NCBI RefSeq assembly: GCF_008711175.1
Contig: NZ_VWNF01000041.1
Coordinates: forward strand, 124,001-188,000
From: Nesterenkonia ebinurensis
GTDB lineage: Bacteria; Actinomycetota; Actinomycetes; Actinomycetales; Micrococcaceae
Length of the DNA: 64,000 bases
Direction: 5' to 3'
Part shown: positions 1 through 64,000 of the stretch, in pieces
How the letters are laid out: each line of letters opens with the position of its first letter
Numbering within the stretch: position 1 is the stretch's first letter
Position numbers and translations under genes: made by a program
The notes under the pieces: model-generated
Seen by the model: only the letters and a program-made list of their open reading frames with translations
Databases searched by the model: none
What the model was told of the DNA's origin: nothing

Positions 1-544
1 TTTCAGAAGGCTTCCACGCCACTGTGTCGCCGGCTACCAGGGCGTTGGCGGTGTTCCAGGCATAGGGGGCTACTGGAAAGTTGAAGGCGGTGATGATGCC
101 GACGACCCCAAGCGGGTGCCAGGTCTCCATCAGCCGGTGACCGGGTCGCTCCGAAGGCATGGTCTTGCCGTAGAGCATGCGTGACTGCCCCAGGGCGAAT
201 TCACAGATGTCGATCATCTCCTGCACTTCGCCCTCAGCCTCGGAAGTGATCTTGCCCGCATCCACCTGCACCAGGAAGGCCAGGTCCTTCTTGTGTTCGG
301 CTAGCAGCTCGCCCCAGCGCTTGACGGTTTGGCCGCGGACTGGTGCGGGGGTGTCGCGCCATGCGGGGAATGCGTCTTCAGCCTTCTCGACCGCCTGAGC
401 GACCTCGGCCTTGCTGTGCAGCGGAAGGTGCAACAGATTCTTCCCGTCAATGGGGTTACGGGCGGCGAGGCCGCCGCTGAGCGAATCGACATCGACTCCG
501 CAGGCGGAGAGTGCGGCCTTGGTGTGCTCAATGAGGTCTGACAT
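1..544 (-). CDS. amaB: Aldehyde dehydrogenase, piperideine-6-carboxylate/aminoadipate semialdehyde type (partial, N-terminal 181 aa)
   Basis: NAD(P)-dependent aldehyde dehydrogenase, cut off by the window edge. The visible N-terminus carries the ALDH7-like stretch SERPGH...ETWHPLGVVG (about residues 132-151) followed by the Rossmann entry ITAFNFPVAPYAWN and AWKPSE. The catalytic Cys/Glu region lies outside the window. The ATG at 542-544 follows GGAGCAG and is 14 nt downstream of the FAD-oxidase stop, so it is the last visible gene of the minus-strand operon. ALDH7/AmaB enzymes oxidise piperideine-6-carboxylate (2-aminoadipate semialdehyde) to 2-aminoadipate. The HglS-family gene at the operon head supports lysine catabolism. 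The ALDH family call is firm; the exact substrate is inferred from context. Confidence 0.8.
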   Translation of the reverse strand, partial: MSDLIEHTKAALSACGVDVDSLSGGLAARNPIDGKNLLHLPLHSKAEVAQAVEKAEDAFPAWRDTPAPVRGQTVKRWGELLAEHKKDLAFLVQVDAGKITSEAEGEVQEMIDICEFALGQSRMLYGKTMPSERPGHRLMETWHPLGVVGIITAFNFPVAPYAWNTANALVAGDTVAWKPSE

Positions 545-558
545 GGTGTTCTGCTCCT

Positions 559-1752
559 TTAGATGATGTTGACTTCATGCAGTACAGATTCAGCGTTCAT
601 GAACCGATCTGCGGAGAATTGCGTGGCATCCATGAAGGATTCCCTGCCCAGGTAGAGGTCAGTGATCAGTTCGCCCACCGCAGGACCCTGGAGGAAGCCA
701 TGGCCAGAGAAGCCGGTGGCGTAGAAGAAGCCGGCGACATGGGAATCCTGGCCGATCAGCGCGTTGTGGTCAGGGGTGGCTTCATAGAACCCGGCCCAGC
801 CTGAGGCTAGTTCCGGCTCAGCAAGCTGCGGGGCGCAGATACGGGCAGCGGCGTTGAACTCAGCTAGCCACTCGTTGGAGTATTCGCGGTTGAGGCCAGG
901 TTCCTGCTGGTGGGAGATGCCCAGCAGCAGGCCGTTGCGGTAGTTGTGGAAGTAGAAAGTGGTGCCCAGGTCCAGGGTGAAGGGGACTGCGGGGTGGGCG
1001 GCATGCTGCTGCGGGGTCAGGCCGATCATCCGACGTACCGGCACCACGGGGAGTTCGACGCCGGCCTGTGCGCCTATCTGGGCGCTCCATGCCCCGGCGC
1101 AGCAGATCACCGCATCGGTGGTGATACATCCGCGGTTGGTGGTCACTGCACAGATCTCTCCTGCTGCCCGTTGGACTTCTAACGCCTCAGTACGGGGCAG
1201 GATGGTCACCCCCAGCCGGCGCGCAGCAACGGCGTAACCCTCCACTACTGCGCTGGGATCAGCATGCCCATCCTCCGGAGAGAAGGAGGCCCCCAACAGT
1301 GCACCAGTATTGAGGTAGGGATTGAGCTCTCCTGTCTCCTCGGGACTGATCAGCCGGGAGTTGACCCCCAGGCTGTTCTGCCGTGCGGTGGCTTCTTCCA
1401 TGGCGGCCAGCTGCTCTTCGGTACGGGCCAGGAAGAGGTAGCCGACCCGGGAGAGTTCAATATCAGTGCCGAAGTCCTCGGTAAAACGCGCAAAGCGCTC
1501 CAGCGAGCGCTGGCCCAGCTGGATATTGCCCGGGTCGGAGAAATTGGCACGCACCCCGCCCAGTGGTTTTGCTGAGGATCCGCTGCCAAGCTCGAACTGC
1601 TCCACCAGCACTATGTTCCGCACCCCGGCAGCGGCCAGGTGATACGCGATGGAGACCCCCATGATGCCCCCTCCGATAAGCACCACATCAGCAGCACGGG
1701 GCTGGGTGAGGTCGTCGGAGGGCAGCGTCAGCGGTACGGTGCGGACACTCAC
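559..1752 (-). CDS. FAD-dependent amine/amino-acid oxidase of the DAO/SoxB family (pipecolate or sarcosine oxidase-like)
   Basis: A 397-aa member of the D-amino-acid oxidase (DAO) fold family. The dinucleotide-binding motif GGGIMG is at residues 27-32. A FAD-contacting GSGSSAKPLGGVRANF segment sits near 56-71, and the C-terminal FAD segment YATGFSGHGFLQGP is near 342-355. There is no signal peptide, so it is cytoplasmic. Start is GTG, overlapping the SDR stop by 4 nt (GTGA), which implies translational coupling. Such enzymes oxidise secondary or primary amines to imines. Between HglS and an AmaB-type dehydrogenase, the attractive reading is an AmaA-like pipecolate oxidase making piperideine-6-carboxylate, but sarcosine, proline or another amine cannot be excluded from sequence alone. 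Confidence 0.75.
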   Translation of the reverse strand: MSVRTVPLTLPSDDLTQPRAADVVLIGGGIMGVSIAYHLAAAGVRNIVLVEQFELGSGSSAKPLGGVRANFSDPGNIQLGQRSLERFARFTEDFGTDIELSRVGYLFLARTEEQLAAMEEATARQNSLGVNSRLISPEETGELNPYLNTGALLGASFSPEDGHADPSAVVEGYAVAARRLGVTILPRTEALEVQRAAGEICAVTTNRGCITTDAVICCAGAWSAQIGAQAGVELPVVPVRRMIGLTPQQHAAHPAVPFTLDLGTTFYFHNYRNGLLLGISHQQEPGLNREYSNEWLAEFNAAARICAPQLAEPELASGWAGFYEATPDHNALIGQDSHVAGFFYATGFSGHGFLQGPAVGELITDLYLGRESFMDATQFSADRFMNAESVLHEVNII

Positions 1753-2339
1753 AGGACAAAGACCTTGCCAGTGTCCACTCCTTCAACAGCACGCCGGTAG
1801 GCCAGCCCCACAGACCGGTCTGAAACCGGCTCAAAGCCTGGGAAGAAAGCATGGTACTTCTCCGCGCTGCTCAGCACGTTCGGGCTGACGATATTCAGCC
1901 TGATCCCGCGCGAATACTCCACCGCGGCTGCTTTGACGAAGTGCTCCAATGCGCCGTTTGCCATCGCAGAGGCAGCACCGGCAGCAATTTGTTCACGCCC
2001 GATGATGCCCGAGGTCAAGGTCACCGATCCGCCATCGTAAATGCGATCCAGGGCCTCTGCGGCCACGCTGACCTGACCGATCACCTTGGACTGCAGACCA
2101 CTGAGGTAATCGTCTTCGCTCAGCTCAGTAACAAGTTTGAAGGGGGCCTTTCCGGCGGCAATGATCAGTGCATCGAACATACCGACCTGCTGGAACGCCC
2201 TGCCCGCGGTAGCCGGCTCTGTGATGTCTACTGGCGGATCGGAGCTGCGGGAGAGACTCACTATCTCATGGTGCTCGCCTAGCACTGCACCGGCGGCCTG
2301 GCCTACATGTCCGGTGCCTCCCACAATCACGATCTTCAC
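1749..2339 (-). CDS. Short-chain dehydrogenase/reductase, atypical
   Basis: A 196-aa Rossmann protein with GGTGHVG at residues 7-13 (NAD(P) binding) and an SDR-like NNAG equivalent IIAAGKAPF. The usual YxxxK catalytic pair is not evident: the expected region reads SAMANGALEHFVKAAAVE, so the Tyr is missing although a Lys remains. The protein is shorter than most SDRs (about 250 aa). GTG start preceded by AAGGAG, which overlaps the HglS stop TAA, so expression is coupled to hglS. Its position in a lysine-type operon suggests a redox step or an oxidoreductase-like partner function. The reaction is unknown. Confidence 0.7.
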   Translation of the reverse strand: MKIVIVGGTGHVGQAAGAVLGEHHEIVSLSRSSDPPVDITEPATAGRAFQQVGMFDALIIAAGKAPFKLVTELSEDDYLSGLQSKVIGQVSVAAEALDRIYDGGSVTLTSGIIGREQIAAGAASAMANGALEHFVKAAAVEYSRGIRLNIVSPNVLSSAEKYHAFFPGFEPVSDRSVGLAYRRAVEGVDTGKVFVL

Positions 2340-2348
2340 AACTGCTCC

Positions 2349-3731
2349 TTATCTCTCCCCTGGGTCCAGCCCCAGGCGCTGAGTGACCTGGTCGATCGAG
2401 TCCTGCTGCTGCTTACGGTACATATCGGTAGGTTCTATGATCTGTCGGCCGACAATCTCGGACAAGGTGTGGATGTCAAAGGAGACTGCTGCCGCAGTGT
2501 CGTCTCTGGAACCATCACCGTCCAGATTGGACTGGAAGATTCCTGCCGCTGACTTCGGCAGGAAATCCTCATAGACGATCGGAGTCCGCTCCACAAACCC
2601 TCGGCTGACCGCATCCTCAAGAGACAGCCCCGCTGCTTGATCTGTCTCTTCTGCTACCGCGTAGGTGAAGTACCCCAGTTCTTGCTGTGCCAGGCCGGCC
2701 TCTGTGCTAGGGAGGTTCTCTCGCCACACCTGCAGAGCGATCTCCGGTTTGCGGGAAGTATCGCCACCCTCAGCCACACGTTTGTCCACTTCGGCAAGCA
2801 TGGTGTCATAGAGTTCCCGCCCGGCGGGGGTCACCGCGATCCCCCGCTGTTCCACCTCACCGAAACGTACCTTCAGGCTGCCTGGGCCCACAGTCCCATC
2901 ATCAAACTCAAACACTCGTTTCTCAGACAGAGCGCGGAAGGAGGTCTGACGGAGCAGGATGTCCGGGCCCTCCCAGCGCGGGGGGCCCTGGATCTCATCG
3001 ATCATCGTGATTCCGCGGGCTTCCATCTTCTGGTACAGCGCATCGATGTCCAGTACCCGCGGAGTGAGGTGGTTGATATGGGTGGAGTCCACCCCGCCGA
3101 TGTCCGCGGCCACCGCTGAGATGTTCTCCAGGCGCCGGTACCAGCTCTCTGTGATGGGGGAATCCGAGAGGACAAAGGACTCTACAGCCAGATCCAGCAG
3201 CCGAGGAGCTTCTCTGCCCTCGATCCCACCATCCGCTGCCGCCTGATCAGCCAAACCCAACAACTCTTGGCCAAACAGCTCCCGCTGGGACATAAAGTCC
3301 CAGAGCTCGCGGCGCAGTTCCTTGTCGAAGAACCGCGGGTCATCAATAGTGAGCATAGAGGTAAAGACACGGAACGGGTTCAACGCCAGTTCATCCGCGT
3401 CCCGAGGGCGGAAGGCCGTGGAGACCACCGGCACGGATGAGGCCGCAGCGTCCCGGAGATCATAGAAGCCCACCGGGTACATGCCGAAGGCGGCGAAGAG
3501 CCGAGCCACATTGCTGAGCTCCTCCGGCGTGCCGACGCGAATGGCACCGTGTCGCTCTGCGGTGACCCGGTCAATGCTGCCCAGCCGTTCTGCGTCATGG
3601 CCGAGCCTGTCGAGGTAGTCCTTGTTGACCTCGGTGGAGACCTCTACCAGCGTGTTATAGGCGGGCACTTCCTCTCCGTACATTCTGGACATTCGAAGCG
3701 CGAACTCGGCACGCAGCTCCCATGTCTGCAT
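2349..3731 (-). CDS. hglS: 2-oxoadipate dioxygenase/decarboxylase (DUF1338/HglS/YdcJ family)
   Basis: A 460-aa DUF1338 protein. Family hallmarks are ERHGAIR (His61 and Arg65, spaced as the metal His and substrate Arg of characterised HglS), VSTAFRPR (103-110), TESWYRRLENISA (194-206), THINHLTPRVLD (217-228, second metal His) and RFGEVEQRGIA (289-299, with a candidate metal Glu). Known HglS enzymes are Fe(II)-dependent and convert 2-oxoadipate to D-2-hydroxyglutarate in lysine catabolism. ATG at 3729-3731 follows AAGGGAG with 6-nt spacing. It is the first gene of the minus-strand operon, with a perfect 12-bp palindrome 29 nt upstream. No D-2-hydroxyglutarate dehydrogenase is visible in the window. 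Confidence 0.88.
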   Translation of the reverse strand: MQTWELRAEFALRMSRMYGEEVPAYNTLVEVSTEVNKDYLDRLGHDAERLGSIDRVTAERHGAIRVGTPEELSNVARLFAAFGMYPVGFYDLRDAAASSVPVVSTAFRPRDADELALNPFRVFTSMLTIDDPRFFDKELRRELWDFMSQRELFGQELLGLADQAAADGGIEGREAPRLLDLAVESFVLSDSPITESWYRRLENISAVAADIGGVDSTHINHLTPRVLDIDALYQKMEARGITMIDEIQGPPRWEGPDILLRQTSFRALSEKRVFEFDDGTVGPGSLKVRFGEVEQRGIAVTPAGRELYDTMLAEVDKRVAEGGDTSRKPEIALQVWRENLPSTEAGLAQQELGYFTYAVAEETDQAAGLSLEDAVSRGFVERTPIVYEDFLPKSAAGIFQSNLDGDGSRDDTAAAVSFDIHTLSEIVGRQIIEPTDMYRKQQQDSIDQVTQRLGLDPGER

Positions 3732-3759
3732 CGGGCACTCCCTTTCTCTGTTATCGAGA

Positions 3760-3771
3760 GTTATATATAAC
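3760..3771. promoter_or_regulatory. Perfect 12-bp palindrome GTTATATATAAC, candidate operator
   Basis: Self-complementary AT-rich dodecamer in an otherwise GC-rich divergent gap (3732-3974) between hglS and the TRAP binding-protein gene. Its position 29 nt upstream of the hglS start fits the promoter/operator zone. The rest of the gap shows no ORF or obvious hairpin. Confidence 0.45.
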
Positions 3772-3974
3772 CGATTACTTCTGGTGACACTAATTGGCCG
3801 TGCCGCGAGGTGTCAATGGTGATGCCGAGGCGCACAGCCTCCGGCATTGCACTGATGCGGCTCACCGCGGCGATAACGATTGAGCCACACGGTCGTAGGG
3901 AACTGGGAGAATGTGCAACGGTTCACGTAGCCTAGTGACACACACCGCATCACTGACTATTGAGGAGAATCACG

Positions 3975-5006
3975 ATGACGTGGACAACCCAAGCCACCCG
4001 TCTGACCGCAGCTGCGGCTGCCGCAGCCCTGCTGCTGAGCGCCTGCGGGGACGATGACGAGAACGGCAACGGCAGTGATGCCGAAGCCGGTGAAACTGTT
4101 GACGAGTCTGAGGTGGGCGATCTGGACGCCGACTTCATCACCATCGCCACCGGCGGGTCTTCCGGGGTCTACTACCAGATCGGCGCCACTATGACCGACA
4201 TCCTGGCCGATGAGCTGGACTCCGACACCTCGGTGCAGGCCACCGGCGCCTCGGCGGAGAACATCAACATGATCACCGACGGTGACGCCGAGCTGGCCTT
4301 CACTATGGGCGATGCCACTGTGCAGGCCACTGAGGGCACCGGGCCGTTCGAGGACGAACCGCGTGATGATCTGATGGCCATCGCCACCCTCTACCCGAAC
4401 ACCGTGCAGTTGGTGGCCCGCGCTGACTCTGGCATTGAGTCGGTGGAGGACCTTGAGGGCGCTAATGTCGCCGTGGGAGATGTGGGCTCCGGCGTGGAGC
4501 TCAACGCCCAGATGGTGCTGGACGCCTACGGTCTGAGCTACGAGGATATCAACGAGGACTACCTCTCCTACGCCGAGGCCACTGACCAGATGGCCAACGG
4601 CCACATCGACGCCGCCTTCGTCACCTCCGGGCTGCCCAACCCCACCCTGGTGGAGCTGGGCACCAGCACTGATTTCGTCTCAGTGCCAATTGACGGCGAG
4701 GGCCGCGAGAACCTGCTGACCGAGCATGACTTCTTCGCAGAAGACCTCATCCCCGCCGGCACCTACCTGGACGAGGAGGATGTGGAGACTGTGGGTGTGA
4801 CCAACCACCTGCTGGTCACCGCAGAGCTCTCCGAGGACGCGGTCTACGACATCACCGCCGTTCTTTTCGACAACCTGGACCGGATCCACTCCTCACACGC
4901 CGCTGCAGAGCAGATCACTCTGGAGTCGGTGACTGAAGGCATCGTGGTGCCGCTGCACCCCGGCGCCGCCCGTTACTTCGAGGAGAACGGCGTCGACCTC
5001 GACTGA
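3975..5006 (+). CDS. TAXI-family TRAP transporter solute-binding lipoprotein
   Basis: Extracytoplasmic solute receptor of a TRAP transporter. ATG at 3975 is chosen over an upstream TTG because GAGGAG lies 7 nt before it and the product then begins with a clean lipoprotein signal, MTWTTQATRLTAAAAAAALL followed by lipobox LSAC. The mature part has the TAXI signature ITIATGGSSGVYYQIGATM, the QATGASAENINMI segment and ANGHIDAAFVTSGLPNPT. About 344 aa, normal for the family. It heads a plus-strand operon with DUF1850, the fused TRAP permease and a TauE/SafE permease. The substrate is unknown. Divergence from the lysine/2-hydroxyglutarate operon suggests an organic acid or amino acid. Confidence 0.9.
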   Translation: MTWTTQATRLTAAAAAAALLLSACGDDDENGNGSDAEAGETVDESEVGDLDADFITIATGGSSGVYYQIGATMTDILADELDSDTSVQATGASAENINMITDGDAELAFTMGDATVQATEGTGPFEDEPRDDLMAIATLYPNTVQLVARADSGIESVEDLEGANVAVGDVGSGVELNAQMVLDAYGLSYEDINEDYLSYAEATDQMANGHIDAAFVTSGLPNPTLVELGTSTDFVSVPIDGEGRENLLTEHDFFAEDLIPAGTYLDEEDVETVGVTNHLLVTAELSEDAVYDITAVLFDNLDRIHSSHAAAEQITLESVTEGIVVPLHPGAARYFEENGVDLD

Positions 5007-5040
5007 CCGTCTGAAACTCCCGGACCGGCGACGGCGGCTG

Positions 5041-5535
5041 TTGGGCTATTGCGGCTCAGCGGCCGCCGTTGGCGTCCTCACACTGACCCTAGGCAGCAGT
5101 GCAGGCTGTGCTGCGGGGACTGAGGATGAGCCACGGGTGGTCATCTCCCACCAGCGCACCGATGAGGTCTACGCCGAATATCCGGTGGAGCACGACACAG
5201 AGATCAGCCAGACTTGGATCCACTCGATCGAGCTCTCGCCCTGGACCGACTACTACCGGGTGGAGATCCCCCTGGAGGGCGGACAGCCGTATCTGGTGCT
5301 GGAGGCCACCGAGTTTGAAGAGTACGGCGCTGGGATGCCTCTAGATGAGGGTGATGTCAGCTTTGGCAACGGAAACATCCGGATCGATAACATTGACCGG
5401 AAGTTCGATACGATCACTTGGTTCCACTCGCACAGCGCAGACTACGAGCTCACTGTTGGGGACGATGTGACGATCAGCGCAGACCAGCTCCCTGACCGCG
5501 AACCTTTAGAACTGAGAATTGAGACCGCACCGTGA
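5041..5535 (+). CDS. DUF1850 domain protein, TRAP-associated
   Basis: A 164-aa exported protein. A hydrophobic N-terminus ends in SSAGC, so it may be a lipoprotein. DUF1850-like features are ISQTWIHSIELSPWTDYYRVE (the HS-E-pW-hYrv pattern) and DTITWFHSHSADYEL near the C-terminus. DUF1850 genes are habitually found between the TAXI receptor and the 4TM/12TM permease, exactly as here. TTG start with no strong ribosome-binding site, so the first residue is uncertain. Its stop overlaps the start of the permease gene by 4 nt. Confidence 0.75.
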   Translation: MGYCGSAAAVGVLTLTLGSSAGCAAGTEDEPRVVISHQRTDEVYAEYPVEHDTEISQTWIHSIELSPWTDYYRVEIPLEGGQPYLVLEATEFEEYGAGMPLDEGDVSFGNGNIRIDNIDRKFDTITWFHSHSADYELTVGDDVTISADQLPDREPLELRIETAP

Positions 5536-7571
5536 TGACGTCTAAGAAGACCGCCGAGCCTGAGCCCGGACGAACACCTGAAGCTGGGGTTGATGTGGTC
5601 GAGCTCAACACCGGGGACGCCGATGCCCGGGAGGCGCTGCAGGATGAGGCCGCCGAGGCGGTGGCCAAGTATGATGCCGAGTCCCGGGTGCGCACCACTG
5701 AGTGGAAGCCTCTGGCCCTGCTGATCAGTGCAGTGGCGGTCTTCACCGCGCTCTATCACATGTGGACTGCCTATGCCGGGCCGCCGGCCACGATGATCCA
5801 CCGGTCCATCCATGTCTCTGCCATGCTGTTCCTGACCTTCATGCTCTACCCGCCTTCGCGGAAGGCGCGGCAGAACTGGTGGCGGATCCCGGATGCTGTG
5901 CTGGCCCTGGCCTCCACCGTACCCACCATCTACCTGGTGGTGAACTACGAGTCCATCGTGCTGCAGGCCGGCCGCTTCACCATGACCGACGTGCTGGTGG
6001 GCGCCCTGCTGGTGGTGCTGGTGCTGGAGGCCGCCCGGCGGGTCACTGGTTGGGCGCTGCCGATCCTGGCAGTGCTGTTCATCCTCTTCGGCATGTACGG
6101 CCGCGAGCTCCCCGGACTGTTCCGGCATCGCGGCTACGACTGGGACACCCTGGCCTATAACTTCTACGCCACCACGGAGGGGATCTTCTCCACCGCAGTC
6201 GGCGTCTCAGCCACCTATATCTTCCTGTTCATCCTCTTCGGCGCTTTTCTGGCGAAGTCGGGGATGAGCCAGCTGTTCAACGACCTGGCCCTGGCCATCG
6301 CCGGACAGACCCGCGGTGGACCGGCCAAGGTAGCCACAGTGGCCTCCGGCTTCATGGGGTCGATCAACGGTGCGGCAATCGCCAATGTGGTCTCCACCGG
6401 TGCCTTCACCATCCCGCTGATGAAGAAGATCGGCTATACCCGGACCTTTGCCGGTGCGGTGGAGTCCACCGCGAGTGTGGGCGGGCAGATCCTGCCACCG
6501 ATCATGGGCGCGGCCGCGTTCATTATGGCCGAGACACTCGGTGTTCCCTACACCACGGTGGCCCTGGCTGCGATCGTGCCGGCACTGCTCTACTACATCA
6601 GCCTGATCGCCCAGATCCATCTGCGGGCCACCCGGATGGGGCTCAAAGGCATCTCCAAGGACAGCCTCCCGGCGGTGCACCAGGTGCTCAAGGAGCGCGG
6701 CCATATGCTGCTGCCCCTGGTGTTCCTGATCTACATGCTGTTCTTCACCGGATACACCATCCTGTACTCCGCCCTGTTCACCATTCTGGTGACCATCGGC
6801 ATCTCGATGATCCGCAAAACCACCCGGATGAGCCCGATGGATATGATCCAGGCCCTCGACCAGGGCACCCGCTCGGCCATCTCGGTGGCCGTCGCCTGCG
6901 CCTCGGTGGGTGTGATCGTCGGAGTGGTTTCCATCACCGGCTTCGGCGTGATTCTGGCCAGCGCCATTGTGGATCTCTCCGGCGGGGTGCTGTTCTGGAC
7001 CCTGGTGATGTCCATGGTCGCCTGCCTGGTGCTGGGTATGGGGCTGCCCTCGATACCCGCCTATATCGTCACTGCCACGATGGCCGCACCGGCCCTGGTG
7101 GAGCTGGGCGTGGAGCCGCTGGTGGCCCACCTGTTCGTGTTCTACTTCGGGCTCTTCGCCAATATCACTCCTCCGGTGGCGCTGGCCTCCTTCGCCGCGG
7201 CCGGAATCTCCGGCGGTCGTCCGATGATGACCGGTGTAGCTTCGATGAAGCTGGCGGCCGCCGGCTATGTGATCCCCTATATCTTCGTATACAACCCCGA
7301 CCTGCTGCTGCGCGATGTGGATTTCATCACAGGGGTGCAGGTGGTCGGCTCGGCCCTCCTGGCGATTCTGCTGCTGGCAACTGCCCTGGAGGGCCACTTC
7401 ATGGTGGATATGGCCTGGTACCTGCGCCCGGTCATCGCCGTAGGCGCGGTGATGATGCTCTCCACGGATCTGACCTATGACCTGATCGGCATCGGCCTGG
7501 TGGCCGCTGTGCTGGCCGTGCAGATGATTCGGGCCAAGGCTCAGAACCGTCTGCATATCAAGTCGATCTGA
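5532..7571 (+). CDS. TRAP transporter fused permease (4TM/12TM, DctQM-type)
   Basis: A 679-aa polytopic membrane protein: a hydrophilic N-terminal 55 aa, then many hydrophobic helices. The second part shows DctM features such as GGPAKVATVASGFMGSINGAAIANV, ESTASVGGQILPPIMGAAAF, LGMGLPSIPAYI and ANITPPVALASFAAAGISGG. This is the TAXI-type fusion of small and large TRAP subunits. It uses a sodium or proton gradient to import the ligand delivered by the receptor. GTG at 5532 overlaps the DUF1850 stop (GTGA); ATG at 5535 is the alternative start. Confidence 0.92.
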   Translation: MMTSKKTAEPEPGRTPEAGVDVVELNTGDADAREALQDEAAEAVAKYDAESRVRTTEWKPLALLISAVAVFTALYHMWTAYAGPPATMIHRSIHVSAMLFLTFMLYPPSRKARQNWWRIPDAVLALASTVPTIYLVVNYESIVLQAGRFTMTDVLVGALLVVLVLEAARRVTGWALPILAVLFILFGMYGRELPGLFRHRGYDWDTLAYNFYATTEGIFSTAVGVSATYIFLFILFGAFLAKSGMSQLFNDLALAIAGQTRGGPAKVATVASGFMGSINGAAIANVVSTGAFTIPLMKKIGYTRTFAGAVESTASVGGQILPPIMGAAAFIMAETLGVPYTTVALAAIVPALLYYISLIAQIHLRATRMGLKGISKDSLPAVHQVLKERGHMLLPLVFLIYMLFFTGYTILYSALFTILVTIGISMIRKTTRMSPMDMIQALDQGTRSAISVAVACASVGVIVGVVSITGFGVILASAIVDLSGGVLFWTLVMSMVACLVLGMGLPSIPAYIVTATMAAPALVELGVEPLVAHLFVFYFGLFANITPPVALASFAAAGISGGRPMMTGVASMKLAAAGYVIPYIFVYNPDLLLRDVDFITGVQVVGSALLAILLLATALEGHFMVDMAWYLRPVIAVGAVMMLSTDLTYDLIGIGLVAAVLAVQMIRAKAQNRLHIKSI

Positions 7572-7572
7572 C

Positions 7573-8331
7573 GTGGCAGCACTGGGGTGGATCTCGCTGT
7601 CGATCCTTGCGGTCGTCTTCGCTACCTCCGTGGTGCAGCGGGTCACCGGCTCAGGCTTCGGGTTGATTCTGTCACCGTTCGTGGTGCTGCTGATCGGGGC
7701 ACATGAAGGGGTTATGCTGTCCAACTTCCTAGCCATCTTCGCACCGGCCTTCGTACTGTGGCGGACCTGGCGGGCCGTCGAGTGGAAGCGGCTGCTGTGG
7801 CTTCTGATTCCGGCGATCGCTGTCATGCCTCCTGCAGCCTGGGTCTCAGTCCGAGCGCATGAGGGAGTGCTCTATATAGCAGTGGGGTCCCTGGTGATCT
7901 TCGGAATCCTGCTCTCATTGGTGGTGCACCGGATCCGGCTCAAGCTCGATGGGCCGCTCACCCGGATCACCACCGGTGCGGCGGTGGGCACCGGAACAGT
8001 GCTGGCTGCCGTAGGAGCACCGGCCACTGCGATCTACACGGCGCTCTCCCGCTGGTCGATTCCGGCGATGGTCGCCACTGTTCAACCACTGTGGATAGTG
8101 GTCTCGGTGGTTTCCTTCGGCACTAAATGGGCCATGGATGATGGCCAGCTGCCGGCACTTCCCTGGTGGGCCTGGCCCGGCTCAGTGGTGGCGATCGTAG
8201 CCGGCATGTATGCCGGAGAGTGGTTCCAGCGGCATATGAACGAATCCTGGCTGCGCCGTACAGTGACCTTGGTGGCTCTGCTGGGCGGGGTACTCGCCCT
8301 GGGCATGGGTATCGGCGTGTTCATCAGCTGA
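7573..8331 (+). CDS. TauE/SafE (TSUP) family membrane permease
   Basis: A 252-aa membrane protein with about eight hydrophobic segments. The family-typical opening VTGSGFGLILSPFVVLL and the second-half copy TRITTGAAVGTGTVLAAVGAPATAIYT are visible. TSUP proteins export or import small organic or sulfur-containing anions. GTG at 7573 begins one nucleotide after the TRAP permease stop, so it is the last gene of the TRAP operon and may act on the same compound or a by-product. Substrate not predictable. Confidence 0.85.
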   Translation: MAALGWISLSILAVVFATSVVQRVTGSGFGLILSPFVVLLIGAHEGVMLSNFLAIFAPAFVLWRTWRAVEWKRLLWLLIPAIAVMPPAAWVSVRAHEGVLYIAVGSLVIFGILLSLVVHRIRLKLDGPLTRITTGAAVGTGTVLAAVGAPATAIYTALSRWSIPAMVATVQPLWIVVSVVSFGTKWAMDDGQLPALPWWAWPGSVVAIVAGMYAGEWFQRHMNESWLRRTVTLVALLGGVLALGMGIGVFIS

Positions 8332-8362
8332 GCTGCTCAGCGTACGACGCCGCCTGCCCGTC

Positions 8363-8842
8363 TCAGGTAGCTTCGGAGTCGTAGGGTGCCGGAGCAGTGG
8401 TCAGGGGGTCGGCGTCGTCGTTGTCTGTCTGTTGCCCTGTCACAGTAGTCCCAGCTGCGGCCGACCCGGCCACCCCTGCGGCCAAGGCGCCCCCGCTTTT
8501 GGCAGTCTGCTGTGAGCCGGCTCCACCAAATAATTCCACGGGGTCCACAGCTTTCTTGACACTGCCCACCGCAGCCTTAGCCTCATCGTAATCCTCGGCC
8601 AAGGCCTCCCTGATGATCCGGCGCGGATCGTACTGGCGGGGGTCGTACTTCTGCCAGTCCACTTCGTCGAAGTCAGTACCGGTCTCCTCCCTGAACCTCA
8701 CCTTGGCGTCATCAGCCCAGCTGCGGGCGCGCCTGACCCAGCGGGCCAGGGTCTGGGCATAGGTGGGCAGCCGTTCCGGCCCCAAGAGCACCAGGGCCAG
8801 GACTATGAGTATGAGGAACTCGTAGAAGTTGATGCCGGGCAC
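8363..8842 (-). CDS. tatB: Sec-independent (twin-arginine) protein translocase subunit TatB
   Basis: A 159-aa protein with one N-terminal transmembrane helix (FYEFLILIVLALVLLGPERLP), the TatA/B hinge (here GPERLP), an amphipathic helix (TYAQTLARWVRRARSWADDA) and a charged cytoplasmic tail ending in a Thr/Ala/Asp-rich region. TatB recognises twin-arginine precursors together with TatC. GTG start at 8842 lies 6 nt after TAGAGT on the minus strand, so the mRNA is probably leaderless. It is convergent with the TRAP operon. Confidence 0.88.
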   Translation of the reverse strand: MPGINFYEFLILIVLALVLLGPERLPTYAQTLARWVRRARSWADDAKVRFREETGTDFDEVDWQKYDPRQYDPRRIIREALAEDYDEAKAAVGSVKKAVDPVELFGGAGSQQTAKSGGALAAGVAGSAAAGTTVTGQQTDNDDADPLTTAPAPYDSEAT

Positions 8843-8848
8843 AGGGAA

Positions 8849-8854
8849 ACTCTA
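8849..8854 (-). promoter_or_regulatory. Leaderless -10 element (TAGAGT) of tatB
   Basis: TAGAGT on the minus strand, 6 nt before the GTG start, with no ribosome-binding site between. Confidence 0.55.
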
Positions 8855-8868
8855 CCCGGCCGCCGGGG

Positions 8869-9711
8869 CTAGTCGGCGAACCAGCCGAAGATCTCGTCGA
8901 AGCCGCGCTCCAGACGGTCAGCGGGGCCGGGCACATTAGGGGCCAGCTGAACCCGGGAGCGATCAGTGATCATCACCCAGGAGGTGATTTCTGAGGCTCG
9001 GTGGTGGGGCAGGCTGGAGGTGATGACGTACTGGACGCTGGAGGTCTCTACAGCGGTGGTCCAGGTCTCCGCCTCCTCCTCGCGGTACAGGGTAGCCTCT
9101 TGGCCGGTGGTCAGCTCCAGGGTCTCAGCGGTCACCGCATCCAGGTTCACCACAGAGTGCAGCTTCTCATGCAGCGGGTAGAGCTCCACCTTCTCGGCCT
9201 CGGGGCGGGTCTCTGCCACATTGATGAAGGAGGTGCCGTCGGTCAGGCGCACCTGGATGGTGCGGACGCTCTCGACTGAGCTGGTCTCCACGTAGTCGTG
9301 CTGGAAGCCTTCCCGGTCCAGGTAGGGCACAGCCCAGCCCAGCGGCTTGAGGTCGCTGATCCGGTCCACCGGCAGTTCCTTGACCTCAGTGCTCTTCAGC
9401 GCCCCGGGCAGGATGGCGGCAGCTTCACCCACTAGGTATTCTTCATCTGTCCCGGCCGGAGCATGCAGGGCAGAGACGGTGGCCACCTCGCTGTCGGCAG
9501 TGACATTGGGACTCTGCCGGGGTTCGGGAGGAAGCAGCTCGGTGACGGTGGGAGTAGTGGGAGCGGCCCGGCCGCCGAGCACCCAGGCCGCGCCAAGGAT
9601 GATGCAGGCCACCAGTGCGAAAGATGCCCCGAATACAGCGATAACCCAGCTGAGACTGACTCGGCCGGGCGTACGCGATCCGCGGGGGGTGCTGCTGATT
9701 GTGCGGGGCAT
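8869..9711 (-). CDS. Single-pass membrane protein of unknown function
   Basis: I do not recognise a named family. 280 aa: about 20 cytoplasmic residues, one transmembrane helix (VIAVFGASFALVACIILGAAWVLGG), a Pro/Thr-rich linker, then an extracytoplasmic domain of about 220 aa with no cysteine. The ATG at 9709-9711 has only a weak upstream CAGACT and no Shine-Dalgarno. The gene sits 26 nt upstream of tatB on the same strand and diverges from an O-methyltransferase gene, a neighbourhood that in actinobacteria often carries envelope-stress genes. A role at the envelope is only an inference. Confidence 0.7.
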   Translation of the reverse strand: MPRTISSTPRGSRTPGRVSLSWVIAVFGASFALVACIILGAAWVLGGRAAPTTPTVTELLPPEPRQSPNVTADSEVATVSALHAPAGTDEEYLVGEAAAILPGALKSTEVKELPVDRISDLKPLGWAVPYLDREGFQHDYVETSSVESVRTIQVRLTDGTSFINVAETRPEAEKVELYPLHEKLHSVVNLDAVTAETLELTTGQEATLYREEEAETWTTAVETSSVQYVITSSLPHHRASEITSWVMITDRSRVQLAPNVPGPADRLERGFDEIFGWFAD

Positions 9712-9795
9712 CCCGGCTAGTCTGCCCGGAGTTGCTGAAAGTATCCTTATTTTTGGCTGGGAATCCTTGTCCCCGTGACCTGACGAGCGGGGCGC

Positions 9796-9801
9796 TATAG
9801 T
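9796..9801 (+). promoter_or_regulatory. Leaderless -10 element (TATAGT) of the O-methyltransferase gene
   Basis: TATAGT followed by 6 nt (TCACTC) and the ATG at 9808. No Shine-Dalgarno present. Confidence 0.6.
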
Positions 9802-9807
9802 TCACTC

Positions 9808-10449
9808 ATGACATCGCCGGACAAGATCAAGTACGCCAGCTGGGCCTATGCCGAGGAACATGCTGGTCCAGATGAGCTGGTGGAGCATGCCGCCGCACTG
9901 GGCGCTGATCTCGGCGTGCAGCCGCTTGCGGAGGGAACCGCTGCTGCGCTGACCGTGCTGGCGGCCGCTGCTTCGGCCCGCGCTGTGGTCTGCATCGGCC
10001 TGGGCACCGGGCTTGGTGCTGCTGCGCTGCTGCGCGGGTCGGCCCAGGACGCGGTGCTCACCGGCATCGATGCCAGTTCAGACTGTGTCAGCGCTGCCCG
10101 CCAGCTGCTGCAGGCACATGGTACGGCTTCGGCACGCACCCGGCTGATCACCGGCAAGGCCGATCAGATGCTGCCCCGGCTGACCTCCGGAGGCTACGAC
10201 ATGGTGTTCATTGAGGCGGAAGCCCAGGATGTTCCCGGGTTTGCGGAGCAGGGGCTGCGGCTGCTGCACTCCGGCGGGCTGCTGGTGGTCAATGATGCCC
10301 TGGACGGCGACCGTGTCCCCAGGCCCGCAGTGCGTGAGCCTTCCACGCAGGCGATGCGACAGGTGGAAGCGGCGCTGCGGAAGAACCGCGCCGTGGTCAG
10401 CGCCCTGTTTCCCACCGGCACCGGTCTGCTCACTGCCGTGAAACTCTAG
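9808..10449 (+). CDS. SAM-dependent O-methyltransferase (class I, catechol-OMT-like)
   Basis: A 213-aa cytoplasmic methyltransferase. The N-terminal helix region includes KYASWAYAEEHAGPDELVEHAA. SAM motif I is VVCIGLGTGLGAAALL (about 60-75), followed by LTGIDASSDCVSAARQLL and the post-motif YDMVFIEAEAQDV; catechol-OMT homologues have a metal Asp in FxDA, here FIEAE. VVNDALDGD supplies the later acidic ND pair. Actinobacterial homologues are conserved near sigma factor/anti-sigma and tat genes. Methyl acceptor unknown. The ATG at 9808 is leaderless. Confidence 0.82.
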   Translation: MTSPDKIKYASWAYAEEHAGPDELVEHAAALGADLGVQPLAEGTAAALTVLAAAASARAVVCIGLGTGLGAAALLRGSAQDAVLTGIDASSDCVSAARQLLQAHGTASARTRLITGKADQMLPRLTSGGYDMVFIEAEAQDVPGFAEQGLRLLHSGGLLVVNDALDGDRVPRPAVREPSTQAMRQVEAALRKNRAVVSALFPTGTGLLTAVKL

Positions 10450-10506
10450 CGCAGGTATTGACCGTAAACGGTTCGATACGGAATGCCTGGCGAGGAATGC
10501 GGGACA

Positions 10507-10580
10507 CCTGACATTGGGAGACTGTGCAAGCGCAGTGCCTTTGTGCGGACCATGTCAGTTTGTGCAAGCCCTGTCAGGGA
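10507..10580. repeat. Dispersed inverted-repeat element, copy A
   Basis: Imperfect palindrome running from CCTGACATT through GTGCAAG, a short loop and TTTGTGCGGACCATGTCAG, then a second right-half copy TTTGTGCAAGCCCTGTCAGGG. It fills most of the 189-bp convergent gap (10450-10638) between the O-methyltransferase and DUF3117 genes. Related copies are at 16594, 34994 and 39728. Confidence 0.6.
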
Positions 10581-10638
10581 GCAGACGCCTTGGGCCAACG
10601 GCCGAGCTGAGCGCCGCGAGGTGCCCGTAGCAGGCCGT

Positions 10639-10809
10639 TTACTCGCCCACTGCTTCGATCAGACACTGCTTGAGCGATTCGGCTTCCTCGTTGTTGATCT
10701 CCAGCACCAGACGGCCGCCGCCGTCGATCGGCACACGCATAATGAGGCTGCGCCCCTCCTGAGTGACTTCCATCGGACCGTCGCCAGTACGCGGTTTCAT
10801 AGCAGCCAT
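10639..10809 (-). CDS. DUF3117 small protein
   Basis: A 56-aa protein starting MAAMKPRTGDGP, with EVTQEGRSLIMRVPIDGGGR and LVLEINNEEAESL. This matches the very conserved actinobacterial DUF3117 family of about 55 aa almost along its full length. Function unknown; no membrane segment or signal. ATG at 10807-10809 is preceded by GGAAGAGGG at suitable spacing. It stands alone, convergent with the O-methyltransferase gene, with an AT-rich stretch containing GATAAT upstream as a possible -10. Confidence 0.9.
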   Translation of the reverse strand: MAAMKPRTGDGPMEVTQEGRSLIMRVPIDGGGRLVLEINNEEAESLKQCLIEAVGE

Positions 10810-10867
10810 CGGGCTATCCCTCTTCCGTAGTTGTGCCGATTATCAGGGTTAACACCCCTATTATCCC

Positions 10868-11197
10868 TCACTGAGCGGCAATGTCATCACGGTCACGGTC
10901 ACCGGTCTGCCCCGCTGAACGCTCAGCCTGGGCCTGGCGCAGCTGTTCGGTGAGGGCGCCCAGCAGCTTGTCCACCTGCTCCATCCGGTAGCCGCGGGGG
11001 GCGGCGTCGAACTCTACCTGCTCCAGGTGGGCTGCGGTCAGTCCCGAATCCCCGGCCTCGGCGAGCAGCTCATCGACTGGGTCAGGGAGCGCTGCCGGGG
11101 ACTCCTCACGCGGGGCGGGTTCACCGTCCCAGGCGCCCACCAGCAGCACCACGACGACGCCGAGTCCCACCACTGCGATCACGAATAACCACATCAC
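10868..11197 (-). CDS. DivIVA-domain membrane protein
   Basis: A 109-aa protein with an N-terminal transmembrane helix (FVIAVVGLGVVVVLLVGAW), a Pro/Glu-rich spacer and a short DivIVA-type motif EFDAAPRGYRMEQVDKLLGAL (about 62-82), matching the F-x-x-x-x-RGY-x-x-x-VD pattern of DivIVA-domain repeats. Such small proteins are common in Micrococcales and Corynebacteriales and are thought to join polar or division assemblies. The GTG at 11197 is placed 6 nt after TAGGGT (leaderless); an ATG follows directly at 11194. Confidence 0.78.
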   Translation of the reverse strand: MMWLFVIAVVGLGVVVVLLVGAWDGEPAPREESPAALPDPVDELLAEAGDSGLTAAHLEQVEFDAAPRGYRMEQVDKLLGALTEQLRQAQAERSAGQTGDRDRDDIAAQ

Positions 11198-11203
11198 AGC
11201 TCC

Positions 11204-11209
11204 ACCCTA
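11204..11209 (-). promoter_or_regulatory. Leaderless -10 element (TAGGGT) of the DivIVA-domain gene
   Basis: TAGGGT, 6-nt spacer, then the GTG start. The spacer contains GGAG, so an SD-like reading with the ATG three nucleotides later is the alternative. Confidence 0.45.
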
Positions 11210-11228
11210 CGTGCTTCCCCACAGCCTT

Positions 11229-11294
11229 GAGTGCATGATTTGAGCAGTAGTTTGAGCGATCCTGAGCCCGAATTGCTACCCAAATCATGCACTC
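11229..11294. repeat. Perfect 14-bp inverted repeat with 38-bp loop
   Basis: GAGTGCATGATTTG at 11229-11242 is exactly complementary to CAAATCATGCACTC at 11281-11294. It sits between the uppP-like terminator and the DivIVA-domain gene promoter. It has no U-tract on the minus strand side that would make it a terminator for uppP. The loop has no ORF. Confidence 0.7.
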
Positions 11295-11298
11295 GACG

Positions 11299-11320
11299 AA
11301 AAAAGACGGCGCTCAGCGTC
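11299..11320 (-). terminator. Probable intrinsic terminator of the ABC/uppP operon
   Basis: On the minus strand GACGCTGAGCGCCGTC forms a short GC hairpin directly followed by TTTTTT (11299-11304). The stem overlaps the TGA stop of the uppP-like gene. Confidence 0.55.
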
Positions 11321-12239
11321 GGGAGGGCTGGGCCTCGGGGTCCTGATCCTCGTGGATAGGGGTCTCATCGACCGGGGGCGGGTCGGACAAGTCCGGCTGG
11401 AAGATGAGGATGAAGATGCCAAAGGCCACTACGTAGACCGCGAAGATCCGGAATCGCGCCCGGTAGAGCAGGGTGAGCACCAGCCATAGGGCGAAGGCTC
11501 CGACCACGGCGGCCACGATGAACGCCATCCAGTAGGCCTCAGCCCCAATGCTGAACCCGCCCTGATGGCCGATCAGGCTGCGCGACTGCACCGCGGTGGC
11601 TGAGACGATGGTGGGGATCGCCACGAAGAAGCTGAACTGCGCGGCGATCCGCCGGTGCATGCCCAGCATCAGGGCCGCAGCAATAGTGATCCCGGAACGC
11701 GAGATGCCGGGGAACAGGGCGATGGCCTGGGCCAGCCCGATCACCACTGCCACCCAGATGGTCATCTGGGCCGCGCCCCGCCAGGTGTTGGTCACCGAGT
11801 CGGTCCACCAGAGGATGCCTGCAGTGATGAACAGCAGCACCGCCACCATCCAGGGGGTGGCGAAGACCTCGGTGCCGTATTCGCGGATGACCAGGCCCAA
11901 CACTCCGGTGATGCCCACCACGATCACGCCCAGCAGCATGAGCTTCAGGTGGATCAGGTGCCGGAAGCTTCGCCGCTTGACCAGCCAGCCGATCTCCCGC
12001 ACGGTGCCGTGCAGCAGGCGGATCAGCGGCTTCCACATCACCACGACCACCGAGACCATAGTGCCCAAGTGGACCACCAGGTTGAAGAAGATCATCTCCG
12101 GGCTGTCCGGGGCAGGGATTGCAGAGCCGGTGTCCACCAGCCAGTGCTCGGCGATCACCAGATGCGATGAGGAGCTCACCGGGATGAACATGAACAGCCC
12201 CTGGATCGCGCCCAGGAGCACAGCTTCCCACAGAGTCAA
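11313..12239 (-). CDS. uppP: Undecaprenyl-diphosphatase UppP/BacA family, non-canonical active site
   Basis: A 308-aa polytopic membrane protein of the BacA/UppP family, which recycles the C55-PP lipid carrier for cell-wall synthesis. The two signature motifs are visible: QGLFMFIPVSSSSH (13-26) and PGISRSGITIAAA. In typical UppP the first reads QGLTEFLPVSSSGH, so the conserved catalytic Glu is replaced by Met17 and the SSSGH Gly by Ser, while His26 and the SRSG Arg are kept. The C-terminus has an extra Asp/Pro/Glu-rich tail. TTG start 4 nt after the ABC permease stop. It may be a paralogue with altered activity. Confidence 0.85.
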   Translation of the reverse strand: MTLWEAVLLGAIQGLFMFIPVSSSSHLVIAEHWLVDTGSAIPAPDSPEMIFFNLVVHLGTMVSVVVVMWKPLIRLLHGTVREIGWLVKRRSFRHLIHLKLMLLGVIVVGITGVLGLVIREYGTEVFATPWMVAVLLFITAGILWWTDSVTNTWRGAAQMTIWVAVVIGLAQAIALFPGISRSGITIAAALMLGMHRRIAAQFSFFVAIPTIVSATAVQSRSLIGHQGGFSIGAEAYWMAFIVAAVVGAFALWLVLTLLYRARFRIFAVYVVAFGIFILIFQPDLSDPPPVDETPIHEDQDPEAQPSRR

Positions 12240-12243
12240 CTGC

Positions 12244-13221
12244 TCAGGACTTCCGGTTGTAGAGGTACATCGAGATCGGAGCGAACACTACCACCAGAAA
12301 CCCGCAGTAGAGGGCGACCAAACCGAGGCTGGCGGCGTCGTAGGTGCCATCCATCAGCTCGCGGACCGCGGTGACCAGCACGGAGACCGGGTTGGCGTCC
12401 ACCACCGGCTGCAGCCAGCTGGGCATGGTAGCGGTGGGCACAAAGATGTTCGAGGCGAAGGTCAGCGGGAAGATCAGGGTCATCGAGACCCCCATCACTG
12501 CTTCCTCAGTGGGCATCAGCAGGCTGACCATGGTCCACACCCAGGAGAGGCAGAAGCTGAACACCAGCAGCAGGGCGAAGCCGGCCAGCACCCCGGCGAC
12601 CCCGCCGTCCGGGCGGAAGCCGACGATGAAGCCCACGGTGAGGATGATGGTTCCGGCCAGTGTGTAGCGGACCTGGTCACCCAGCAGTGCGCCGACCAGC
12701 TGAGCGGGCCGCCAGGTGGGCAGGGAGCGGAATCGGTCGAAGATGCCCTTGGAGATGTCCTTGTTCAGGGTCAGACCGGTGTACATGGTGATCATGATCA
12801 GGGTCTGCACAAAGATACCGGGGATGAAGAACTGCACGTATTCGCTGATCGCCGCTCCGCCGGTCTCACCGGACCCGGAGACCACCGCACCCATCGCGCC
12901 GCCGAAGATCAGCGTGAACATGACGGTCATCATGATCGGGAAGATGGTCACGTCGAAGAGCTGCATGGGGATGTGCTTAATCTTCAGCATGGCGCGCCAG
13001 CCGAAGGTGATGGAGCCGGAGAGCGCCCCGGAGGGGGTGGGACGCTGCTCGGCCGGCAGCAGAACGCTGCGAATACGTCCGGCCTCAGTGCTGGTCTCGA
13101 CGGCTGGTGCGTATCCCGCCGTTCCCTGACGTGGCCCGCCCGAATGCTCCACATCCGCGCCTGAAGCCGGCAAGTCGCCATGCTCCTGCCTCACCGCAGT
13201 GGTTTCGGTCTCCCTGCTCAT
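12244..13221 (-). CDS. ABC-2 type exporter permease (DrrB-like)
   Basis: A 325-aa protein with an unusually long hydrophilic N-terminus (about 75 aa) and then about six transmembrane segments typical of ABC2_membrane permeases. The central [24 protein letters not shown] matches the conserved DrrB/ABC-2 signature region. It pairs with the ATPase immediately upstream, with a 4-nt overlap, and exports hydrophobic compounds such as antibiotics or lipids. The uppP-like gene follows after 4 nt, so it is likely in the same transcript. Confidence 0.85.
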
Positions 13222-14240
13222 GCTGCTCCTCCTGACCCGGCCGCGGCGGCGGCAGTGGATCTGCCGTCGTTGTTAGCATCGTTGTTGTCTTCTGCCTCTG
13301 TCGGCTTGCCGGTCAGGGCCAGGAACACCTCATCCAGGCTGGGCTGACCGAAGCTGAAGGTCTCCACTGCGATCCCGGCCTCCTCCAGGGCGGCCAGCGA
13401 GGGGGATGCGCTGGCGTCTTCGCCCAACCGGGCGGATAGAGCCGCGGAGTCCTTCTCGCGGACGACGACGCCGCCCACTGTGCGTTCCAGCACCGCAGCG
13501 GCCTCTTCGCGCTGCACCGGGTCCACCACGCGGACTTTCAGCGCGCCGGCGCCGACCTGGGACTTCAGCTGACCCGGTGTGCCTTCGGCGATCACCCGGC
13601 CGTGGTCGATCACCGCGATCCGGTCGGCCAGCTGGTCGGCCTCCTCCAGGTACTGAGTGGTCAGTAGGATGGTGGTGCCTCCGGCGACCAGGGTGCGGAT
13701 GATGTCCCAGACCTGGTTGCGGCTGCGGGGGTCGATGCCGGTGGTCGGCTCATCCAGGAACATCAGCTCGGGGGTGACGATCAGGGATCCGGCGATGTCC
13801 AGGCGGCGGCGCATACCTCCGGAGTACTTCTTGACTTGTCGGTCGGCGGCCTCGGAGAGCCCGAAGGCCTCCAGCAGGTCCAGGCCGCGGGACCGGGCAG
13901 CCTGCTTGTTGAAGCCGAGCAGCCGGCCCAGCAGGATCAGGTTCTCGATCCCGGTGAGATCCTCATCTAGTGAGGCGAACTGGCCGGTCAGGGCGATCTG
14001 CTCACGGATGACCTTCGGCTCGGAGTAGACATCGTGGCCGAGCACCAGGGCCTCTCCGGCGTCCGGGCGCAGCAGAGTGGCCAGCATCCGGATCGTGGTG
14101 GTCTTACCGGCACCATTGGGGCCGAGCACGCCGTAGATGCCGCCGCGCGGGATGGTGAGGTCCACGCCGTCGACGGCGGTGTTGTCACCGAACTTCTTGA
14201 CGAGGCCATGAGCCTCGACAGCATAGGGGGATGGGGACAC
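13218..14240 (-). CDS. ABC exporter ATPase (DrrA/daunorubicin-resistance type)
   Basis: A 340-aa nucleotide-binding subunit: Walker [11 protein letters not shown] (about 39-48), Q-loop [15 protein letters not shown], signature [12 protein letters not shown], Walker [17 protein letters not shown] and H-loop switch [17 protein letters not shown] (Gln in place of the common His, as in the DrrA family). The C-terminal DrrA-type domain ends in [17 protein letters not shown]. An Ala/Asn-rich tail follows. GTG at 14240 has GAGAGG 7 nt upstream. It energises the adjacent DrrB-like permease. Confidence 0.9.
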
Positions 14241-14321
14241 AGATGCCTCTCAGCAGATGGAAGGGGTGCCCGGCTCATCCTACCGCCTGATGATCCGTAT
14301 GCTGAGCAGCCGTCCAGCTTA

Positions 14322-16475
14322 TTACAGGCCGAGTTGCTGGGCGAGCCAACGGTGGATGAGGGCGTTCATGATGGCCTGCTGCTCGGGGTTGGCTGCGCCG
14401 CCGTGACCGCCCTGGGTGTTCTCCCAGTAGGTGACATCCGCGTTGATGCCTTCCAGAGCTGCGGTCATCTTGCGGGCGTGGCCAGGATGCACCCGGTCGT
14501 CCTTGGTGGAGGTGGTCAGCAGCACCGGCGGGTACTCGGTGCTCGCATCCAGCAGGTGGTAGGGGCTGAAGCTCTGGATGAACTCCCAGTCATCAGTCTC
14601 CGGGTCGCCGTACTCGGCGCGCCAGGAGGCACCGGCCAGCAGCTTGGCGTAGCGCCTCATGTCCAGCAGAGGCACCTGGATGACCACCGCCCCGAACAGG
14701 TCCGGGTACTGGGTGAGCATGTTTCCGGTGAGCAGCCCGCCGTTTGAGCCACCACGGCAGGCCAGCTGCTCCTTGGTGGTGATCCCGGATGAGACCAGGT
14801 CCCGGGCTACCGCCGCGAAGTCCTCATAGGCCTTGTTCCGGTTCTGCTTCAGTGCCGCCTGGTGCCAGCGCGGACCGTACTCCCCTCCCCCGCGGATGTT
14901 CGCCAGGGCGAAGACTCCCCCGGCCTCCAGCCAGGCCTTGCCGACCAGGGAAAGATAGTTGGGGGTCTGGCTGATCTCGAACCCGCCGTAGCCGTAGAGG
15001 ACGGTCGGTCGTGGTTCTGGGCCGGCATTGGCTTCCCTCGGGGCTCCGTCGGCGGCGGCCTGCACGGTCTCAGCCGGACCGATCAGAAAGTAGGGGATCC
15101 GGATGCCGTCCTCGCTGAGTGCAAAGCGCTGAACAGCGGCCAGGCCATCGGCATCGAACCGCTCTGGGGCCTGTTTGATCTGCTCGTATGTCTCCTCTCC
15201 GCTCTCCAGCAGAGGTCCCAGCGAACCGAGGTGCCTGGTGGTCGGGGTCAGGAAGTCATTGGCGGTGATCCAGATGTCATCGGACTCACGCGAGTCGAAG
15301 GCCCCCACAGACAGGGACCCGGTGATCCCGGTGAGCACCCGCTGGGACTGCCAGGCGGCGTCGTTCCTCCAATGGGCTTCCACATGCTCGACCACATCCT
15401 CCATCACGGTCAGCGCGAAGAGGTTCCTAGTAGCGGTGATGCCCTGCAGCGAGCTGGACTCGGTGGGGGTGAACAGCGGGGTCAGCTCAGGCTGGTCACC
15501 GTTGAGGAACTTCTCGGCGTCGGTGACATAGAGACTGCCGCCGGGGAGGACGACGCCGCCCACACTCGCCTCAGTGCGCGGGGCGAAGAAGATGAGGTCT
15601 CGATGGAACCCGACCCGGACATCAGTGGGTACGTCGATGAGCCTCAGGTGAGGTTCATCGTCCTCGGTGTACTCGATGAGGTAGGTCTCAGAGTCGTAGA
15701 AGCCCAGCACCCGGACGGCCACATGGCGCTCATAGCCGGCAGTGGAGTCATAGCCTGCGGAGGCGACCATGTCGTCCTCAGCCACTGAGATGATCGGCTC
15801 GGCGTCCAGCAGGTCGGTGCCGCGGACCCAGCGGCGGGCGATGCGCGGGTAGCCAGAGGTGGTGACGGGGATCTCTTCAGTGGGACTGGCCTGGTCGGTG
15901 GCGGCGTAGACGGTGTCCGCGTCGATCCAGCTCAGTCCGCCTTTGCCCTGAGGGCGGTAGAAACCCCCGTCTTGGGGTTCGATGAATGCTCTGGTGTTGA
16001 GGTCGAATTCACGGGTGACATCGGCGTCTGAGCCTCCGGGCGAGAGGTCGATCAGCGCGCGGGAGTAGCCGGGTATCTCATCACTGGCCTGCTCGGGACG
16101 CAGCACGGAGGCGCCATGCCAGACCCAGGTGGTGCCCTCCTGTTCGGAGAGGGCGTCGAGATCGAGGAGGATCTCCCATTCCGGGCTGTCAGTCTTATAG
16201 GACCCCAGAGTGGTGCGCCGCCAGATGCCCTGGGGGTGCTCGGCGTCCGTCCAGAAGTTGTAGAACCAGTCGCCGCGCTTGGTGATCCCGGGGATGCGGT
16301 CGGAGGCATCCAGGATCTGGCGCAGGGAGTCCTTCAGGGGTGCGAACTGCTCGTCCTGCAGCTTCTGCTCAGCTGTGGCGTTGCGCGCCTTGACCCAGGT
16401 CAGCGCGTCCTCCCCCGCTACTTCCTCGAGCCAGATGTGTGGGTCATTGGATGGGTCGATCACACGCTGAGTCAT
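14322..16475 (-). CDS. Prolyl oligopeptidase (S9A serine peptidase)
   Basis: A 717-aa cytoplasmic serine peptidase cleaving after proline in short peptides. The N-terminal half (from DPHIWLEEVAGEDALTWVKARN) is the beta-propeller gate. The C-terminal alpha/beta-hydrolase domain begins near PTVLYGYGGFEIS. The triad is visible as Ser in CRGGSNGGLLTGN, Asp in TSTKDDRVHPGHARK and His in TQGGHGGA. The start is set at ATG 16475 rather than a TTG 21 nt upstream because TAGGGT lies 7 nt before it, making a leaderless start. It is a single gene flanked by an inverted-repeat element. Confidence 0.9.
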   Translation of the reverse strand: MTQRVIDPSNDPHIWLEEVAGEDALTWVKARNATAEQKLQDEQFAPLKDSLRQILDASDRIPGITKRGDWFYNFWTDAEHPQGIWRRTTLGSYKTDSPEWEILLDLDALSEQEGTTWVWHGASVLRPEQASDEIPGYSRALIDLSPGGSDADVTREFDLNTRAFIEPQDGGFYRPQGKGGLSWIDADTVYAATDQASPTEEIPVTTSGYPRIARRWVRGTDLLDAEPIISVAEDDMVASAGYDSTAGYERHVAVRVLGFYDSETYLIEYTEDDEPHLRLIDVPTDVRVGFHRDLIFFAPRTEASVGGVVLPGGSLYVTDAEKFLNGDQPELTPLFTPTESSSLQGITATRNLFALTVMEDVVEHVEAHWRNDAAWQSQRVLTGITGSLSVGAFDSRESDDIWITANDFLTPTTRHLGSLGPLLESGEETYEQIKQAPERFDADGLAAVQRFALSEDGIRIPYFLIGPAETVQAAADGAPREANAGPEPRPTVLYGYGGFEISQTPNYLSLVGKAWLEAGGVFALANIRGGGEYGPRWHQAALKQNRNKAYEDFAAVARDLVSSGITTKEQLACRGGSNGGLLTGNMLTQYPDLFGAVVIQVPLLDMRRYAKLLAGASWRAEYGDPETDDWEFIQSFSPYHLLDASTEYPPVLLTTSTKDDRVHPGHARKMTAALEGINADVTYWENTQGGHGGAANPEQQAIMNALIHRWLAQQLGL

Positions 16476-16482
16476 GGCCTCA

Positions 16483-16488
16483 ACCCTA
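16483..16488 (-). promoter_or_regulatory. Leaderless -10 element (TAGGGT) of the prolyl oligopeptidase gene
   Basis: TAGGGT on the minus strand with a 7-nt spacer to the ATG at 16475. It lies inside the longer alternative reading frame, arguing against that longer start. Confidence 0.6.
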
Positions 16489-16593
16489 CAACCCAAGCGG
16501 CTCTGTGCGGAGTGCTGAGCAAGGGAACCGAAGGAAGCGAGCCCGGTCAGGCCAGCAACTGAAGTGAGCGCAGCTCAAGTGCCCGCACGCGGA

Positions 16594-16647
16594 CCCTGAC
16601 AGCAGGGACCCGTGAAATGAGTCAGCATCTTACGGGCCATGTCAGGG
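16594..16647. repeat. Dispersed inverted-repeat element, copy B
   Basis: Strong two-part hairpin: CCCTGACA pairs with TGTCAGGG and inner CCCGT pairs with ACGGG, with an 18-nt loop. It lies 8 nt downstream of the ppc stop and may also serve as its transcript end. Same family as copies at 10507, 34994 and 39728. Confidence 0.65.
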
Positions 16648-16654
16648 AGGTTGC

Positions 16655-19333
16655 TCAGCCAGTATTCTGAAGGCCCGCTGCAACGCCTTTCAGGGTAATC
16701 AAGAGGAGGTTGCGGGGGTCCTGGATCTCATCCTCGGAGAGATTGCCGGAGCGGAGCTTCTTCAGGGCGCGCAGCTGGATGAGGCTGAGTGCATCCACAT
16801 AAGGATTGCGCAGCTGAACGGCGCGGCCGAGCACCCGGTGGTCAGCCAGCAGGCGGTCTTGGCCGGTGATGGCCAGCACCCATTTCTCGGTGAGGTCGAG
16901 CTCCTCGAGCACTGCGGCGGCCAGCTCCGGCTTGTCTCCCAGACCCAGGTAGCGCCGGGCGATCCGCCGGTCAGTCTTGGCCAGCGACATCTCAATGTTG
17001 TCGATCATCGCGGCGAACAGCGGCCACTCGGCGTAGGCCCGCTTCAGCAGGTCGAGATCCCCGACTGCCTCCAGCGCAGTGCCCAGCCCGTACCAGCCGG
17101 TGAGGTTGGTCCTGGCCTGCCCCCAGGCGAAGTTCCAGGGGATGGCGCGCAGATCCTCCAGGGATTCCACCGAGAGTCCACGCTTAGCCGGCCGGGAACC
17201 GATGGCCAGCAGTCCGATCTCATCCTGGGGCGTCACCTGGGCGAACCAGGGGGCGAAGCCCTCCGCTTTGATCAGGCTGTGGAACCGTGCCCGGGAGGCA
17301 TCGTCGAGCTTGTGAGCTAGGCCGGCGAACTTCTCTGCGGCTGCGGCGTTCCGCTTCTCCGTAGAAGGGGCAGAGGCCATCAGTGTAGCTGCGGCCACCT
17401 GCTCAATATGCCGCAGGGCGATCTCAGGGTTGCCGTAGCGGGCGTCAATCACCTCGCCCTGCTCGGTGACCTTGAACCGCAGGTCCACCGAGTGCGGCGG
17501 CTGAGCCAAGATGGCACGGTTGGCCGGTCCGCCGCCGCGGCCCAGTGCCCCGCCGCGGCCGTGGAACTGGGTGAGCTGGATATTGTTCTCCACGGCCCAG
17601 GCGGCAATCTTCTCCTGGGCTTGATAGAGCGCCAGGGTGGCGGCCACCGGCCCGACGTCCTTGGATGAGTCGGAGTAGCCGAGCATCACCTCCATGCGGC
17701 GGCCGGTCTCCTCCAGCCGTTTCTGCAGGTGCGTGTTCTGCAGAGCCTCTTCGAGGATCCGCGGAGCGTTCTGCAGGTCATCGTAGGTCTCGAACAGCGG
17801 GATAACGTCCAACACCGGGGCATCTACCGCTCCGTCGAGGGCCTTCTCGGCCAGTACATAGACATCCGCCAGGTTCTGCGCGGACTGGGTGAAGGAGACG
17901 ATGTAGCGCCGGGCCGCGTTGACCCCGTAACGAGCCTGCAGGGCGGCGATGGTACGGAAGGTCTCCAGCACCTCCTCACCGGGTACTGTCATCTTCTCCG
18001 CAGAGCCTGGATCCTCCAGCCATTGCAGGGTGCGGGTGTGGACAGCGGAGTGCTGACGCACCTCTAGCTCAGCCAGGTGAAAGCCAAAGGTCTCCACCTG
18101 CCAGATCAGTTCCTGCAGGTCCCCGTAGGCGACCCGGAGGGCACCGGCCGCCACCAGAGAGTCCTGCACAGTGCGCAGATCCGCCACCAGCTCCTCCGGA
18201 ACCCGGTAAGCCAGGTCTGCATCGCGGGCCCGGGTGGCAGAGACCCGTCCTGCGATGGCCAACAGCACCTGCCGGTGCGGCTCCCGCGGAGAGTGCCGTG
18301 CGGCACGCTCGGTGAGTTCCTCTGAGAGCTGCTTCTGCCGATTCCATAGGGCCGTCAGGGCGCCGTCGGGTGTTGTGTAGCGGTCGTCCAGGGTCAGTGA
18401 GAGCCCCACGGTGCGGGTACGTTCTTCCAGGTTGCCCAGAACCCTGTCCGCGGCCTGTGCCACAGCCTGTCGGGTGACCGAGGCAGTGACATTCGGATTG
18501 CCGTCGCGGTCACCAGCAATCCACGAACCCAGGCGGATGAAGGCCGGTGCTTTGGGGGCTGTCCGGCCGGCAGCTTCCCCCTGCAGCCAGTCGTCCATCC
18601 GGCGGTAGGCCTCAGTGAATACTGTGGAGAAGGAGGACTCGAAGACCCCCAGGGCGGTACGGACTTCATCCAGCGGTGAGGGATTGGAGACTCTCAGCTG
18701 GGCGGTGCGCCACATATTGTCGATCTCTTCGGTCAGCTCCCTGGTGTTGCGGGCCTGAGCCGCCGGACCCATCCGCGGGTCGTCACGCTGGTCCAGCAAG
18801 TATCCGATCCGCCGCACACTGGCGGTGATGGCGTTGCGCCGAGCCTCGGTCGGATGGGCGGTGAGCACCGGGTGGAAGCGCAGCTCTTTGAGCCGACGCT
18901 GCGCCTCGCGCTGGCCGATTTCCTCAGCCAGGTGGGTGAAGGCTGCGGCCACCGAGTCGGAGGGCTTCTGCTGCTGAAGAGGCAGCTCCCCGTCACGGGT
19001 ACGCAGAGTGCGGACCCGGTGCTGCTCCTCGGCCAGGTTGGCCAGCAGGAAGTAGCAGGTGAACGCCCGCGCCATCTCCTTGGCCCGCTCCGGGCTGAGT
19101 CCCTCCACGAACTCCTCAGCCTGAGCCAGGGTCTCCTCGGACTCATCCCCCACCGCGGCGATGGTCAGGGCGCGCAGTCTCTCCACATCCTCGTAGAGCC
19201 CCGCTGAGCCGTACTCCTTCAGCACAGTGCCGAGCAGTTCGCCGAGCAGGCCCACATCCCGGCGCATGGCATCGGGAACCTCGTGCTCAGCGGCACGGCG
19301 GGAATGGTCGTGGGCAGTGCTGGGCTCAGACAT
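16655..19333 (-). CDS. ppc: Phosphoenolpyruvate carboxylase
   Basis: An 892-aa anaplerotic enzyme converting PEP and bicarbonate to oxaloacetate. The family's catalytic motifs are present: AHPTEARRN (159-167, catalytic His160), SWIAGDRDGNPNVTASVT, GYSDSSKDVG, and the glycine-rich FHGRGGALGRGGGP loop. The C-terminus QNTG is the invariant end of PEPC. Length is normal for bacterial PEPC. The ATG at 19333 has a strong GGGAGGAG upstream, so it is a leadered mRNA unlike several neighbours. Monocistronic, divergent from ybaK. Confidence 0.96.
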   Translation of the reverse strand: MSEPSTAHDHSRRAAEHEVPDAMRRDVGLLGELLGTVLKEYGSAGLYEDVERLRALTIAAVGDESEETLAQAEEFVEGLSPERAKEMARAFTCYFLLANLAEEQHRVRTLRTRDGELPLQQQKPSDSVAAAFTHLAEEIGQREAQRRLKELRFHPVLTAHPTEARRNAITASVRRIGYLLDQRDDPRMGPAAQARNTRELTEEIDNMWRTAQLRVSNPSPLDEVRTALGVFESSFSTVFTEAYRRMDDWLQGEAAGRTAPKAPAFIRLGSWIAGDRDGNPNVTASVTRQAVAQAADRVLGNLEERTRTVGLSLTLDDRYTTPDGALTALWNRQKQLSEELTERAARHSPREPHRQVLLAIAGRVSATRARDADLAYRVPEELVADLRTVQDSLVAAGALRVAYGDLQELIWQVETFGFHLAELEVRQHSAVHTRTLQWLEDPGSAEKMTVPGEEVLETFRTIAALQARYGVNAARRYIVSFTQSAQNLADVYVLAEKALDGAVDAPVLDVIPLFETYDDLQNAPRILEEALQNTHLQKRLEETGRRMEVMLGYSDSSKDVGPVAATLALYQAQEKIAAWAVENNIQLTQFHGRGGALGRGGGPANRAILAQPPHSVDLRFKVTEQGEVIDARYGNPEIALRHIEQVAAATLMASAPSTEKRNAAAAEKFAGLAHKLDDASRARFHSLIKAEGFAPWFAQVTPQDEIGLLAIGSRPAKRGLSVESLEDLRAIPWNFAWGQARTNLTGWYGLGTALEAVGDLDLLKRAYAEWPLFAAMIDNIEMSLAKTDRRIARRYLGLGDKPELAAAVLEELDLTEKWVLAITGQDRLLADHRVLGRAVQLRNPYVDALSLIQLRALKKLRSGNLSEDEIQDPRNLLLITLKGVAAGLQNTG

Positions 19334-19447
19334 GGTGGGGACTCCTCCCGTGGTGACGGTAGCGGTAAGACCCCATTGTCCCGCTCTGACGTGCAGTTGC
19401 CCTCACGTTATCAGCGAACCGAGCACCGGAACCGTCCCTAGCACGTT

Positions 19448-19453
19448 TAAAGT
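19448..19453 (+). promoter_or_regulatory. Leaderless -10 element (TAAAGT) of ybaK
   Basis: TAAAGT, 8-nt spacer, then ATG 19462. No Shine-Dalgarno. Confidence 0.5.
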
Positions 19454-19461
19454 GGTGCCCT

Positions 19462-19959
19462 ATGAGTGAACTGGCAGGACGTAAGCGGGTGGCCGCCGAT
19501 GCCCGGGCCTGCGGAGTGAGCATCGAGTTTGTGGACCGAGGGCCCGCCGAGTCGCTTCAGGAGGCCGCGGCGAACTTAGGGCTGGAGCCTCGGGAGATCG
19601 TCAAGACCCTGGTGGCCAAGGCCAAGGTGACCCAGACTGCCACCGAGCACAGCTATCTGATCGTGCTGATACCTGGGGACAAGCAGGTGGACTGGGCCAA
19701 GCTGCGCAGGCTGGCGGGGATGAAGAAGCTCTCCATGGCTTCCCCTGAGGAAGGGTGCGACGCCACCGGTTACCGTCCCGGGACCATCAACCCCTTCGGT
19801 GCCCAAGCCGCCGACGGCACCCGGTGGCCGGTCTACGCCGATGAGTCCATCACCGGCCGGGTCTGCTTGGGCGCCGGAGAGCCGGACCGCAACCTGTTCG
19901 TTGAGGCGGCCGAGCTGTTCGAGGCATTCGAGGTCACCACCGGCGACATCGCCAAATAA
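19462..19959 (+). CDS. ybaK: YbaK/EbsC-family aminoacyl-tRNA deacylase
   Basis: A 165-aa trans-editing protein that hydrolyses misacylated tRNA (Cys-tRNA-Pro in YbaK). The YbaK fold is visible: REIVKTLVAKAK (53-64, with the conserved Lys after the IVKT motif), the DKQVDWAKLRRLAGMKKLSMA helix-strand, the TGYRPGTINPFG signature and the DESITGRVCLGAGEPDRNLFVEAAEL end. Length is normal. Convergent with dgt, with 4 nt between stops. Confidence 0.9.
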   Translation: MSELAGRKRVAADARACGVSIEFVDRGPAESLQEAAANLGLEPREIVKTLVAKAKVTQTATEHSYLIVLIPGDKQVDWAKLRRLAGMKKLSMASPEEGCDATGYRPGTINPFGAQAADGTRWPVYADESITGRVCLGAGEPDRNLFVEAAELFEAFEVTTGDIAK

Positions 19960-19963
19960 GTGC

Positions 19964-21286
19964 CTACGCAAACAGGGCGCTGCTCACCGGCTGGCCCTTG
20001 ACCAGGGTGGCATACCACTCCAGGCAGGCGCCGTCGGTCAGTGAGGCGATCTGATCGATGAGGGCACGATGGCGGCCGGCGTCATCGTCCGCTGCCCGGA
20101 AGTCCGCCTGGAAGGGCGGCTCCAGGAACCGGTCCCCGGTCTCTGCCAGCAGTCCGTGCAGGGCTCGCAGCACCTCGGTCTGGCGGGCGTAGACCGGCAA
20201 CTGCTCACGGGAGGCCATGATGTAGTGGGCGGCGATGCCCTTCATCACGCAGATCTCATCCAGGGTCTCCTCCGGGATCACCAGATCTGCCTCGTGGCGC
20301 ACCAGCGGCTTATCCCCGTGGGTCTCCCTGGTGGCAGACCAGAAGGCGTGGCAGAACCGACCGATCAGCTCAGAGGTCATGTTTTTCAGTGCGGCCAGGG
20401 CTCGGCGCGAGCCATCGGACTCCAGCACCCAGTTCTCGGCCGCCTCCAGGCGGGCGATGGCGGCGGCGACCCGGTCCTCGGGGGTCCCGGGCAGGTACCA
20501 CTCCTGGGTGGTCTGGATGACCCTGGCCCGCTGGACCGGATCGGTGAGGAACTTCAGCTGGAAGCGGCCGTTGACAATGCCGTCCTCCACATCATGCACG
20601 GAGTAGGCGATGTCATCGGCGGCGTCCATCACCTGGGCTTCCATGGACTTCCGTGTCCCCTCCACGCCCCGGCGCATCCAGAAGAACACCTCGAGGTCAT
20701 CCTCATAGGCGCCGAACTTCTGGCTGCGGGTTCCGTCGGGCTTCAGCGGGGCCTGGTGGGCACGCCAGGGGTATTTGACTGCGGCGTCCAGACTGGCACG
20801 GGTGAGGTTGAGTCCGGCGGAGCGGCCGTCGGGGTGGAAGCGCTTGGTCTCCAACCGGGCCAGGATCCGCAGGGTCTGGGCGTTGCCCTCGAAGCCGCCG
20901 ATGTCTTCGGCCAGGTCGTTGAGCACCTTCTCCCCGTGGTGGCCGAACGGCGGGTGTCCCAGGTCGTGGGAGAGGCAGGCGGCATCGACCACATCGGGGT
21001 CGCAGCCGAGCATCCGGCCCAGTTCCCGCCCGACCTGGGCGACCTCCAGGGAGTGGGTGAGCCGGGTGCGGGAGAAGTCGTCATTGGAGGGCGCGACCAC
21101 CTGGGTCTTGGCGCCCAGCCGGCGCAGCGCAGAGGAGTGCAGCAGTCGGGCACGGTCACGTTCGAAGGATGAGCGGTAGACGGATTTGCCGTGCTCGGGC
21201 ACCCAGCGGTCCTCATCGGCCTCGGTGTATCCCGGGGCCAGGGCTGCATACTGCCCCTCGAGACGCTCGACGTTCCGCACATTCAT
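19964..21286 (-). CDS. dgt: Deoxyguanosinetriphosphate triphosphohydrolase-like protein
   Basis: A 440-aa HD-superfamily dNTPase, releasing triphosphate from dGTP/dNTPs. Metal-binding HD motif: RTRLTHSLEVAQ (His78) and LSHDLGHPPFGHHGE (His107-Asp108). Other family stretches are SSFERDRARLLHSSALRRLGAKTQV and DAADDIAYSVHDVEDGI. The ATG at 21286 is 6 nt after TAGGCT, so it is probably leaderless, although GGAG lies between. Housekeeping gene. Confidence 0.92.
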   Translation of the reverse strand: MNVRNVERLEGQYAALAPGYTEADEDRWVPEHGKSVYRSSFERDRARLLHSSALRRLGAKTQVVAPSNDDFSRTRLTHSLEVAQVGRELGRMLGCDPDVVDAACLSHDLGHPPFGHHGEKVLNDLAEDIGGFEGNAQTLRILARLETKRFHPDGRSAGLNLTRASLDAAVKYPWRAHQAPLKPDGTRSQKFGAYEDDLEVFFWMRRGVEGTRKSMEAQVMDAADDIAYSVHDVEDGIVNGRFQLKFLTDPVQRARVIQTTQEWYLPGTPEDRVAAAIARLEAAENWVLESDGSRRALAALKNMTSELIGRFCHAFWSATRETHGDKPLVRHEADLVIPEETLDEICVMKGIAAHYIMASREQLPVYARQTEVLRALHGLLAETGDRFLEPPFQADFRAADDDAGRHRALIDQIASLTDGACLEWYATLVKGQPVSSALFA

Positions 21287-21292
21287 GACTCC

Positions 21293-21298
21293 AGCCTA
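21293..21298 (-). promoter_or_regulatory. Leaderless -10 element (TAGGCT) of dgt
   Basis: TAGGCT with 6-nt spacer to the ATG at 21286. Confidence 0.55.
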
Positions 21299-21308
21299 TC
21301 TAAGCCGC

Positions 21309-24300
21309 TCAGCCTGCCAGGTGGGACCAGGCTGGGGCCAGTTGTCGCCAGGGACCGCTGGCGGCAACGCGTCCGGACTCCAGGACCACCACGCGGTCCG
21401 CCCTGGCCAGCGCACTGCGCTTGGACGTGGACCCGATCACCGTGATCCCCTTCTCACGCAGTGCTTGCCACAGTTCAAGCTCGGTGGCCGCATCCAGGGC
21501 GCTGGAGACGTCGTCGGCCAACAGCACCTCGGAGTCGGTGGCCAGCGCCCGGGCAGTGGCCAGCCGCTGCACCTGTCCGCCGGAGAGCCGCACGCCCCGG
21601 TGGCCGACCGCTGCGTGCAGACCACCTGCGGCAGTGATGTCCTGCTCCAGCCGGGCGATCCGGACCGGCTCATCAGTCTGCCGGTCCCGATCCAGCCGGA
21701 TGTTCTCGTCGAAGGTGCCGGAGAGCACCCGCGGCACCTGAGCGATATAGGCGAAGCGCTGCGGGCGCAGGAACGTCTCAGCATCAACCGGGGCATCGTT
21801 GAAGAGGATCTGCCCGGTGTGCGGGACCAGTCCGGCCAGGCTGGCCAGCAGACTGGACTTGCCGGAACCGATACCGCCGAGCAGCAGCACCAGTTCGCCC
21901 TTGGCCACCTGGAGATCAACCTCCTGCACACCGAGGGTCCCGTCAGTGTGCACAGCAGTCAGACCCTTCAGCCGAAGGCTCTGCAGTGCTTCCTGCGGCT
22001 CCGGCTCAGGGGCAGGTGCCTGACCTGCCACCTCATCAACGCCAGTGATGGGCCGGTAGAGGCTCTGCCCACCGGCCAGCCGCTGGGTGGCCAGCTGCCA
22101 GGCGCGAACCCCCGGCGCTTTGGTGACCACCGAGCCGGCGCACAGCCCGTACCAGGTGAAGCCGAGAACGCTGCCGGAGGTAAGGATAGTGGTGGCCAGA
22201 TCCCAGGTGCCGGTGAAGAACATCGCCCAGGAGAAGGTCACCCCGCTGGCGATGACGATTCCCGGCACGCCGTCCAGGACCGCCTGCACCCGGTGCTCGC
22301 TGATCTGGGCGGTCACCCGCCGGGCATCCACCTGGTTGAGGTGGCCGCGCACGTCATCTGTCGCAGCGGCCAGCTTCACTGTGCGGGCGGCATCCATCGC
22401 GGAGACCAGCACCCGGCCGTAGGTCGCCCGCGCATCGGCTGCTCGTGTGGCGCTGCGGCCTGCCACAGGGCGTCCGCCCCAGCAGGCCAGTGCCGAACCG
22501 ATCAGCACGCTGGCCAACACCGCACCGACCAGCCAACTGCCCGAGAGCAGCACCGAGAGCAGCACAATGATGACCGCCGAACCGATATCGCCCCATCGGT
22601 CGGCGTAGTCCTGGATGCGGTCACCGTCCATCGCCCGGGCCACCACCTCCCCGGGCGGGGTGGCTTCCAGCCGGGGTTCGTCCAGCTGACCAGCCAACAC
22701 CCGGCTGCGGTGCCGGGTCAGGCAGAGCGTCCACCAGCGCGGGTACAGGTTGACCGCGAAGCCGAAGATCATCGGCATCGCCAGCACCGCAATGGCTGCG
22801 ATCAGGATGACCAGCGGCCAGACGCCGTCCTGCCCGGTGGCCAGCGCATCCACAGTCAGGCCCCAGAGCCAGTTGGTGATCAGTCCCTGCGGGGATAGCG
22901 CGGCCATCAGGAAGAACAGGAACAGTCCGAATGCGCCCCAGCCGGGTTTGGTGCCGAAGGCGCTGAGTACGGCCCGGGTCAGGCTCGGCCCCTTGGGCGG
23001 CTCGGCCTGGACAGGCGGCTCGGTGCGGCGTCGTACCCCGCCGATCGATACGGTGCCCTTGACCACAGTGTCCGTGGCGGCGGTGTCGGTGCTCACCAGC
23101 TCAGCTGCTGCCGGTGTTTCGGCCGGCTCCTCATCCACGAACCCGTGGTGCTCCTTGGAAGCCTCGATCAGCTCCCGGAACGGACCAGGCTGCCCGGCCA
23201 GTGCAGTATAGCTGCCCTGCTGGATGACCCGTCCGCTCTCCAGCACAGCAACGTGCTCAGCACGCTCGATAGTGCTCAGCCGGTGCGCAATCAGCACACC
23301 GGTGCGTCCGGTCAGCAGCCGCCGGGAGGCGCGTACCACCCTCGACTCGGTCTGCGGATCCATCCGGGCAGTGGCCTCGTCAAGCACGACGACGCCGACC
23401 TCACGGACCAGCAGCCGGGCGAAGGCCACCAGCTGCTGCTCACCAGCGGAGAGCATCACCCCGCCCGGGCCGAGCAGGGTGTCCATACCATCGGGCAGCC
23501 GGGCCACCCATTCGGCCAGCCCCAGCTCCTCGACGGCAGCCTGAATCCGATCCCGCGGGATCGGTGCGAACAGAGCGATATTTTCGGCCAGGGTGCCGGC
23601 CAGCAGTTCGGTGCGCTGGGTGACCACACCGACGGTGGCGCGCAGCTGGTGCAGGTCCATTTCGGTGACGTCGATGCCGCCGAGAAACACTGTGCCGGGC
23701 GGCGGCTCCACGGCCCGCGAGATGAACGAGGCAAGGGTAGACTTTCCGGAGCCGGTACGGCCGACCAGAGCCAGGGTCTCGCCCTCGGGGACGCTGATCG
23801 AAACCTCCTGCAGGGCGAAAGAGCCCTCGCTGTAGGAGAAGTTGAGATCGGTAATCTCCAGGGCACTGCTCTGGGCAGGGTGGTGGCCTTCCTCGGGCTC
23901 GGCGCTGGCCGCCATCAGCTGTCTGACCCGGGTGATCGCACCGAGCCCCTCCTGCAGCTGGGGCAGCTGATTGATCAGCTCGCCGACCCGTCCGATCAGC
24001 AGTGTGGTGGCCAGCACCAGGGTGATCAGCTGCGGCAGGGCCAGCTGTTCGGCGGTGACCAGCGCCACCCCGGCCACCAGCAGCCCAGCGAACAGCGCCT
24101 GGAGCATTGTTTGGGACCGGAAGATCAGCTCGGACTCTTTGGTGACCATCCTCCCGAAGCTGCGATGGATGCCGGCGGCCAGCTCGGTCACCCGGCGCAG
24201 TCCGAAGGCCTGACCTCCTGAGGTGCGCAGGTCGTCACGGGCGGCGACCACTTCCTCGAAGGCTGCGGCGTGGTCGGTCCAGGACTGTTCATTGACTACT

Positions 24301-24848
24301 TTGCGGGCCGCTATCACGGCGAACAGCGGGCGCACGAACAAGAGGTTGGCCGCCACCAGTGCAGGCATGATCAGCCAGGCCGGCCACCACATCAGCCCGG
24401 CGATGATCCACAGCGGCAGCGCGCCAAGCACGGTGCCCATCATGGCCCAGAACTGTTGGCGCATCAGGTTGTTGATCGCATTAGTGTCGTCGTCGACCCG
24501 GTCCAGGATCTCCCCAACAGCCTGTTCGCTGAGCACGCTCAGCGGCTGTGCGAAGGCGGCGTCCAGCAGGTCTCGGCGCAGCGTGCCGGCGGCCCGGTCG
24601 ACAACGCCGGCCCAGCTGACCTGGGCAGCCACCTGGATGATCGCAGCGCCGATGATCAGGGAGCCGAGCAGCACCACGCCGCCGAGCGTCGGCGCTTCGG
24701 CCAGCTGCCCTGAGACCACTGTGGCCAGGGATTGGGCGAGCATCGCCAGAGCGAGCGCAGCAACGGCAAGGCCGCTGACAGGCTCGGCAAGCCGCCGCCA
24801 CGTGATACTGCGCGAGGCCGAAGGTGAGGAGTGGACCGGAGTGGGCAC
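21309..24848 (-). CDS. Fused heterodimer-type ABC transporter (TMD-NBD-TMD-NBD)
   Basis: A 1179-aa single chain holding two ABC-exporter halves. Half 1: transmembrane region about 15-320; NBD with Walker A GRTGSGKST, signature LSAGEQQ, Walker B VVVLDEATARMDP and H-loop IAHRLS. A linker of about 90 aa follows. Half 2: transmembrane region about 640-900; NBD with Walker A GGIGSGKSS, signature LSGGQVQR, Walker B VLLADDVSSALD and switch VIGSTSKR. In half 2 the catalytic Glu after Walker B is Asp and the H-loop His is absent, so one ATP site is degenerate, as in heterodimeric exporters such as TM287/288 or CydDC. Cargo unknown. The GTG start is leaderless. Confidence 0.88.
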   Translation of the reverse strand: MPTPVHSSPSASRSITWRRLAEPVSGLAVAALALAMLAQSLATVVSGQLAEAPTLGGVVLLGSLIIGAAIIQVAAQVSWAGVVDRAAGTLRRDLLDAAFAQPLSVLSEQAVGEILDRVDDDTNAINNLMRQQFWAMMGTVLGALPLWIIAGLMWWPAWLIMPALVAANLLFVRPLFAVIAARKVVNEQSWTDHAAAFEEVVAARDDLRTSGGQAFGLRRVTELAAGIHRSFGRMVTKESELIFRSQTMLQALFAGLLVAGVALVTAEQLALPQLITLVLATTLLIGRVGELINQLPQLQEGLGAITRVRQLMAASAEPEEGHHPAQSSALEITDLNFSYSEGSFALQEVSISVPEGETLALVGRTGSGKSTLASFISRAVEPPPGTVFLGGIDVTEMDLHQLRATVGVVTQRTELLAGTLAENIALFAPIPRDRIQAAVEELGLAEWVARLPDGMDTLLGPGGVMLSAGEQQLVAFARLLVREVGVVVLDEATARMDPQTESRVVRASRRLLTGRTGVLIAHRLSTIERAEHVAVLESGRVIQQGSYTALAGQPGPFRELIEASKEHHGFVDEEPAETPAAAELVSTDTAATDTVVKGTVSIGGVRRRTEPPVQAEPPKGPSLTRAVLSAFGTKPGWGAFGLFLFFLMAALSPQGLITNWLWGLTVDALATGQDGVWPLVILIAAIAVLAMPMIFGFAVNLYPRWWTLCLTRHRSRVLAGQLDEPRLEATPPGEVVARAMDGDRIQDYADRWGDIGSAVIIVLLSVLLSGSWLVGAVLASVLIGSALACWGGRPVAGRSATRAADARATYGRVLVSAMDAARTVKLAAATDDVRGHLNQVDARRVTAQISEHRVQAVLDGVPGIVIASGVTFSWAMFFTGTWDLATTILTSGSVLGFTWYGLCAGSVVTKAPGVRAWQLATQRLAGGQSLYRPITGVDEVAGQAPAPEPEPQEALQSLRLKGLTAVHTDGTLGVQEVDLQVAKGELVLLLGGIGSGKSSLLASLAGLVPHTGQILFNDAPVDAETFLRPQRFAYIAQVPRVLSGTFDENIRLDRDRQTDEPVRIARLEQDITAAGGLHAAVGHRGVRLSGGQVQRLATARALATDSEVLLADDVSSALDAATELELWQALREKGITVIGSTSKRSALARADRVVVLESGRVAASGPWRQLAPAWSHLAG

Positions 24849-24855
24849 CCGATCA

Positions 24856-24861
24856 ATCCTA
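24856..24861 (-). promoter_or_regulatory. Leaderless -10 element (TAGGAT) of the fused ABC gene
   Basis: TAGGAT, 7-nt spacer (TGATCGG), then GTG 24848. It overlaps the stop codon region of the upstream dus gene, so the ABC gene has its own promoter as well as possible read-through. Confidence 0.55.
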
Positions 24862-26070
24862 ACCCCCTGAAGTATCCACCTCAGCGGCTTGGATCATCTG
24901 GCGCTGGCCCTCATTGAGCTCCTGGGAGGCCAGCCAATCCTCGGGGAGGTGGACCTTCTTGGGTGAGCCGGCACGGCCGCGGGGCCCCTCGGCGTCGGCC
25001 CCGGGGTAGCCGATGCTTCTGTCGAGCCGGCCGAGCAGGTCCTCCAACTGGGCCAGTGACTCCACGGTGACCAGCTGGGTGCGCAGTGCCGCACCCACTG
25101 GGTAGCCCTTGAAGTACCAGGCCACATGCTTGCGGATATCCTGCATGGCTTTGGGCTCGTCGCCGTCGAAGTAGGGGATGAGCATCTGAGCGTGCCGCAG
25201 CAGGGTCGAACACACCATGCTCACCCCCGGGCGGTGACGGTCTTCCCGACCCTCGAACGCAGACTGGAGATCACCGAACAGCCACGGCCGGCCCTGGCAC
25301 CCACGGCCGACGACGACGCCGTCCACCCCGGTCTGCTCCACCATCGCCACGGCGTCCTCAGCACTCCAGATGTCTCCGTTGCCCAGCACCGGCAGATCGG
25401 GCAGGGAGTCACGCAGCCGTCTGATCGCGTCCCAATCCGCCTGCCCGGAGTAGTGCTGACGGGCGGTGCGGCCGTGCAGGGCTACAGCCACCACACCGGA
25501 ATCCCGGGCCACTTTGCCGGCCTCGAGGTAGGTCAGGTGATCCTCGTCGATTCCTTTGCGCATCTTGACCGTCACCGGGATGCCGCCGCGGGCAGCCTCG
25601 CGCACAGCAGTGGCCACAATGGACTCGAAGAGCCGGATCTTCCAGGGCAGGGCGGAGCCACCGCCCTTGCGGGTGACCTTGGGCACCGGGCAGCCGAAGT
25701 TCAGATCGATATGGTCGGCCCGGTCCTCCTCCACCAGTATCCGCACCGCATGGCCGGTGGTGACCGGGTCCACGGAGTACAGCTGCACCGATCGCGGCAC
25801 CTCATCGGGCTCGTGCTTGATGATCCGCAGGGACTCCGGGCGGCGCTCCACCAGGGCGCGGGCGGTGACCATCTCGTTGACGTAGAGTCCGCCGCCGTAC
25901 TCCCGGCACAGACGGCGGAAGGCGGTGTTGGTGATCCCGGCCATCGGGGCGAGCACCACCGGGGTGTCTACAGTGATGGGCCCCAGTTTCAGCGCCGGGA
26001 GCAGTGCTGTGCCGGGGGCGTCGTCGTGCTCCCCAGCTGCGGCTGCCGGTCGTTCCAGAGTCTCAGTCAC
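24859..26070 (-). CDS. dusB: tRNA-dihydrouridine synthase (Dus family)
   Basis: A 403-aa flavoprotein reducing uridines in the tRNA D-loop. The TIM-barrel FMN-binding domain shows PVVLAPMAGITNTAFRRLC, YVNEMVTARAL, the catalytic Cys segment LNFGCPVPKVTRKGGGSAL, VTVKMRKG, ALHGRTARQHYSGQADW and VVGRGCQGRPWLF. C-terminal helical RNA-binding part from about residue 300. GTG start. Dus subtype assignment (DusB-like, as in most actinobacteria) is by general resemblance. Confidence 0.92.
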   Translation of the reverse strand: MTETLERPAAAAGEHDDAPGTALLPALKLGPITVDTPVVLAPMAGITNTAFRRLCREYGGGLYVNEMVTARALVERRPESLRIIKHEPDEVPRSVQLYSVDPVTTGHAVRILVEEDRADHIDLNFGCPVPKVTRKGGGSALPWKIRLFESIVATAVREAARGGIPVTVKMRKGIDEDHLTYLEAGKVARDSGVVAVALHGRTARQHYSGQADWDAIRRLRDSLPDLPVLGNGDIWSAEDAVAMVEQTGVDGVVVGRGCQGRPWLFGDLQSAFEGREDRHRPGVSMVCSTLLRHAQMLIPYFDGDEPKAMQDIRKHVAWYFKGYPVGAALRTQLVTVESLAQLEDLLGRLDRSIGYPGADAEGPRGRAGSPKKVHLPEDWLASQELNEGQRQMIQAAEVDTSGG

Positions 26071-26170
26071 AGTTCTATTGTCCAGTTGGCGTCAAGAAGA
26101 CACCGCGTTTTCTCATCTACACCGGGTTATAAGTGGGTGTAGGCGTGAAAGCGTGGTGTGTTTGTGAGGG

Positions 26171-27121
26171 TCAGGCGGCGTCGCGGGCGTAGATGAGCGC
26201 TTCGAAGTCGATCTCAGCCTCGTCCTGCTCAGCCAGGGCGTCGGTGATGCGCTTCAGCGGCACCATGGCGTCATCGACTTCCACAGAGACCGGGTACCGG
26301 GCGGCGACCAGTCCGAGCAGCTGACGAACGACCTGCTCGGCTGACTCCTCGCTGAGCGAAGGAACCCAGCCGATGAGCACATCGGCCGGCGCATCGGTGC
26401 GCTCGGGTGTGTAGCTGACCGCGAAGGCCAGGATCGGATTCTCGCTCTCCTGGGCGGTGGAGCGGAGCACGACGGCGCCCGCGGCACCTGATTCTGGGGA
26501 GAGCAGCATCTGCTGGGCTCGCCCGATGGTCATCTCCGCACGGTCCCAGGTGTGCACCGCGTTGTAGAAGTCAACCACCAGCTGGGTGAGCTCCACTGAC
26601 CCGGTGGCGATCTCCTCCAGGTCCACAGGGAGGTTCTCCACATCAGGCACTGGGAGGCTGCCCGGCTGGATGAGCACCTCGCGGGAGTGCTGGATCTTGC
26701 GGAAGCCGTTGTCCTTCAGGAAGCACTGGGCGGCTGAGCCCTTGGCGCAGCGGGCCTTGAGGCTCTGCACCGCACAGTTGGGAATCTCCGCCTCCAGAAT
26801 GTCCAGCAGCTGAGCGGCCACCCCTTTACGGCGGTGCTCCGGGGCCACCTCCACGTAGAAGGAAAGCCGGTCTGGGTGCAGGGAGGAGCGGAAGATCATG
26901 GCAGCGGCCACCGGAACATTGGCGTCCTCGGCCACGATGCAGCGAGACCATGGATCGTTGGAGGAAGGCCCCAGCAGGCCACGGTCCCGGTGATGCATCG
27001 GGTTCTCCGGATCACCCCAGACTTCCAGGAGTCTGAGATCATCCCCCTCGGCCCAGGGCCGGACGGTCAGGCCGGAGTCGAGTATTAGTGTTGGTTGGCC
27101 CGCAGGCGCTGTCGGCAACAT
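26171..27121 (-). CDS. GNAT-family N-acetyltransferase
   Basis: A 316-aa protein whose N-terminal half is a GNAT domain: LTVRPWAEGDDLRLLEVWGD, then the acetyl-CoA loop VAPEHRRKGVAAQLLDILEAE (about 93-113) and KDNGFRKIQHSREVL. The C-terminal half (about 170-310) may be a second, degenerate GNAT-like fold. Substrate unknown. A tandem GNAT of this size recalls mycothiol synthase, but I see no specific motif to support that. The ATG lies 8 nt after TACGCT, possibly leaderless. Confidence 0.75.
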   Translation of the reverse strand: MLPTAPAGQPTLILDSGLTVRPWAEGDDLRLLEVWGDPENPMHHRDRGLLGPSSNDPWSRCIVAEDANVPVAAAMIFRSSLHPDRLSFYVEVAPEHRRKGVAAQLLDILEAEIPNCAVQSLKARCAKGSAAQCFLKDNGFRKIQHSREVLIQPGSLPVPDVENLPVDLEEIATGSVELTQLVVDFYNAVHTWDRAEMTIGRAQQMLLSPESGAAGAVVLRSTAQESENPILAFAVSYTPERTDAPADVLIGWVPSLSEESAEQVVRQLLGLVAARYPVSVEVDDAMVPLKRITDALAEQDEAEIDFEALIYARDAA

Positions 27122-27160
27122 CGCAGGCTAGCGTAAACCCAACAGCTGATCAGCGCAAAG

Positions 27161-27241
27161 CTATCCGAGCCGGGTCGCCAAATAGCTCTGCACCTGGTCG
27201 AGGCTCAACCGCTCCTGTGTCATCTGATTCCGGTCGCGGAT
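27161..27241 (-). pseudogene. Relic of a glycyl-tRNA synthetase C-terminus
   Basis: The minus strand reads IRDRNQMTQERLSLDQ then VQSYLATRLG and a stop. Aligned to the last 25 residues of the intact glyS product next door ([16 protein letters not shown] then [10 protein letters not shown]), 17 of 25 positions are identical. No GlyRS homology is visible beyond a few residues upstream and there is no start codon. It begins 58 nt downstream of the real glyS stop. It looks like the leftover tail of an older or duplicated glyS. Confidence 0.75.
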
Positions 27242-27298
27242 TTGCGTTCGGCGATCCCCCACCACGGCAGATCCGCCGCGGGCACCTGACCGCCTCTC

Positions 27299-28678
27299 TT
27301 AGCGCAACCGTTCAGCAAGGTAGCTATCGATCTGGTCAAGAGCGACACGCTCTTGACGCATCTGATCACGGTCCCTGACGGTTGCGGCCTGGTCCTCCAG
27401 GGTGTCGAAGTCAAAGGTGATGCAGAAGGGGGTGCCTATCTCGTCCTGCCGGCGGTAGCGGCGACCAATGGCCCCGGCGTCGTCGTAATCGATGTTCCAG
27501 TGCTTACGCAGCTCGTCAGCCAGCCTGCTGGCGGGCTCGGCCAGCTCAGCCTTCTTCGACAGCGGCAGCACTGCGGCCTTCACCGGAGCCAGCTTGGGGT
27601 GCAGCTTCAGCACGGTGCGCACATCCGTACCGCCCTTGGTGTTGGGCGCCTCGTCCTCGGCGTAGGCGTCCACCAGGAAGGCCATCATCGAGCGGGTCAG
27701 CCCGAAGGCGGGTTCGATGACGTAGGGCACGTACCGGGATTCGCTGGCCTGGTCGAAGTAGCTGAGGTCCTTGCCGGAATGCTCGATATGGGTTTTCAGG
27801 TCGAAGTCGGTGCGGTTGGCGATGCCCATCAGCTCGCCCCATTCCCCTCCGGGAAAGCCGAAGCGGTACTCCAAGTCGATCGTGCGTGCCGAGTAGTGGG
27901 CCCGCTCTCCGTCCGGGACGTCGAACCGGCGAATATTGCCGGGGTCGATACCGAGGTTGTAGAACCAGTTCTCGCAATCGGCGACCCACTGGTCGAACCA
28001 ACCCGAAGCATCGGCGGGCGGCACGAAGAATTCGATCTCCATCTGTTCGAACTCGCGAGTCCGGAAGATGAAGTTGCCCGGGGTGATCTCATTCCGGAAG
28101 GACTTGCCGATCTGCCCGATGCCGAAAGGCGGCTTGCGCCGTGCGGTGGTGACCACATTGGCAAAGTTGGTGAAGATGCCCTGGGCGGTCTCCGGACGCA
28201 GGTAGTGCAGTCCGGACTCGTCCTCCACCACGCCCAGGTAGGTCTTGACCAGCCCAGAGAACTCCCGGGGCTCGGTGTACTTGCCCTTGGTGCCGCAGTC
28301 CGGGCAGGGCACCTCGGCCAGGCCGCCCTCGGGCGCCCGGCCCTTCTTTGCCTCAAACCCCTCGATGAGATGGTCCTCACGGTGCCGCTTATGGCACTGC
28401 AGGCACTCCACCAGAGGATCGGTGAAGGTGTCCACATGCCCGGAAGCCTTCCACACCGCCGAGGGCAGAATGATCGAGGAGTCCAACCCGACCATGTCCC
28501 CGCGACCACGCACGAAGGTCTGCCACCATTCAGCCTTGATGTTCTCCTTCAGCTCAGTGCCCAACGGGCCATAGTCCCAGGCCGAGCGGGAGCCGCCATA
28601 GATCTCACCGGCCTGAAAGACGAAGCCGCGGCGCTTGGCCAGGTTGATGACTTTGTCGACGGTGGTCTCGGTGGCCAT
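27299..28678 (-). CDS. glyS: Glycyl-tRNA synthetase (single-chain, class II)
   Basis: A 459-aa alpha2-type GlyRS charging tRNA-Gly. N-terminal [22 protein letters not shown] is typical. A zinc-ribbon-like pair [13 protein letters not shown]...CPDCGTKG is in the insertion domain. Motif 2 is [25 protein letters not shown], motif 3 is [18 protein letters not shown], and the anticodon-binding domain starts near [19 protein letters not shown] at 28678 preceded by GAGGAG. A degenerate copy of its C-terminus lies directly downstream. Confidence 0.95.
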
Positions 28679-28768
28679 GGGCTCAGATGCTCCTCGTGGG
28701 TGATTCAGCAGTGCTTGCAGGTGCTTATCAGCCGCGCACTGCGGCGCGACGCAGGCCAGCTTACCGCC

Positions 28769-29761
28769 CTAGCGGCCCTTACCACGCATGAGATCGGGCA
28801 AAGAGGCGACGACGACGGCCACCAGCGTCATCGCGGTACCCATCACAGTGGCAGCGGTCACCACTGAGCCTGGGGCGGGAACGATCAGGTCCAGCAGCAG
28901 TGAGCCCAGCAACTGGCCGGCGATCATACCCATCGCGGCGATGAGCACACCGACCTTGGTGACCAGCAGTGCGCCCAGGGCGATGAACACGATACCCAGG
29001 GGACCGCCGGTGTAGTACCACCAGGTGGTGGGCAACTGTCCGGGGACTCCGCCGGCAGCCAGCAGTTTGACCAGCCAGATGAGCAGCAGCAGAGCTGATC
29101 CGGCCGCGAAGTTGAACAGGGTGGCTGGGATCGGGCTCTTATAGGCGGCTGATTGGCGTCCGTTGAGCGCCTGCTGGCCGGCCTGCAGAAAACCACCGGT
29201 GAAGGGCAGGATTACCAGTGACAGCCAGACGAGACTCCCGTTGCCGCTCAGCTGCGGGGAGACCGCCCAGAGCACTGCAAGCACGGTGAGGGCTGCCCCG
29301 AGCATGCGCATGGGGCTGATCCGCTTTCGGCCCGCCGGGCCCAGGCCGATGCGATCCCAGAGCAGTCCGCCGACGGTCTGGCCGGTGACCACGGCCACGG
29401 TGAACACTGCCACCCCGATGAATCCGATAGTCAGAGTCTGGGTCAGCACGAAATAGCCTCCGGCGCAGCCAGCCAGCAGGTACCAGCCCCTGACCGTGCC
29501 GGAGCGGAACGCGGGCCTGACCCGTGAGATGGCGCGGCGCCCCGCCGGTACCGTGAAGCTGATCAGACACATCACCAGAAGTCCCATGAAGAAGCTGATG
29601 AATGCCGCCAGGTAGGGGTCCTGGGTCTGTTCGGAGAGCTCGGCGTTGATCCGGCCCTGGGCCGGGATCGCGCTGCCGGAGATCAGCATGACCAGCAGCA
29701 GACCCAACCAGGCGGCGGCTGAGCGCCCAGGCTGGTCCGGGGCGGAGGCTGAGGGGGTCAT
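28769..29761 (-). CDS. DMT-superfamily transporter (YdcZ/DUF606 family)
   Basis: A 330-aa inner-membrane protein with ten predicted helices formed by two tandem five-helix DUF606 units (GNALPAQGRINAEL-like SGSAIPAQGRINAELSE at the first, LPFTGGFLQAGQQALNGRQSA at the second). Transport substrate unknown. The start is set at ATG 29761, not the far upstream codon of the longest frame, because TACTCT lies 7 nt before it (leaderless) and the upstream 99 residues are Cys/His/Pro-rich and unlike a real N-terminus. Divergent from the S4-domain gene. Confidence 0.85.
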   Translation of the reverse strand: MTPSASAPDQPGRSAAAWLGLLLVMLISGSAIPAQGRINAELSEQTQDPYLAAFISFFMGLLVMCLISFTVPAGRRAISRVRPAFRSGTVRGWYLLAGCAGGYFVLTQTLTIGFIGVAVFTVAVVTGQTVGGLLWDRIGLGPAGRKRISPMRMLGAALTVLAVLWAVSPQLSGNGSLVWLSLVILPFTGGFLQAGQQALNGRQSAAYKSPIPATLFNFAAGSALLLLIWLVKLLAAGGVPGQLPTTWWYYTGGPLGIVFIALGALLVTKVGVLIAAMGMIAGQLLGSLLLDLIVPAPGSVVTAATVMGTAMTLVAVVVASLPDLMRGKGR

Positions 29762-29768
29762 GCCGATA

Positions 29769-29774
29769 AGAGTA
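29769..29774 (-). promoter_or_regulatory. Leaderless -10 element (TACTCT) of the DMT gene
   Basis: TACTCT, 7-nt spacer TATCGGC, then ATG 29761. Confidence 0.5.
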
Positions 29775-29890
29775 GACCCGTACCCCTGGCCGCACTCGCA
29801 TGAGATTCCACAATGCAGACTAATAAGTCCACAATGTGTGCACTTCGGCCAGGTTCTCCACTCAAGGCTCAGGGAAGGAATGATGGAGGG

Positions 29891-30136
29891 ATGAATCAAG
29901 CAATCGAGGTGCCGATTCGGGACGAGTCCATTCGGCTGGGGCAACTGCTGAAGCTGGCCGGGGTGGTGGAGAACGGCGCGGTGGCACGCGAGGTGATCGC
30001 AGGCGGCGTCGTTCTGGTGGACGGTGCGGTGGAGACCCGCCGTGGGGCACAGCTGCATCCAGGGCAGAAAATTGAATTCAACGGCCAGGAAATAGGACTT
30101 CCATCAGTCACTCTCATCCTGACAAATAACTCCTGA
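29891..30136 (+). CDS. S4-domain RNA-binding protein
   Basis: An 81-aa protein consisting almost entirely of one S4 RNA-binding domain: IRLGQLLKLAGVVENGAVAREVIAGGVVLVDGAVETRRGAQLHPGQKIEF (alpha-L motif, with the typical G-x-V-x-V-N/D-G turn). Related to the YaaA/RlbA small S4 proteins. ATG 29891 is preferred because the S4 fold begins just after it and GGAATGATGGAGGG precedes it. The RNA target is unknown, probably rRNA or stalled ribosomes. Confidence 0.82.
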   Translation: MNQAIEVPIRDESIRLGQLLKLAGVVENGAVAREVIAGGVVLVDGAVETRRGAQLHPGQKIEFNGQEIGLPSVTLILTNNS

Positions 30137-30198
30137 CCCTTTATCGCTCCAGGTCAGAGCAACAGGAAAACAATCAGGAATTTCTGTGGTTCATAGCG

Positions 30199-30204
30199 TA
30201 TCTT
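30199..30204 (+). promoter_or_regulatory. Leaderless -10 element (TATCTT) of the glycosyltransferase operon
   Basis: TATCTT, 7-nt spacer, then GTG 30212. An overlapping TAGCGT (30194-30199) is a second candidate. Confidence 0.5.
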
Positions 30205-30211
30205 GCCCTGT

Positions 30212-31255
30212 GTGCGCATCTGTCTGATTGCTTCCAGCCAATTCCCAATCGCCGAGCCGTTTGCCGGCGGACTGGAGGCCCATACTCATGCGATGGCTCG
30301 TGCGCTGACCCGCCGGGGCCATGAGATCACCCTCTTCGCCGCAGCGGGAAGCGATCCGCAGCTCGGCGCCCGGGCAATTCTTCCGCAGGCCTTCTCCTCC
30401 TCCGAGGCGGCGCGGCGGGACCTCTCGGCGGCACCGGATCAGTGGATGAGCCAGCACCATGCCTATCTGGGACTCATGCTGAAGCTGGCCCGGGAACGCC
30501 GGTTCACGGTGATCCACAACAACTGTCTGCACCATCTGCCGCTGGCCATGTCGGAGCTGCTGCCGGCCCCACTGGTCACCACACTGCACACACCGCCCAC
30601 CCCTTGGCTGGAGTCAGCAGCCCGTTATGCCGCCTCCAGCTCCAGCTTTGCCGCCGTCAGCCGGGCCACTGCCGAAGCTTGGCGGCACAGTGTGCGGGCC
30701 CGGGTGATTCCCAATGGGGTGGATATCTCCCAGTGGCCGGCCGGTCCTGGTGGGAAGAGTGCAGTCTGGAGCGGACGGATCGCCCCCGAGAAGGCGCCGC
30801 ATCTGGCCATCGACGCCGCCCATGCGGCTGGAATGTCCATCGCCCTGGCCGGACCAGTGATGGACGCCAGCTACTTTGAGCAGCAGCTGCTCCCCCGACT
30901 GGGCTCTGATGCGATCTACCACGGTCATCTTCGGCACCGAGAACTTACGGAACTGGTGGGCGCCGCAGCAGTTGCGGTGGTGAGCCCGCAGTGGGAGGAG
31001 CCATACGGCCTGGTGGCCGCAGAAGCCATGGCCTGCGGGACCCCTGTGGCGGCCTTCCGCCGCGGCGGGCTGGCGGAGATCGTCACCCCAGCCTCCGGGG
31101 CACTGGCTGCCGAGGATTCGGTCCCAGCCCTGACAGAGGCGATTCTGCAGGCACGGGGTCTCAGCCGTGCTGAGGTGCGCAGCTATGCCGCAGCGGAGCT
31201 CTCTTTGGACCGGATGGTCAGCGACTACGAACAGCTTTATGAGGCCATCGCATGA
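30212..31255 (+). CDS. Glycosyltransferase family 4
   Basis: A 347-aa GT-B retaining glycosyltransferase. The N-terminal domain opens MRICLIASSQFPIAEPFAGGLEAHTHAMARALTRRGHE, with GGLE/H contacts typical of GT4. The C-terminal domain has VWSGRIAPEKAPHLAIDAA and the donor-binding EEPYGLVAAEAMACGTPVAAFRRGG. GTG 30212 is chosen over TTG 30203 as it matches the family start and is leaderless. First gene of a three-gene operon with 4-nt ATGA overlaps. Acceptor and sugar unknown. No lipid-linked or mycothiol-specific signature is visible. Confidence 0.85.
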   Translation: MRICLIASSQFPIAEPFAGGLEAHTHAMARALTRRGHEITLFAAAGSDPQLGARAILPQAFSSSEAARRDLSAAPDQWMSQHHAYLGLMLKLARERRFTVIHNNCLHHLPLAMSELLPAPLVTTLHTPPTPWLESAARYAASSSSFAAVSRATAEAWRHSVRARVIPNGVDISQWPAGPGGKSAVWSGRIAPEKAPHLAIDAAHAAGMSIALAGPVMDASYFEQQLLPRLGSDAIYHGHLRHRELTELVGAAAVAVVSPQWEEPYGLVAAEAMACGTPVAAFRRGGLAEIVTPASGALAAEDSVPALTEAILQARGLSRAEVRSYAAAELSLDRMVSDYEQLYEAIA

Positions 31256-32259
31256 TCGGCTGCTATATCCACCACCAGGGCCTGGGCCATCTGCACCGCT
31301 CCCTAGCCTGGGCCCAGCAGCTGGGCGAGCCGGTCACCGGTCTCTCATCTCTGGAGCGCCCCAAGCAGTGGCCGGGCCCCTGGGTGCCATTGGAGCCTGA
31401 CTGGGATCCTCCCCCTGAAGCTCCGGTTGACCCCACGGTCGGCGGGGCACTGCACTGGGTTCCAGCCGGGCACCCGGGGCTGCGAGCGCGGATGCACCGC
31501 ATCTCCGAGTGGATCGCCCAGGCAGAGCCTGAGCTGCTGGTGGTGGATGTCTCGGTGGAGGTGGCACTGCTGGCCCGGCTGCACGGGGTGGCGGTGATCA
31601 CCGTTGCCCTGCCCGGCGACCGGCGGGATGATGCGCACCGGCTGTGCTACACGGTCTCTTCCGCCGTGGTGGGGTTCTGGCCGGCGACGGCGGAGGACAT
31701 CCTGCAGCGCAGTGACGAGGGCCCGCAGCTGCATGCGATAGGGGCGCTCTCCCGGTACGACGCCGCTGCCCAGCCAGTGCCGGAAGCCCACCACACAGCC
31801 CCTGCCCGGCCCATGATCACTGTTCTCATCGGCGCCGGCGGCGGCGGGATCTCGACTCAGGAGCTGGCCGCCGTAGAGACCGCGATCCCAGGCACTGAAC
31901 TGTGCGTGCTCGGCGGTGAGACCGGCATCTGGGATCCCAATCCCTGGACAGCACTGGCGCAGGCAGACCTGGTGATCGTTACTGCGGGGCAGAACTCGGT
32001 GGCGGAGGTAGCAGCCAGCAGGACCCCGGCAGTGGTGCTCGCCCAGGACCGGCCCTATGCCGAGCAGCAGCATATGCACCAGGGCTTGCACCGGGGCCCC
32101 TGGCCTGTGGTGACCGCGCCCAGGGAGATCGCCAGTCCAGGTGCCTGGCGCAGCACGCTGCAGGCAGCGTTTGAACTGGACGGCCAAGACTGGGCCGGCT
32201 GGAATGACGGTCAGGCGGCTGCCCGATTCTGTGAGCTGCTTCAGGAGCTGCGCCGATGA
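31252..32259 (+). CDS. GT28/MurG-like glycosyltransferase
   Basis: A 335-aa GT-B protein. The N-terminal YIHHQGLGHLHRSLAWAQQL resembles the G-x-GH-x-x-R/P-l-A motif of MurG/MGT glycosyltransferases. The C-terminal half has TVLIGAGGGGISTQELAAVE, then ADLVIVTAGQNSVAEVAASRTPAVVLAQDRPYAEQ, which matches the GT28 donor-binding GxxS..E.....P...iP pattern. Overlaps both neighbours by ATGA, so it is translationally coupled. Function within the glycan pathway unknown. Confidence 0.78.
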   Translation: MIGCYIHHQGLGHLHRSLAWAQQLGEPVTGLSSLERPKQWPGPWVPLEPDWDPPPEAPVDPTVGGALHWVPAGHPGLRARMHRISEWIAQAEPELLVVDVSVEVALLARLHGVAVITVALPGDRRDDAHRLCYTVSSAVVGFWPATAEDILQRSDEGPQLHAIGALSRYDAAAQPVPEAHHTAPARPMITVLIGAGGGGISTQELAAVETAIPGTELCVLGGETGIWDPNPWTALAQADLVIVTAGQNSVAEVAASRTPAVVLAQDRPYAEQQHMHQGLHRGPWPVVTAPREIASPGAWRSTLQAAFELDGQDWAGWNDGQAAARFCELLQELRR

Positions 32260-34277
32260 GCCAGATCTATGTCATCACCACCGTGCGCGGCCGGCACCGC
32301 CACCTGCGCCGGCAGCGCTGCGGACTGGCATTGAGCCATACAGCCCCGGCAGCCCACATCGTGGTCACTATGGGGGATGACGACGCCGCCCGGCTCGCCG
32401 CAGAGCTGCCCGGCCCGCCGGTGCATCGCCTCCCGGTTCCGATGAACGGCCGCTCGACCCTGCCGCTGGCCGCTGCCAGGAACCGGGGAGTGGAGGCCAG
32501 CGCAGCCCTGCATCGCGCTGAACCAGATGATCTGCTGATCTTCCTGGATGTGGACTGCATCCCTTCTCCCGAACTGGTGGACTATTACGCCCGTGCTGCC
32601 GCGCAGCGGCCCGATGATCTGCTGTGCGGGCCGGTGGCATATCTTCCGGAGAACGACCCGGGCTGGGTGCAGGCCCAACGGCTGCGGGAGCTGGCGGAGC
32701 CGCATCCGGCACGTCCTGCACCAGCCCCGTATGTGCTGCAACAGGGGCAGGAGTATGAGCTGTTCTGGTCATTGTCCTTCGCGTTGCGCCGAGGGCTCTG
32801 GGAGCAGATCGGCGGTTTCGACGAGTCCTTCACCGGCTATGGCGCCGAGGACACCGACTTCGCCCAGCGTGCCAGATTGCGCGGGGTCGGGCTGTGCTGG
32901 GTGGGCGGGGCCGAGGCCTTCCACCAGCATCACCCGGTCTCTGATCCGCCGGTGGAGCACCTGGAGGACATCCTGGTCAATGGTCGCCGGTTCGCCGACA
33001 GCTGGGGCTGGTGGCCGATGCAGGGCTGGCTGGAGGCGTTCGAGGAGCTGGGACTGGTGCACCGCACCACCGATGGCTTCCAGAGCACTCTCCGTGTGGC
33101 CTCGGTGCCGCAGTCTCATGTTTACATCCGCCATCTGGGGCCTCCCGAGCCGGGTGAAAGCTGTGTGCTGCGGCTGCCGGATCCTCCTGCGCGGCGGGCG
33201 GACACCCCGCAAGGGGCTCCCTGGTGGCCGCCGATGATGCTGGACCCGGAATGGGTGCGCAGCACCGAGTTCGACGTGTTCCACCTGCACTTCGGCTTTG
33301 ATGCTGAGCCTCCGCAGCGGCTGGCCGAGATCTGCGATGCCCTCCAGGACAGGGGCGCTCCACTGGTCTATACGGTGCATGATCTTCAGAACCCGCACCA
33401 CACCGACACCGCCCTGCACACTGGGCAGCTGGATGTGCTGATGTCGCGAGCAACCCGGGTCATCACGCTCAGCCACCGGGCCGCAGAGATCATTGCAGGG
33501 CGTTGGGGTGTGCAGGCCCAGGTGATTCCGCATCCGCATGTGGTGGATCTGCCGCTGATCGAGGGCTACCAGCAGACTCCGCTCCGCCGCCAGGGTGAAT
33601 TCCGGCTCGGGGTCCACCTGAAATCGCTGCGGCAGAACATGGCAGCCATCCCGGTGCTCAATGTGGCTTCCGCGGCAGTGGCGCAGATCCCTGGCGGGGT
33701 GCTGCAGGTCAATGTGCACCATGATGTTTATGACCAGCACGGCGCCCGTCATGACTCGGAGCTGCGCGCCTGGCTGCAGAAGCATCCCCAGGTGGACCTG
33801 CAGGTGCATGACTACTTCAACGATGCTGAGCTCTATGACTATCTGAGCAGTCTGCACGCCTCACTGCTGCCCTACCGGTTCGGCACTCACTCCGGGTGGC
33901 TGGAGGCCTGCCATGACCTGGGCACCCGGGTGATCGCCGCCGATGTTGGCTGCTATGCCAGCCAGGGCGCGGATCACCTCTACCAGTGGGCAGAGAACGC
34001 CCGATTGAGCCGAGTGGCGCCCCGCGGTGGCGCGGGGGCTCCCGAGGCGATTGAGGAGCGTGAGCGAAGCGACGACGACGCCCACAGTCAGCTGGTGGCG
34101 GGTTCCCTGGAACAGGCGGTGCAGGCTGCCGCGCAGGCGGGTGAGTCCACTGCTCCCGACGGGATAAGCCGGGCCGAGTGGCGAGCCCAGCAGCGGCACC
34201 AGATCGCCGCCGCACATGAACGGATTTACCGGGAAGCCCTCAAGGATTCAGCACCTCGTAGCGCAGGAACTCGTTGA
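32256..34277 (+). CDS. Bifunctional glycosyltransferase: GT2 domain fused to GT4 domain
   Basis: A 673-aa protein. Residues 1-260 form a GT-A/GT2 domain with the metal-binding FLDVDC (about 91-96), SFALRRGLWEQIGGFDESF and GYGAEDTDFAQRARLRG, like galactosyltransferase C-terminal domains (Glyco_transf_7C). Residues about 330-640 form a GT-B/GT4 domain with VYTVHDLQNPHH, RVITLSHRAAEIIAGRWG, VIPHPHV, LGVHLKSLRQNM and a PYRFGTHSGWLEACHDLGTRVIAADVGCY donor site. A Glu/Arg/Asp-rich insert (about 590-615) precedes a basic tail. The last 38 nt overlap the convergent esterase gene. Probably adds two sugars in sequence. Confidence 0.82.
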   Translation: MSQIYVITTVRGRHRHLRRQRCGLALSHTAPAAHIVVTMGDDDAARLAAELPGPPVHRLPVPMNGRSTLPLAAARNRGVEASAALHRAEPDDLLIFLDVDCIPSPELVDYYARAAAQRPDDLLCGPVAYLPENDPGWVQAQRLRELAEPHPARPAPAPYVLQQGQEYELFWSLSFALRRGLWEQIGGFDESFTGYGAEDTDFAQRARLRGVGLCWVGGAEAFHQHHPVSDPPVEHLEDILVNGRRFADSWGWWPMQGWLEAFEELGLVHRTTDGFQSTLRVASVPQSHVYIRHLGPPEPGESCVLRLPDPPARRADTPQGAPWWPPMMLDPEWVRSTEFDVFHLHFGFDAEPPQRLAEICDALQDRGAPLVYTVHDLQNPHHTDTALHTGQLDVLMSRATRVITLSHRAAEIIAGRWGVQAQVIPHPHVVDLPLIEGYQQTPLRRQGEFRLGVHLKSLRQNMAAIPVLNVASAAVAQIPGGVLQVNVHHDVYDQHGARHDSELRAWLQKHPQVDLQVHDYFNDAELYDYLSSLHASLLPYRFGTHSGWLEACHDLGTRVIAADVGCYASQGADHLYQWAENARLSRVAPRGGAGAPEAIEERERSDDDAHSQLVAGSLEQAVQAAAQAGESTAPDGISRAEWRAQQRHQIAAAHERIYREALKDSAPRSAGTR

Positions 34278-34896
34278 TGTGGGCGATCTCCTGGGGGACC
34301 ACACCGTGGCCGGCGCCGGGGTAGAGCACCTTGGTGAGCTTCACGGTGCCGTGGGCCCATGGGTGGGTATAGTCGACCATCTCCTGAGGAATGATCGGAT
34401 CCTCCTGGTCCCGTCCCCAGAAGAAGGGTGTCTGCTGGGCGGCCAGCGCGGCGTCGTCGAAGTAGTCCGGCAGTCCTTCGCCGCGCTCGGGGTCCACGGC
34501 GAAGCCGGAGAGACCGACCATGGCAGCGAATGCCTCCGGCCGGCTGCGCAGTAGGCTGGTGCCCATGGCCATCCCCATCGAAAACCCGATCAGAGTCACC
34601 GAGCTGTGCTGACCGCGGACGGCATCGATCCAGCCCCAGACGTCCTCCACGGCGTTGCGGGCCGCCGAGGATGAATAGGCCAGCCGCTGCACATCCAGGT
34701 CGAACCAGGTGTAGCCGCCAAAGCCCAGGGGGACCGGGGCACGGACCGAGGCGAAGGTGAATTCCTGCGGCAGACCCGGCACCATGCCCAGCAGATCGCG
34801 CTCATTGGCCCCGTAGCCGTGCAGCAGCACCGCCAGCGGGGTCCCCGGGCGGTCAGTTTCGGGCCGCGTCCATTCCACTGTGTACTCAAGCGTCAT
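34240..34896 (-). CDS. Alpha/beta-hydrolase, carboxylesterase/phospholipase family
   Basis: A 218-aa serine hydrolase with AVLLHGYGANERDLLGM (oxyanion HGYG), the nucleophile elbow IGFSMGMAMGTSLL (Ser near residue 104), the acid FWGRDQEDPIIP and the His GAGHGVVP. Closest in layout to the carboxylesterase (YpfH/phospholipase-carboxylesterase) family, acting on short acyl esters. Leaderless ATG at 34896. Its 3' end overlaps the glycosyltransferase gene by 38 nt on the opposite strand. Confidence 0.85.
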   Translation of the reverse strand: MTLEYTVEWTRPETDRPGTPLAVLLHGYGANERDLLGMVPGLPQEFTFASVRAPVPLGFGGYTWFDLDVQRLAYSSSAARNAVEDVWGWIDAVRGQHSSVTLIGFSMGMAMGTSLLRSRPEAFAAMVGLSGFAVDPERGEGLPDYFDDAALAAQQTPFFWGRDQEDPIIPQEMVDYTHPWAHGTVKLTKVLYPGAGHGVVPQEIAHINEFLRYEVLNP

Positions 34897-34902
34897 GGAT
34901 CA

Positions 34903-34908
34903 ATCCTA
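34903..34908 (-). promoter_or_regulatory. Leaderless -10 element (TAGGAT) of the esterase gene
   Basis: TAGGAT, 6-nt spacer TGATCC, then ATG 34896; nearly identical to the layout before the fused ABC gene. Confidence 0.55.
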
Positions 34909-34993
34909 CGGACCGCGGCGGGTGCCCTTCCACCCCGACACCTGCTCTTCAGCTCGCCGATTCGCCTTCGGCGGGATCAGCTCACCCAGGGGT

Positions 34994-35047
34994 CCCTGAC
35001 ATCGGGGAACCGTGCAATCCGTCAGGATTGTGCGGGTCATCTCAGGG
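34994..35047. repeat. Dispersed inverted-repeat element, copy C
   Basis: Begins CCCTGACATCGGGGAACCG and ends GGGTCATCTCAGGG. The inner CAATCC-GTCA-GGATTG is a perfect 6-bp hairpin. It lies in the 253-bp divergent gap between the esterase and SGNH-hydrolase genes, which is otherwise empty. Confidence 0.6.
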
Positions 35048-35149
35048 AGAATCCTCCAGTGTCGAGGCGGTGATCCACCACAATCGATCAGATCATTCTC
35101 ATCCCTGGGGCTGATGGACGTTACCCATCGGTAGTGCGAGAATGCTGGG

Positions 35150-36040
35150 GTGAGCGGAACTGAGAGCAGCACTGTAGGCAACGGCGCGGCGGTGCCTGAG
35201 CCCGAGGAACTGAGAGCAGAGCCGCGCGCGGAGATGGTCCACCCGTGGCAGCGCTATGTGGCTCTGGGAGACTCCTTCACGGAGGGAATCGGTGACCCGC
35301 ATCCGGAGCGCCCCGGCTATCACATCGGCTGGGCCGACCGGGTGGCCCAGGAACTGGCCCGCAGCATCGAGAACTTCGCCTACGCCAACCTTGCGGTGCG
35401 CGGCCGGCTGATCGAGCAGATCCGTGACGAGCAGATCGCGCCCGCTCTAGAGCTCAGACCTGACCTGATCACCCTGTGCGCCGGCGGCAATAATGTCATC
35501 CGGCCCGGCTCCGACCCGGATGAGACCGCACGCATCCTGGACACCATGGTCCAGCTGCTGGCCACCACCGGTGCCACCATTGTGCTGTTCAACGGCCCGG
35601 ATGTGCACGACACCCCGGTGATGGGCTCCATCCGCGGCAAAGTGGCCATCTTCAATGAGAATGTGCGCACCGTAGCCAAGCGGCACGACGCCGTGGTGGC
35701 AGATATGTGGAGTCTGCGCGAGCTGACAGCCAAGGAGATGTGGGACGAGGACCGGCTGCACTTTTCCCCGCTGGGTCACCACACCATTGCCCGCGAGGTG
35801 CTGGACACCCTGAACGTGAAGCATGACCTGGATCCGGTGAAGCCGCAGCCGCCGGTGGAGCGCTCCTGGCGCGAGGCACGGGTGGATGATGTGGTGTGGG
35901 CGCGGCATCACCTGTTCCCGTGGGTGATCCGCCGGCTGCGCGGCCGCTCCTCCGGCGACGGCATCACCGCCAAACGCCCGGATATCGAGCCCCTCTTCGG
36001 CGGTTCCATGCCGCCGGGCGGGGCTCCATCCTCCGAATGA
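35150..36040 (+). CDS. SGNH/GDSL hydrolase
   Basis: A 296-aa esterase-type hydrolase. Block I is YVALGDSFTEGIGD (Ser near residue 46). Block III is CAGGNNVIRPG. Block V is DRLHFSPLGHHTIA (Asp and His of the triad). No signal peptide, so probably cytoplasmic. After the catalytic domain there is a basic C-terminal region (about 235-296) rich in Arg, Trp and Pro. GTG start with only a partial upstream -10 (GAGAAT, 6 nt before). Substrate unknown; lipid or sugar ester is typical. Confidence 0.88.
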   Translation: MSGTESSTVGNGAAVPEPEELRAEPRAEMVHPWQRYVALGDSFTEGIGDPHPERPGYHIGWADRVAQELARSIENFAYANLAVRGRLIEQIRDEQIAPALELRPDLITLCAGGNNVIRPGSDPDETARILDTMVQLLATTGATIVLFNGPDVHDTPVMGSIRGKVAIFNENVRTVAKRHDAVVADMWSLRELTAKEMWDEDRLHFSPLGHHTIAREVLDTLNVKHDLDPVKPQPPVERSWREARVDDVVWARHHLFPWVIRRLRGRSSGDGITAKRPDIEPLFGGSMPPGGAPSSE

Positions 36041-36048
36041 GGCGAGAG

Positions 36049-36468
36049 CTAGCGTATCCCCACCCAGTCTTTGGAGCCGTCGGTGTAGTGCTGCTCCTTC
36101 CAGATGGGCACCTGGGCTTTGATCTGCTCGATCAGCTCTGCACAGGCGGCGAAGGCCAGCGCACGGTGCGCGGAGGCGCAGGCTGCTGCTAAGGCGTGGT
36201 CGCCGATAGCCAACTCGCCAATCCGGTGTGCGGCCCAGACTCGCACCTGGGGATGTCGCGTGCTGATCTGTTCACAGACTTCTGTGAGTACCTGCTCAGC
36301 GCTCGGATGCGCGGTGTAGTCGAGCCTGACCACGGACTTCCCTCCGTCGTGGTCCCGGACAATCCCGGAAAAGACTACGACGCCACCGCATTCAGGTGAC
36401 CAGACCTCCGCTTCAGCCTGTGCCGTGTCCAGCGGTTCGGCGGAGATGGCAGCGTGCACTACGCTCAT
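36049..36468 (-). CDS. moaE: Molybdopterin synthase catalytic subunit MoaE
   Basis: A 139-aa MoaE. Motifs: [48 protein letters not shown] and the C-terminal catalytic [18 protein letters not shown] with the essential Lys. MoaE and MoaD convert precursor Z (cPMP) to molybdopterin. Last gene of moeA-moaC-moaE, overlapping moaC by 4 nt. Confidence 0.95.
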
Positions 36469-36953
36469 GAACGGCTCCAGTCCCCGGAGGCTCCCCCGGA
36501 TTTGGCGATCACCTTGGTCTCAGCGATCACTGCGGCGCGGTCTACGCCTTTGATCATGTCGTAGAGGGTCAGGGCCGCCACCGAAGCTGCGGTCAGCGCC
36601 TCCATCTCCACTCCGGTCTGCCCTGAGGTCTTCACCTCAGCGGTGATCTGCACACTGCCGGGGACCGGGACGTCCAGCTCTAAGTCCACGGTGACCTTGC
36701 TGATCGGCAGCGGGTGACACAGCGGCACCAGCTCGGAGGTCTTCTTCGCTGCCATGATCCCGGCGATCCGCGCAGCTCCCAGTGCATCCCCCTTGGCCAG
36801 CCCGTTCTGGGCCAGCAGCCCAGTCACCTCAGGCGTGGTCACCACAGTGGAGACCGCCCCGGCGGTGCGGGAGGTGACCGGTTTGGCGGAGACATCGACC
36901 ATCTGGGCGCTGCCGTCTGTCCGGACATGGGTCAGCTTCTCGGACTCGCTCAC
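36465..36953 (-). CDS. moaC: Cyclic pyranopterin monophosphate synthase MoaC
   Basis: A 162-aa MoaC that, after MoaA, makes cPMP from GTP. Motifs: [59 protein letters not shown]. Overlaps moeA and moaE by 4 nt each (ATGA), so the three are one translationally coupled operon. Confidence 0.95.
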
Positions 36954-38248
36954 AGCAGAATCGCCTCCAGTTCAGTGCCGGCGGGAATCTCAATACTATC
37001 CTCGGGGATCTCCAGCAGGGCATCTGCTCGGGCCAGGTGGCCCAAAAGGTGGGAGCTGGGACCACCCACCGGCAGCGCGAGAGAAGCGGCGTTGTCGTGA
37101 GTCTTCAGCTCCACGCGGCGGAATTGGCGGAGCCCGGGCGGGGAAGTGAGCTGCTCCCCCAGCTGCACACGCACCCGCCGCTGCGGTGGGCAGCCCGGGT
37201 CCAGATCGGCGAGCGCGGGACGCACCAGCACCTGGAGGCTCACCGCACAGCTGACCGGGTTTCCAGGCAGGGCAACGAGTGCGGCACCTCTCTGCAACGC
37301 ACCCCAGCCCTGGGGTCCACCAGGCTGCTGGGCCACCGAGCCGAACTGCACCCCGTGCTCGCTGAGCGCCTGACGCACCACCTCGTAGGCTCCTGCGCTG
37401 ATGCCCCCGGCGGTGATGACCAGATGCGGGGAGTGCTGGGCGACCAATCGCTGCAGAGCGGCGTCGAACTCTTGGGTCTGATCACTGGGCACCCGGGCAG
37501 TGTGCACGCTGTGCCCGAAGCGCTCACAGGCCGCGCGGATGAGCACCGTGTTGGCGTCGTAGAGTTGACCGGGCGCCAATGACTGGCCGGGGCTGCGGAT
37601 CTCCTCCCCGGTAGCCAGCACCAAAGTGCGAATCCGCTCCAGAACGCTGATCTCAGAGATTCCGCAGGCGGCCAGCAGGCCGAGTCGGGCACCGGTGAGC
37701 AGGTCTCCGGGGTGCAGCACGGTCTCCCCGGCCGCCACATCGGAGCCGGCGGCCCGGATAAAGCTACCGGGGGCCAGGTCCTCCGCGGTGAGACTGGTGA
37801 AACGCACCTCCACGGGCTCCCCCAGGTTCAGTGTCTGCAGCACCGCGAAGCCCTCCGCAGTCTTCTCTACGGGCACGACGACGTCCGCCCCGGCTGGCAC
37901 CGGTGCCCCGGTCATCACAGCCAGGCATTCCCCCTGCGGAAGCTCCGGTACGGCTGAGCCGGCCGGGACAGTCCCAGCCACTGGCAGAGTGGTGTTTCCG
38001 GGCTGCAGATCAGCACTGCGCAGGGCGAAGCCGTCCATCTGCGAGTTGTCGAAGCCGGGTAAGGGGGTGGGTGCGGTCACTGTCTGGGCGCTGACCCTCC
38101 CGGCGCATGAATCAACGTCCAGATGCAGGGTCTCGGCACCGCGGACCGCCAGTGCGGGCTCCAGCACCTCGCGCAGTCGTTCGATGTGCTGCTCCACCGT
38201 GGCCCGACCACCTGGTGCTGAGTCCCACGCCGTAGACTTGTCTCCCAT
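36950..38248 (-). CDS. moeA: Molybdopterin molybdenumtransferase MoeA
   Basis: A 432-aa MoeA/gephyrin-E-type enzyme inserting molybdate into adenylylated molybdopterin. Motifs: [57 protein letters not shown] (Glu where Asp is usual) and [20 protein letters not shown]. The longest frame extends 52 codons upstream, but the start is set at ATG 38248 since [21 protein letters not shown] leads into the domain and TACCCT lies 7 nt before it. The ATG lies in the same CATG as the moaA start on the other strand. Confidence 0.92.
38233..38238 (+). promoter_or_regulatory. Leaderless -10 element (TAGACT) of moaA
   Basis: TAGACT, 8-nt spacer TGTCTCCC, then ATG 38247. It lies inside the first codons of moeA on the other strand. 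Confidence 0.6.
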
Positions 38249-39380
38249 GAGTTCCAGGGTAGCGCTGACCGAACCCCGGGTAAGAGCTGCGCCTGTTGCC
38301 GCCGCTGAGCGTGCTGACCCGGCAGCCGGGCTGCTTGACCGGTTCGGCCGGAAAGCCACTGACCTGCGGCTCTCCCTGATCGATAAGTGCAATCTGCGCT
38401 GCACCTACTGCATGCCCGAGAACGGCCTGCCCTGGTTGAAGCGCCAGCAGCTGCTCACTGCCGATGAGGTGCGCCGGCTAGTGCGCATCGGAGTTGAGCT
38501 GCTGGGCATCCGGGAGCTGCGGCTCACCGGCGGCGAACCCCTGGTGCGCAAGGATTTGGAGGAGATCCTCGCCGGTATCCGGGCTGAGCATCCTGAGCTG
38601 CCGGTGGCGCTGACCACCAATGCGATCGGGCTGGAGAGTCGGGCTGAAGGGCTGGTGGAGGCCGGGCTGACACGGGTGAACATCTCCCTGGACTCGGTGC
38701 ACCGAGAGACTTTCGCCAAGCTCACCCGGCGAGATCAGCTCGATGCCGTACTGCGCGGGGTGGAGGCCGCCGCTGAGGCCGGGCTGACCCCGCTGAAGAT
38801 CAATGCAGTGCTAGTCCGCGGGATCAACGACACCCAGGCCCCCGATCTGCTGGACTGGGCATTGGAGAACGGATTCGAGCTGCGGTTCATCGAGCAGATG
38901 CCGCTGGAGGCGGAGAAGACCTGGCAGCGCGAGGCCACGGTCACCGCCGCCGAGACACGCCGGCTGCTGAACCGGCACTACCGACTGGAGCCAGTTGCAG
39001 AGGATCGCGGGGGCGCTCCCGCTGAGCTTTTCGATGTGTACAACGGTGACCGACCGGGCCGAGAGAAGTCCGCCGCTGATGGTGGGTCCGTCCCTCCGCG
39101 CGGCAGAGTCGGGATCATTGCCAGCGTCACTGAGCCGTTCTGCGCGGCCTGCACCCGCACCCGGATCACCGCCGAGGGCCGTGTGATGAGCTGCCTGTTC
39201 TCCCGCGATGAGGTGGACCTGATGGATCTGCTGCGTTCCGGTGCCGATGACCAGGCGGTGGCCCAGCGGTGGGCTGAGGCCATGTGGGCCAAGCCGGCCG
39301 CCCACGGTACCGACCGGCCCGGGTTCGAGCTGCCCGGCTTCACCCGTCCGAAGCGTTCGATGTCAGCAATCGGAGGTTGA
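38247..39380 (+). CDS. moaA: GTP 3',8-cyclase MoaA
   Basis: A 377-aa radical-SAM enzyme, first step of Mo-cofactor synthesis. Cluster 1: DKCNLRCTYCMPENG (CxxxCxxC). Cluster 2 region: FCAACTRTRITAEGRVMSCLF (CxxC plus distal Cys). GGEPLVRKDLEEIL is the SAM-binding GGEP. The C-terminus ends SAIGG, the GG end required for activity. The long frame continues upstream through moeA antisense, but ATG 38247 with a -10 at 38233 is the sensible start. moaD follows after 1 nt. Confidence 0.95.
   Translation: MSSRVALTEPRVRAAPVAAAERADPAAGLLDRFGRKATDLRLSLIDKCNLRCTYCMPENGLPWLKRQQLLTADEVRRLVRIGVELLGIRELRLTGGEPLVRKDLEEILAGIRAEHPELPVALTTNAIGLESRAEGLVEAGLTRVNISLDSVHRETFAKLTRRDQLDAVLRGVEAAAEAGLTPLKINAVLVRGINDTQAPDLLDWALENGFELRFIEQMPLEAEKTWQREATVTAAETRRLLNRHYRLEPVAEDRGGAPAELFDVYNGDRPGREKSAADGGSVPPRGRVGIIASVTEPFCAACTRTRITAEGRVMSCLFSRDEVDLMDLLRSGADDQAVAQRWAEAMWAKPAAHGTDRPGFELPGFTRPKRSMSAIGG
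38256..38261 (-). promoter_or_regulatory. Leaderless -10 element (TACCCT) of moeA
   Basis: TACCCT on the minus strand, 7-nt spacer GGAACTC, then ATG 38248. It lies inside the first codons of moaA. Confidence 0.6.
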
Positions 39381-39381
39381 G

Positions 39382-39663
39382 ATGGGCAACCAAACCAGTG
39401 AGCGTGAAACTGGCACCGTCGCCGTCCGCCTCTACGCGGCAGCCGCCGAGGCCGCTGGAACCCATGAACTCACCGTGACAGTGGAACACAGCCGGCTGCC
39501 GCTGACCCAGCTGATCGATGGGCTGTCCCAACGCGGTGAGGCACTGGAGCGGGTCTGCGCCCAGTCCAGCTATCTGCTCAACGGAACCCGCACCAAGGCG
39601 GACTCGGGCACAGTGTCCGCTGGCGACGTCGTCGATATTCTCCCGCCGTTTGCCGGGGGGTGA
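39382..39663 (+). CDS. moaD: Molybdopterin synthase sulfur carrier subunit MoaD (ThiS/MoaD family)
   Basis: A 93-aa ubiquitin-like protein: VAVRLYAAAAEAAGTHELTV, SSYLLNGTRTK, SAGDVVDILPPFAGG with the C-terminal Gly-Gly that is thiocarboxylated and donates sulfur in the MoaD-MoaE complex. ATG 39382 is preceded by CGGAGG inside the moaA end. Convergent with an ABC permease gene, with repeat element D between. Confidence 0.93.
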   Translation: MGNQTSERETGTVAVRLYAAAAEAAGTHELTVTVEHSRLPLTQLIDGLSQRGEALERVCAQSSYLLNGTRTKADSGTVSAGDVVDILPPFAGG

Positions 39664-39727
39664 GCCCCAAGCGAAGCGACGCGGCGACTTCAAGCGTGAA
39701 GTCCGGAAGTAAGCAGGACGAGGTGGA

Positions 39728-39784
39728 CCCTGAGGTCAGCGCCCCGTGCAAGCGCGCAGCGTTTGTGCAGGCCAGATCAGGGGG
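39728..39784. repeat. Dispersed inverted-repeat element, copy D
   Basis: Starts CCCTGAGGTCAG, carries CCGTGCAAGCG and GTTTGTGCAGG around a GC-rich loop, and ends CCAGATCAGGGG. It lies in the convergent gap (39664-39814) between moaD and the ABC permease gene, where it could end both transcripts. Confidence 0.55.
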
Positions 39785-39814
39785 CGAACGGATTTCCCCG
39801 TCGCCGGGACCAGC

Positions 39815-40609
39815 TCAGGCGGCCAGCCCGATCCCGGTGCTGCGGGCTACCAGCCGTTCGACCACACCGATCAGCGAGTAAACCACCAGTGAGGCCAGGG
39901 TGACGATGAGCACCGAGGCCCAGAGCCGGTCGTAGTCGGTGCGGGTGACGGCCTGGATGATGCCGTAGCCCATACCGTCGCCGGTGGCCAGCCATTCGGC
40001 CAGCATCGCCCCGGTCAGCGCGCCGGGGATGGAGACCCGGGCGGCGGTGAAGAAGCTGGGCAGCGAGGCAGGCAGGCCCACCCGGCGCAGCACCGTGGCC
40101 TGTCCACCGCCGTAGACCTGAACCACCTCGGTCATTGCCGGGGATGCGGAGCGCAGACCCTCTACGATGGTCACCAGAGCGGGGAAGATCACCACGATGG
40201 TGCCCATCGCGGCCACCGAGGCGAAGTCCCGGCCGAAGATCAGCACGATGATCGGGGCCATCGCCACCAGCGGCACCGAACGGCAGATCATCGCCAGCGG
40301 CATCACCGCGGCCTCGAATCCCTTGGATATCTGGAAGGCCATGGCGGTCACTGCGGCCACGAACATGCCGACCCCAAAGCCGATCAGAGTATCGAGCATG
40401 GTGATCCAGAAGTCGCCGAAGACCAGCTCGCGGTGCTCTGCGGCGTCTTGGTGGGTGAACAGGTAGGCGTAGACATCCAGCGGCCCCTTGCCGATGATCG
40501 GGCTGACGTCGAAGAACCACAGCACGCCGACCCAGATGGTGACGATCACCGCCAACGACGCCGCCAACCTGACCAAAGGTGCCCCTATGGCACGCAGAAT
40601 CGGGTTCAT
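39815..40609 (-). CDS. ABC transporter permease (SsuC/NMT1-importer type)
   Basis: A 264-aa permease with about six helices and the BPD_transp_1 EAA-type loop VVQVYGGGQATVLRRVGLPASLPSFFTAARVSIPGALTGAMLAEWLATG (about residues 144-192). ATG 40609 is set by a near-perfect AGGAGGTGA 7 nt upstream. Last gene of the minus-strand importer operon. Two different permeases suggest a heterodimeric channel. Confidence 0.88.
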   Translation of the reverse strand: MNPILRAIGAPLVRLAASLAVIVTIWVGVLWFFDVSPIIGKGPLDVYAYLFTHQDAAEHRELVFGDFWITMLDTLIGFGVGMFVAAVTAMAFQISKGFEAAVMPLAMICRSVPLVAMAPIIVLIFGRDFASVAAMGTIVVIFPALVTIVEGLRSASPAMTEVVQVYGGGQATVLRRVGLPASLPSFFTAARVSIPGALTGAMLAEWLATGDGMGYGIIQAVTRTDYDRLWASVLIVTLASLVVYSLIGVVERLVARSTGIGLAA

Positions 40610-40616
40610 AGTTGGG

Positions 40617-41432
40617 TCACCTCCTGGTCCACGGGGTCGCATAGCGGCCGATGACTGCGATCACTGCATAGGCGATACCAGCCACGACGACGCCGACGAT
40701 CGCCAGTGCCCAGAGTCGCTCGACGTTATTGCCCTGGGCGGCCACCATGGCTGGGCCGAGACCGCGGGTGATGCCGCCGACGTATTCGCCGAGGATGGCA
40801 CCGAGCACTGAGGCTGGGGCGGCGATCTTCAAGGCGGTGAACACATAGGGGATCGCTCCGATGAGCTGGACTTTGGTCAGCTGCTGGAGTCGGGATCCGC
40901 CGGCCACGGTGATCACGTCCAGCCCGGCCCTATCCGCGGATTTCAGTCCCTGGATGGTGGTGACCACGGTGACGAAGTACACCGAGAGCCCGGCGAGCAC
41001 ATTGGCGGTCATCGGCTGGCCGCCCACCGCGTAGACCACCGGGCCGATGGCGATCAGCGGCAGGCAGTAGGTGATCACCGCCAGCTGAGTGGCAATGCCT
41101 TCCAGCCAGGGGGCGATCAGCACCAGAGAGGCAGTGAGCACTGCGAGCAGGTTGCCGATCACGAACCCGGTGGCGGCTGCGGTGAGGGTCACCGAGGCAT
41201 TGCGCCAGTAGAAGGTGAAGCCGTCGTCGAAAAGCTGCCCGACCACCGCGAATGGGGTGGGGATCGCCGAGCTTCCCCCGGCGGCGGTGCCGATATTGCC
41301 GAAGGCGCCCATCACCCACCAGAGCAGCAGGAACACCAGCAGACCGGTGGCACCGGGGACCCAGCCTGGCACGGACAATCGGCGCGATCGGGCACCGGAG
41401 GTACGGGGTGTGGTGGAGACCAAGGTGGTCAT
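40617..41432 (-). CDS. ABC transporter permease (SsuC/NMT1-importer type)
   Basis: A 271-aa permease with about six transmembrane segments and the coupling loop TVAGGSRLQQLTKVQLIGAIPYVFTALKIAAPASVLGAILGEYVGG. Starts 1 nt after the ATPase stop; the second permease starts 7 nt after its stop. Inner-membrane half of an NMT1/THI5-type importer, associated here with a purine-type deaminase. Confidence 0.88.
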   Translation of the reverse strand: MTTLVSTTPRTSGARSRRLSVPGWVPGATGLLVFLLLWWVMGAFGNIGTAAGGSSAIPTPFAVVGQLFDDGFTFYWRNASVTLTAAATGFVIGNLLAVLTASLVLIAPWLEGIATQLAVITYCLPLIAIGPVVYAVGGQPMTANVLAGLSVYFVTVVTTIQGLKSADRAGLDVITVAGGSRLQQLTKVQLIGAIPYVFTALKIAAPASVLGAILGEYVGGITRGLGPAMVAAQGNNVERLWALAIVGVVVAGIAYAVIAVIGRYATPWTRR

Positions 41433-41433
41433 C

Positions 41434-42282
41434 TCAGTGCTCCCCGGAACGGTCTTTGCCGAAAAGCAGGTCGGAGGCGTGGTCCACCAGGGCGTGGAAC
41501 TCCGGGGTGCGCTGCATCTCCGGGGTGCGCGGTCTCGGCAAGTCCACCTCGAAGACCTCCTTGACCCGACCGGGCCTGGCGCTCATCACCGCAACTACAT
41601 CGGAGAGGAAGATCGCCTCAGAGATGCCGTGGGTGACCATCAGTGTGGTGGCCGGTTTCTCGGCGAGGATGCGCATCAGTTCGATGTTCATTCGTTGCCG
41701 TGTCATATCGTCCAGTGCTCCGAAGGGCTCATCCAGCAGCAGCACCTGGGGCTTGACCACCAGGGCGCGGGCGATGGACACCCGCTGGCGCATACCGCCG
41801 GAGAGCTCACCGGGCCGGGAGTTCTCGAACCCGGTAAGCCCCACCAGTTTGATCAGGTCCTCGATCAGCCCAGGCTCGGGCTTGATCCCGGCCACCTCCA
41901 GGGGGAGCCGGATATTGGAGCGTACACTGCGCCAGGGCAGCAGGGCCGCGTCCTGGAACGCGATGCCCAGCTCATTGGCCGCACGCAGCTCCGCCGGGGT
42001 CTTCCCATCCATCCACAGCTCCCCGCTGCTTGGGCTCTCCAGCCCGGCCAGCATCCGCAGGATGGTGGATTTGCCGCAGCCGGAGGGCCCCAGCAGGGAG
42101 AGAAAGGTTCCCTGGCCGGTGGCCAGGTGGGCGTCGTCGAGGGCGGTGACCTGCTTCTTGCCAGAGCCGAAGGTCTTGGTCACCCCGCGCACGTCCACTC
42201 CGGTGCCGCTCAGCAGGGGGTTCTCCGGCACTGCGGCCGGATTCTCGTTGCTCACATGGACTTCTGCCAGGTCGGTGCTCAT
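41434..42282 (-). CDS. ABC importer ATPase (SsuB/TauB type)
   Basis: A 282-aa ATPase: Walker [11 protein letters not shown]-loop [13 protein letters not shown], signature [15 protein letters not shown], Walker [18 protein letters not shown]-loop [14 protein letters not shown]. The QDAALLPWR stretch is typical of SsuB/TauB/ThiZ importers. Start at 42282 has GAGGTG upstream. Energises the two adjacent permeases. Confidence 0.9.
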
Positions 42283-42290
42283 AGTTCACC

Positions 42291-43334
42291 TCACGGAATC
42301 AGATCGGGGTTCTCTTCGTAGACCTCTTCCAGCAGGCTGAGGTCGAAGAGGTCATCGGGCACGTCGTAGCCGACGTCGGAGACGGCCTGCAGGGTATCGG
42401 CAACCAGTTCGTCGCTCATGGTCAGCAGACCGTTCTCATCGGTCCACTCGTCAGAGATCAGCGGTGCCTGTCGCTCAGCGGTGAGCAGCTGGTGCTCGAA
42501 GTCCAGGCCCTGGTCTGCTGCCCAGTCTTCCACGGTGACTGTGGCAGCGTCGTCGTGATCCTCCAGAGCGGTATGCCAGCCGCGGATGGTGCCGGCCAGC
42601 AGAGCCTTGAGTGCCTCGCGGTCATTCTCGATGGTCTCCTCAGTGGCGATGATGGAGCCGGCGGCGAAGGGCAGCCCGTGGTCGTAGAGGTACATGTACT
42701 CCACGTCGTGGCCATCGAGCTCCACATCAATGGCCTGGTTGGTGGCGTAGCCGATGTAGGCGTCCACCTCACCGTTGGAGAGCGGCTCGGCGGTGCCTCC
42801 GGTGGAGACCATCTCCACGTCGTCGGGGTCGATGCCGTTGACTTCAAGGAAGGCGAAGTAGACCGGCTCGTTATTGGGTGCGACCCCAATGCTCATGCCA
42901 ATCAGGTCCTCAGGTTCGGTGGCGGGATTCTCGGCCAGGCTGAAGATGGCGAAGGCATTGCGTTGGAAGACCGAGCCGATGACCTTGATATTGGCATCAT
43001 CTCCCTCGGCGTCGATGAAAGAACCCACATCGATGGGGTTGGAGAGTCCGGCCAGCCCGGTGCCGGTGGCGATCTGGGTGGCTGAGGGGGTGGCCGCCGG
43101 TCCGCCGGTGATCAGCTCGACCTCCTCGAAGCCTTCCTCCTCGTAGTAGCCTTCGTCTACGGCATAGTACATCCCGGCGAACTCTGCGGTCATGATCCAG
43201 GACAGTGGGACTTCAACGGAGCCGAAGTCGCCATCGCCATCACCTCCTCCGTTGCCGCAGCTGGTCAGGGCCAGGGCTCCTACCCCAATAGCTGCAGCGA
43301 GCTTAGTCCTGGTGGCAATAGTGGTGGTGTTCAT
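42291..43334 (-). CDS. NMT1/THI5-like ABC substrate-binding lipoprotein (probable purine or related heterocycle)
   Basis: A 347-aa binding protein. The signal peptide ends with lipobox ALTSC, followed by a Gly/Asp-rich linker. The family core is VPLSWIMTAEFAGMYYAVDEGYYEEEGFEEVELITGGPAATPS and AFLEVNGIDPDDVEMVSTGG. NMT1/THI5 proteins bind thiamine pyrimidines, riboflavin or similar flat N-heterocycles. Directly downstream of a purine-type deaminase gene, a purine base is the most likely ligand (inference). SD AAGGAGA upstream of ATG 43334. Confidence 0.85.
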   Translation of the reverse strand: MNTTTIATRTKLAAAIGVGALALTSCGNGGGDGDGDFGSVEVPLSWIMTAEFAGMYYAVDEGYYEEEGFEEVELITGGPAATPSATQIATGTGLAGLSNPIDVGSFIDAEGDDANIKVIGSVFQRNAFAIFSLAENPATEPEDLIGMSIGVAPNNEPVYFAFLEVNGIDPDDVEMVSTGGTAEPLSNGEVDAYIGYATNQAIDVELDGHDVEYMYLYDHGLPFAAGSIIATEETIENDREALKALLAGTIRGWHTALEDHDDAATVTVEDWAADQGLDFEHQLLTAERQAPLISDEWTDENGLLTMSDELVADTLQAVSDVGYDVPDDLFDLSLLEEVYEENPDLIP

Positions 43335-43391
43335 GCGGTGTCTCCTTTGAATAGGTGCGAGTGACGGACGAGTTTGGTTGGACTTCAGTAT

Positions 43392-44813
43392 TCAGTTCTG
43401 CATGGCGGCGGCGGCCTCACGGTGACCGAGGACGGCGTCTTCCAGCCCCGGCAGCTGCAGCTGCCCCTGACTGAGCCGCTCCACCCCGTTGACGAACACG
43501 GTGTGCGCCCGGGCGGGGCCGGAGCGCAGCCAGCCTTCAACGGGGTCGGTGAGCACTCCGGTCTGGGACAGCGGGGCAGAGGACCAGATCACCAGGTCGG
43601 CGCAGGCTCCGGGGTTGAGATGGCCGATCTCATCGGCCCAGCCCAGGTTGGCCGCGGAGCCCTGCGTGGCCATGTTCAGCGCCTCCCGTGCGGTGAAGGA
43701 GTCCGGGCCGTGCCGGAACCGGCCCAGCAGCAGGGCGGTGCGGGTCTCCAGCCACAGGTCGGCAGAGTCGGCGGAGGCGGAGCCGTCGCAGCCGATGCCC
43801 ACGCTCATGCCCAGACTGCGCAGAGTCTTGGCGTCGGCGGCGTTGCCGCAGATGATCATGTTGGAGCTGGGACACTGGGTGGCGCCGACTCCGGCGGCGG
43901 CCAGCCGTGCATTCTCCGCCGCAGAGCCGTAGACGTAGTGAGCCACCCAGGAGCGCGGGGTGGCCCACCCGCAGTCTTCGAAGTACTCCACCGGGCGGCA
44001 CCCGTAGACCTCTAGGGCGTAGTCGTCCTCGTCGGTGTCCTCGGCCAAGTGGGTGTGCAGCCGTACATCGTGGTGCTCGGCCAGCTCAGCGGTGGAGCGC
44101 ATAATCGACTCGCTGACGGAGAACATGGAGCACGGCGCCAACGCCACCCGGGTCATCGCCCCGGGGCTGGAGTCGTGATAAGTCTTGATCAGGCGCTCCG
44201 AGTCGGCCAGGATGGTGTCCTCATCCTGGACCACCTCTTTGGGCGGCAGCCCGCCGTCCTCCACTGAGCGGGTCATCGAGCCGCGGTTGGCCATGAACCG
44301 GAAGCCGATATCGCTCACCGCCTGGAACTGGGCATCAATGAGTTCAGGCACCGGGTGGACGTACATATGGTCGGAGCTGGTGGTGCAGCCCCCGGTGAGC
44401 AGCTCAGCAGCTGCCACATAGGTGGAGAGGTACACCGATTCCTGGTCCAGCCTGGCCCATTTGGGGTAGAGGGTGGTCAGCCATTGGAACAGTGTCCCGT
44501 TGACCGCCGGGGCGTAGGCCCGGGTGAGATTCTGGTACATGTGGTGGTGGGTGTTGACCAGCCCTGGGGTGACCAGCCTGCCTCCGGCATCAAGTGTGCG
44601 AGCCGCCTCCGGCATCGGCTGCCCCATCCGGCCTGCGCTGTGCACTTGGCCGGCGGCGATGGCCAGCCAGCCGCCGTCGATCTCCCGTCCGGCGTCCTGG
44701 GCTGATTCCACGTCGGTGATGCCCCCTGCCCGCTCGGCGGCAGAGGCAGGCTGGGACTCAAGCACCAGATAGGCATTGGTGATGAGCAGGTCAGCGGCAG
44801 GTGCAGGATTCAC
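43392..44813 (-). CDS. 8-oxoguanine/guanine deaminase-type amidohydrolase
   Basis: A 473-aa metal-dependent amidohydrolase. HxH metal motif: TPGLVNTHHHMYQNL. Then HTHLAEDTDEDDYALE, a His in WVAHYVYG, and the metal Asp in GIGCDGSASADSADLWLE. This layout matches 8-oxoguanine deaminase and hydroxyatrazine-hydrolase-like enzymes. GTG 44813 is set by TAGTGT 7 nt upstream (leaderless), excluding a 50-residue upstream extension. First gene of the importer operon, divergent from xdhC/xdh. Deaminating guanine would feed xanthine to the dehydrogenase; 8-oxoguanine would give urate directly. Confidence 0.82.
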   Translation of the reverse strand: MNPAPAADLLITNAYLVLESQPASAAERAGGITDVESAQDAGREIDGGWLAIAAGQVHSAGRMGQPMPEAARTLDAGGRLVTPGLVNTHHHMYQNLTRAYAPAVNGTLFQWLTTLYPKWARLDQESVYLSTYVAAAELLTGGCTTSSDHMYVHPVPELIDAQFQAVSDIGFRFMANRGSMTRSVEDGGLPPKEVVQDEDTILADSERLIKTYHDSSPGAMTRVALAPCSMFSVSESIMRSTAELAEHHDVRLHTHLAEDTDEDDYALEVYGCRPVEYFEDCGWATPRSWVAHYVYGSAAENARLAAAGVGATQCPSSNMIICGNAADAKTLRSLGMSVGIGCDGSASADSADLWLETRTALLLGRFRHGPDSFTAREALNMATQGSAANLGWADEIGHLNPGACADLVIWSSAPLSQTGVLTDPVEGWLRSGPARAHTVFVNGVERLSQGQLQLPGLEDAVLGHREAAAAMQN

Positions 44814-44820
44814 ATACGCC

Positions 44821-44826
44821 ACACTA
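44821..44826 (-). promoter_or_regulatory. Leaderless -10 element (TAGTGT) of the deaminase/importer operon
   Basis: TAGTGT on the minus strand, 7-nt spacer GGCGTAT, then GTG 44813. The operator-like palindrome at 44828-44841 begins one base upstream. Confidence 0.5.
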
Positions 44827-44827
44827 T

Positions 44828-44841
44828 GAAACGTTTGTTTC
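44828..44841. promoter_or_regulatory. Operator-like palindrome, site 1
   Basis: GAAACGTTTGTTTC, i.e. GAAAC-N4-GTTTC. Read on the minus strand it is GAAACAAACGTTTC, matching site 2 (44948) in 12 of 14 bases, with flanking TG...AT also shared. It abuts the -10 of the deaminase operon, so a bound protein would block that promoter. Confidence 0.6.
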
Positions 44842-44933
44842 ACCGCACTCACCTGCGGATTACAGCCAGGTAAAACGCAAACGGAAAAACTCCGTGACAC
44901 TGTTCTGTCATAAGGCTGTAACAGATGTCCGAC

Positions 44934-44939
44934 TAGGCT
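44934..44939 (+). promoter_or_regulatory. Candidate -10 element (TAGGCT) for xdhC/xdh
   Basis: TAGGCT upstream of operator-like site 2 on the plus strand. A transcript from here would start about at site 2 and have a leader of about 50 nt with a good ribosome-binding site. Confidence 0.35.
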
Positions 44940-44947
44940 GAACCGAT

Positions 44948-44961
44948 GAGACGAACGTTTC
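44948..44961. promoter_or_regulatory. Operator-like palindrome, site 2
   Basis: GAGACGAACGTTTC, 12/14 identical to the minus-strand reading of site 1 (44828). Located 37 bp before the xdhC start and just after a TAGGCT -10 candidate, so well placed for repression of xdhC/xdh. The two sites face opposite operons. Confidence 0.6.
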
Positions 44962-44998
44962 ATGCCCTGTGCTGAACAGTTGTGAGGAGGCCCTAAGA

Positions 44999-46024
44999 GT
45001 GCTGGACCGGATCACCCAGTACCGTCACGCTCTGACGCAACCGCAGCACTGGGCGGTGGCCACGGTGGTCAGCGTCTCCGGGCCCTCTCCCGCTCCGGTG
45101 GGCACCTCCATGGCCGTCTCTACGGAGCTTGAGATCATCGGTTCACTCTCCGGGGGCTGTGTGGAGTCCACCGTGGCATCCTTGGCCCAACAGTGCATTG
45201 AGCAGGGTGGGACTCAGCTGGAGAGTTTCGGTCCGGACGGTGGCCTGCTGGGCGAAGTGCCGCTGACCTGCGGAGGACAGATCCAGGTATTGATTCAGCC
45301 GCTGAACACCCTGAGTCAGCAAGAGCACGACGACGCCCTGGCAGCTTCCCGTCTCAACCGGCACCTCTCTGCCCGACTCAACAGGGAAATCGCCGTTGCT
45401 GGCCAGCAGTTCACCGTCACCGAGCACCGAGAGGCCGCCCCGCGGCTGCTGCTCTTCGGGGTGCAGGACTATTCGGTCCAGCTCGCCAAGCTAGCACTGG
45501 TCAGCGGCTGGCAGGTGGTGCTGGTGGAGCACCGGCCAGCCTTCGCTGCTGCGGACCGGATTCCTGCCGGAACTCAGTTGGTGGTGGATGATCCTGCCTC
45601 AGCTGCGGCACGGCTGATCACTGATCAGCAGGCAGGGTGGACCGCGGCCTGCGTGATGACCCATCATCCTGACCTGGACGTGCCTGTGCTGGATACGCTG
45701 CTGCGAGCACAGAGGCAGCCGGAGTTCATCGGTGCCCTGGGCTCGCGCAACGCCCAAGCCCGTCGTCGCACCGCCTTGAGCCAGCGGGGCCATTCTGCTG
45801 AGCTGATCGCTGCGGTACGCGGCCCGTTGGGCTTGGACATCGCGGCAGGCTCGCCTGCAGAGTCCGCTGCCTCAGTACTGGCTGAACTGATCGCTGCGAA
45901 GAATGGCGCAGTCTCCGCTTCTGCTGGTCAATCGCTGAGCGGCACTGCCGGGCCCGTCAACTACACCCGCCCGCGCGTACAGAGCATTATGCAGGAGATC
46001 ACCATGATGGTGGGAGAGCGCTGA
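44999..46024 (+). CDS. xdhC: XdhC-family xanthine dehydrogenase maturation factor
   Basis: A 341-aa XdhC/CoxI protein that loads sulfurated Mo-cofactor into the dehydrogenase. N-terminal XdhC domain: [22 protein letters not shown] and [19 protein letters not shown]-terminal Rossmann domain: [42 protein letters not shown] and [21 protein letters not shown] 44999 is chosen because GAGGAGG lies 8 nt upstream and the preceding 10 codons carry no family homology. It overlaps the xdh start by one base. Confidence 0.88.
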
Positions 46025-49000
46025 TGGATATCACGAGCGTCGACGAAGTACTCAGCACCTGGGACCCCGATGATGTGCGCCCGGGCGACTCCTGGCTGGC
46101 CGGCGGCACAGTGCTGTACTCCTACGGCCAGGACTTTCGCACCGGTGCCCCGCGCAGGCTGCTGGACATCAGTGCCGCCCCGTGGGAACCTCTGGTTTGG
46201 CACACCGGGGATGCATCGGATGAGTCGGGCCTGGATGTCTCCGCAACCTGCACTATCGCCCAGTTCCACTCGGCTGCTGAGCAGTTGTCCGGCCACGGCC
46301 TCACCACTGAGCAGCACCCCGGACTGGGACTGATGCGTCCGGCTGCGGAGGCCTTCGTGGCCTCCTGGAAGGTGTGGAATCTGTCAACCGTGGGTGGCAA
46401 CGTGGCCACTGCACTGCCTGCCGGACCCATGACCTCCTGGCTGGCCGGAATGGATGCCACTGCCCTGATCCTCTCCCCCGGCGGGAGGAGCCGTGAGATT
46501 CCGGTGGCTGAACTGGTCACCGGGACCGGAGAAACCGCATTGGCTCAGGGCGAACTGATCCGCAGCTTCTGGATTCCGGCAACGCACCTGGCCCGGCCAG
46601 CAGTCATGGCCCGGGAATCACTGACCCGCTACGGCCGCTCCGCAGCCCTGCTCATCGCCCAGCGGACAGCGCCGGAGTCCGCCCGCCTGACCATCACCGC
46701 CAGTACCGATCATCCGGTGGTGCTGGAGCTGAGCCTGGACCCTGAAGCAGCCGCAGCAGCAGCTGATGCCCTCCCCGGAGAGCTCTGGGTGGACGATGTG
46801 CACGGCTCCCCCTCCTGGCGACGCGAAACCACCAGCCGGCTAGCCGCCGAGCTCATCCGGGCCCTCACCAATTCGCCCGCACCTGCCCCCGCTCCCACCT
46901 CATCCGCCTCCCCACGCTCCTCACGGAAAATCAGGCAGTTGTCGGAAAATCGGCACCTCATGAAACGCCGACAGTCCAATAACCCCCTGAAAACTGGAGA
47001 TGATGAGGGCGCAGTCACGGTGGACGGCGCCGAAGTGCCGCTTCAGCATGCCCCGGGGCAGTGTCTGCGCACCTGGCTACGCGAATCAGCGGGGGCCGAT
47101 GCGGTTAAGCGCGGCTGCGATGCCGGGGACTGCGGGGCCTGCACCGTACACCTGGACGGCACCGCAGTACACTCCTGCATCACCCCTGTTCAACGTGCCG
47201 CCGGAAAGAGCATCACCACTCTGCGCGGGCTCAGTTCCGAGGCTGCACAGGCCGCCATCGAGGCAGAGGGACGGCCCGACTACCAGCAGCTGCGTGGGCG
47301 CCTGCACCCCACCCAGCGCGACTTCCTGGAATCTCATGGATTCCAGTGCGGATACTGCACCGCTGGGTTCATCATGACCGCTGCTGCCGAGGACTCGCCC
47401 TATCTGGAGGAGAGCGAGCAGGAGCGGAAGTTCAAGGGGAACCTCTGCCGATGCACCGGCTACTGCTCCATCAAGGACGCCCTGGCCGGGACGCCCCGGG
47501 CTAGCAGTGAGACTGTCCCGGGCCGCAGCCCCATCCCACCGGCCGGCCCCGGAGTGGTCACCGGCACCGTGGATTACAGCATGGATAGGCCGCTGCGCTC
47601 TGACCCTCAATTTCCCGAGGAGCCCCCGCTTCATCTGGTCGCGGTGCGCTCGCCGCATGCCCATGCCCGGATCCTAAGCATCAATACTGCTGCGGCACTC
47701 AGCCAGCCCGGCGTCGTCGCCGTTTTCACCCATGAGGACACCCCAAGCGATATCCGCTACTCCACCGCTCAGCATGAGTTGGTGGAGGATGACCCGGCCG
47801 ATACCCGGCTGCTGGACAATACGGTCAGGTTCGCAGGCCAGCGGGTGGCGGTGGTGGTGGCGCAGACCCGGCGTGAAGCCGCGCGAGCCGCACAGCTGGT
47901 GGATGTGGATTATGAACTCCTCCCGCCGGTGCTGAACCCCCGGGAGGCCACTCAGCCAGGCGCGCCGGTGCTGCACCCGGAGCTGGAACAGCGCACCGAC
48001 GCAGTGGGCAGCACCTACTTCCCCATCCTGGAGGCCCAGCGCAACCGACTGGCCATGGTGGAGGCCGCCGCCGGGGACTCAATGACCGCGCTGACCCAGT
48101 CACCACACCGGCTGCGGCTGCGCTTTGCCACTCACCGGACGTCACATATCGCGCTGGAGACCCACGGCACGCTGGGTTGGATCGATGAGACCGGCCGTTA
48201 TATTCTGCGCACCTCCACCCAGGTGCCCTTCCTAGCCAAGCGGACTCTGCAGCGAATCTTCGGACTGGCCCCGGAGGCACTGCGGGTCTTCGCCCCTCGG
48301 GTCGGCGGCGGCTTCGGCTCCAAGCAGGAGGTGATCACTGAGGATCTGGTGCTGCTGGCACTGATTAAGCTCGCTGAACGCGGCATCCGACGGCCGGTCT
48401 GCTGGGAGCTGACCCGCAGTGAGGCGTTAACCGCCACCACCACTCGGCACCAGTTCCAGATCGAGGTGGCCCTAGTAGCTGATGCTGTCGGTAGGCTCAC
48501 TGCACAGGCTATGGAGGTGCTCTCGGACACTGGGGCCTACGGCAACCACGGACCGGGGGTGATGTTCCACTCGGTGCATGAGTCCATGCAGCTCTACTCT
48601 GCTCCGAATAAGCGAGTGCGCGCGGAGGTGGTCTACACCAATAACCCACCCGCCGGGGCGTTCCGCGGCTATGGGCTGTCCCAGACACTGTTCGCGGTGG
48701 ACTGCGCTATGGATGAGCTGGCCCGCCAGCTGGGCCGGGACCCGCTGGAGTTCAAGGCTGCGAACATAGTGGGTGTCGGTGAGGAGCTTTTCGGCCAGGA
48801 TGCCGATGTGCAGGTGGATGCCGCCGGGCTGCACCAGTGCTTGGAGATCATGGCCCGACAGCTGCGCACTGAGCCGCTGAGCGATGCAGAGCTGGATCGG
48901 TGTGAGCAGCGGCTGGCCGAGGAGCGACACGGTTACCCCTCTCCCGGCGGGGACTGGCATCTAGGAGTTGGTACCGCGGTGGCGATGATCGACACCGCCC

Positions 49001-49803
49001 CGCCCAACGGGCATCACTCCCACGCCGTGCTCCGGCCCCTCGGGGATGGCCGCTATGAGTTGAAGGTGGGCACCGCGGAGTTCGGCAATGGCACCTCCAC
49101 GGTGCACCGTCAGGTAGTGGCCGAGGTACTGGGCACCACTGCGGAGAAGATTCTGCTGCGCCAATCCGACACTGACTTGGTGGAGCACGATACCGGGGCC
49201 TTCGCCTCCACCGGAATCACAGTCGGTGTCAAAGCTGCCTATCTGGCCGCCCAAGATTTGGCGGCCAAGCTCTCAGCCCTGCCAGCGGACGCGGACTCCA
49301 CCCGGCTGATCGGCACCGGTCGCTGGGGCGGCTCACCGCGCACCGCGGCATTCAATGTGCACGGCTTCCGGGTCGCGGTGGACACCCGCTCCGGCACCCT
49401 GGCCATCCTGCAGTCGGTGCAGGCCGCCGATGCCGGCACCGTGCTCAACGAAGCCCAATGCCGTGGCCAGGTGGAGGGCGGCGTCGCCCAGGCCATCGGC
49501 GCCGCACTGTTCGAAGAGGTCCGGATCGATGAGGCCGGCAAGGTCACCACTGACATCCTGCGCAACTACCACATCCCGCAGATGGCGGACCTGCCACGCA
49601 CTGAGGTGCACTTCGCCGTCTCCGAGGATCCGCTGGGCCCGATGGGTGCCAAGTCCATGTCCGAGTCCCCGTTCAACCCGGTGGCCCCGGCCCTGGGCAA
49701 CGCCATCCGCGATGCCACCGGCATCCGGCTGACCAAGACTCCATTCACCAAGGACCAGATCGCTGTGACACTCGCACGCTACAAGGCAGCGGAGCAGACC
49801 TAA
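46024..49803 (+). CDS. xdh: Single-chain xanthine dehydrogenase/purine hydroxylase (FAD - 2Fe2S - Moco order)
   Basis: A 1259-aa molybdenum hydroxylase. Residues 1-295 are a CoxM-like FAD domain ([20 protein letters not shown]). A Pro/Ser linker follows. Residues about 330-495 are a CoxS-like two-cluster domain with CDAGDCGAC (from 365), CGYCTAG (from 442) and CRCTGYC (from 475). Residues about 505-1259 are the CoxL-like Mo domain with [20 protein letters not shown] and the catalytic Glu about 1214 in [15 protein letters not shown]. The usual fused XDH order is 2Fe2S-FAD-Mo; here FAD comes first. It oxidises hypoxanthine/xanthine to urate, supported by uricase downstream and the Moco genes. 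Confidence 0.88.
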
Positions 49804-49821
49804 GGATGAATTTTGCACCAT

Positions 49822-50424
49822 TCAGTCGAGGAATGCTGGGGGTTCTTTCACCATTAGAAGCTCACAAGGCTTACCCCCTACGCATCTCCAACGGTGCCCC
49901 TGATCTCCTGGATAGTAAAGAGAGTCATTAGCTTCCAAAAAATATACTTCATTATCCTCAAGATCGACTTCTAACCAACCGGCTATGATGTAAACAAACT
50001 CGGCTTCTGGATGGTGGAAGTAATCAAGGAACTGCGGATTATCCACGGTCAATCGCATGACGTGGAAAGCAGCCCTGCCATGAAGTAAAAGACTTCGACC
50101 ACTCTCTTCCTGAAAGCTATCTGAGGACGATTCCACCCCACGTTTCGCACGAACTACTCGATCAGAAGTTCCACCCTCTTCAGAAACATCGCTAGCAGCA
50201 ACTATCAGTTCGAGGCGGCCCACCCCTAAAGCGCGGCAGATCCTCTCCAAAGAAGACAGGCTCGGATGCGCATGTCCGCGTTCAATCTGACTCAGGAAAG
50301 GATGAGAGAGATCTGCTTGCTTGGCTAACTGGACTAACGTCAATCCTCGTCTCTGACGAAGAGCCCGAATACGTCTACCGATTGCGTTGTCGTCGGGAGT
50401 CACCTTCTGTTGTTCAGTCGTCAC
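49822..50424 (-). CDS. XRE-type HTH regulator with C-terminal cupin domain
   Basis: A 200-aa transcription factor. HTH_3 domain at about 14-70 (IGRRIRALRQRRGLTLVQLAKQADLSHPFLSQIERG). Cupin_2 sensor at about 112-195 (HHPEAEFVYIIAGWLEVDLEDNEVYFLEANDSLYYPGDQGHRWR). Such XRE-cupin regulators bind small ligands and control adjacent catabolic or transport genes. It is the last gene of the minus arm of the island, convergent with xdh after 18 nt. It is the likely local regulator and may recognise the TGTTG-N7-CAACA sites. Confidence 0.88.
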   Translation of the reverse strand: MTTEQQKVTPDDNAIGRRIRALRQRRGLTLVQLAKQADLSHPFLSQIERGHAHPSLSSLERICRALGVGRLELIVAASDVSEEGGTSDRVVRAKRGVESSSDSFQEESGRSLLLHGRAAFHVMRLTVDNPQFLDYFHHPEAEFVYIIAGWLEVDLEDNEVYFLEANDSLYYPGDQGHRWRCVGGKPCELLMVKEPPAFLD

Positions 50425-50558
50425 TGGCGCTCCTTAATGGAATGACCGGGTACGTCCCCGAACAATATCAGGTTCAATCAAGCCATCTACTGCAGACAAG
50501 GAGACCATCTGCTACTTTTAAAAGCAGGCGTTTCCCCTTGCTCTGAGCCAAACTTCAA

Positions 50559-51566
50559 TTAGTCCTCCGGCAAGAACTCAGTTGTCCAAGCCCCCTCAGC
50601 CACCTCTTCGTCTTCAATGATATCCATCTCCAGCGCTAAACGCAGACTTTCATTCCAGCGCTCCTCTGTTTGCCAACCAAACTGAACCTCCTCAGCATCA
50701 CCAGTCCAGACAAATGGCCGTAGGGCTTCTGATTCCTCGATAAGTTCTTCCACTGTTTGATCTTCAGCAAGCGGCGCAATCCACTCGGCAACATCCTCGA
50801 TGTTGTCTTCGTAGTACTCCCAGCCTCGAACTGTCGCCTCGACCACGTCACTCACCAATTCAGGATTCTCATCAATAAGTTCCTCAGTGGTGAAGAGACA
50901 AGTACCGTAGTCCACGTTCGTGGGATTCGGCAAGACTTCAACATCTACCCCTTGCTCTGCAAGCTGAGCTGGCGCGTTTGTCAGGTACCCCTGAGCAACG
51001 GCTGTTTCATCCATGACGAAACTCGCGTAACTGCCCGAAAATTGCACCGCCTCAACCTCATCTAAGCCATACTCTTCCACGGTCCATTCCCAGTCTGGGG
51101 AGGACACTTGAGTGTAGACAGTACGACCGTTGAAGTCCGCAGGGGAGTCGATAACCTGCCCCTGATGGTACAAGTAGGCGGCTGGACGCTCCTGAAGGCT
51201 AGGCATCAGACACACTATGCCAATACCCTGCTCTCGGCCGAGAAGAATTTGACCGCTGGTCTCTTGACCGAACTCAGCACCTCCGCCTGCTACCACCTGA
51301 ATGGATGTTGCTTCAGTACCACCTGGCTGAATGTTGACTTCTAATCCAGCGTCTTCGTAATAACCAAGTTCCTGCGCCGCTACGATCCCGCCGGCATTAC
51401 TCGGTTGCGCGAGCCAGTCAAGCGCGATGGTGATCTCACGAATCTCCTCTGAATGAGGCTCCGTCCCACTAGTGTTTTCAGATGGTCCACTCTGGCCACA
51501 TGCAACAAGCAGTAGAACTGACGGCGCCAAAAACGCCATTACAGTAGATCCTGAGAAATCGGTCAT
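50559..51566 (-). CDS. NMT1/THI5-like ABC substrate-binding lipoprotein (island)
   Basis: A 335-aa binding protein. ATG 51566 follows AAGGAG; the signal peptide ends with lipobox LLVAC. The core ITIALDWLAQPSNAGGIVAAQELGYYEDAGLEVNIQPGG is typical of the NMT1/THI5 group, as are GGAEFGQETSGQILLGREQGIGI and FNGRTVYTQVSSPDWEW. The long acidic C-terminal half is intact. Ligands in this group are usually pyrimidines, riboflavin or similar heterocycles. It is distinct from the native purine-type importer 8 kb away and shares its operon with the island permease and ATPase. Confidence 0.85.
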   Translation of the reverse strand: MTDFSGSTVMAFLAPSVLLLVACGQSGPSENTSGTEPHSEEIREITIALDWLAQPSNAGGIVAAQELGYYEDAGLEVNIQPGGTEATSIQVVAGGGAEFGQETSGQILLGREQGIGIVCLMPSLQERPAAYLYHQGQVIDSPADFNGRTVYTQVSSPDWEWTVEEYGLDEVEAVQFSGSYASFVMDETAVAQGYLTNAPAQLAEQGVDVEVLPNPTNVDYGTCLFTTEELIDENPELVSDVVEATVRGWEYYEDNIEDVAEWIAPLAEDQTVEELIEESEALRPFVWTGDAEEVQFGWQTEERWNESLRLALEMDIIEDEEVAEGAWTTEFLPED

Positions 51567-51608
51567 TATCTTCTCCTTATGGTGCAATTTATTTACGAAA
51601 TAAAACTT

Positions 51609-52499
51609 CTACGACGATTCGGTCATCTCCGACTCATGCCACTTACCAAGCAGTAGTCGAGAGAGCTTAGAAACTAAGAAATTAAATATTATTCCAAGAA
51701 ACGCACAAGCAAGACCAGCCGCAAACATTTCGGGAACTTCAAGACGTATTCCAAAACGAATAATAAGGAAACCCAGTCCAGCATTTCCCGATCCAATCCC
51801 CGAGACATATTCTCCGACAATCACGCCGACGACTGCCATCACGCCACAGAGTTTGATTCCCGTCACAATATAGGGAAGGGCAGCTGGCAGCCTTAAACGC
51901 ACCAAGGATTGAAATTTACTAGCATTCAAGAGCTTATACAGCTCCTGGAGGTTCTTATCTGTGCTACGGAGACCTATCAGCGTATTGGTTAGCACTGGAA
52001 AGAACGCCATTATAGTAGCTATAATTACAACAGCAGTGGGGCTAACGCCGAACCAAATGATTATCAAAGGTGCTATGGCAACAGACGGCATAGCCTGCAG
52101 AACAATGACGTAGGGATAGACTGCTCGCTCTATGATTCGCGAGGAAGACAGCAGTATAGCTACCAGAACTCCGCTAATGAGACTGACAGTAAAAGCAACT
52201 AGCGAGGTAGTAAGGGTGACTATAAACGCTGAGCTGACAACGCCTATCTCACTCCAGGCTGCAGTTGCTATTACAGATGGCATCGGAACAAGGTAGTGCG
52301 GGATCTCCATGACTCGGCATACCGTTTCCCAGATAGTCACTACTAACAGTAGTAGTACTGTAGGCGGAATCGCTCGAGCGAGCATTCCAATGAAATCTCG
52401 TCTGTTCTCTACACTTGACCATCTTGCGGAAAAATTAGTTTTCCTTACTGATGGAGTAAGCAGCGAATTACTATCAGGAGGCGCAATAGCTGTTGACAT
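51609..52499 (-). CDS. ABC transporter permease (island)
   Basis: A 296-aa permease with about six transmembrane helices and the family coupling loop LYKLLNASKFQSLVRLRLPAALPYIVTGIKLCGVMAVVGVIVGEYVSGIG. ATG 52499 shares its A with the ATPase stop (TGATG), so it is translationally coupled. Single permease gene, so the channel is probably a homodimer, unlike the two-permease native importer. Confidence 0.88.
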   Translation of the reverse strand: MSTAIAPPDSNSLLTPSVRKTNFSARWSSVENRRDFIGMLARAIPPTVLLLLVVTIWETVCRVMEIPHYLVPMPSVIATAAWSEIGVVSSAFIVTLTTSLVAFTVSLISGVLVAILLSSSRIIERAVYPYVIVLQAMPSVAIAPLIIIWFGVSPTAVVIIATIMAFFPVLTNTLIGLRSTDKNLQELYKLLNASKFQSLVRLRLPAALPYIVTGIKLCGVMAVVGVIVGEYVSGIGSGNAGLGFLIIRFGIRLEVPEMFAAGLACAFLGIIFNFLVSKLSRLLLGKWHESEMTESS

Positions 52500-53293
52500 C
52501 AAGAATCTCCCAGAGAGCGATTAGACTGTAATGCCGAATTTATATCCCCCACCAATTGGGCAAATCGAGCACTAGCTCGAAAGTCGGCTTCCTCATGAGC
52601 ACGTTGAACGCCAATATCTGCTACCACTTGTCCCGGACTGGGACTCATTACCACTACTCGAGTAGAGAGATAGGCTGCTTCAAAGACATTATGTGTGACA
52701 AAAAGGACAGTCATATCTTCCTGTCCTCGCCAAATGCTCAACAGCTCATCTTGCAGAGTCTGTCGAGTTATTTCATCCAAAGCCGCAAAAGGCTCGTCCA
52801 TGAGCAAAATACGGGGTCTCGCGATAAGTGCCCTTGCAATCGAGACCCGCATCTTCATCCCCCCGGACAGTTGCCGCGGCAGGTCCTTAGCGTGGTCCTT
52901 GAGACCAACCAACTCCAACACCCGATCGACTTCTGCCTGAACTTCAGAGCGAGAAACCCCTTGAAGCCCTAGCGGCAGAGCTACGTTGCGTGCGACACTC
53001 GCCCAGGGCATGAGGGTAGGTTCTTGGAAGACGAAAGAGACCAGGTTGTCTGCACGCGCTTCGGCGTTAGAGCGCCCGTAAATGCCGACTCGTCCTGCTG
53101 TAGGCTCAGCCAGCCCTGCGACCATACGGAAAACTGTAGATTTGCCGCATCCTGATGGCCCCAAGAAAGTAATGAACTCGCCTTGGCCGATGTCTATGTT
53201 CACGTTCTCGACAGCTAATTTCCCGTTGCCGAAAGTCTTACTGACCTGAGCTAGTCGCACCGCGACTGGCTCAGGATGAGCTACCAGAACCAC
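52499..53293 (-). CDS. ABC importer ATPase (SsuB/TauB type, island)
   Basis: A 264-aa ATPase: Walker [11 protein letters not shown]-loop FVFQEPTLMPWASV, signature [15 protein letters not shown], Walker B ILLMDEPFAALDEITR, H-loop FVTHNVFEAAYLS. GTG 53293 has GGAGG 9 nt upstream; ATG 53302 is the alternative, and the longest frame would start at 53329 inside an operator-like palindrome. First gene of the minus arm of the island. Confidence 0.88.
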   Translation of the reverse strand: MVLVAHPEPVAVRLAQVSKTFGNGKLAVENVNIDIGQGEFITFLGPSGCGKSTVFRMVAGLAEPTAGRVGIYGRSNAEARADNLVSFVFQEPTLMPWASVARNVALPLGLQGVSRSEVQAEVDRVLELVGLKDHAKDLPRQLSGGMKMRVSIARALIARPRILLMDEPFAALDEITRQTLQDELLSIWRGQEDMTVLFVTHNVFEAAYLSTRVVVMSPSPGQVVADIGVQRAHEEADFRASARFAQLVGDINSALQSNRSLGDS

Positions 53294-53311
53294 ACTCAAC
53301 ATCCTCCATTG

Positions 53312-53328
53312 TGTTGTATATATCAACA
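53312..53328. promoter_or_regulatory. Operator-like site 1, TGTTG-N7-CAACA
   Basis: TGTTGTATATATCAACA, 19 bp before the ATPase start codon. The same 5-7-5 architecture recurs at 53443 on the other side of the divergent control region. A second overlapping inverted repeat AACAT-N5-ATGTT lies at 53325-53339. Confidence 0.6.
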
Positions 53329-53442
53329 TTTAAGATGTTAAGCCTCGACTGTTTCTCGATCATGAAGCAGGTGTTTCCGCCAAGTTAAGCGCGTACCTCA
53401 TACTTTGTGGGTCGTATCTGGATACTCTGGCCGTCGTGCTAG

Positions 53443-53459
53443 TGTTGAAGATACCAACA
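53443..53459. promoter_or_regulatory. Operator-like site 2, TGTTG-N7-CAACA
   Basis: TGTTGAAGATACCAACA, 20 bp before the FAD-oxidase start. Arms identical to site 1, with a different 7-bp centre, which argues that the arms are under selection as binding half-sites. Confidence 0.6.
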
Positions 53460-53479
53460 TTCTATGAGATGGAGTGAGA

Positions 53480-54862
53480 ATGACTGTCACCTCTTCTGAC
53501 ACACAGGTAATAGATGAACTTACTTCAATTCTGGGTCTTGACAAGGTAGCGATCGACGAAGGCACCCGATCGCGAGCCTCAGTAGACGAAGCCACTATGT
53601 CGCCAATCCTCGCCGCGAACCTTCCAAACACTATTGCGGATGCGGTCGTCTACCCCGAGGAGATGCAAGATGTCCTGGACATAGTCAACTTAGCGGTCCA
53701 AGCCCATACCCCTCTCACGCCCAGAGGAAAGGGAACCGGAAATTACGGACAAGCGGTGCCACTCAGTGGCGGGATTGTCATCGATTTCACCCGAATGAGA
53801 AAGATCTGGACGATCGAAGACGGAGTTATCACTGCCGAACCTGGTGCACGAATGATCGAATTGGAACGACACGCAACTTCAGTCGGCCAGCAGCTATGGA
53901 TGTATCCGTCAACTGTTCAAAGCACCTTAGGAGGATTCATCGCCGGAGGTTCCGGAGGCACGGGATCGATTCGGCACGGGGGTATCCCTGGTGGTTTCGT
54001 TGCAGAACTTGAAGTCGTCCACGCAGTTCAGAAACCGGAGATCGTCAAGGTTGCTGGGGACGACGTTACTCCCTATCTCCACGCCTACGGCCTTACAGGA
54101 CTCATAGTTGGAGCCTCAGTTCGACTCGAGCCCCTGCAGGACTGGAGTGTTGTTTACGGGAGCTTTTCCACACTTGAGGACACTTTCGAACTGATCCAGG
54201 AGTTGCCTAACCTGAACCCCGCGCCACGCCTGGTCTCGGCTGATGAGTCGGAGATCACTTCAGGCTTTCCTAAAGATGCAGCAATTCCCCAAGGTCGAGC
54301 GAGTCTCAGAGCCATCGTGGACTCCAGACTTGTTGGTCAAACGCAGCACTTGATCGAAGCTGCCGGCGGAATGGTTGAAGAAGTCCGTAAGGGTCTGGGC
54401 GCAATGGTTAAGGCCTCTGGCCTCTCGTACAACCATCCGAGCTGGTTCCTTATTCGAAAATCGTCGACTCCGTTATTTCACATGGAGGTAGGAGGTAAGG
54501 CGCTTATCGAAAGTTTCGATGAAATGAAATCCGTGTACCCTGGGGCGCTGATTCATCTGGAAGGCAACATTCCGGAGCCTCACGGCATGATCACCGCTCC
54601 CTACACCTCAAAGGAAGACGTCCTGCAAGGGCTGGAACAACTCAATAAACTCGGGATCGGTTTCCATAATCCGCACCAGTGGTATATCGACCGTAATGTA
54701 GATCTTCTCCGTGAGACGGCAATACACACGGATCCCACTAGCTTATTGAATCCCGGTCACTGGCCCAGCCGGAATTCGGATCCAAGTTCGAACGTAGTGC
54801 AGGAAAAGAGGCGTGAAGCGATGAATGAACTATCACGAATGGGAAACAACTGTGAAAATTGA
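53480..54862 (+). CDS. FAD-linked oxidase (GlcD/lactate-dehydrogenase-like, PCMH-type)
   Basis: A 460-aa flavoprotein. FAD-binding PCMH domain at about 45-225: AVVYPEEMQDVLDIVNLAV, LTPRGKGTGNYGQAVPLSGGIVIDFTRM, EPGARMIELERHA, WMYPSTVQSTLGGFIAGGSGGTGSIRHG, YGLTGLIVGASVRLEP. C-terminal oxidase cap ending HTDPTSLLNPGHWP. Relatives oxidise hydroxy-acids, alcohols or amines. No signal peptide. ATG 53480 has GGAG 5 nt upstream; a GTG at 53474 is an alternative. First gene of the plus arm. Moderate GC (about 50 %). Substrate unknown. Confidence 0.85.
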   Translation: MTVTSSDTQVIDELTSILGLDKVAIDEGTRSRASVDEATMSPILAANLPNTIADAVVYPEEMQDVLDIVNLAVQAHTPLTPRGKGTGNYGQAVPLSGGIVIDFTRMRKIWTIEDGVITAEPGARMIELERHATSVGQQLWMYPSTVQSTLGGFIAGGSGGTGSIRHGGIPGGFVAELEVVHAVQKPEIVKVAGDDVTPYLHAYGLTGLIVGASVRLEPLQDWSVVYGSFSTLEDTFELIQELPNLNPAPRLVSADESEITSGFPKDAAIPQGRASLRAIVDSRLVGQTQHLIEAAGGMVEEVRKGLGAMVKASGLSYNHPSWFLIRKSSTPLFHMEVGGKALIESFDEMKSVYPGALIHLEGNIPEPHGMITAPYTSKEDVLQGLEQLNKLGIGFHNPHQWYIDRNVDLLRETAIHTDPTSLLNPGHWPSRNSDPSSNVVQEKRREAMNELSRMGNNCEN

Positions 54863-55226
54863 TCATTTCGCACTTGAAGTTCCCAACTTTGACCAATTAA
54901 TTGGTTCATTGACTCATCTTGGTCTCACTTTGCAAAGAGTTGGATGCAAGGCGGACGACTCAAGTCGTAGAATCGCTATGATCAGAGATAAGTCGGGATT
55001 TAAAATAGAAATTATAGAAGGAGAAAATATAGAATTCTCTCATTTTGCTGTCAAGGTAGAGAGTATCAATGAACTTCACAAGCGTCTGGTCACCGAGTCG
55101 AATTACAATGAAGTTAAGAGTCTTCGACGCCTTTCAGCTGCTAAAGCGTATACCTCTCTAGTGGCGGATCCCAGTGGTCTCATGGTGCAGCTTGTCCGGT
55201 ATGACCCGGATAGTCCGGACCTGTGA
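54852..55226 (+). CDS. VOC/glyoxalase-superfamily protein
   Basis: A 124-aa single VOC unit with two beta-alpha-beta-beta-beta modules: KIDHFALEVPNFDQL (His5), FKIEIIE (Glu53), EFSHFAVKVESI (His64) and GLMVQLVRY, where the usual fourth metal ligand Glu is Gln113. VOC proteins include dioxygenases, isomerases, lyases and metal-free binding proteins. GTG 54852 is preferred over ATG 54825 because the fold begins there; it overlaps the FAD-oxidase gene by 11 nt. Very AT-rich. Confidence 0.72.
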   Translation: MKIDHFALEVPNFDQLIGSLTHLGLTLQRVGCKADDSSRRIAMIRDKSGFKIEIIEGENIEFSHFAVKVESINELHKRLVTESNYNEVKSLRRLSAAKAYTSLVADPSGLMVQLVRYDPDSPDL

Positions 55227-55238
55227 TAGAGAAATCAC

Positions 55239-56495
55239 GTGAGCCTTATGCCCCATAGCAGCAGTATTCTGCGCAATGCCTCTCTTGTTAACGGTGAGCA
55301 AGTAGACGTTAGATTCGACGGATCCCGTATATCCCACATAGCCCCTGCGAGTCCTCCATCAGCGATCAGTCGGGGAGAGCTTGATCTCCAAGGCTATCTG
55401 CTCCTTCCTGCTTTGGCAGAACCCCATGCTCACCTCGACAAAACCTTGACACTATCCCCGGATGTTCCTTTTCAATCGGGAAAGGGATTGGAGGGCGCTA
55501 TCAGTTCTTGGCACCGAGCCAGGCATCACATGACAGAGGCCAATATCTACGAGCGAGCAAAATCAGCATCGATGAAATTGCTTCACCATGGTACAACTGC
55601 CATCCGCACTCACGTCGATGTGCATCGCGACGATGACCCATTACGAGCGGTACGAGCTTTGATTCACTTGAGGAATGATCTTCGGGATGTGATGAACCTC
55701 CAACTAGTTCTGCTAGCTCATTGGGACACCTCGGAAGAAATTTTCAAGGAAGCAGTCAGGCTAGGAGTTGACCTCATTGGCGGTGCTCCTCATATGGCTC
55801 CTGATCCAGTGAGGCACACCGAAAGACTAATGAAAATCGCTGAGACTTTCAACGTAGGCACAGATTTCCACACGGATGAGCACCTGGACCGTGAAAGCAC
55901 TATTCAACATTTTATACGGTTAGCTTACCGGAGTTCCACGGAAGTTGTTAGACATACGGCCAGCCATGCTTCTCGATTAAGTACAGTTTCATCCTTTGAA
56001 CGTCAGAGAATAATAGAATCGGCAGCCGCGAAAAACTTAGGTTTTATAGCCCTTCCGCAAACAAACTTATATCTACAGGGAGGCAATCAGCGTATCGGAA
56101 CCCCCAGGGGAATTGCACCCATAAATGATCTACTCCACCAAGGTTCCGCAGTAGCCGCGGGAGGAGATAATCAGAGAGACGCCTTTAACCCCATGGGGAG
56201 GTTTGATCCTCTAGAGATAGCATCTCTTGTAGTAACTGCCAGCCATGTAGAGGTGAAGGCAGCCTTGGCGCTCGTGAGTTCCCGCGCTAGACATGTAATG
56301 GGACTTGCGGAGGCACCATCTGATCGCAACTGGCTTCTGGTTAAGCAGGGACAGCAAGCTGACCTGTTAGCCATAAAGGCAAAGAGCATTGATCAGGCCG
56401 TGGGAGAGAGCCCCATGGACCGATACACCTTTCATAAAGGTCAGCTTGTCGCTCGTTCACATTTGAGAGTGGAGTTTCTATTCAGAGGTAGGTAA
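55239..56495 (+). CDS. Cytosine-deaminase-like amidohydrolase
   Basis: A 418-aa metal-dependent hydrolase of the CodA branch. HxH: AEPHAHLDKTL (His63, His65, Lys68). HTHVDVH (124-129). DFHTDEHLD (His211, Asp213-Glu214). Late metal Asp in AAGGDNQRDAFNPMGRFDPLE (Asp310), the GxDN-x-x-D-x-(F/W)-x-P-x-G signature of cytosine/isocytosine/ammelide deaminases. Predicted to deaminate or hydrolyse a cyclic amidine/amide ring. Between the VOC and reductase genes of the plus arm. GTG 55239 or ATG 55248. Substrate unknown. Confidence 0.8.
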   Translation: MSLMPHSSSILRNASLVNGEQVDVRFDGSRISHIAPASPPSAISRGELDLQGYLLLPALAEPHAHLDKTLTLSPDVPFQSGKGLEGAISSWHRARHHMTEANIYERAKSASMKLLHHGTTAIRTHVDVHRDDDPLRAVRALIHLRNDLRDVMNLQLVLLAHWDTSEEIFKEAVRLGVDLIGGAPHMAPDPVRHTERLMKIAETFNVGTDFHTDEHLDRESTIQHFIRLAYRSSTEVVRHTASHASRLSTVSSFERQRIIESAAAKNLGFIALPQTNLYLQGGNQRIGTPRGIAPINDLLHQGSAVAAGGDNQRDAFNPMGRFDPLEIASLVVTASHVEVKAALALVSSRARHVMGLAEAPSDRNWLLVKQGQQADLLAIKAKSIDQAVGESPMDRYTFHKGQLVARSHLRVEFLFRGR

Positions 56496-56500
56496 GCCAC

Positions 56501-57454
56501 ATGCTTGATGATACTATTGAAGTAACAGTAGGGGATTTGGTCGACGAAGCGATAGATATAAAAAGATTCGTTTTGCATCGAACAGGAAACCTGGACTTCC
56601 CTACCTGGACACCTGGTGCGCATATTGATGTGCTGTTCGCAGAGGGCTTGGTCAGACAATACTCGCTTTGCGGGGACCCACATAGGGCTGATATATGGGA
56701 GATTGCAGTCCTGCATACAGGGGAGAGTCGAGGGGCCTCTCATTATTTGCATACTCAAATAAATATAGGCGATCGTCTTTCTATTCGAGGCCCTCGAAAT
56801 AACTTCAAATTTAACTTAGATTCTTCACTCAGATTTCTCGCCGCTGGTGTGGGAATTACTCCGATAATTTCTATGATAAGAGCTGCACATTCTGCAGATG
56901 TCAAATGGCGACTTGATTATATCTCTCGCTCTAGAAAGAGAATGGCGTTCCTTGAAGAGCTGGAATCCTATAGCAGTAATGTCGTTGTTCATGCCTCTGA
57001 TGAGGGACGTGTTTTCAAACTTAAACACTACCTTATAGACACGGGCGGAGTTTACGGGGCCCCTTTATACGCTTGTGGACCAGCTCGCTTATTAGATGAG
57101 CTGACTACTATGAGTGAAACCTGGCCTGAAGACTACCTCCATATAGAGCGTTTCCGGCCTAAGTCAGATGCCTCATTACCAGATCGGCATTCCTTCACAG
57201 TAAATTTCGCTTTGTCCGGAGTCACTGCCCAAGTCAATCAAAGAGAGACCATCCTCGATGTAGCGGAGCAAAGTGGGATCCTTGTTGTTTCCTCATGTCG
57301 AGAGGGGACTTGCGGCACTTGCGAGACAGACATCATTGAAGGGGAAGCTGATCACCGGGATTCAGTACTCAGTGCAGCTGAGCAGGCTCAGCAACGGACG
57401 ATGATGATCTGCTGTTCCCGCTCTAAAGGATCTAATCTGGTGTTGGATTTATAA
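56501..57454 (+). CDS. PDR/VanB-type flavin reductase with C-terminal [2Fe-2S] ferredoxin domain
   Basis: A 317-aa electron-transfer protein. The N-terminal flavin-binding beta-barrel (about 1-105) includes FPTWTPGAHIDVLF and RQYSLCGDP. The NAD(P)-binding domain (about 108-215) includes LRFLAAGVGITPIISMIRAA and YACGPARLLDEL. The plant-type ferredoxin domain (about 235-317) has SSCREGTCGTCETDIIEG, DHRDSVLSAAEQ and CCSRSKG. Such proteins normally feed a Rieske oxygenase (VanA, PobA, CarAa types), but no Rieske oxygenase is in the window. Stop codon overlaps the convergent mocA stop in TTATAA. Confidence 0.88.
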   Translation: MLDDTIEVTVGDLVDEAIDIKRFVLHRTGNLDFPTWTPGAHIDVLFAEGLVRQYSLCGDPHRADIWEIAVLHTGESRGASHYLHTQINIGDRLSIRGPRNNFKFNLDSSLRFLAAGVGITPIISMIRAAHSADVKWRLDYISRSRKRMAFLEELESYSSNVVVHASDEGRVFKLKHYLIDTGGVYGAPLYACGPARLLDELTTMSETWPEDYLHIERFRPKSDASLPDRHSFTVNFALSGVTAQVNQRETILDVAEQSGILVVSSCREGTCGTCETDIIEGEADHRDSVLSAAEQAQQRTMMICCSRSKGSNLVLDL

Positions 57455-58036
57455 CAAATCCTCCGGGGTGTCGATGTCGGTGTCGTCAGCGATACCGGTG
57501 AGGTCCATGAGGTCGAGGCGGTGGGCCTGTGCCCGCAGGTAGCGGCGGGCCCCCTCGTCCCCTTCGGCCAGCGCAGCTGCTGCGGCGGCGTCGCCTGTGT
57601 CGAACACCACCGGATGCGTCGGCCGGCCAGCCACCGCACCCTGGGTGATCCGTCCCGGAGAATGCTCGTCCAACACGGCTTTCAGCGCCGCGGCCCCGAT
57701 CCCGGGCTGGTCCACCAGCAGCACCGCAATCCACTGCGCGCCCAGCTCAGCGGCCCGCTGCACCCCCATCCGGAATGAATCCGCCAGCTGTCTCTGCCTG
57801 CCAGAGAGAACGACGACGTCCGTTCGGCCCAGCAGCCCCCGAGCGTCAGAATTCAGCGCCTCCAGTACCTCTTCAGACCGGTGGCCCAGTACCAGGACCG
57901 GCACGGTGCCCGTCTCCCATGCAGTGCGCAGCGCCCGGACGGCCAGCAGCTCCCCATCAGCTCGCAGCAGCGGTTTGGAGGCCCCGCCAAGCCGCTCAGC
58001 TTGCCCGGCGGCAAGAATCACCGTGGCGGTACGCAT
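57449..58036 (-). CDS. mocA: MocA-like nucleotidyltransferase (molybdenum cofactor cytidylyltransferase family)
   Basis: A 195-aa NTP-transferase. Nucleotide-binding opening TVILAAGQAERLGGASKPLL (LAAGxxxRxG...K); VLLVDQPGIGAAALKAVLDEH with the metal Asp; GRPTHPVVFD; and the C-terminal DIDTPEDLL, all typical of MocA/MobA-like enzymes. MocA attaches CMP to Moco for xanthine-dehydrogenase-family enzymes, so it pairs with xdh and xdhC. ATG 58036 is chosen because upstream codons overlap the IclR-type gene. It is the last gene of the allantoinase operon, with normal high GC. Confidence 0.85.
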   Translation of the reverse strand: MRTATVILAAGQAERLGGASKPLLRADGELLAVRALRTAWETGTVPVLVLGHRSEEVLEALNSDARGLLGRTDVVVLSGRQRQLADSFRMGVQRAAELGAQWIAVLLVDQPGIGAAALKAVLDEHSPGRITQGAVAGRPTHPVVFDTGDAAAAAALAEGDEGARRYLRAQAHRLDLMDLTGIADDTDIDTPEDLL

Positions 58037-58040
58037 CGGC

Positions 58041-58298
58041 CTAAAGACCGTTGCGGCGGGCCGCAGCGTCCCCAATGGGCACCAGTTTGTCGCTGAGCCC
58101 ATAGCGCCGGTCCTGCATCTGCACCAGGTATCCGGAGGTGATCAGTGTGCGCAGCAGCCGGTGCACTGTGGCTGCTGGCAGTCCGGTGGCCGTGGAGAGT
58201 TCACTGAGCGTGGCGGTGCCGCCGCGGGCTGCCACCACCTCAATCAGGGCCAATGCCCGCTCCACGGACTGCACTGAGGATCGCCGGGGCTCGGTCAT
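58041..58298 (-). CDS. IclR-type winged-HTH protein lacking the effector domain
   Basis: An 85-aa protein that is only the IclR DNA-binding part: SSVQSVERALALIEVVAARGGTATLSELSTATGLPAATVHRLLRTLITSGYLVQMQDRRYGLSDKLVPIGDAAARR. Full IclR regulators are about 250 aa with a C-terminal ligand domain; here a TAG stop follows RNGL and mocA begins 4 nt later. Overlaps the allantoinase stop by 4 nt (ATGA). Either a truncated remnant or a functional stand-alone HTH. Probable local regulator of the allantoin genes. Confidence 0.82.
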   Translation of the reverse strand: MTEPRRSSVQSVERALALIEVVAARGGTATLSELSTATGLPAATVHRLLRTLITSGYLVQMQDRRYGLSDKLVPIGDAAARRNGL

Positions 58299-59755
58299 CG
58301 GGCACCTACTGTCTTCTCGGTACGGACCGGATGGCCAGCCGCATATCCGGGGCCGTGCAGCTGTTCCCCGCCGCTGAGCAGCATGGCGGAGGAATCCTGG
58401 GCGCTGAACAGCTGGGTGCCGCGCAGCACTGCCCCCACCACCGTGCCGCGGATCTCATAGCCGTTGTAGGCACTGATCGGGTTCTTATGCGCCAGCCCGG
58501 CTGAGGAAACTACATGGGTCTGTTCCGGGTCATAGAGCAGAAAGTCGGCGTCACAGCCAGCGGCTATCCGCCCCTTGTGGCTCAGCCCCACCTGTTGAGC
58601 GGTGTTGGTGGCCATCCACCGGCTGACCTTCTCCAGGCTGATGCCACGCTCAGCAGCCGCGGAGGCCACCGCGGCGAAACCGACCTGCAGGCCGGAGACC
58701 CCGCCCCAGGCCTGAGTCAGGTCAGGGGCGCCCTTGTACTTCTGCTCCCGGGTCGCCGGAGAGTGATCGGTGACCACCATGTCGATCAGCCCCTCGTCCA
58801 GCCCCTGCCACAGGGCCTCCCGGTTTCCGGCATCACGGATGGGTGGGCAACATTTGAACTCGGCAGCACCGTCCGGCACCGATTCGGCCTCGAAGCAGAG
58901 GTAGTGCGGACAGGTCTCCACGGTGATCGGCAGGCCTTCGTCCCGGGCAGCCTGGATGGTCTCCAGGGCACCGGCCGCAGCCAGGTGCAGGATATGGGTT
59001 CGGCAGCCGGTCTCCCGCACCGCGTCGATCAGTCCCTCAATGGCGGTCAGCTCCGCCTCGGCCGGCCGGGTGGCGGCCCAGTCCCGGTAGCGCTTCATCC
59101 TGCGGTGCGGCCCGCCGTGGGCGGCGGTGGCCACATCAATGGTTCGGGCGTCCTCGGCGTGGACGATCACCAGACCGTCAAACCGCTGGATCCGGATCAT
59201 CGCCTCGCGCAGCTGTGCCGGTGTCACCGGTGGGAACTCCGGCACCCCGGAATCCAGCAGGAAGCATTTGAAGCCGAAGACCCCAGCCTCCCACAGTGGT
59301 TGGAGGTCATCGGCGTTGCCCGGCACGATTCCACCCCAAAACCCCACATCCACATAGGTCTGGCCCTCGGCCGCGGTCTGCTTGGCCTGCAGGTTGGGCA
59401 CATTCACTGTGGGCGGGATAGAGTTCAGCGGCATATCCACAATGGTGGTGGCCCCGCCGAGAGCAGCAGCCATGGTCCCGGTGGCGAATCCTTCCCAGCT
59501 GGTGCGCCCAGGTTCGTTAAGGTGCACATGGGTGTCCACATTGCCGGGCAGCACCACCAGCCGCGGGGGCACCCGGAGCATCCCGGTCCCGCCGGAGACG
59601 TCACGGGCGCGCACAATCGCAGCCTGCCGGGCAGCCTGGCCAGGAGCCAGGCGGGTGATCCGCCGAATTGCCCCCTGATGATCGATCTCCAGGTGCGCCG
59701 GCACCAGGTCCCCCTCTACCAGGACCCGCTCTGCGATCAGATGGCGCACGGTCAT
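58295..59755 (-). CDS. allB: Allantoinase
   Basis: A 486-aa cyclic amidohydrolase opening allantoin to allantoate. Metal motif DTHVHLNEPGRTSWEG; carboxylated-Lys region VFGFKCFLLDSG; His ligands in VIVHAED and THILHLAAAGA; VETCPHYLCFEAE; KCCPPIRD; metal Asp in VVTDHSPATREQK. ATG 59755 is leaderless (TAGGCT 8 nt upstream), so the eight extra codons of the longest frame are excluded. Followed by the IclR-type and mocA genes in one transcript. Confidence 0.93.
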   Translation of the reverse strand: MTVRHLIAERVLVEGDLVPAHLEIDHQGAIRRITRLAPGQAARQAAIVRARDVSGGTGMLRVPPRLVVLPGNVDTHVHLNEPGRTSWEGFATGTMAAALGGATTIVDMPLNSIPPTVNVPNLQAKQTAAEGQTYVDVGFWGGIVPGNADDLQPLWEAGVFGFKCFLLDSGVPEFPPVTPAQLREAMIRIQRFDGLVIVHAEDARTIDVATAAHGGPHRRMKRYRDWAATRPAEAELTAIEGLIDAVRETGCRTHILHLAAAGALETIQAARDEGLPITVETCPHYLCFEAESVPDGAAEFKCCPPIRDAGNREALWQGLDEGLIDMVVTDHSPATREQKYKGAPDLTQAWGGVSGLQVGFAAVASAAAERGISLEKVSRWMATNTAQQVGLSHKGRIAAGCDADFLLYDPEQTHVVSSAGLAHKNPISAYNGYEIRGTVVGAVLRGTQLFSAQDSSAMLLSGGEQLHGPGYAAGHPVRTEKTVGAR

Positions 59756-59763
59756 GGGCCCTA

Positions 59764-59769
59764 AGCCTA
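59764..59769 (-). promoter_or_regulatory. Leaderless -10 element (TAGGCT) of the allantoinase operon
   Basis: TAGGCT, 8-nt spacer TAGGGCCC, then ATG 59755. Confidence 0.5.
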
Positions 59770-59777
59770 GGACGGCC

Positions 59778-59792
59778 ATATTTCGGGAATAT
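59778..59792. promoter_or_regulatory. Operator-like palindrome ATATT-N5-AATAT
   Basis: ATATTTCGGGAATAT, an AT-rich palindrome in the short uricase-allantoinase gap, overlapping the expected -35 zone of the allantoinase promoter. Candidate site for the IclR-type protein encoded in the same operon. Confidence 0.4.
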
Positions 59793-59848
59793 TGACGGCG
59801 TGTTCACACCCCATGTCACACGAGAGCAGCAGCCCCTCTATCAGCCTG

Positions 59849-60754
59849 CTAGACGAACTCGGGCAGCCACTCCCAGGCAGCCGGCGCAGGCGTTGCCCCG
59901 GAGCGGGTGACTGAAGCGTTCATCAGCCCGTAGGGCAGCACTCCGGCCTCGAAGACCTCATTGGGATTCTCCAGTCCGTACGGCTCCAGGTCCACCACAT
60001 AATGGTGGTTGTTCGGCATGGCAAAGCGGATATCCTCGATCTCCGGCACAGCCTGCAGCACAGCTTTCCCTGCCGCGTATAAGGTCTGCTGCAGGCTCAG
60101 CGAGTGCACAGCGGCAAACTGCTCCAGCACTGTCTGCTTGACCTGGGCAAACACGGCGTCGTAATCCACACCCCCCGACTCGGCGGCGGTCGCAAACAGC
60201 CAGCGGGCAGAGATATCGGTGGCCATGATCCGGTCGGTGGTCTCCGGCAAGGTGGTGAACTCATCCCGCGGGAATCCGGTGAACTCGCTGCCGGTGGACT
60301 TCAGCACGGTGAGGTCTTTGAACCCGCCCAGCACGTATTCCACACCATTGGCCATGGTGACTGACGCTGTACGAATCTCCTGCTTGGACCGAACAAAAGA
60401 GTGGTCATGGCCGCGGCCCTTCACCTGGATCCGTTCCCAGGGATAGGACTCGGCCAACCATCGCCCGCCGTGCACCTCCGGGTGGCCCAGAAAATGCCGC
60501 CCCAGGGTCAGCAGGAACTCCTCGGGGGTGGTGATCCCGTGCTTCCTGGCAAACGCGTAGACGGTGTTCTTCTGGGTGTCGGTGGCCAGTACCTTGGAGT
60601 TGTCCCCCGTCAGGAAGGTCTCTGCGAAATCCCCGCGCAAAAAGCTGCTGACGTTCAGGTCGCGGATCTGGTGCACCGGGGTGTCCCGGTTGATCCGCAC
60701 CACCCGCACTTCGGCCTTGCCGTACTGGTTGGGTCCAAGCACAATCTCGTTCAT
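59849..60754 (-). CDS. uao: Urate oxidase (uricase, cofactor-free)
   Basis: A 301-aa T-fold uricase oxidising urate to 5-hydroxyisourate. N-terminal NQYGKAEVRVVRINRD. TGDNSKVLATDTQKNTVYAFA contains the catalytic Thr of the TDT(Q)KN motif. HDHSFVRSK, LTVLKSTGSEFTGFPRDEFTTL and MPNNHHYVVDLEPYGLENPNEVF are characteristic; the NNHHY supplies the active-site Asn/His. Length normal. Starts 8 nt after the HIU hydrolase stop, so the two form one operon. Confidence 0.95.
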   Translation of the reverse strand: MNEIVLGPNQYGKAEVRVVRINRDTPVHQIRDLNVSSFLRGDFAETFLTGDNSKVLATDTQKNTVYAFARKHGITTPEEFLLTLGRHFLGHPEVHGGRWLAESYPWERIQVKGRGHDHSFVRSKQEIRTASVTMANGVEYVLGGFKDLTVLKSTGSEFTGFPRDEFTTLPETTDRIMATDISARWLFATAAESGGVDYDAVFAQVKQTVLEQFAAVHSLSLQQTLYAAGKAVLQAVPEIEDIRFAMPNNHHYVVDLEPYGLENPNEVFEAGVLPYGLMNASVTRSGATPAPAAWEWLPEFV

Positions 60755-60762
60755 CGTGTTCC

Positions 60763-61086
60763 TCAGCTTCCGCGGTAGGTGGAGTAGGAGTAGGGGCTGA
60801 TCAGCAGGGGCACGTGATAATGGGCTTCAGTGCCGATACTGAAGGTGATATGCACCTCGGGGAAGAACGTGGGCAGGCCCTTGGCCTGGAAGTACGCGCC
60901 GGTGTGGAAGCTCAGCCGGTAGGCGCCTTGCTCCAGCTGTTCGGGCCCCAACTCACCAACCCGCCCGTCGCTGTCGGTTCTGCCACGGGCAATCTCAGTG
61001 CCCGTACTCTCAGCAAGGATGACGACGACGCCGCCGGCAGGGGTCCCAGCTGTGGTGTCGAGTATATGCGTGGTCACCAGGCTCAT
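60763..61086 (-). CDS. hiuH: 5-hydroxyisourate hydrolase (transthyretin-like)
   Basis: A 107-aa transthyretin-like enzyme that hydrolyses 5-hydroxyisourate to OHCU. Signatures: THILDTTAGTPAGGVVVIL (His6 of the TTHVLD motif), GRTDSDGRVGEL (Arg), FFPEVHITF and the C-terminal YRGS tetrapeptide. ATG preceded by AGGAGGAG. Head of the HIU hydrolase-uricase operon. OHCU decarboxylase, the following enzyme, is not found in the window. Confidence 0.95.
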   Translation of the reverse strand: MSLVTTHILDTTAGTPAGGVVVILAESTGTEIARGRTDSDGRVGELGPEQLEQGAYRLSFHTGAYFQAKGLPTFFPEVHITFSIGTEAHYHVPLLISPYSYSTYRGS

Positions 61087-61160
61087 CGAGGTCTCCTCCT
61101 ACTGAACAGCGGTTGTGTCCGAGCTTAGCCGCCCCACGAAATCGCTAAGGCTCAGGGCGA

Positions 61161-61184
61161 GCGGCAGTTCATGTGGACTGCCGC
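61161..61184. terminator. Hairpin between the binding-protein and HIU hydrolase genes
   Basis: GCGGCAGT pairs with ACTGCCGC around the 8-nt loop TCATGTGG. It lies downstream of the minus-strand binding-protein stop (61228) and is a plausible terminator of the peptide ABC operon, without a clear U-run. Confidence 0.45.
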
Positions 61185-61227
61185 CCGACCCTGCGCCCCG
61201 TATTCTCTGAGCTGTAGTCAGGCCAGA

Positions 61228-62808
61228 TCAATCCGCAGTGATGTACTCCACATAGACCATATCGTCAGCCCGGGGCTCATAGTTGATCCCCTCAGCGCTA
61301 GCCCGGAAAGTCACCTGCTGGTACAAGTAGATGTAGGGCAACTCCTCGGCCACGATCTCCTGGACCTGCTGATACTGCTCTTCCCGCTCCTCCTCGTCCA
61401 TATTCACTGCCGCAGCTTCCAGCAGCTCGTCAACCTCGGGATTGTCGTAGCCAAAGGCCTCGGGGTGGTAATCAGAGTGGAAGTGCCCAAGACTGAAGGA
61501 ACCATCGTAGAAGGTGTTGTTCCACATGCCGTGCAGCAGATCATTGAACTCGCCGTTGTTACGGGAATCTACGTACTGGCTGGCTTCCATGAGGTTCAGC
61601 TGCGCCTCAATGCCGACCTCCTCCAGCATTCCGGCCACGGCCTGAGCCATATCGGCGTCGTCGGGGCTTCGCCCCTGCGACTGGTTCACGGTGATTTCCA
61701 ACTCACCCTCCCCGTAACCAGCTTCCTCCAGGAGCTCTCGCGCCCGGTCGGGGTCATACCGGAAGGAGTCATGCAGGGACTCTTCGAACCCGAAGGCTCC
61801 CGGGACCAGAGCCGTACGGGTGGGAACGCCCTCACCGTTCTGGAACATGTCGTTCATCGTCTCGTTGTCGATGGCGTAGTCGAGAGCTTCGCGTACCAAC
61901 GGATCTTCGGTGGCGTTCCCTTCATTGGCGTTGACGTAGATGCGCTGCACGGTGGTAGTCGTGGTGGGGAGCAGATCAATGCCCTCCTCCGCATCCACGC
62001 GGTCTAGGTCCTGCATCGGGATGAAATCTGCAATATGCACGCCTCCGGTCAGCAATTCGCTGATACGGGTGGAATCCTCACCGATGATACGGAATTCGAC
62101 AGTGTCCCATTCTGTGACGTCCCCGCGGAAGTAGTCCTCATAGCGGGAGATGGTGAAATTCTCGCCTTCGGACCATTCGACGAATTCAAAGGCGCCGCTG
62201 CCGACCGGATGCTCCATATATCCTTCCCAGCCTTCTTCCTCGATGTAGTTCTTGGGGAAGATGCCGGAACCCTCACGGGCCAGACGATAAGGCAACACAG
62301 GGTCTGGACCGTCGGTGACGATCTCGAAGTTCAGCTCATCAATTACGTTGACCTCAGCGATGGTGTTGTAGTTGGCGTACTGGGCCAATGTGTCATCGCT
62401 AGATACTCGTTCCAGGGTGAACTTCACGTCCTCCGAGGTCAAGGGGTCCCCGTTGTGGAAAGTAATACCCTCGTGCAGGGTGAAGGACCAGGTCTGCTCA
62501 TCAATATTCTCGTAGGTCTCCGCCAGGTGCGGCTGAAGCGTGCCGTCATCATCGCGACGAATAAGGTAGTCCTGCACGTTGACCATAATGGCTTCGGTAG
62601 CGATATCCGCAGAGTTGTGGGTATCTACAGTGTCGATGTCCCGGCCGAAGCCGATGATGAGTTCGTTGCTGCCGGTGCCAGCGGCTCCGGTGCCATCATC
62701 CTCACCGCCTTCCGTCACTGCGTCACAGGCTGACAGCGCGAAGAGGCTGCCGATAGCCAATCCAGAGATAGTGGTTCGCCGAAGGGTGTGGGAGTTTCGT
62801 GCTTTCAT
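61228..62808 (-). CDS. Family-5 ABC substrate-binding lipoprotein (peptide/nickel/opine type)
   Basis: A 526-aa SBP_bac_5 protein. The lipoprotein signal ends with FALSAC. The family core is present: LIIGFGRDIDTVDTHNSADIATEAIMVNVQDYLIRRDDDGTLQPHLAETYENIDEQTWSFTLHEGITFHNGDPLTSEDVKFTLERV and WNNTFYDGSF...NPEVDELLEAA. Binds di/oligopeptides or related solutes outside the membrane. Downstream of two ATPase genes in one minus-strand operon. ATG follows AGAGGAA. It is strongly acidic, like other secreted proteins in this genome. Confidence 0.9.
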   Translation of the reverse strand: MKARNSHTLRRTTISGLAIGSLFALSACDAVTEGGEDDGTGAAGTGSNELIIGFGRDIDTVDTHNSADIATEAIMVNVQDYLIRRDDDGTLQPHLAETYENIDEQTWSFTLHEGITFHNGDPLTSEDVKFTLERVSSDDTLAQYANYNTIAEVNVIDELNFEIVTDGPDPVLPYRLAREGSGIFPKNYIEEEGWEGYMEHPVGSGAFEFVEWSEGENFTISRYEDYFRGDVTEWDTVEFRIIGEDSTRISELLTGGVHIADFIPMQDLDRVDAEEGIDLLPTTTTTVQRIYVNANEGNATEDPLVREALDYAIDNETMNDMFQNGEGVPTRTALVPGAFGFEESLHDSFRYDPDRARELLEEAGYGEGELEITVNQSQGRSPDDADMAQAVAGMLEEVGIEAQLNLMEASQYVDSRNNGEFNDLLHGMWNNTFYDGSFSLGHFHSDYHPEAFGYDNPEVDELLEAAAVNMDEEEREEQYQQVQEIVAEELPYIYLYQQVTFRASAEGINYEPRADDMVYVEYITAD

Positions 62809-62842
62809 GGTGTCATTTCCTCTCAGATGGGGTGAGTGCTCT

Positions 62843-63925
62843 TCAGTTATGGTTCAGTGGGAAGTGGCAGGCGGCCTGAGCCGTATCGCTAAGAGATCGC
62901 AGCGGCGGTTCTTCAGACCGGCATCGGTCCTGGACATAGAGACATCGAGTGTTGAACGGACACCCCCTCGGAGTGATGTCAAGGCTTGGAACTTCTCCCT
63001 CGAGCAGCTCATCCTGGCTGCCTCGCAGTTCGGGCGAGGATACCGGGGATGAATCCAGGAGAGCTTTGGTATAAGGGTGTTTGGGATCGTCGAAGAGTGA
63101 ATCCCGGGTGGTGATCTCAACGATCTTGCCCAGGTACATCACCGCGATCCTGTCACTGATGTGATGAACCGCCGGCAGGCCATGGCCGATGAAGATATAG
63201 GTAAGGTTGAACTCTGCTTGCAGTTTCTTGAGCAGATTGAGCACCTGCGCCTGGATGGATACGTCAAGTGCAGAGACTGCCTCATCGCACACGATCAGCT
63301 TGGGGTTGAGCGCCAGAGCCCGGGCTATGCCAATACGTTGGCGCTGACCGCCGCTGAACTCATGGGGGAAGCGGTCAACGAAGTCCGGACTAAGCCCTAC
63401 GGTGTCCATCAGATCCAGCACCCGGTCACGCCGACCCCGACGGGTGGGCAGGGTCCTATGCGTGCGCAGCGGCTCCTCAATGATCTCACCGACCCGCATG
63501 CGAGGATTCAACGAGGAAAAAGGGTCCTGGAAGACCATCTGCATGTCTCGCCGACGCCGACGCATCTCCTGGGGCGGGAGCTCCAACAGATTCTGACCTT
63601 CGAAGTACACTTCTCCGCTGGTAGCTTCGAGCAGCCGCAGAATCAGTGCCGCAGTCGTGGATTTTCCAGACCCGGACTCGCCAACGAGGCCGAGTGTCTC
63701 CCCGGGGTAGACGTCGAAGGAGATGTTGTTGACAGCAACCAGCTCATTGCGGGGACTCTGCCGTTCCTGAGCCTGATCGGAAGCCTTCCCCTGCTCATCC
63801 TTAGCGCTGGCCTTGGGCCGGGGCCCCCGCAACGTGAATTTCTTCGTCAGGTGACGCACTGTGATCAGCGGCTCCTGCGCGGATGCCTCCGTGGTGCTGT
63901 GTAAGTGCTCAATCGCCTCAGTCAT
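62843..63925 (-). CDS. Dipeptide/oligopeptide ABC transporter ATPase (DppF/OppF type)
   Basis: A 360-aa ATPase with an N-terminal extension (about 1-55, Lys/Gln/Ser-rich insertion). Then Walker A GESGSGKST, Q-loop MVFQDPFSSLNPRMRVGEII, signature FSGGQRQRIGIARAL, Walker B LIVCDEAVSALDVSIQAQ, switch FIGHGLPAVHHISD (His kept), and the oligo_HPY C-terminal RGCPFNTRCLYVQDRC. ATG 63925 has AGGAGA 7 nt upstream and overlaps the DppD-type stop by 4 nt. Confidence 0.92.
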   Translation of the reverse strand: MTEAIEHLHSTTEASAQEPLITVRHLTKKFTLRGPRPKASAKDEQGKASDQAQERQSPRNELVAVNNISFDVYPGETLGLVGESGSGKSTTAALILRLLEATSGEVYFEGQNLLELPPQEMRRRRRDMQMVFQDPFSSLNPRMRVGEIIEEPLRTHRTLPTRRGRRDRVLDLMDTVGLSPDFVDRFPHEFSGGQRQRIGIARALALNPKLIVCDEAVSALDVSIQAQVLNLLKKLQAEFNLTYIFIGHGLPAVHHISDRIAVMYLGKIVEITTRDSLFDDPKHPYTKALLDSSPVSSPELRGSQDELLEGEVPSLDITPRGCPFNTRCLYVQDRCRSEEPPLRSLSDTAQAACHFPLNHN

Positions 63926-64000
63926 GAACCAGTCTCCTGTTCGGCATAGAGCCAGCATCGGGTCTTCGCTCCGCTGCCGAGCTCCACCTCGGGCGGACGC
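63922..64000 (-). CDS. C-terminal end of the DppD/OppD-type ABC ATPase (partial, 25 aa)
   Basis: The minus strand from the window edge reads in frame RPPEVELGSGAKTRCWLYAE then QETGS and TGA, overlapping the next gene's ATG (ATGA). The P-x-G/E...RCW/RC end is typical of the oligo_HPY tail of DppD/OppD. Most of the gene lies outside the window. Confidence 0.75.
   Translation of the reverse strand, partial: RPPEVELGSGAKTRCWLYAEQETGS

Follow-up and report, generated by a model that had tools for sequence, protein, structure and literature searches.

To our knowledge, bacterial pteridine breakdown is a matter of old biochemistry and is largely without assigned genes. The conversion of tetrahydroxypteridine to xanthine-8-carboxylate is classified as EC 5.5.1.3. 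The disposal of the pterin ring of folate by bacteria is poorly known; pterin deaminases are described for Variovorax sp. F1 and as Arad3529, an 'endoribonuclease' gene lies downstream of the pterin deaminase in V. paradoxus, and the fate of the degradants has been left open (PMC9513972). A flavin oxygenase of known structure, 6V42, carries the PDB title 'flavin oxygenase ... involved in folate catabolism', an assignment made by its depositors. Here we analyze a stretch of 64,000 nucleotides from Nesterenkonia ebinurensis (the window), in which a purine-degradation cluster harbors an eight-gene island. This island, in which a VOC-type gene is present, is a previously unseen version of a widespread gene cluster, on which the literature searched yielded no description.

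Results

The island (49804..57454, genes on both strands) lies between the convergent stops of two host genes, i.e. a fused xanthine dehydrogenase (XDH) gene on the left (46024..49803, plus strand), which has homologues in the genus, a host-like GC3 and a possible part in the pathway, and a MobA-like gene on the right (57449..58102, minus strand, PF12804). An ORF check of the window recovered all eight genes exactly where the initial annotation had placed them, in two divergent arms of four minus-strand and four plus-strand genes, with the starts of the solute-binding protein and the permease reassigned to the likely ATG, and the labels HTH plus Cupin_2, NMT1, BPD_transp_1, ABC_tran, FAD_binding_4, Amidohydro_3/1 and Fer2 were all matched by domain searches. 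The composition shift claimed for both ends was reproduced as well: G+C is about 50% in the island and about 66% in the surrounding purine cluster, with 1-kb windows dropping from about 0.66 to 0.46-0.54 and returning to 0.69, and GC3 is 0.40-0.54 for all eight island genes as compared to 0.74-0.82 for six purine-cluster neighbors.

Independently of composition, acquisition is backed by empty sites. XDH was used to search 29 further genomes from the same genus, and 14 of the loci were retrieved for comparison. None of the 14 contains a match to an island gene (E 1e-8), and in 12 of them XDH and MobA are adjacent without the island, the gap between the matched ends being at most 175 bp in 11 loci and approximately 1.5 kb in the twelfth (L138); one of the remaining two loci has no MobA match (L128) and the other contains broken copies (L140). 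Horizontal acquisition of the island is thus supported. Transfer by a mobile element was set aside, as no mobile-element gene was recognized among the ORFs, no tRNA was found in the window and no repeat pair was found at the two island ends. The motif AACAT-N5-ATGTT, sought as a shared operator, occurs twice in the window, at 50790 within the receptor gene and at 53325 before the divergent arms; since 5 of 100 shuffles equal this count, we claim no operator.

The FAD protein (53474..54862, plus strand) has a FAD_binding_4 domain match and is probably a ring-attacking flavin oxygenase. Its nearest solved structure among flavoproteins is 6V42, both by sequence and by structure, which makes it possible to suggest a defined class of substrate; this putative link to folate or pterins is drawn from the PDB title and from 27% identity, a low value for inferring a substrate. 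The protein formerly labelled 'FAD-linked oxidase' is thus nearest to an oxygenase assigned to folate catabolism. Within its family, N320-H321, H361, E363 and H401 are conserved. A first tree comprised 24 hand-chosen loci out of 80 actinobacterial loci around FAD relatives and included partial outgroup rows, and it misplaced the paralogues; in the rebuilt tree, for which three full-length paralogues were used, and from which two rows of paralogues and seven of actinobacterial proteins were omitted, the island protein and the 6V42-type proteins form a clade split with 100/100 support from the three paralogues of the same genome only, with a midpoint root and long branches flagged.

The amidohydrolase (55239..56495, plus strand, Amidohydro_3/1) resembles cytosine deaminase (CodA) with altered substrate residues and is predicted to deaminate a 2-amino-4-oxo-pyrimidine ring. 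It keeps H61, H63, H214, E217, H246 and D313, the metal and catalytic residues of CodA. The substrate residues Q156 and D314 are replaced by His and Asn, respectively, as compared to CodA (1K6W), for which reason an ordinary cytosine deaminase operon was set aside. The altered substrate residues N314 and F319 are identical in all cluster copies, i.e. in 69/69 actinobacterial and 16/16 proteobacterial amidohydrolases. In a tree, the cluster enzymes of the two phyla are not united in a single group to the exclusion of CodA, suggesting that the pairing of amidohydrolase and FAD protein may have arisen twice. The Variovorax pterin deaminase, looked for by its N-terminus among 361 proteins, was not seen among the best 120 matches listed in a protein search, and the 399-residue length that this enzyme shares with the amidohydrolase of a Pantoea cluster (L153) was not regarded as evidence.

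The last gene of this arm encodes a PDR-type reductase with a C-terminal 2Fe-2S domain (56501..57454, plus strand, Fer2 E 1e-13), which is similar to 2pia over nearly its full length (E 1e-45) and is the predicted electron donor of the flavin oxygenase. A domain search revealed no Rieske oxygenase among the island genes, and a Rieske motif is absent from all predicted genes of more than 250 amino acids at the 80 actinobacterial loci, so a Rieske oxygenase as electron acceptor was set aside; as an exception, the proteobacterial locus L092 contains a Rieske-type gene. The XRE-cupin regulator (49822..50424, minus strand) combines HTH_31/HTH_3 and Cupin_2 matches.

The VOC-type gene (54825..55226, plus strand) overlaps the FAD gene and occupies a position at which most relatives, and all 13 of 13 sampled ones, have a creatininase-family gene directly after the FAD gene. 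Its label is reasonable though weakly backed: in NCBIfam, glyoxalase-I models give the only, weak, matches (E 7e-8 and 3e-7), and in Pfam there is no match at E 1e-3; no solved relative was found below E 0.46. A homologue is present in one of the 80 actinobacterial FAD loci (L011, 43% identity), and H14, E62, E65, H73 and Q122 are common to both proteins in the alignment. Neither a RidA nor a creatininase gene is found in the island; elsewhere, the host genome has two creatininase-family genes, 34-37% identical to the cluster type.

The initial annotation regarded the island as the best candidate for an undescribed system, a view to be refuted if its genes never co-occurred. The literature searched indeed gives no account of it, but the gene set is not isolated: the island is a variant of a cluster that numerous Actinobacteria possess and that is also present on plasmids of proteobacteria. 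Enzymes and regulator do co-occur, so that the refuting condition fails for them, as amidohydrolase, PDR reductase and regulator are found in 71, 68 and 65 of the 80 actinobacterial loci, respectively, whereas a homologue of the receptor is found in none (0/80). A TrzN-like amidohydrolase is added in 55/80 loci, its nearest solved structure being TrzN, followed by others including isocytosine deaminase, and a PNPOx-like protein in 52/80. In five of 16 proteobacterial clusters (L092, L150, L152, L165, L167), neither an NAD(P)H oxidoreductase nor a PDR is annotated. In a draw of 13 genomes, uricase lies within 10 kb of the cluster in only 3 of 10 uricase-bearing genomes, two of which belong to one genus. 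The distribution also bears on the idea that recruited enzymes degrade a man-made heterocycle, e.g. an s-triazine. The FAD relatives are 46-59% identical to the window protein across many actinobacterial families (38-47% in an order draw), and a cluster this widespread and divergent is inconsistent with recent recruitment, making a man-made substrate highly improbable.

The transport arm consists of an NMT1/THI5-type solute-binding protein (50559..51566, minus strand, PF09084, E 3e-33, 116 bits with a cut-off of 20.5), a permease (51609..52499, minus strand, PF00528) and an ATPase (52499..53329, minus strand, PF00005). The permease is 36-39% identical to three Rhizobiaceae cluster permeases and 32-34% to six actinobacterial ones; the corresponding values for the ATPase are 49-52% and 42-45%, with 40% for L092, and its best scores are to ATPases of FAD clusters. 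The best receptor match found (33%, 148 bits) is in an actinobacterial genome, G302, beside ABC genes without a FAD or amidohydrolase match, and no FAD match lies within 17-18 kb of the actinobacterial receptor relatives in G302, G234 and G331. Similarly, a match on a Variovorax plasmid (115 bits) lies beside ABC genes without a FAD or amidohydrolase match; L163, a V. paradoxus plasmid on which permease and receptor resemble those of the island, has no FAD match. Of 254 records of plasmid receptor relatives, 40 were listed and 18 examined; an FAD-oxygenase cluster surrounds 12 of the 18, or 7 of 13 without the five (H135, H137, H145, H161, H170) sampled earlier via their FAD gene, and the surrounding stretch contains no FAD oxygenase in the other six (H138, H139, H143, H147, H150, H151). 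The receptor is therefore not tied to the FAD-amidohydrolase cluster. One might thus consider the arms as two unrelated acquisitions that came to lie side by side and share no substrate, given a proteobacterial-like transport arm, actinobacterial-like enzymes and regulator, and a receptor whose best match is outside FAD clusters. Yet all eight genes have a low GC3 and are flanked by the same two host genes. As FAD-cluster ATPases also give the highest scores for the island ATPase, this scenario is quite improbable.

Discussion

Our findings support the earlier view that the purine cluster harbors an acquired set of genes for the import and degradation of a nitrogen heterocycle. With slightly less than even confidence, we propose a pteridine-type heterocycle as substrate, i.e. 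a pterin released when folate is degraded, or a similar ring fused to a 2-amino-4-oxo-pyrimidine. The heterocycle would be imported by receptor, permease and ATPase, and the amidohydrolase would remove the ring amino group or open a ring amide. Electrons from NADH may then pass via the PDR reductase to the FAD protein, which would attack the deaminated ring with O2, and the VOC protein, a putative metalloprotein, may handle the oxygenated product in place of the creatininase-family hydrolase of most relatives. The product might enter the adjoining purine pathway or share XDH with it, and the cupin domain of the regulator may sense substrate or product. Several findings speak against this proposal: the low identity to 6V42, the two phyla's amidohydrolases that do not unite in the tree, the receptor matches outside FAD clusters, the proteobacterial clusters with neither reductase, the lack of RidA and creatininase genes in the island and the small share of genomes with uricase near the cluster. 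Nor did the island contain a gene recognized as folate-specific, such as carboxypeptidase G or p-aminobenzoyl-glutamate hydrolase. A more specific version appears unlikely, in which a pterin would be deaminated and oxygenated by the island and its skeleton passed, with the help of the neighboring XDH, to the xanthine-urate-allantoin pathway, a VOC metalloenzyme replacing the creatininase-family hydrolase.

A module of the same type might instead act on another nitrogen heterocycle; lumichrome or another alloxazine, the pyrimidine of a vitamin (a piece of thiamine) and purines or pyrimidines with modifications come into question. The solved structures nearest to the receptor are 4nmy and the thiamine-pyrimidine receptor ThiY (3ix1), and its best match is outside any FAD cluster. 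Moreover, the island lies beside XDH and uricase, the FAD protein is just 27% identical to 6V42, and the actinobacterial clusters often contain the TrzN-like and PNPOx-like proteins. Against this, the only relative of the key oxygenase with an assigned role is linked to folate, and the deaminase pocket change is common to the 6V42-type clusters. Altogether, another heterocycle is a serious but lesser possibility.

The island and its relatives constitute a compact, transferable candidate gene set with an assayable substrate hypothesis, and the pterin reading offers a possible reason for the recurrence of the cluster beside purine-degradation genes. If the pteridine-to-purine route were true, it would provide genes for bacterial pteridine breakdown and explain this recurrence. 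In addition, the VOC gene at the creatininase position allows a clean test of the step performed by those hydrolases.

A close gene set is that of Salinibacterium metalliresistens (L011), with 55% identity for the regulator, 59% for the FAD protein, 43% for the VOC protein, 41% for the amidohydrolase and 39% for the PDR reductase. There, the VOC gene also immediately follows the FAD gene, but no ABC gene was matched in 21 kb and the G+C content is a native 70% or so. The canonical actinobacterial cluster (TrzN-PDR-REG-AHY-ABC-FAD-creatininase-PNPOx, e.g. L018 and L076) matches regulator, amidohydrolase, PDR reductase and FAD protein of the window at 39-52%; as compared to it, the island lacks the creatininase, TrzN-like and PNPOx genes, has a VOC gene added and contains a different receptor; one representative receptor of the canonical cluster has no Pfam match. 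With 6V42/6V43 and the rhizobial-type cluster of their relatives the island shares the FAD_binding_4 fold, the GNYGQ motif, a similar ABC ATPase and an adjoining cytosine-deaminase-like gene with the identical pocket change, although the FAD proteins are only 27-30% identical. Those clusters have an NAD(P)H-dependent oxidoreductase and a LysR regulator, whereas the window has a PDR reductase and an XRE-cupin regulator, and a VOC gene is present in the window while creatininase and RidA genes are absent. The 'endoribonuclease' gene downstream of the V. paradoxus pterin deaminase has its parallel in the occurrence of RidA genes in the proteobacterial clusters, and the reaction predicted for the window amidohydrolase would, by analogy, be that of the pterin deaminases of Variovorax sp. 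F1 and Arad3529.

Results

The initial annotation had described eight genes in two divergent arms, and this is borne out by the ORFs of the island (49804-57454): an XRE-cupin regulator, an NMT1/THI5 receptor, a permease and an ATPase on the minus strand, and an FAD protein, a VOC-type protein, a CodA-like amidohydrolase and a PDR-type reductase on the plus strand. The composition shift claimed for both ends is likewise found, as G+C falls from ~0.66 to 0.46-0.54 in the block and goes back up at 57.5 kb, and GC3 is 0.40-0.54 in the eight island genes vs 0.74-0.82 in six neighbouring genes (8-oxoguanine-deaminase-like, XdhC, XDH, MobA, allantoinase-like and uricase, with the two "-like" names assigned from family and gene position). 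A mild G+C dip (0.56-0.60) at 61000-63500 covers an oligopeptide-type receptor gene with a GC3 of 0.73 and therefore lies outside the island. The perfect palindrome AACAT-N5-ATGTT occurs twice, both times in the island, i.e. between the divergent arms (53325-53339) and at 50790-50804; as two copies were also reached in 5 of 100 shuffles, it is just a lead for an operator.

The island is flanked by XDH (46024-49803, +) and a MobA-like gene (57449-58102, -). When 29 other genomes of the genus were searched with XDH and 14 loci fetched, XDH and MobA were adjacent in 12; MobA gave no match in L128, and the copies in L140 are broken. No island gene was matched at any of the 14 loci. At the nearest locus, L127, the XDH and MobA matches end 16 bp apart vs 7.6 kb in the window. 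Because the site is empty in the genus loci, the island was most likely gained as one unit at a single intergenic point. The island shows no recognisable mobile gene or end repeat. A search of the 29 other Nesterenkonia genomes with the amidohydrolase yielded just three weak matches (27-29% identity). At the corresponding locus of L140, from a 62% complete genome, the XDH, 8-oxoguanine-deaminase-like and allantoinase-like matches are interrupted, as if decaying or poorly assembled.

Conserved synteny, proposed earlier as a check on the module, was found in Actinobacteria for most of the genes. The FAD-protein alignment was scanned against one genome per species, and gene content was determined by tblastn with the window proteins (E < 1e-5; ATPase matches < 38% identity discarded). 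The best 80 of 281 confirmed loci contain the amidohydrolase in 71 cases, permease in 70, ATPase in 69, PDR reductase in 68, regulator in 65, VOC in one and the window-type receptor in none. Restricting the count to the 61 loci >= 21.1 kb long gives 59, 56, 56, 56, 56, 1 and 0, respectively, and FAD, amidohydrolase, PDR, regulator, ATPase and permease are all present in 49 of them. Clustering of predicted genes showed that the best 80 loci also encode creatininase-family proteins (73 loci), receptors of another type (70), TrzN-like amidohydrolases (55) and PNPOx-like proteins (52), with each family name taken from one representative. A further, separate draw covered 149 genomes of the order; here the FAD protein (E <= 1e-20) is present in 13 of the 148 others (7 genera, none from the same genus or family), and all 13 have the amidohydrolase <= 7 kb from FAD and a creatininase-family gene <= 100 bp downstream of it. 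Elsewhere in the window's genome a creatininase-family gene (L095) lies beside ORFs that we take to resemble mycofactocin genes, and because of these neighbours it is probably outside the island's pathway.

Adjacency to purine genes is recurrent without being general. Of the best 80 of 281 FAD loci, 12 contain uricase and 27 contain at least one of XDH, XdhC, allantoinase-like and uricase (bits > 80). In several (e.g. L042, L072, L073) FAD stands between XDH/XdhC and allantoinase-like/uricase, an arrangement that the window shares. Ten FAD genomes of the order draw contain uricase, which is <= 10 kb from FAD in three, two of these from one genus. At L091 (284-5670) the Rhizobium cluster, located on a plasmid typed as conjugative, adjoins MobA, XdhC and PaoABC-type Mo-hydroxylase genes.

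The solved structure nearest to the FAD protein is PDB entry 6V42, titled flavin oxygenase involved in folate catabolism, whose plasmid relatives have 65-66% identity among the 40 records listed. Cluster composition, as read at the plasmid loci examined, comprises creatininase, regulator, receptor, ATPase, permease, cytosine-deaminase-like protein, FAD, NAD(P)H-dependent oxidoreductase and RidA in L091, L093 and L094. The set varies in Nitratireductor, Rhodobacterales, Pantoea and Burkholderiales: L150, for instance, lacks any match to the ABC ATPase or permease, and in L152 neither creatininase nor RidA is annotated. An NAD(P)H-dependent oxidoreductase is annotated in 9/16 proteobacterial clusters, and PDR reductase, the type found in the window, occurs in the two Pantoea clusters (L153, L172). 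We infer that the FAD protein may be an oxygenase relying on outside electrons, because a dedicated reductase of varying type accompanies it in 11/16 proteobacterial clusters and PDR in 68 of the best 80 actinobacterial loci; the five clusters with neither reductase (L092, L150, L152, L165, L167) count against this.

Compared with the window ATPase, those of three Rhizobiaceae clusters show 49-52% identity, that of the proteobacterial cluster L092 40% and those of six actinobacterial clusters 42-45%; the corresponding values for the permease are 36-39%, 30% and 32-34%. The receptor matches those of the three Rhizobiaceae clusters (72-86 bits), and neither that of L092 nor the actinobacterial cluster receptors compared. 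Window-ATPase scores are 216-267 bits in 14 of 15 ATPase-bearing proteobacterial clusters (L092, 182) and <= 202 bits for ATPases outside clusters beside a receptor match; the ATPase score separates cluster members from outside ATPases, whereas the receptor score does not. The best receptor match found (148 bits, 33%; locus L160 of the actinobacterial genome G302) stands alongside ABC ATPase and permease matches, with no FAD or amidohydrolase match within 18 kb, and a match on a Variovorax plasmid (115 bits) is without FAD. Receptor matches were obtained in 254 plasmid records, 40 of them listed, and 18 neighbourhoods from this list were examined; 12 of the 18 hold an FAD oxygenase cluster, or 7 of 13 if the five originally fetched through the FAD gene are left out. 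As ATPase scores track the clusters while receptor matches also fall outside them, the transport arm is compatible with, and in part points to, 6V42-type clusters, but does not prove a common substrate. On an Aminobacter plasmid (L166, 12835-13497) a receptor relative without FAD cluster lies ~3 kb from folE, a pteridine biosynthesis gene. On Arthrobacter plasmid pAD51 (L174, 6443-9645), genes for an amidohydrolase, an NMT1-type receptor and RidA lie between apparent repeated segments with an IS21 element.

Discussion

The pathway steps shown here are genetic; substrate and step order are inferred. A pterin may be the island substrate, a reading that falls just short of probable and is based on the title of 6V42, a deaminase pocket that the phyla have in common, the class of the receptor, the recurrence of purine neighbours and PMC9513972. 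That paper describes an 'endoribonuclease' gene conserved downstream of the V. paradoxus pterin deaminase gene, and treats the later steps of folate degradation as open.

No description of this cluster type was found in the literature searched, a weak negative as most subscription journals were outside its scope. The gene set of the island is a variant of a widespread actinobacterial/proteobacterial cluster, from which it differs in several respects. A VOC protein occupies the creatininase position, as in only one of the best 80 of 281 actinobacterial loci (L011, Salinibacterium metalliresistens); the donor is low in G+C; the insertion lies in a purine cluster that is island-free at the genus loci fetched; and the transporter is unlike that of actinobacterial clusters, yet joined to actinobacterial-type enzymes.
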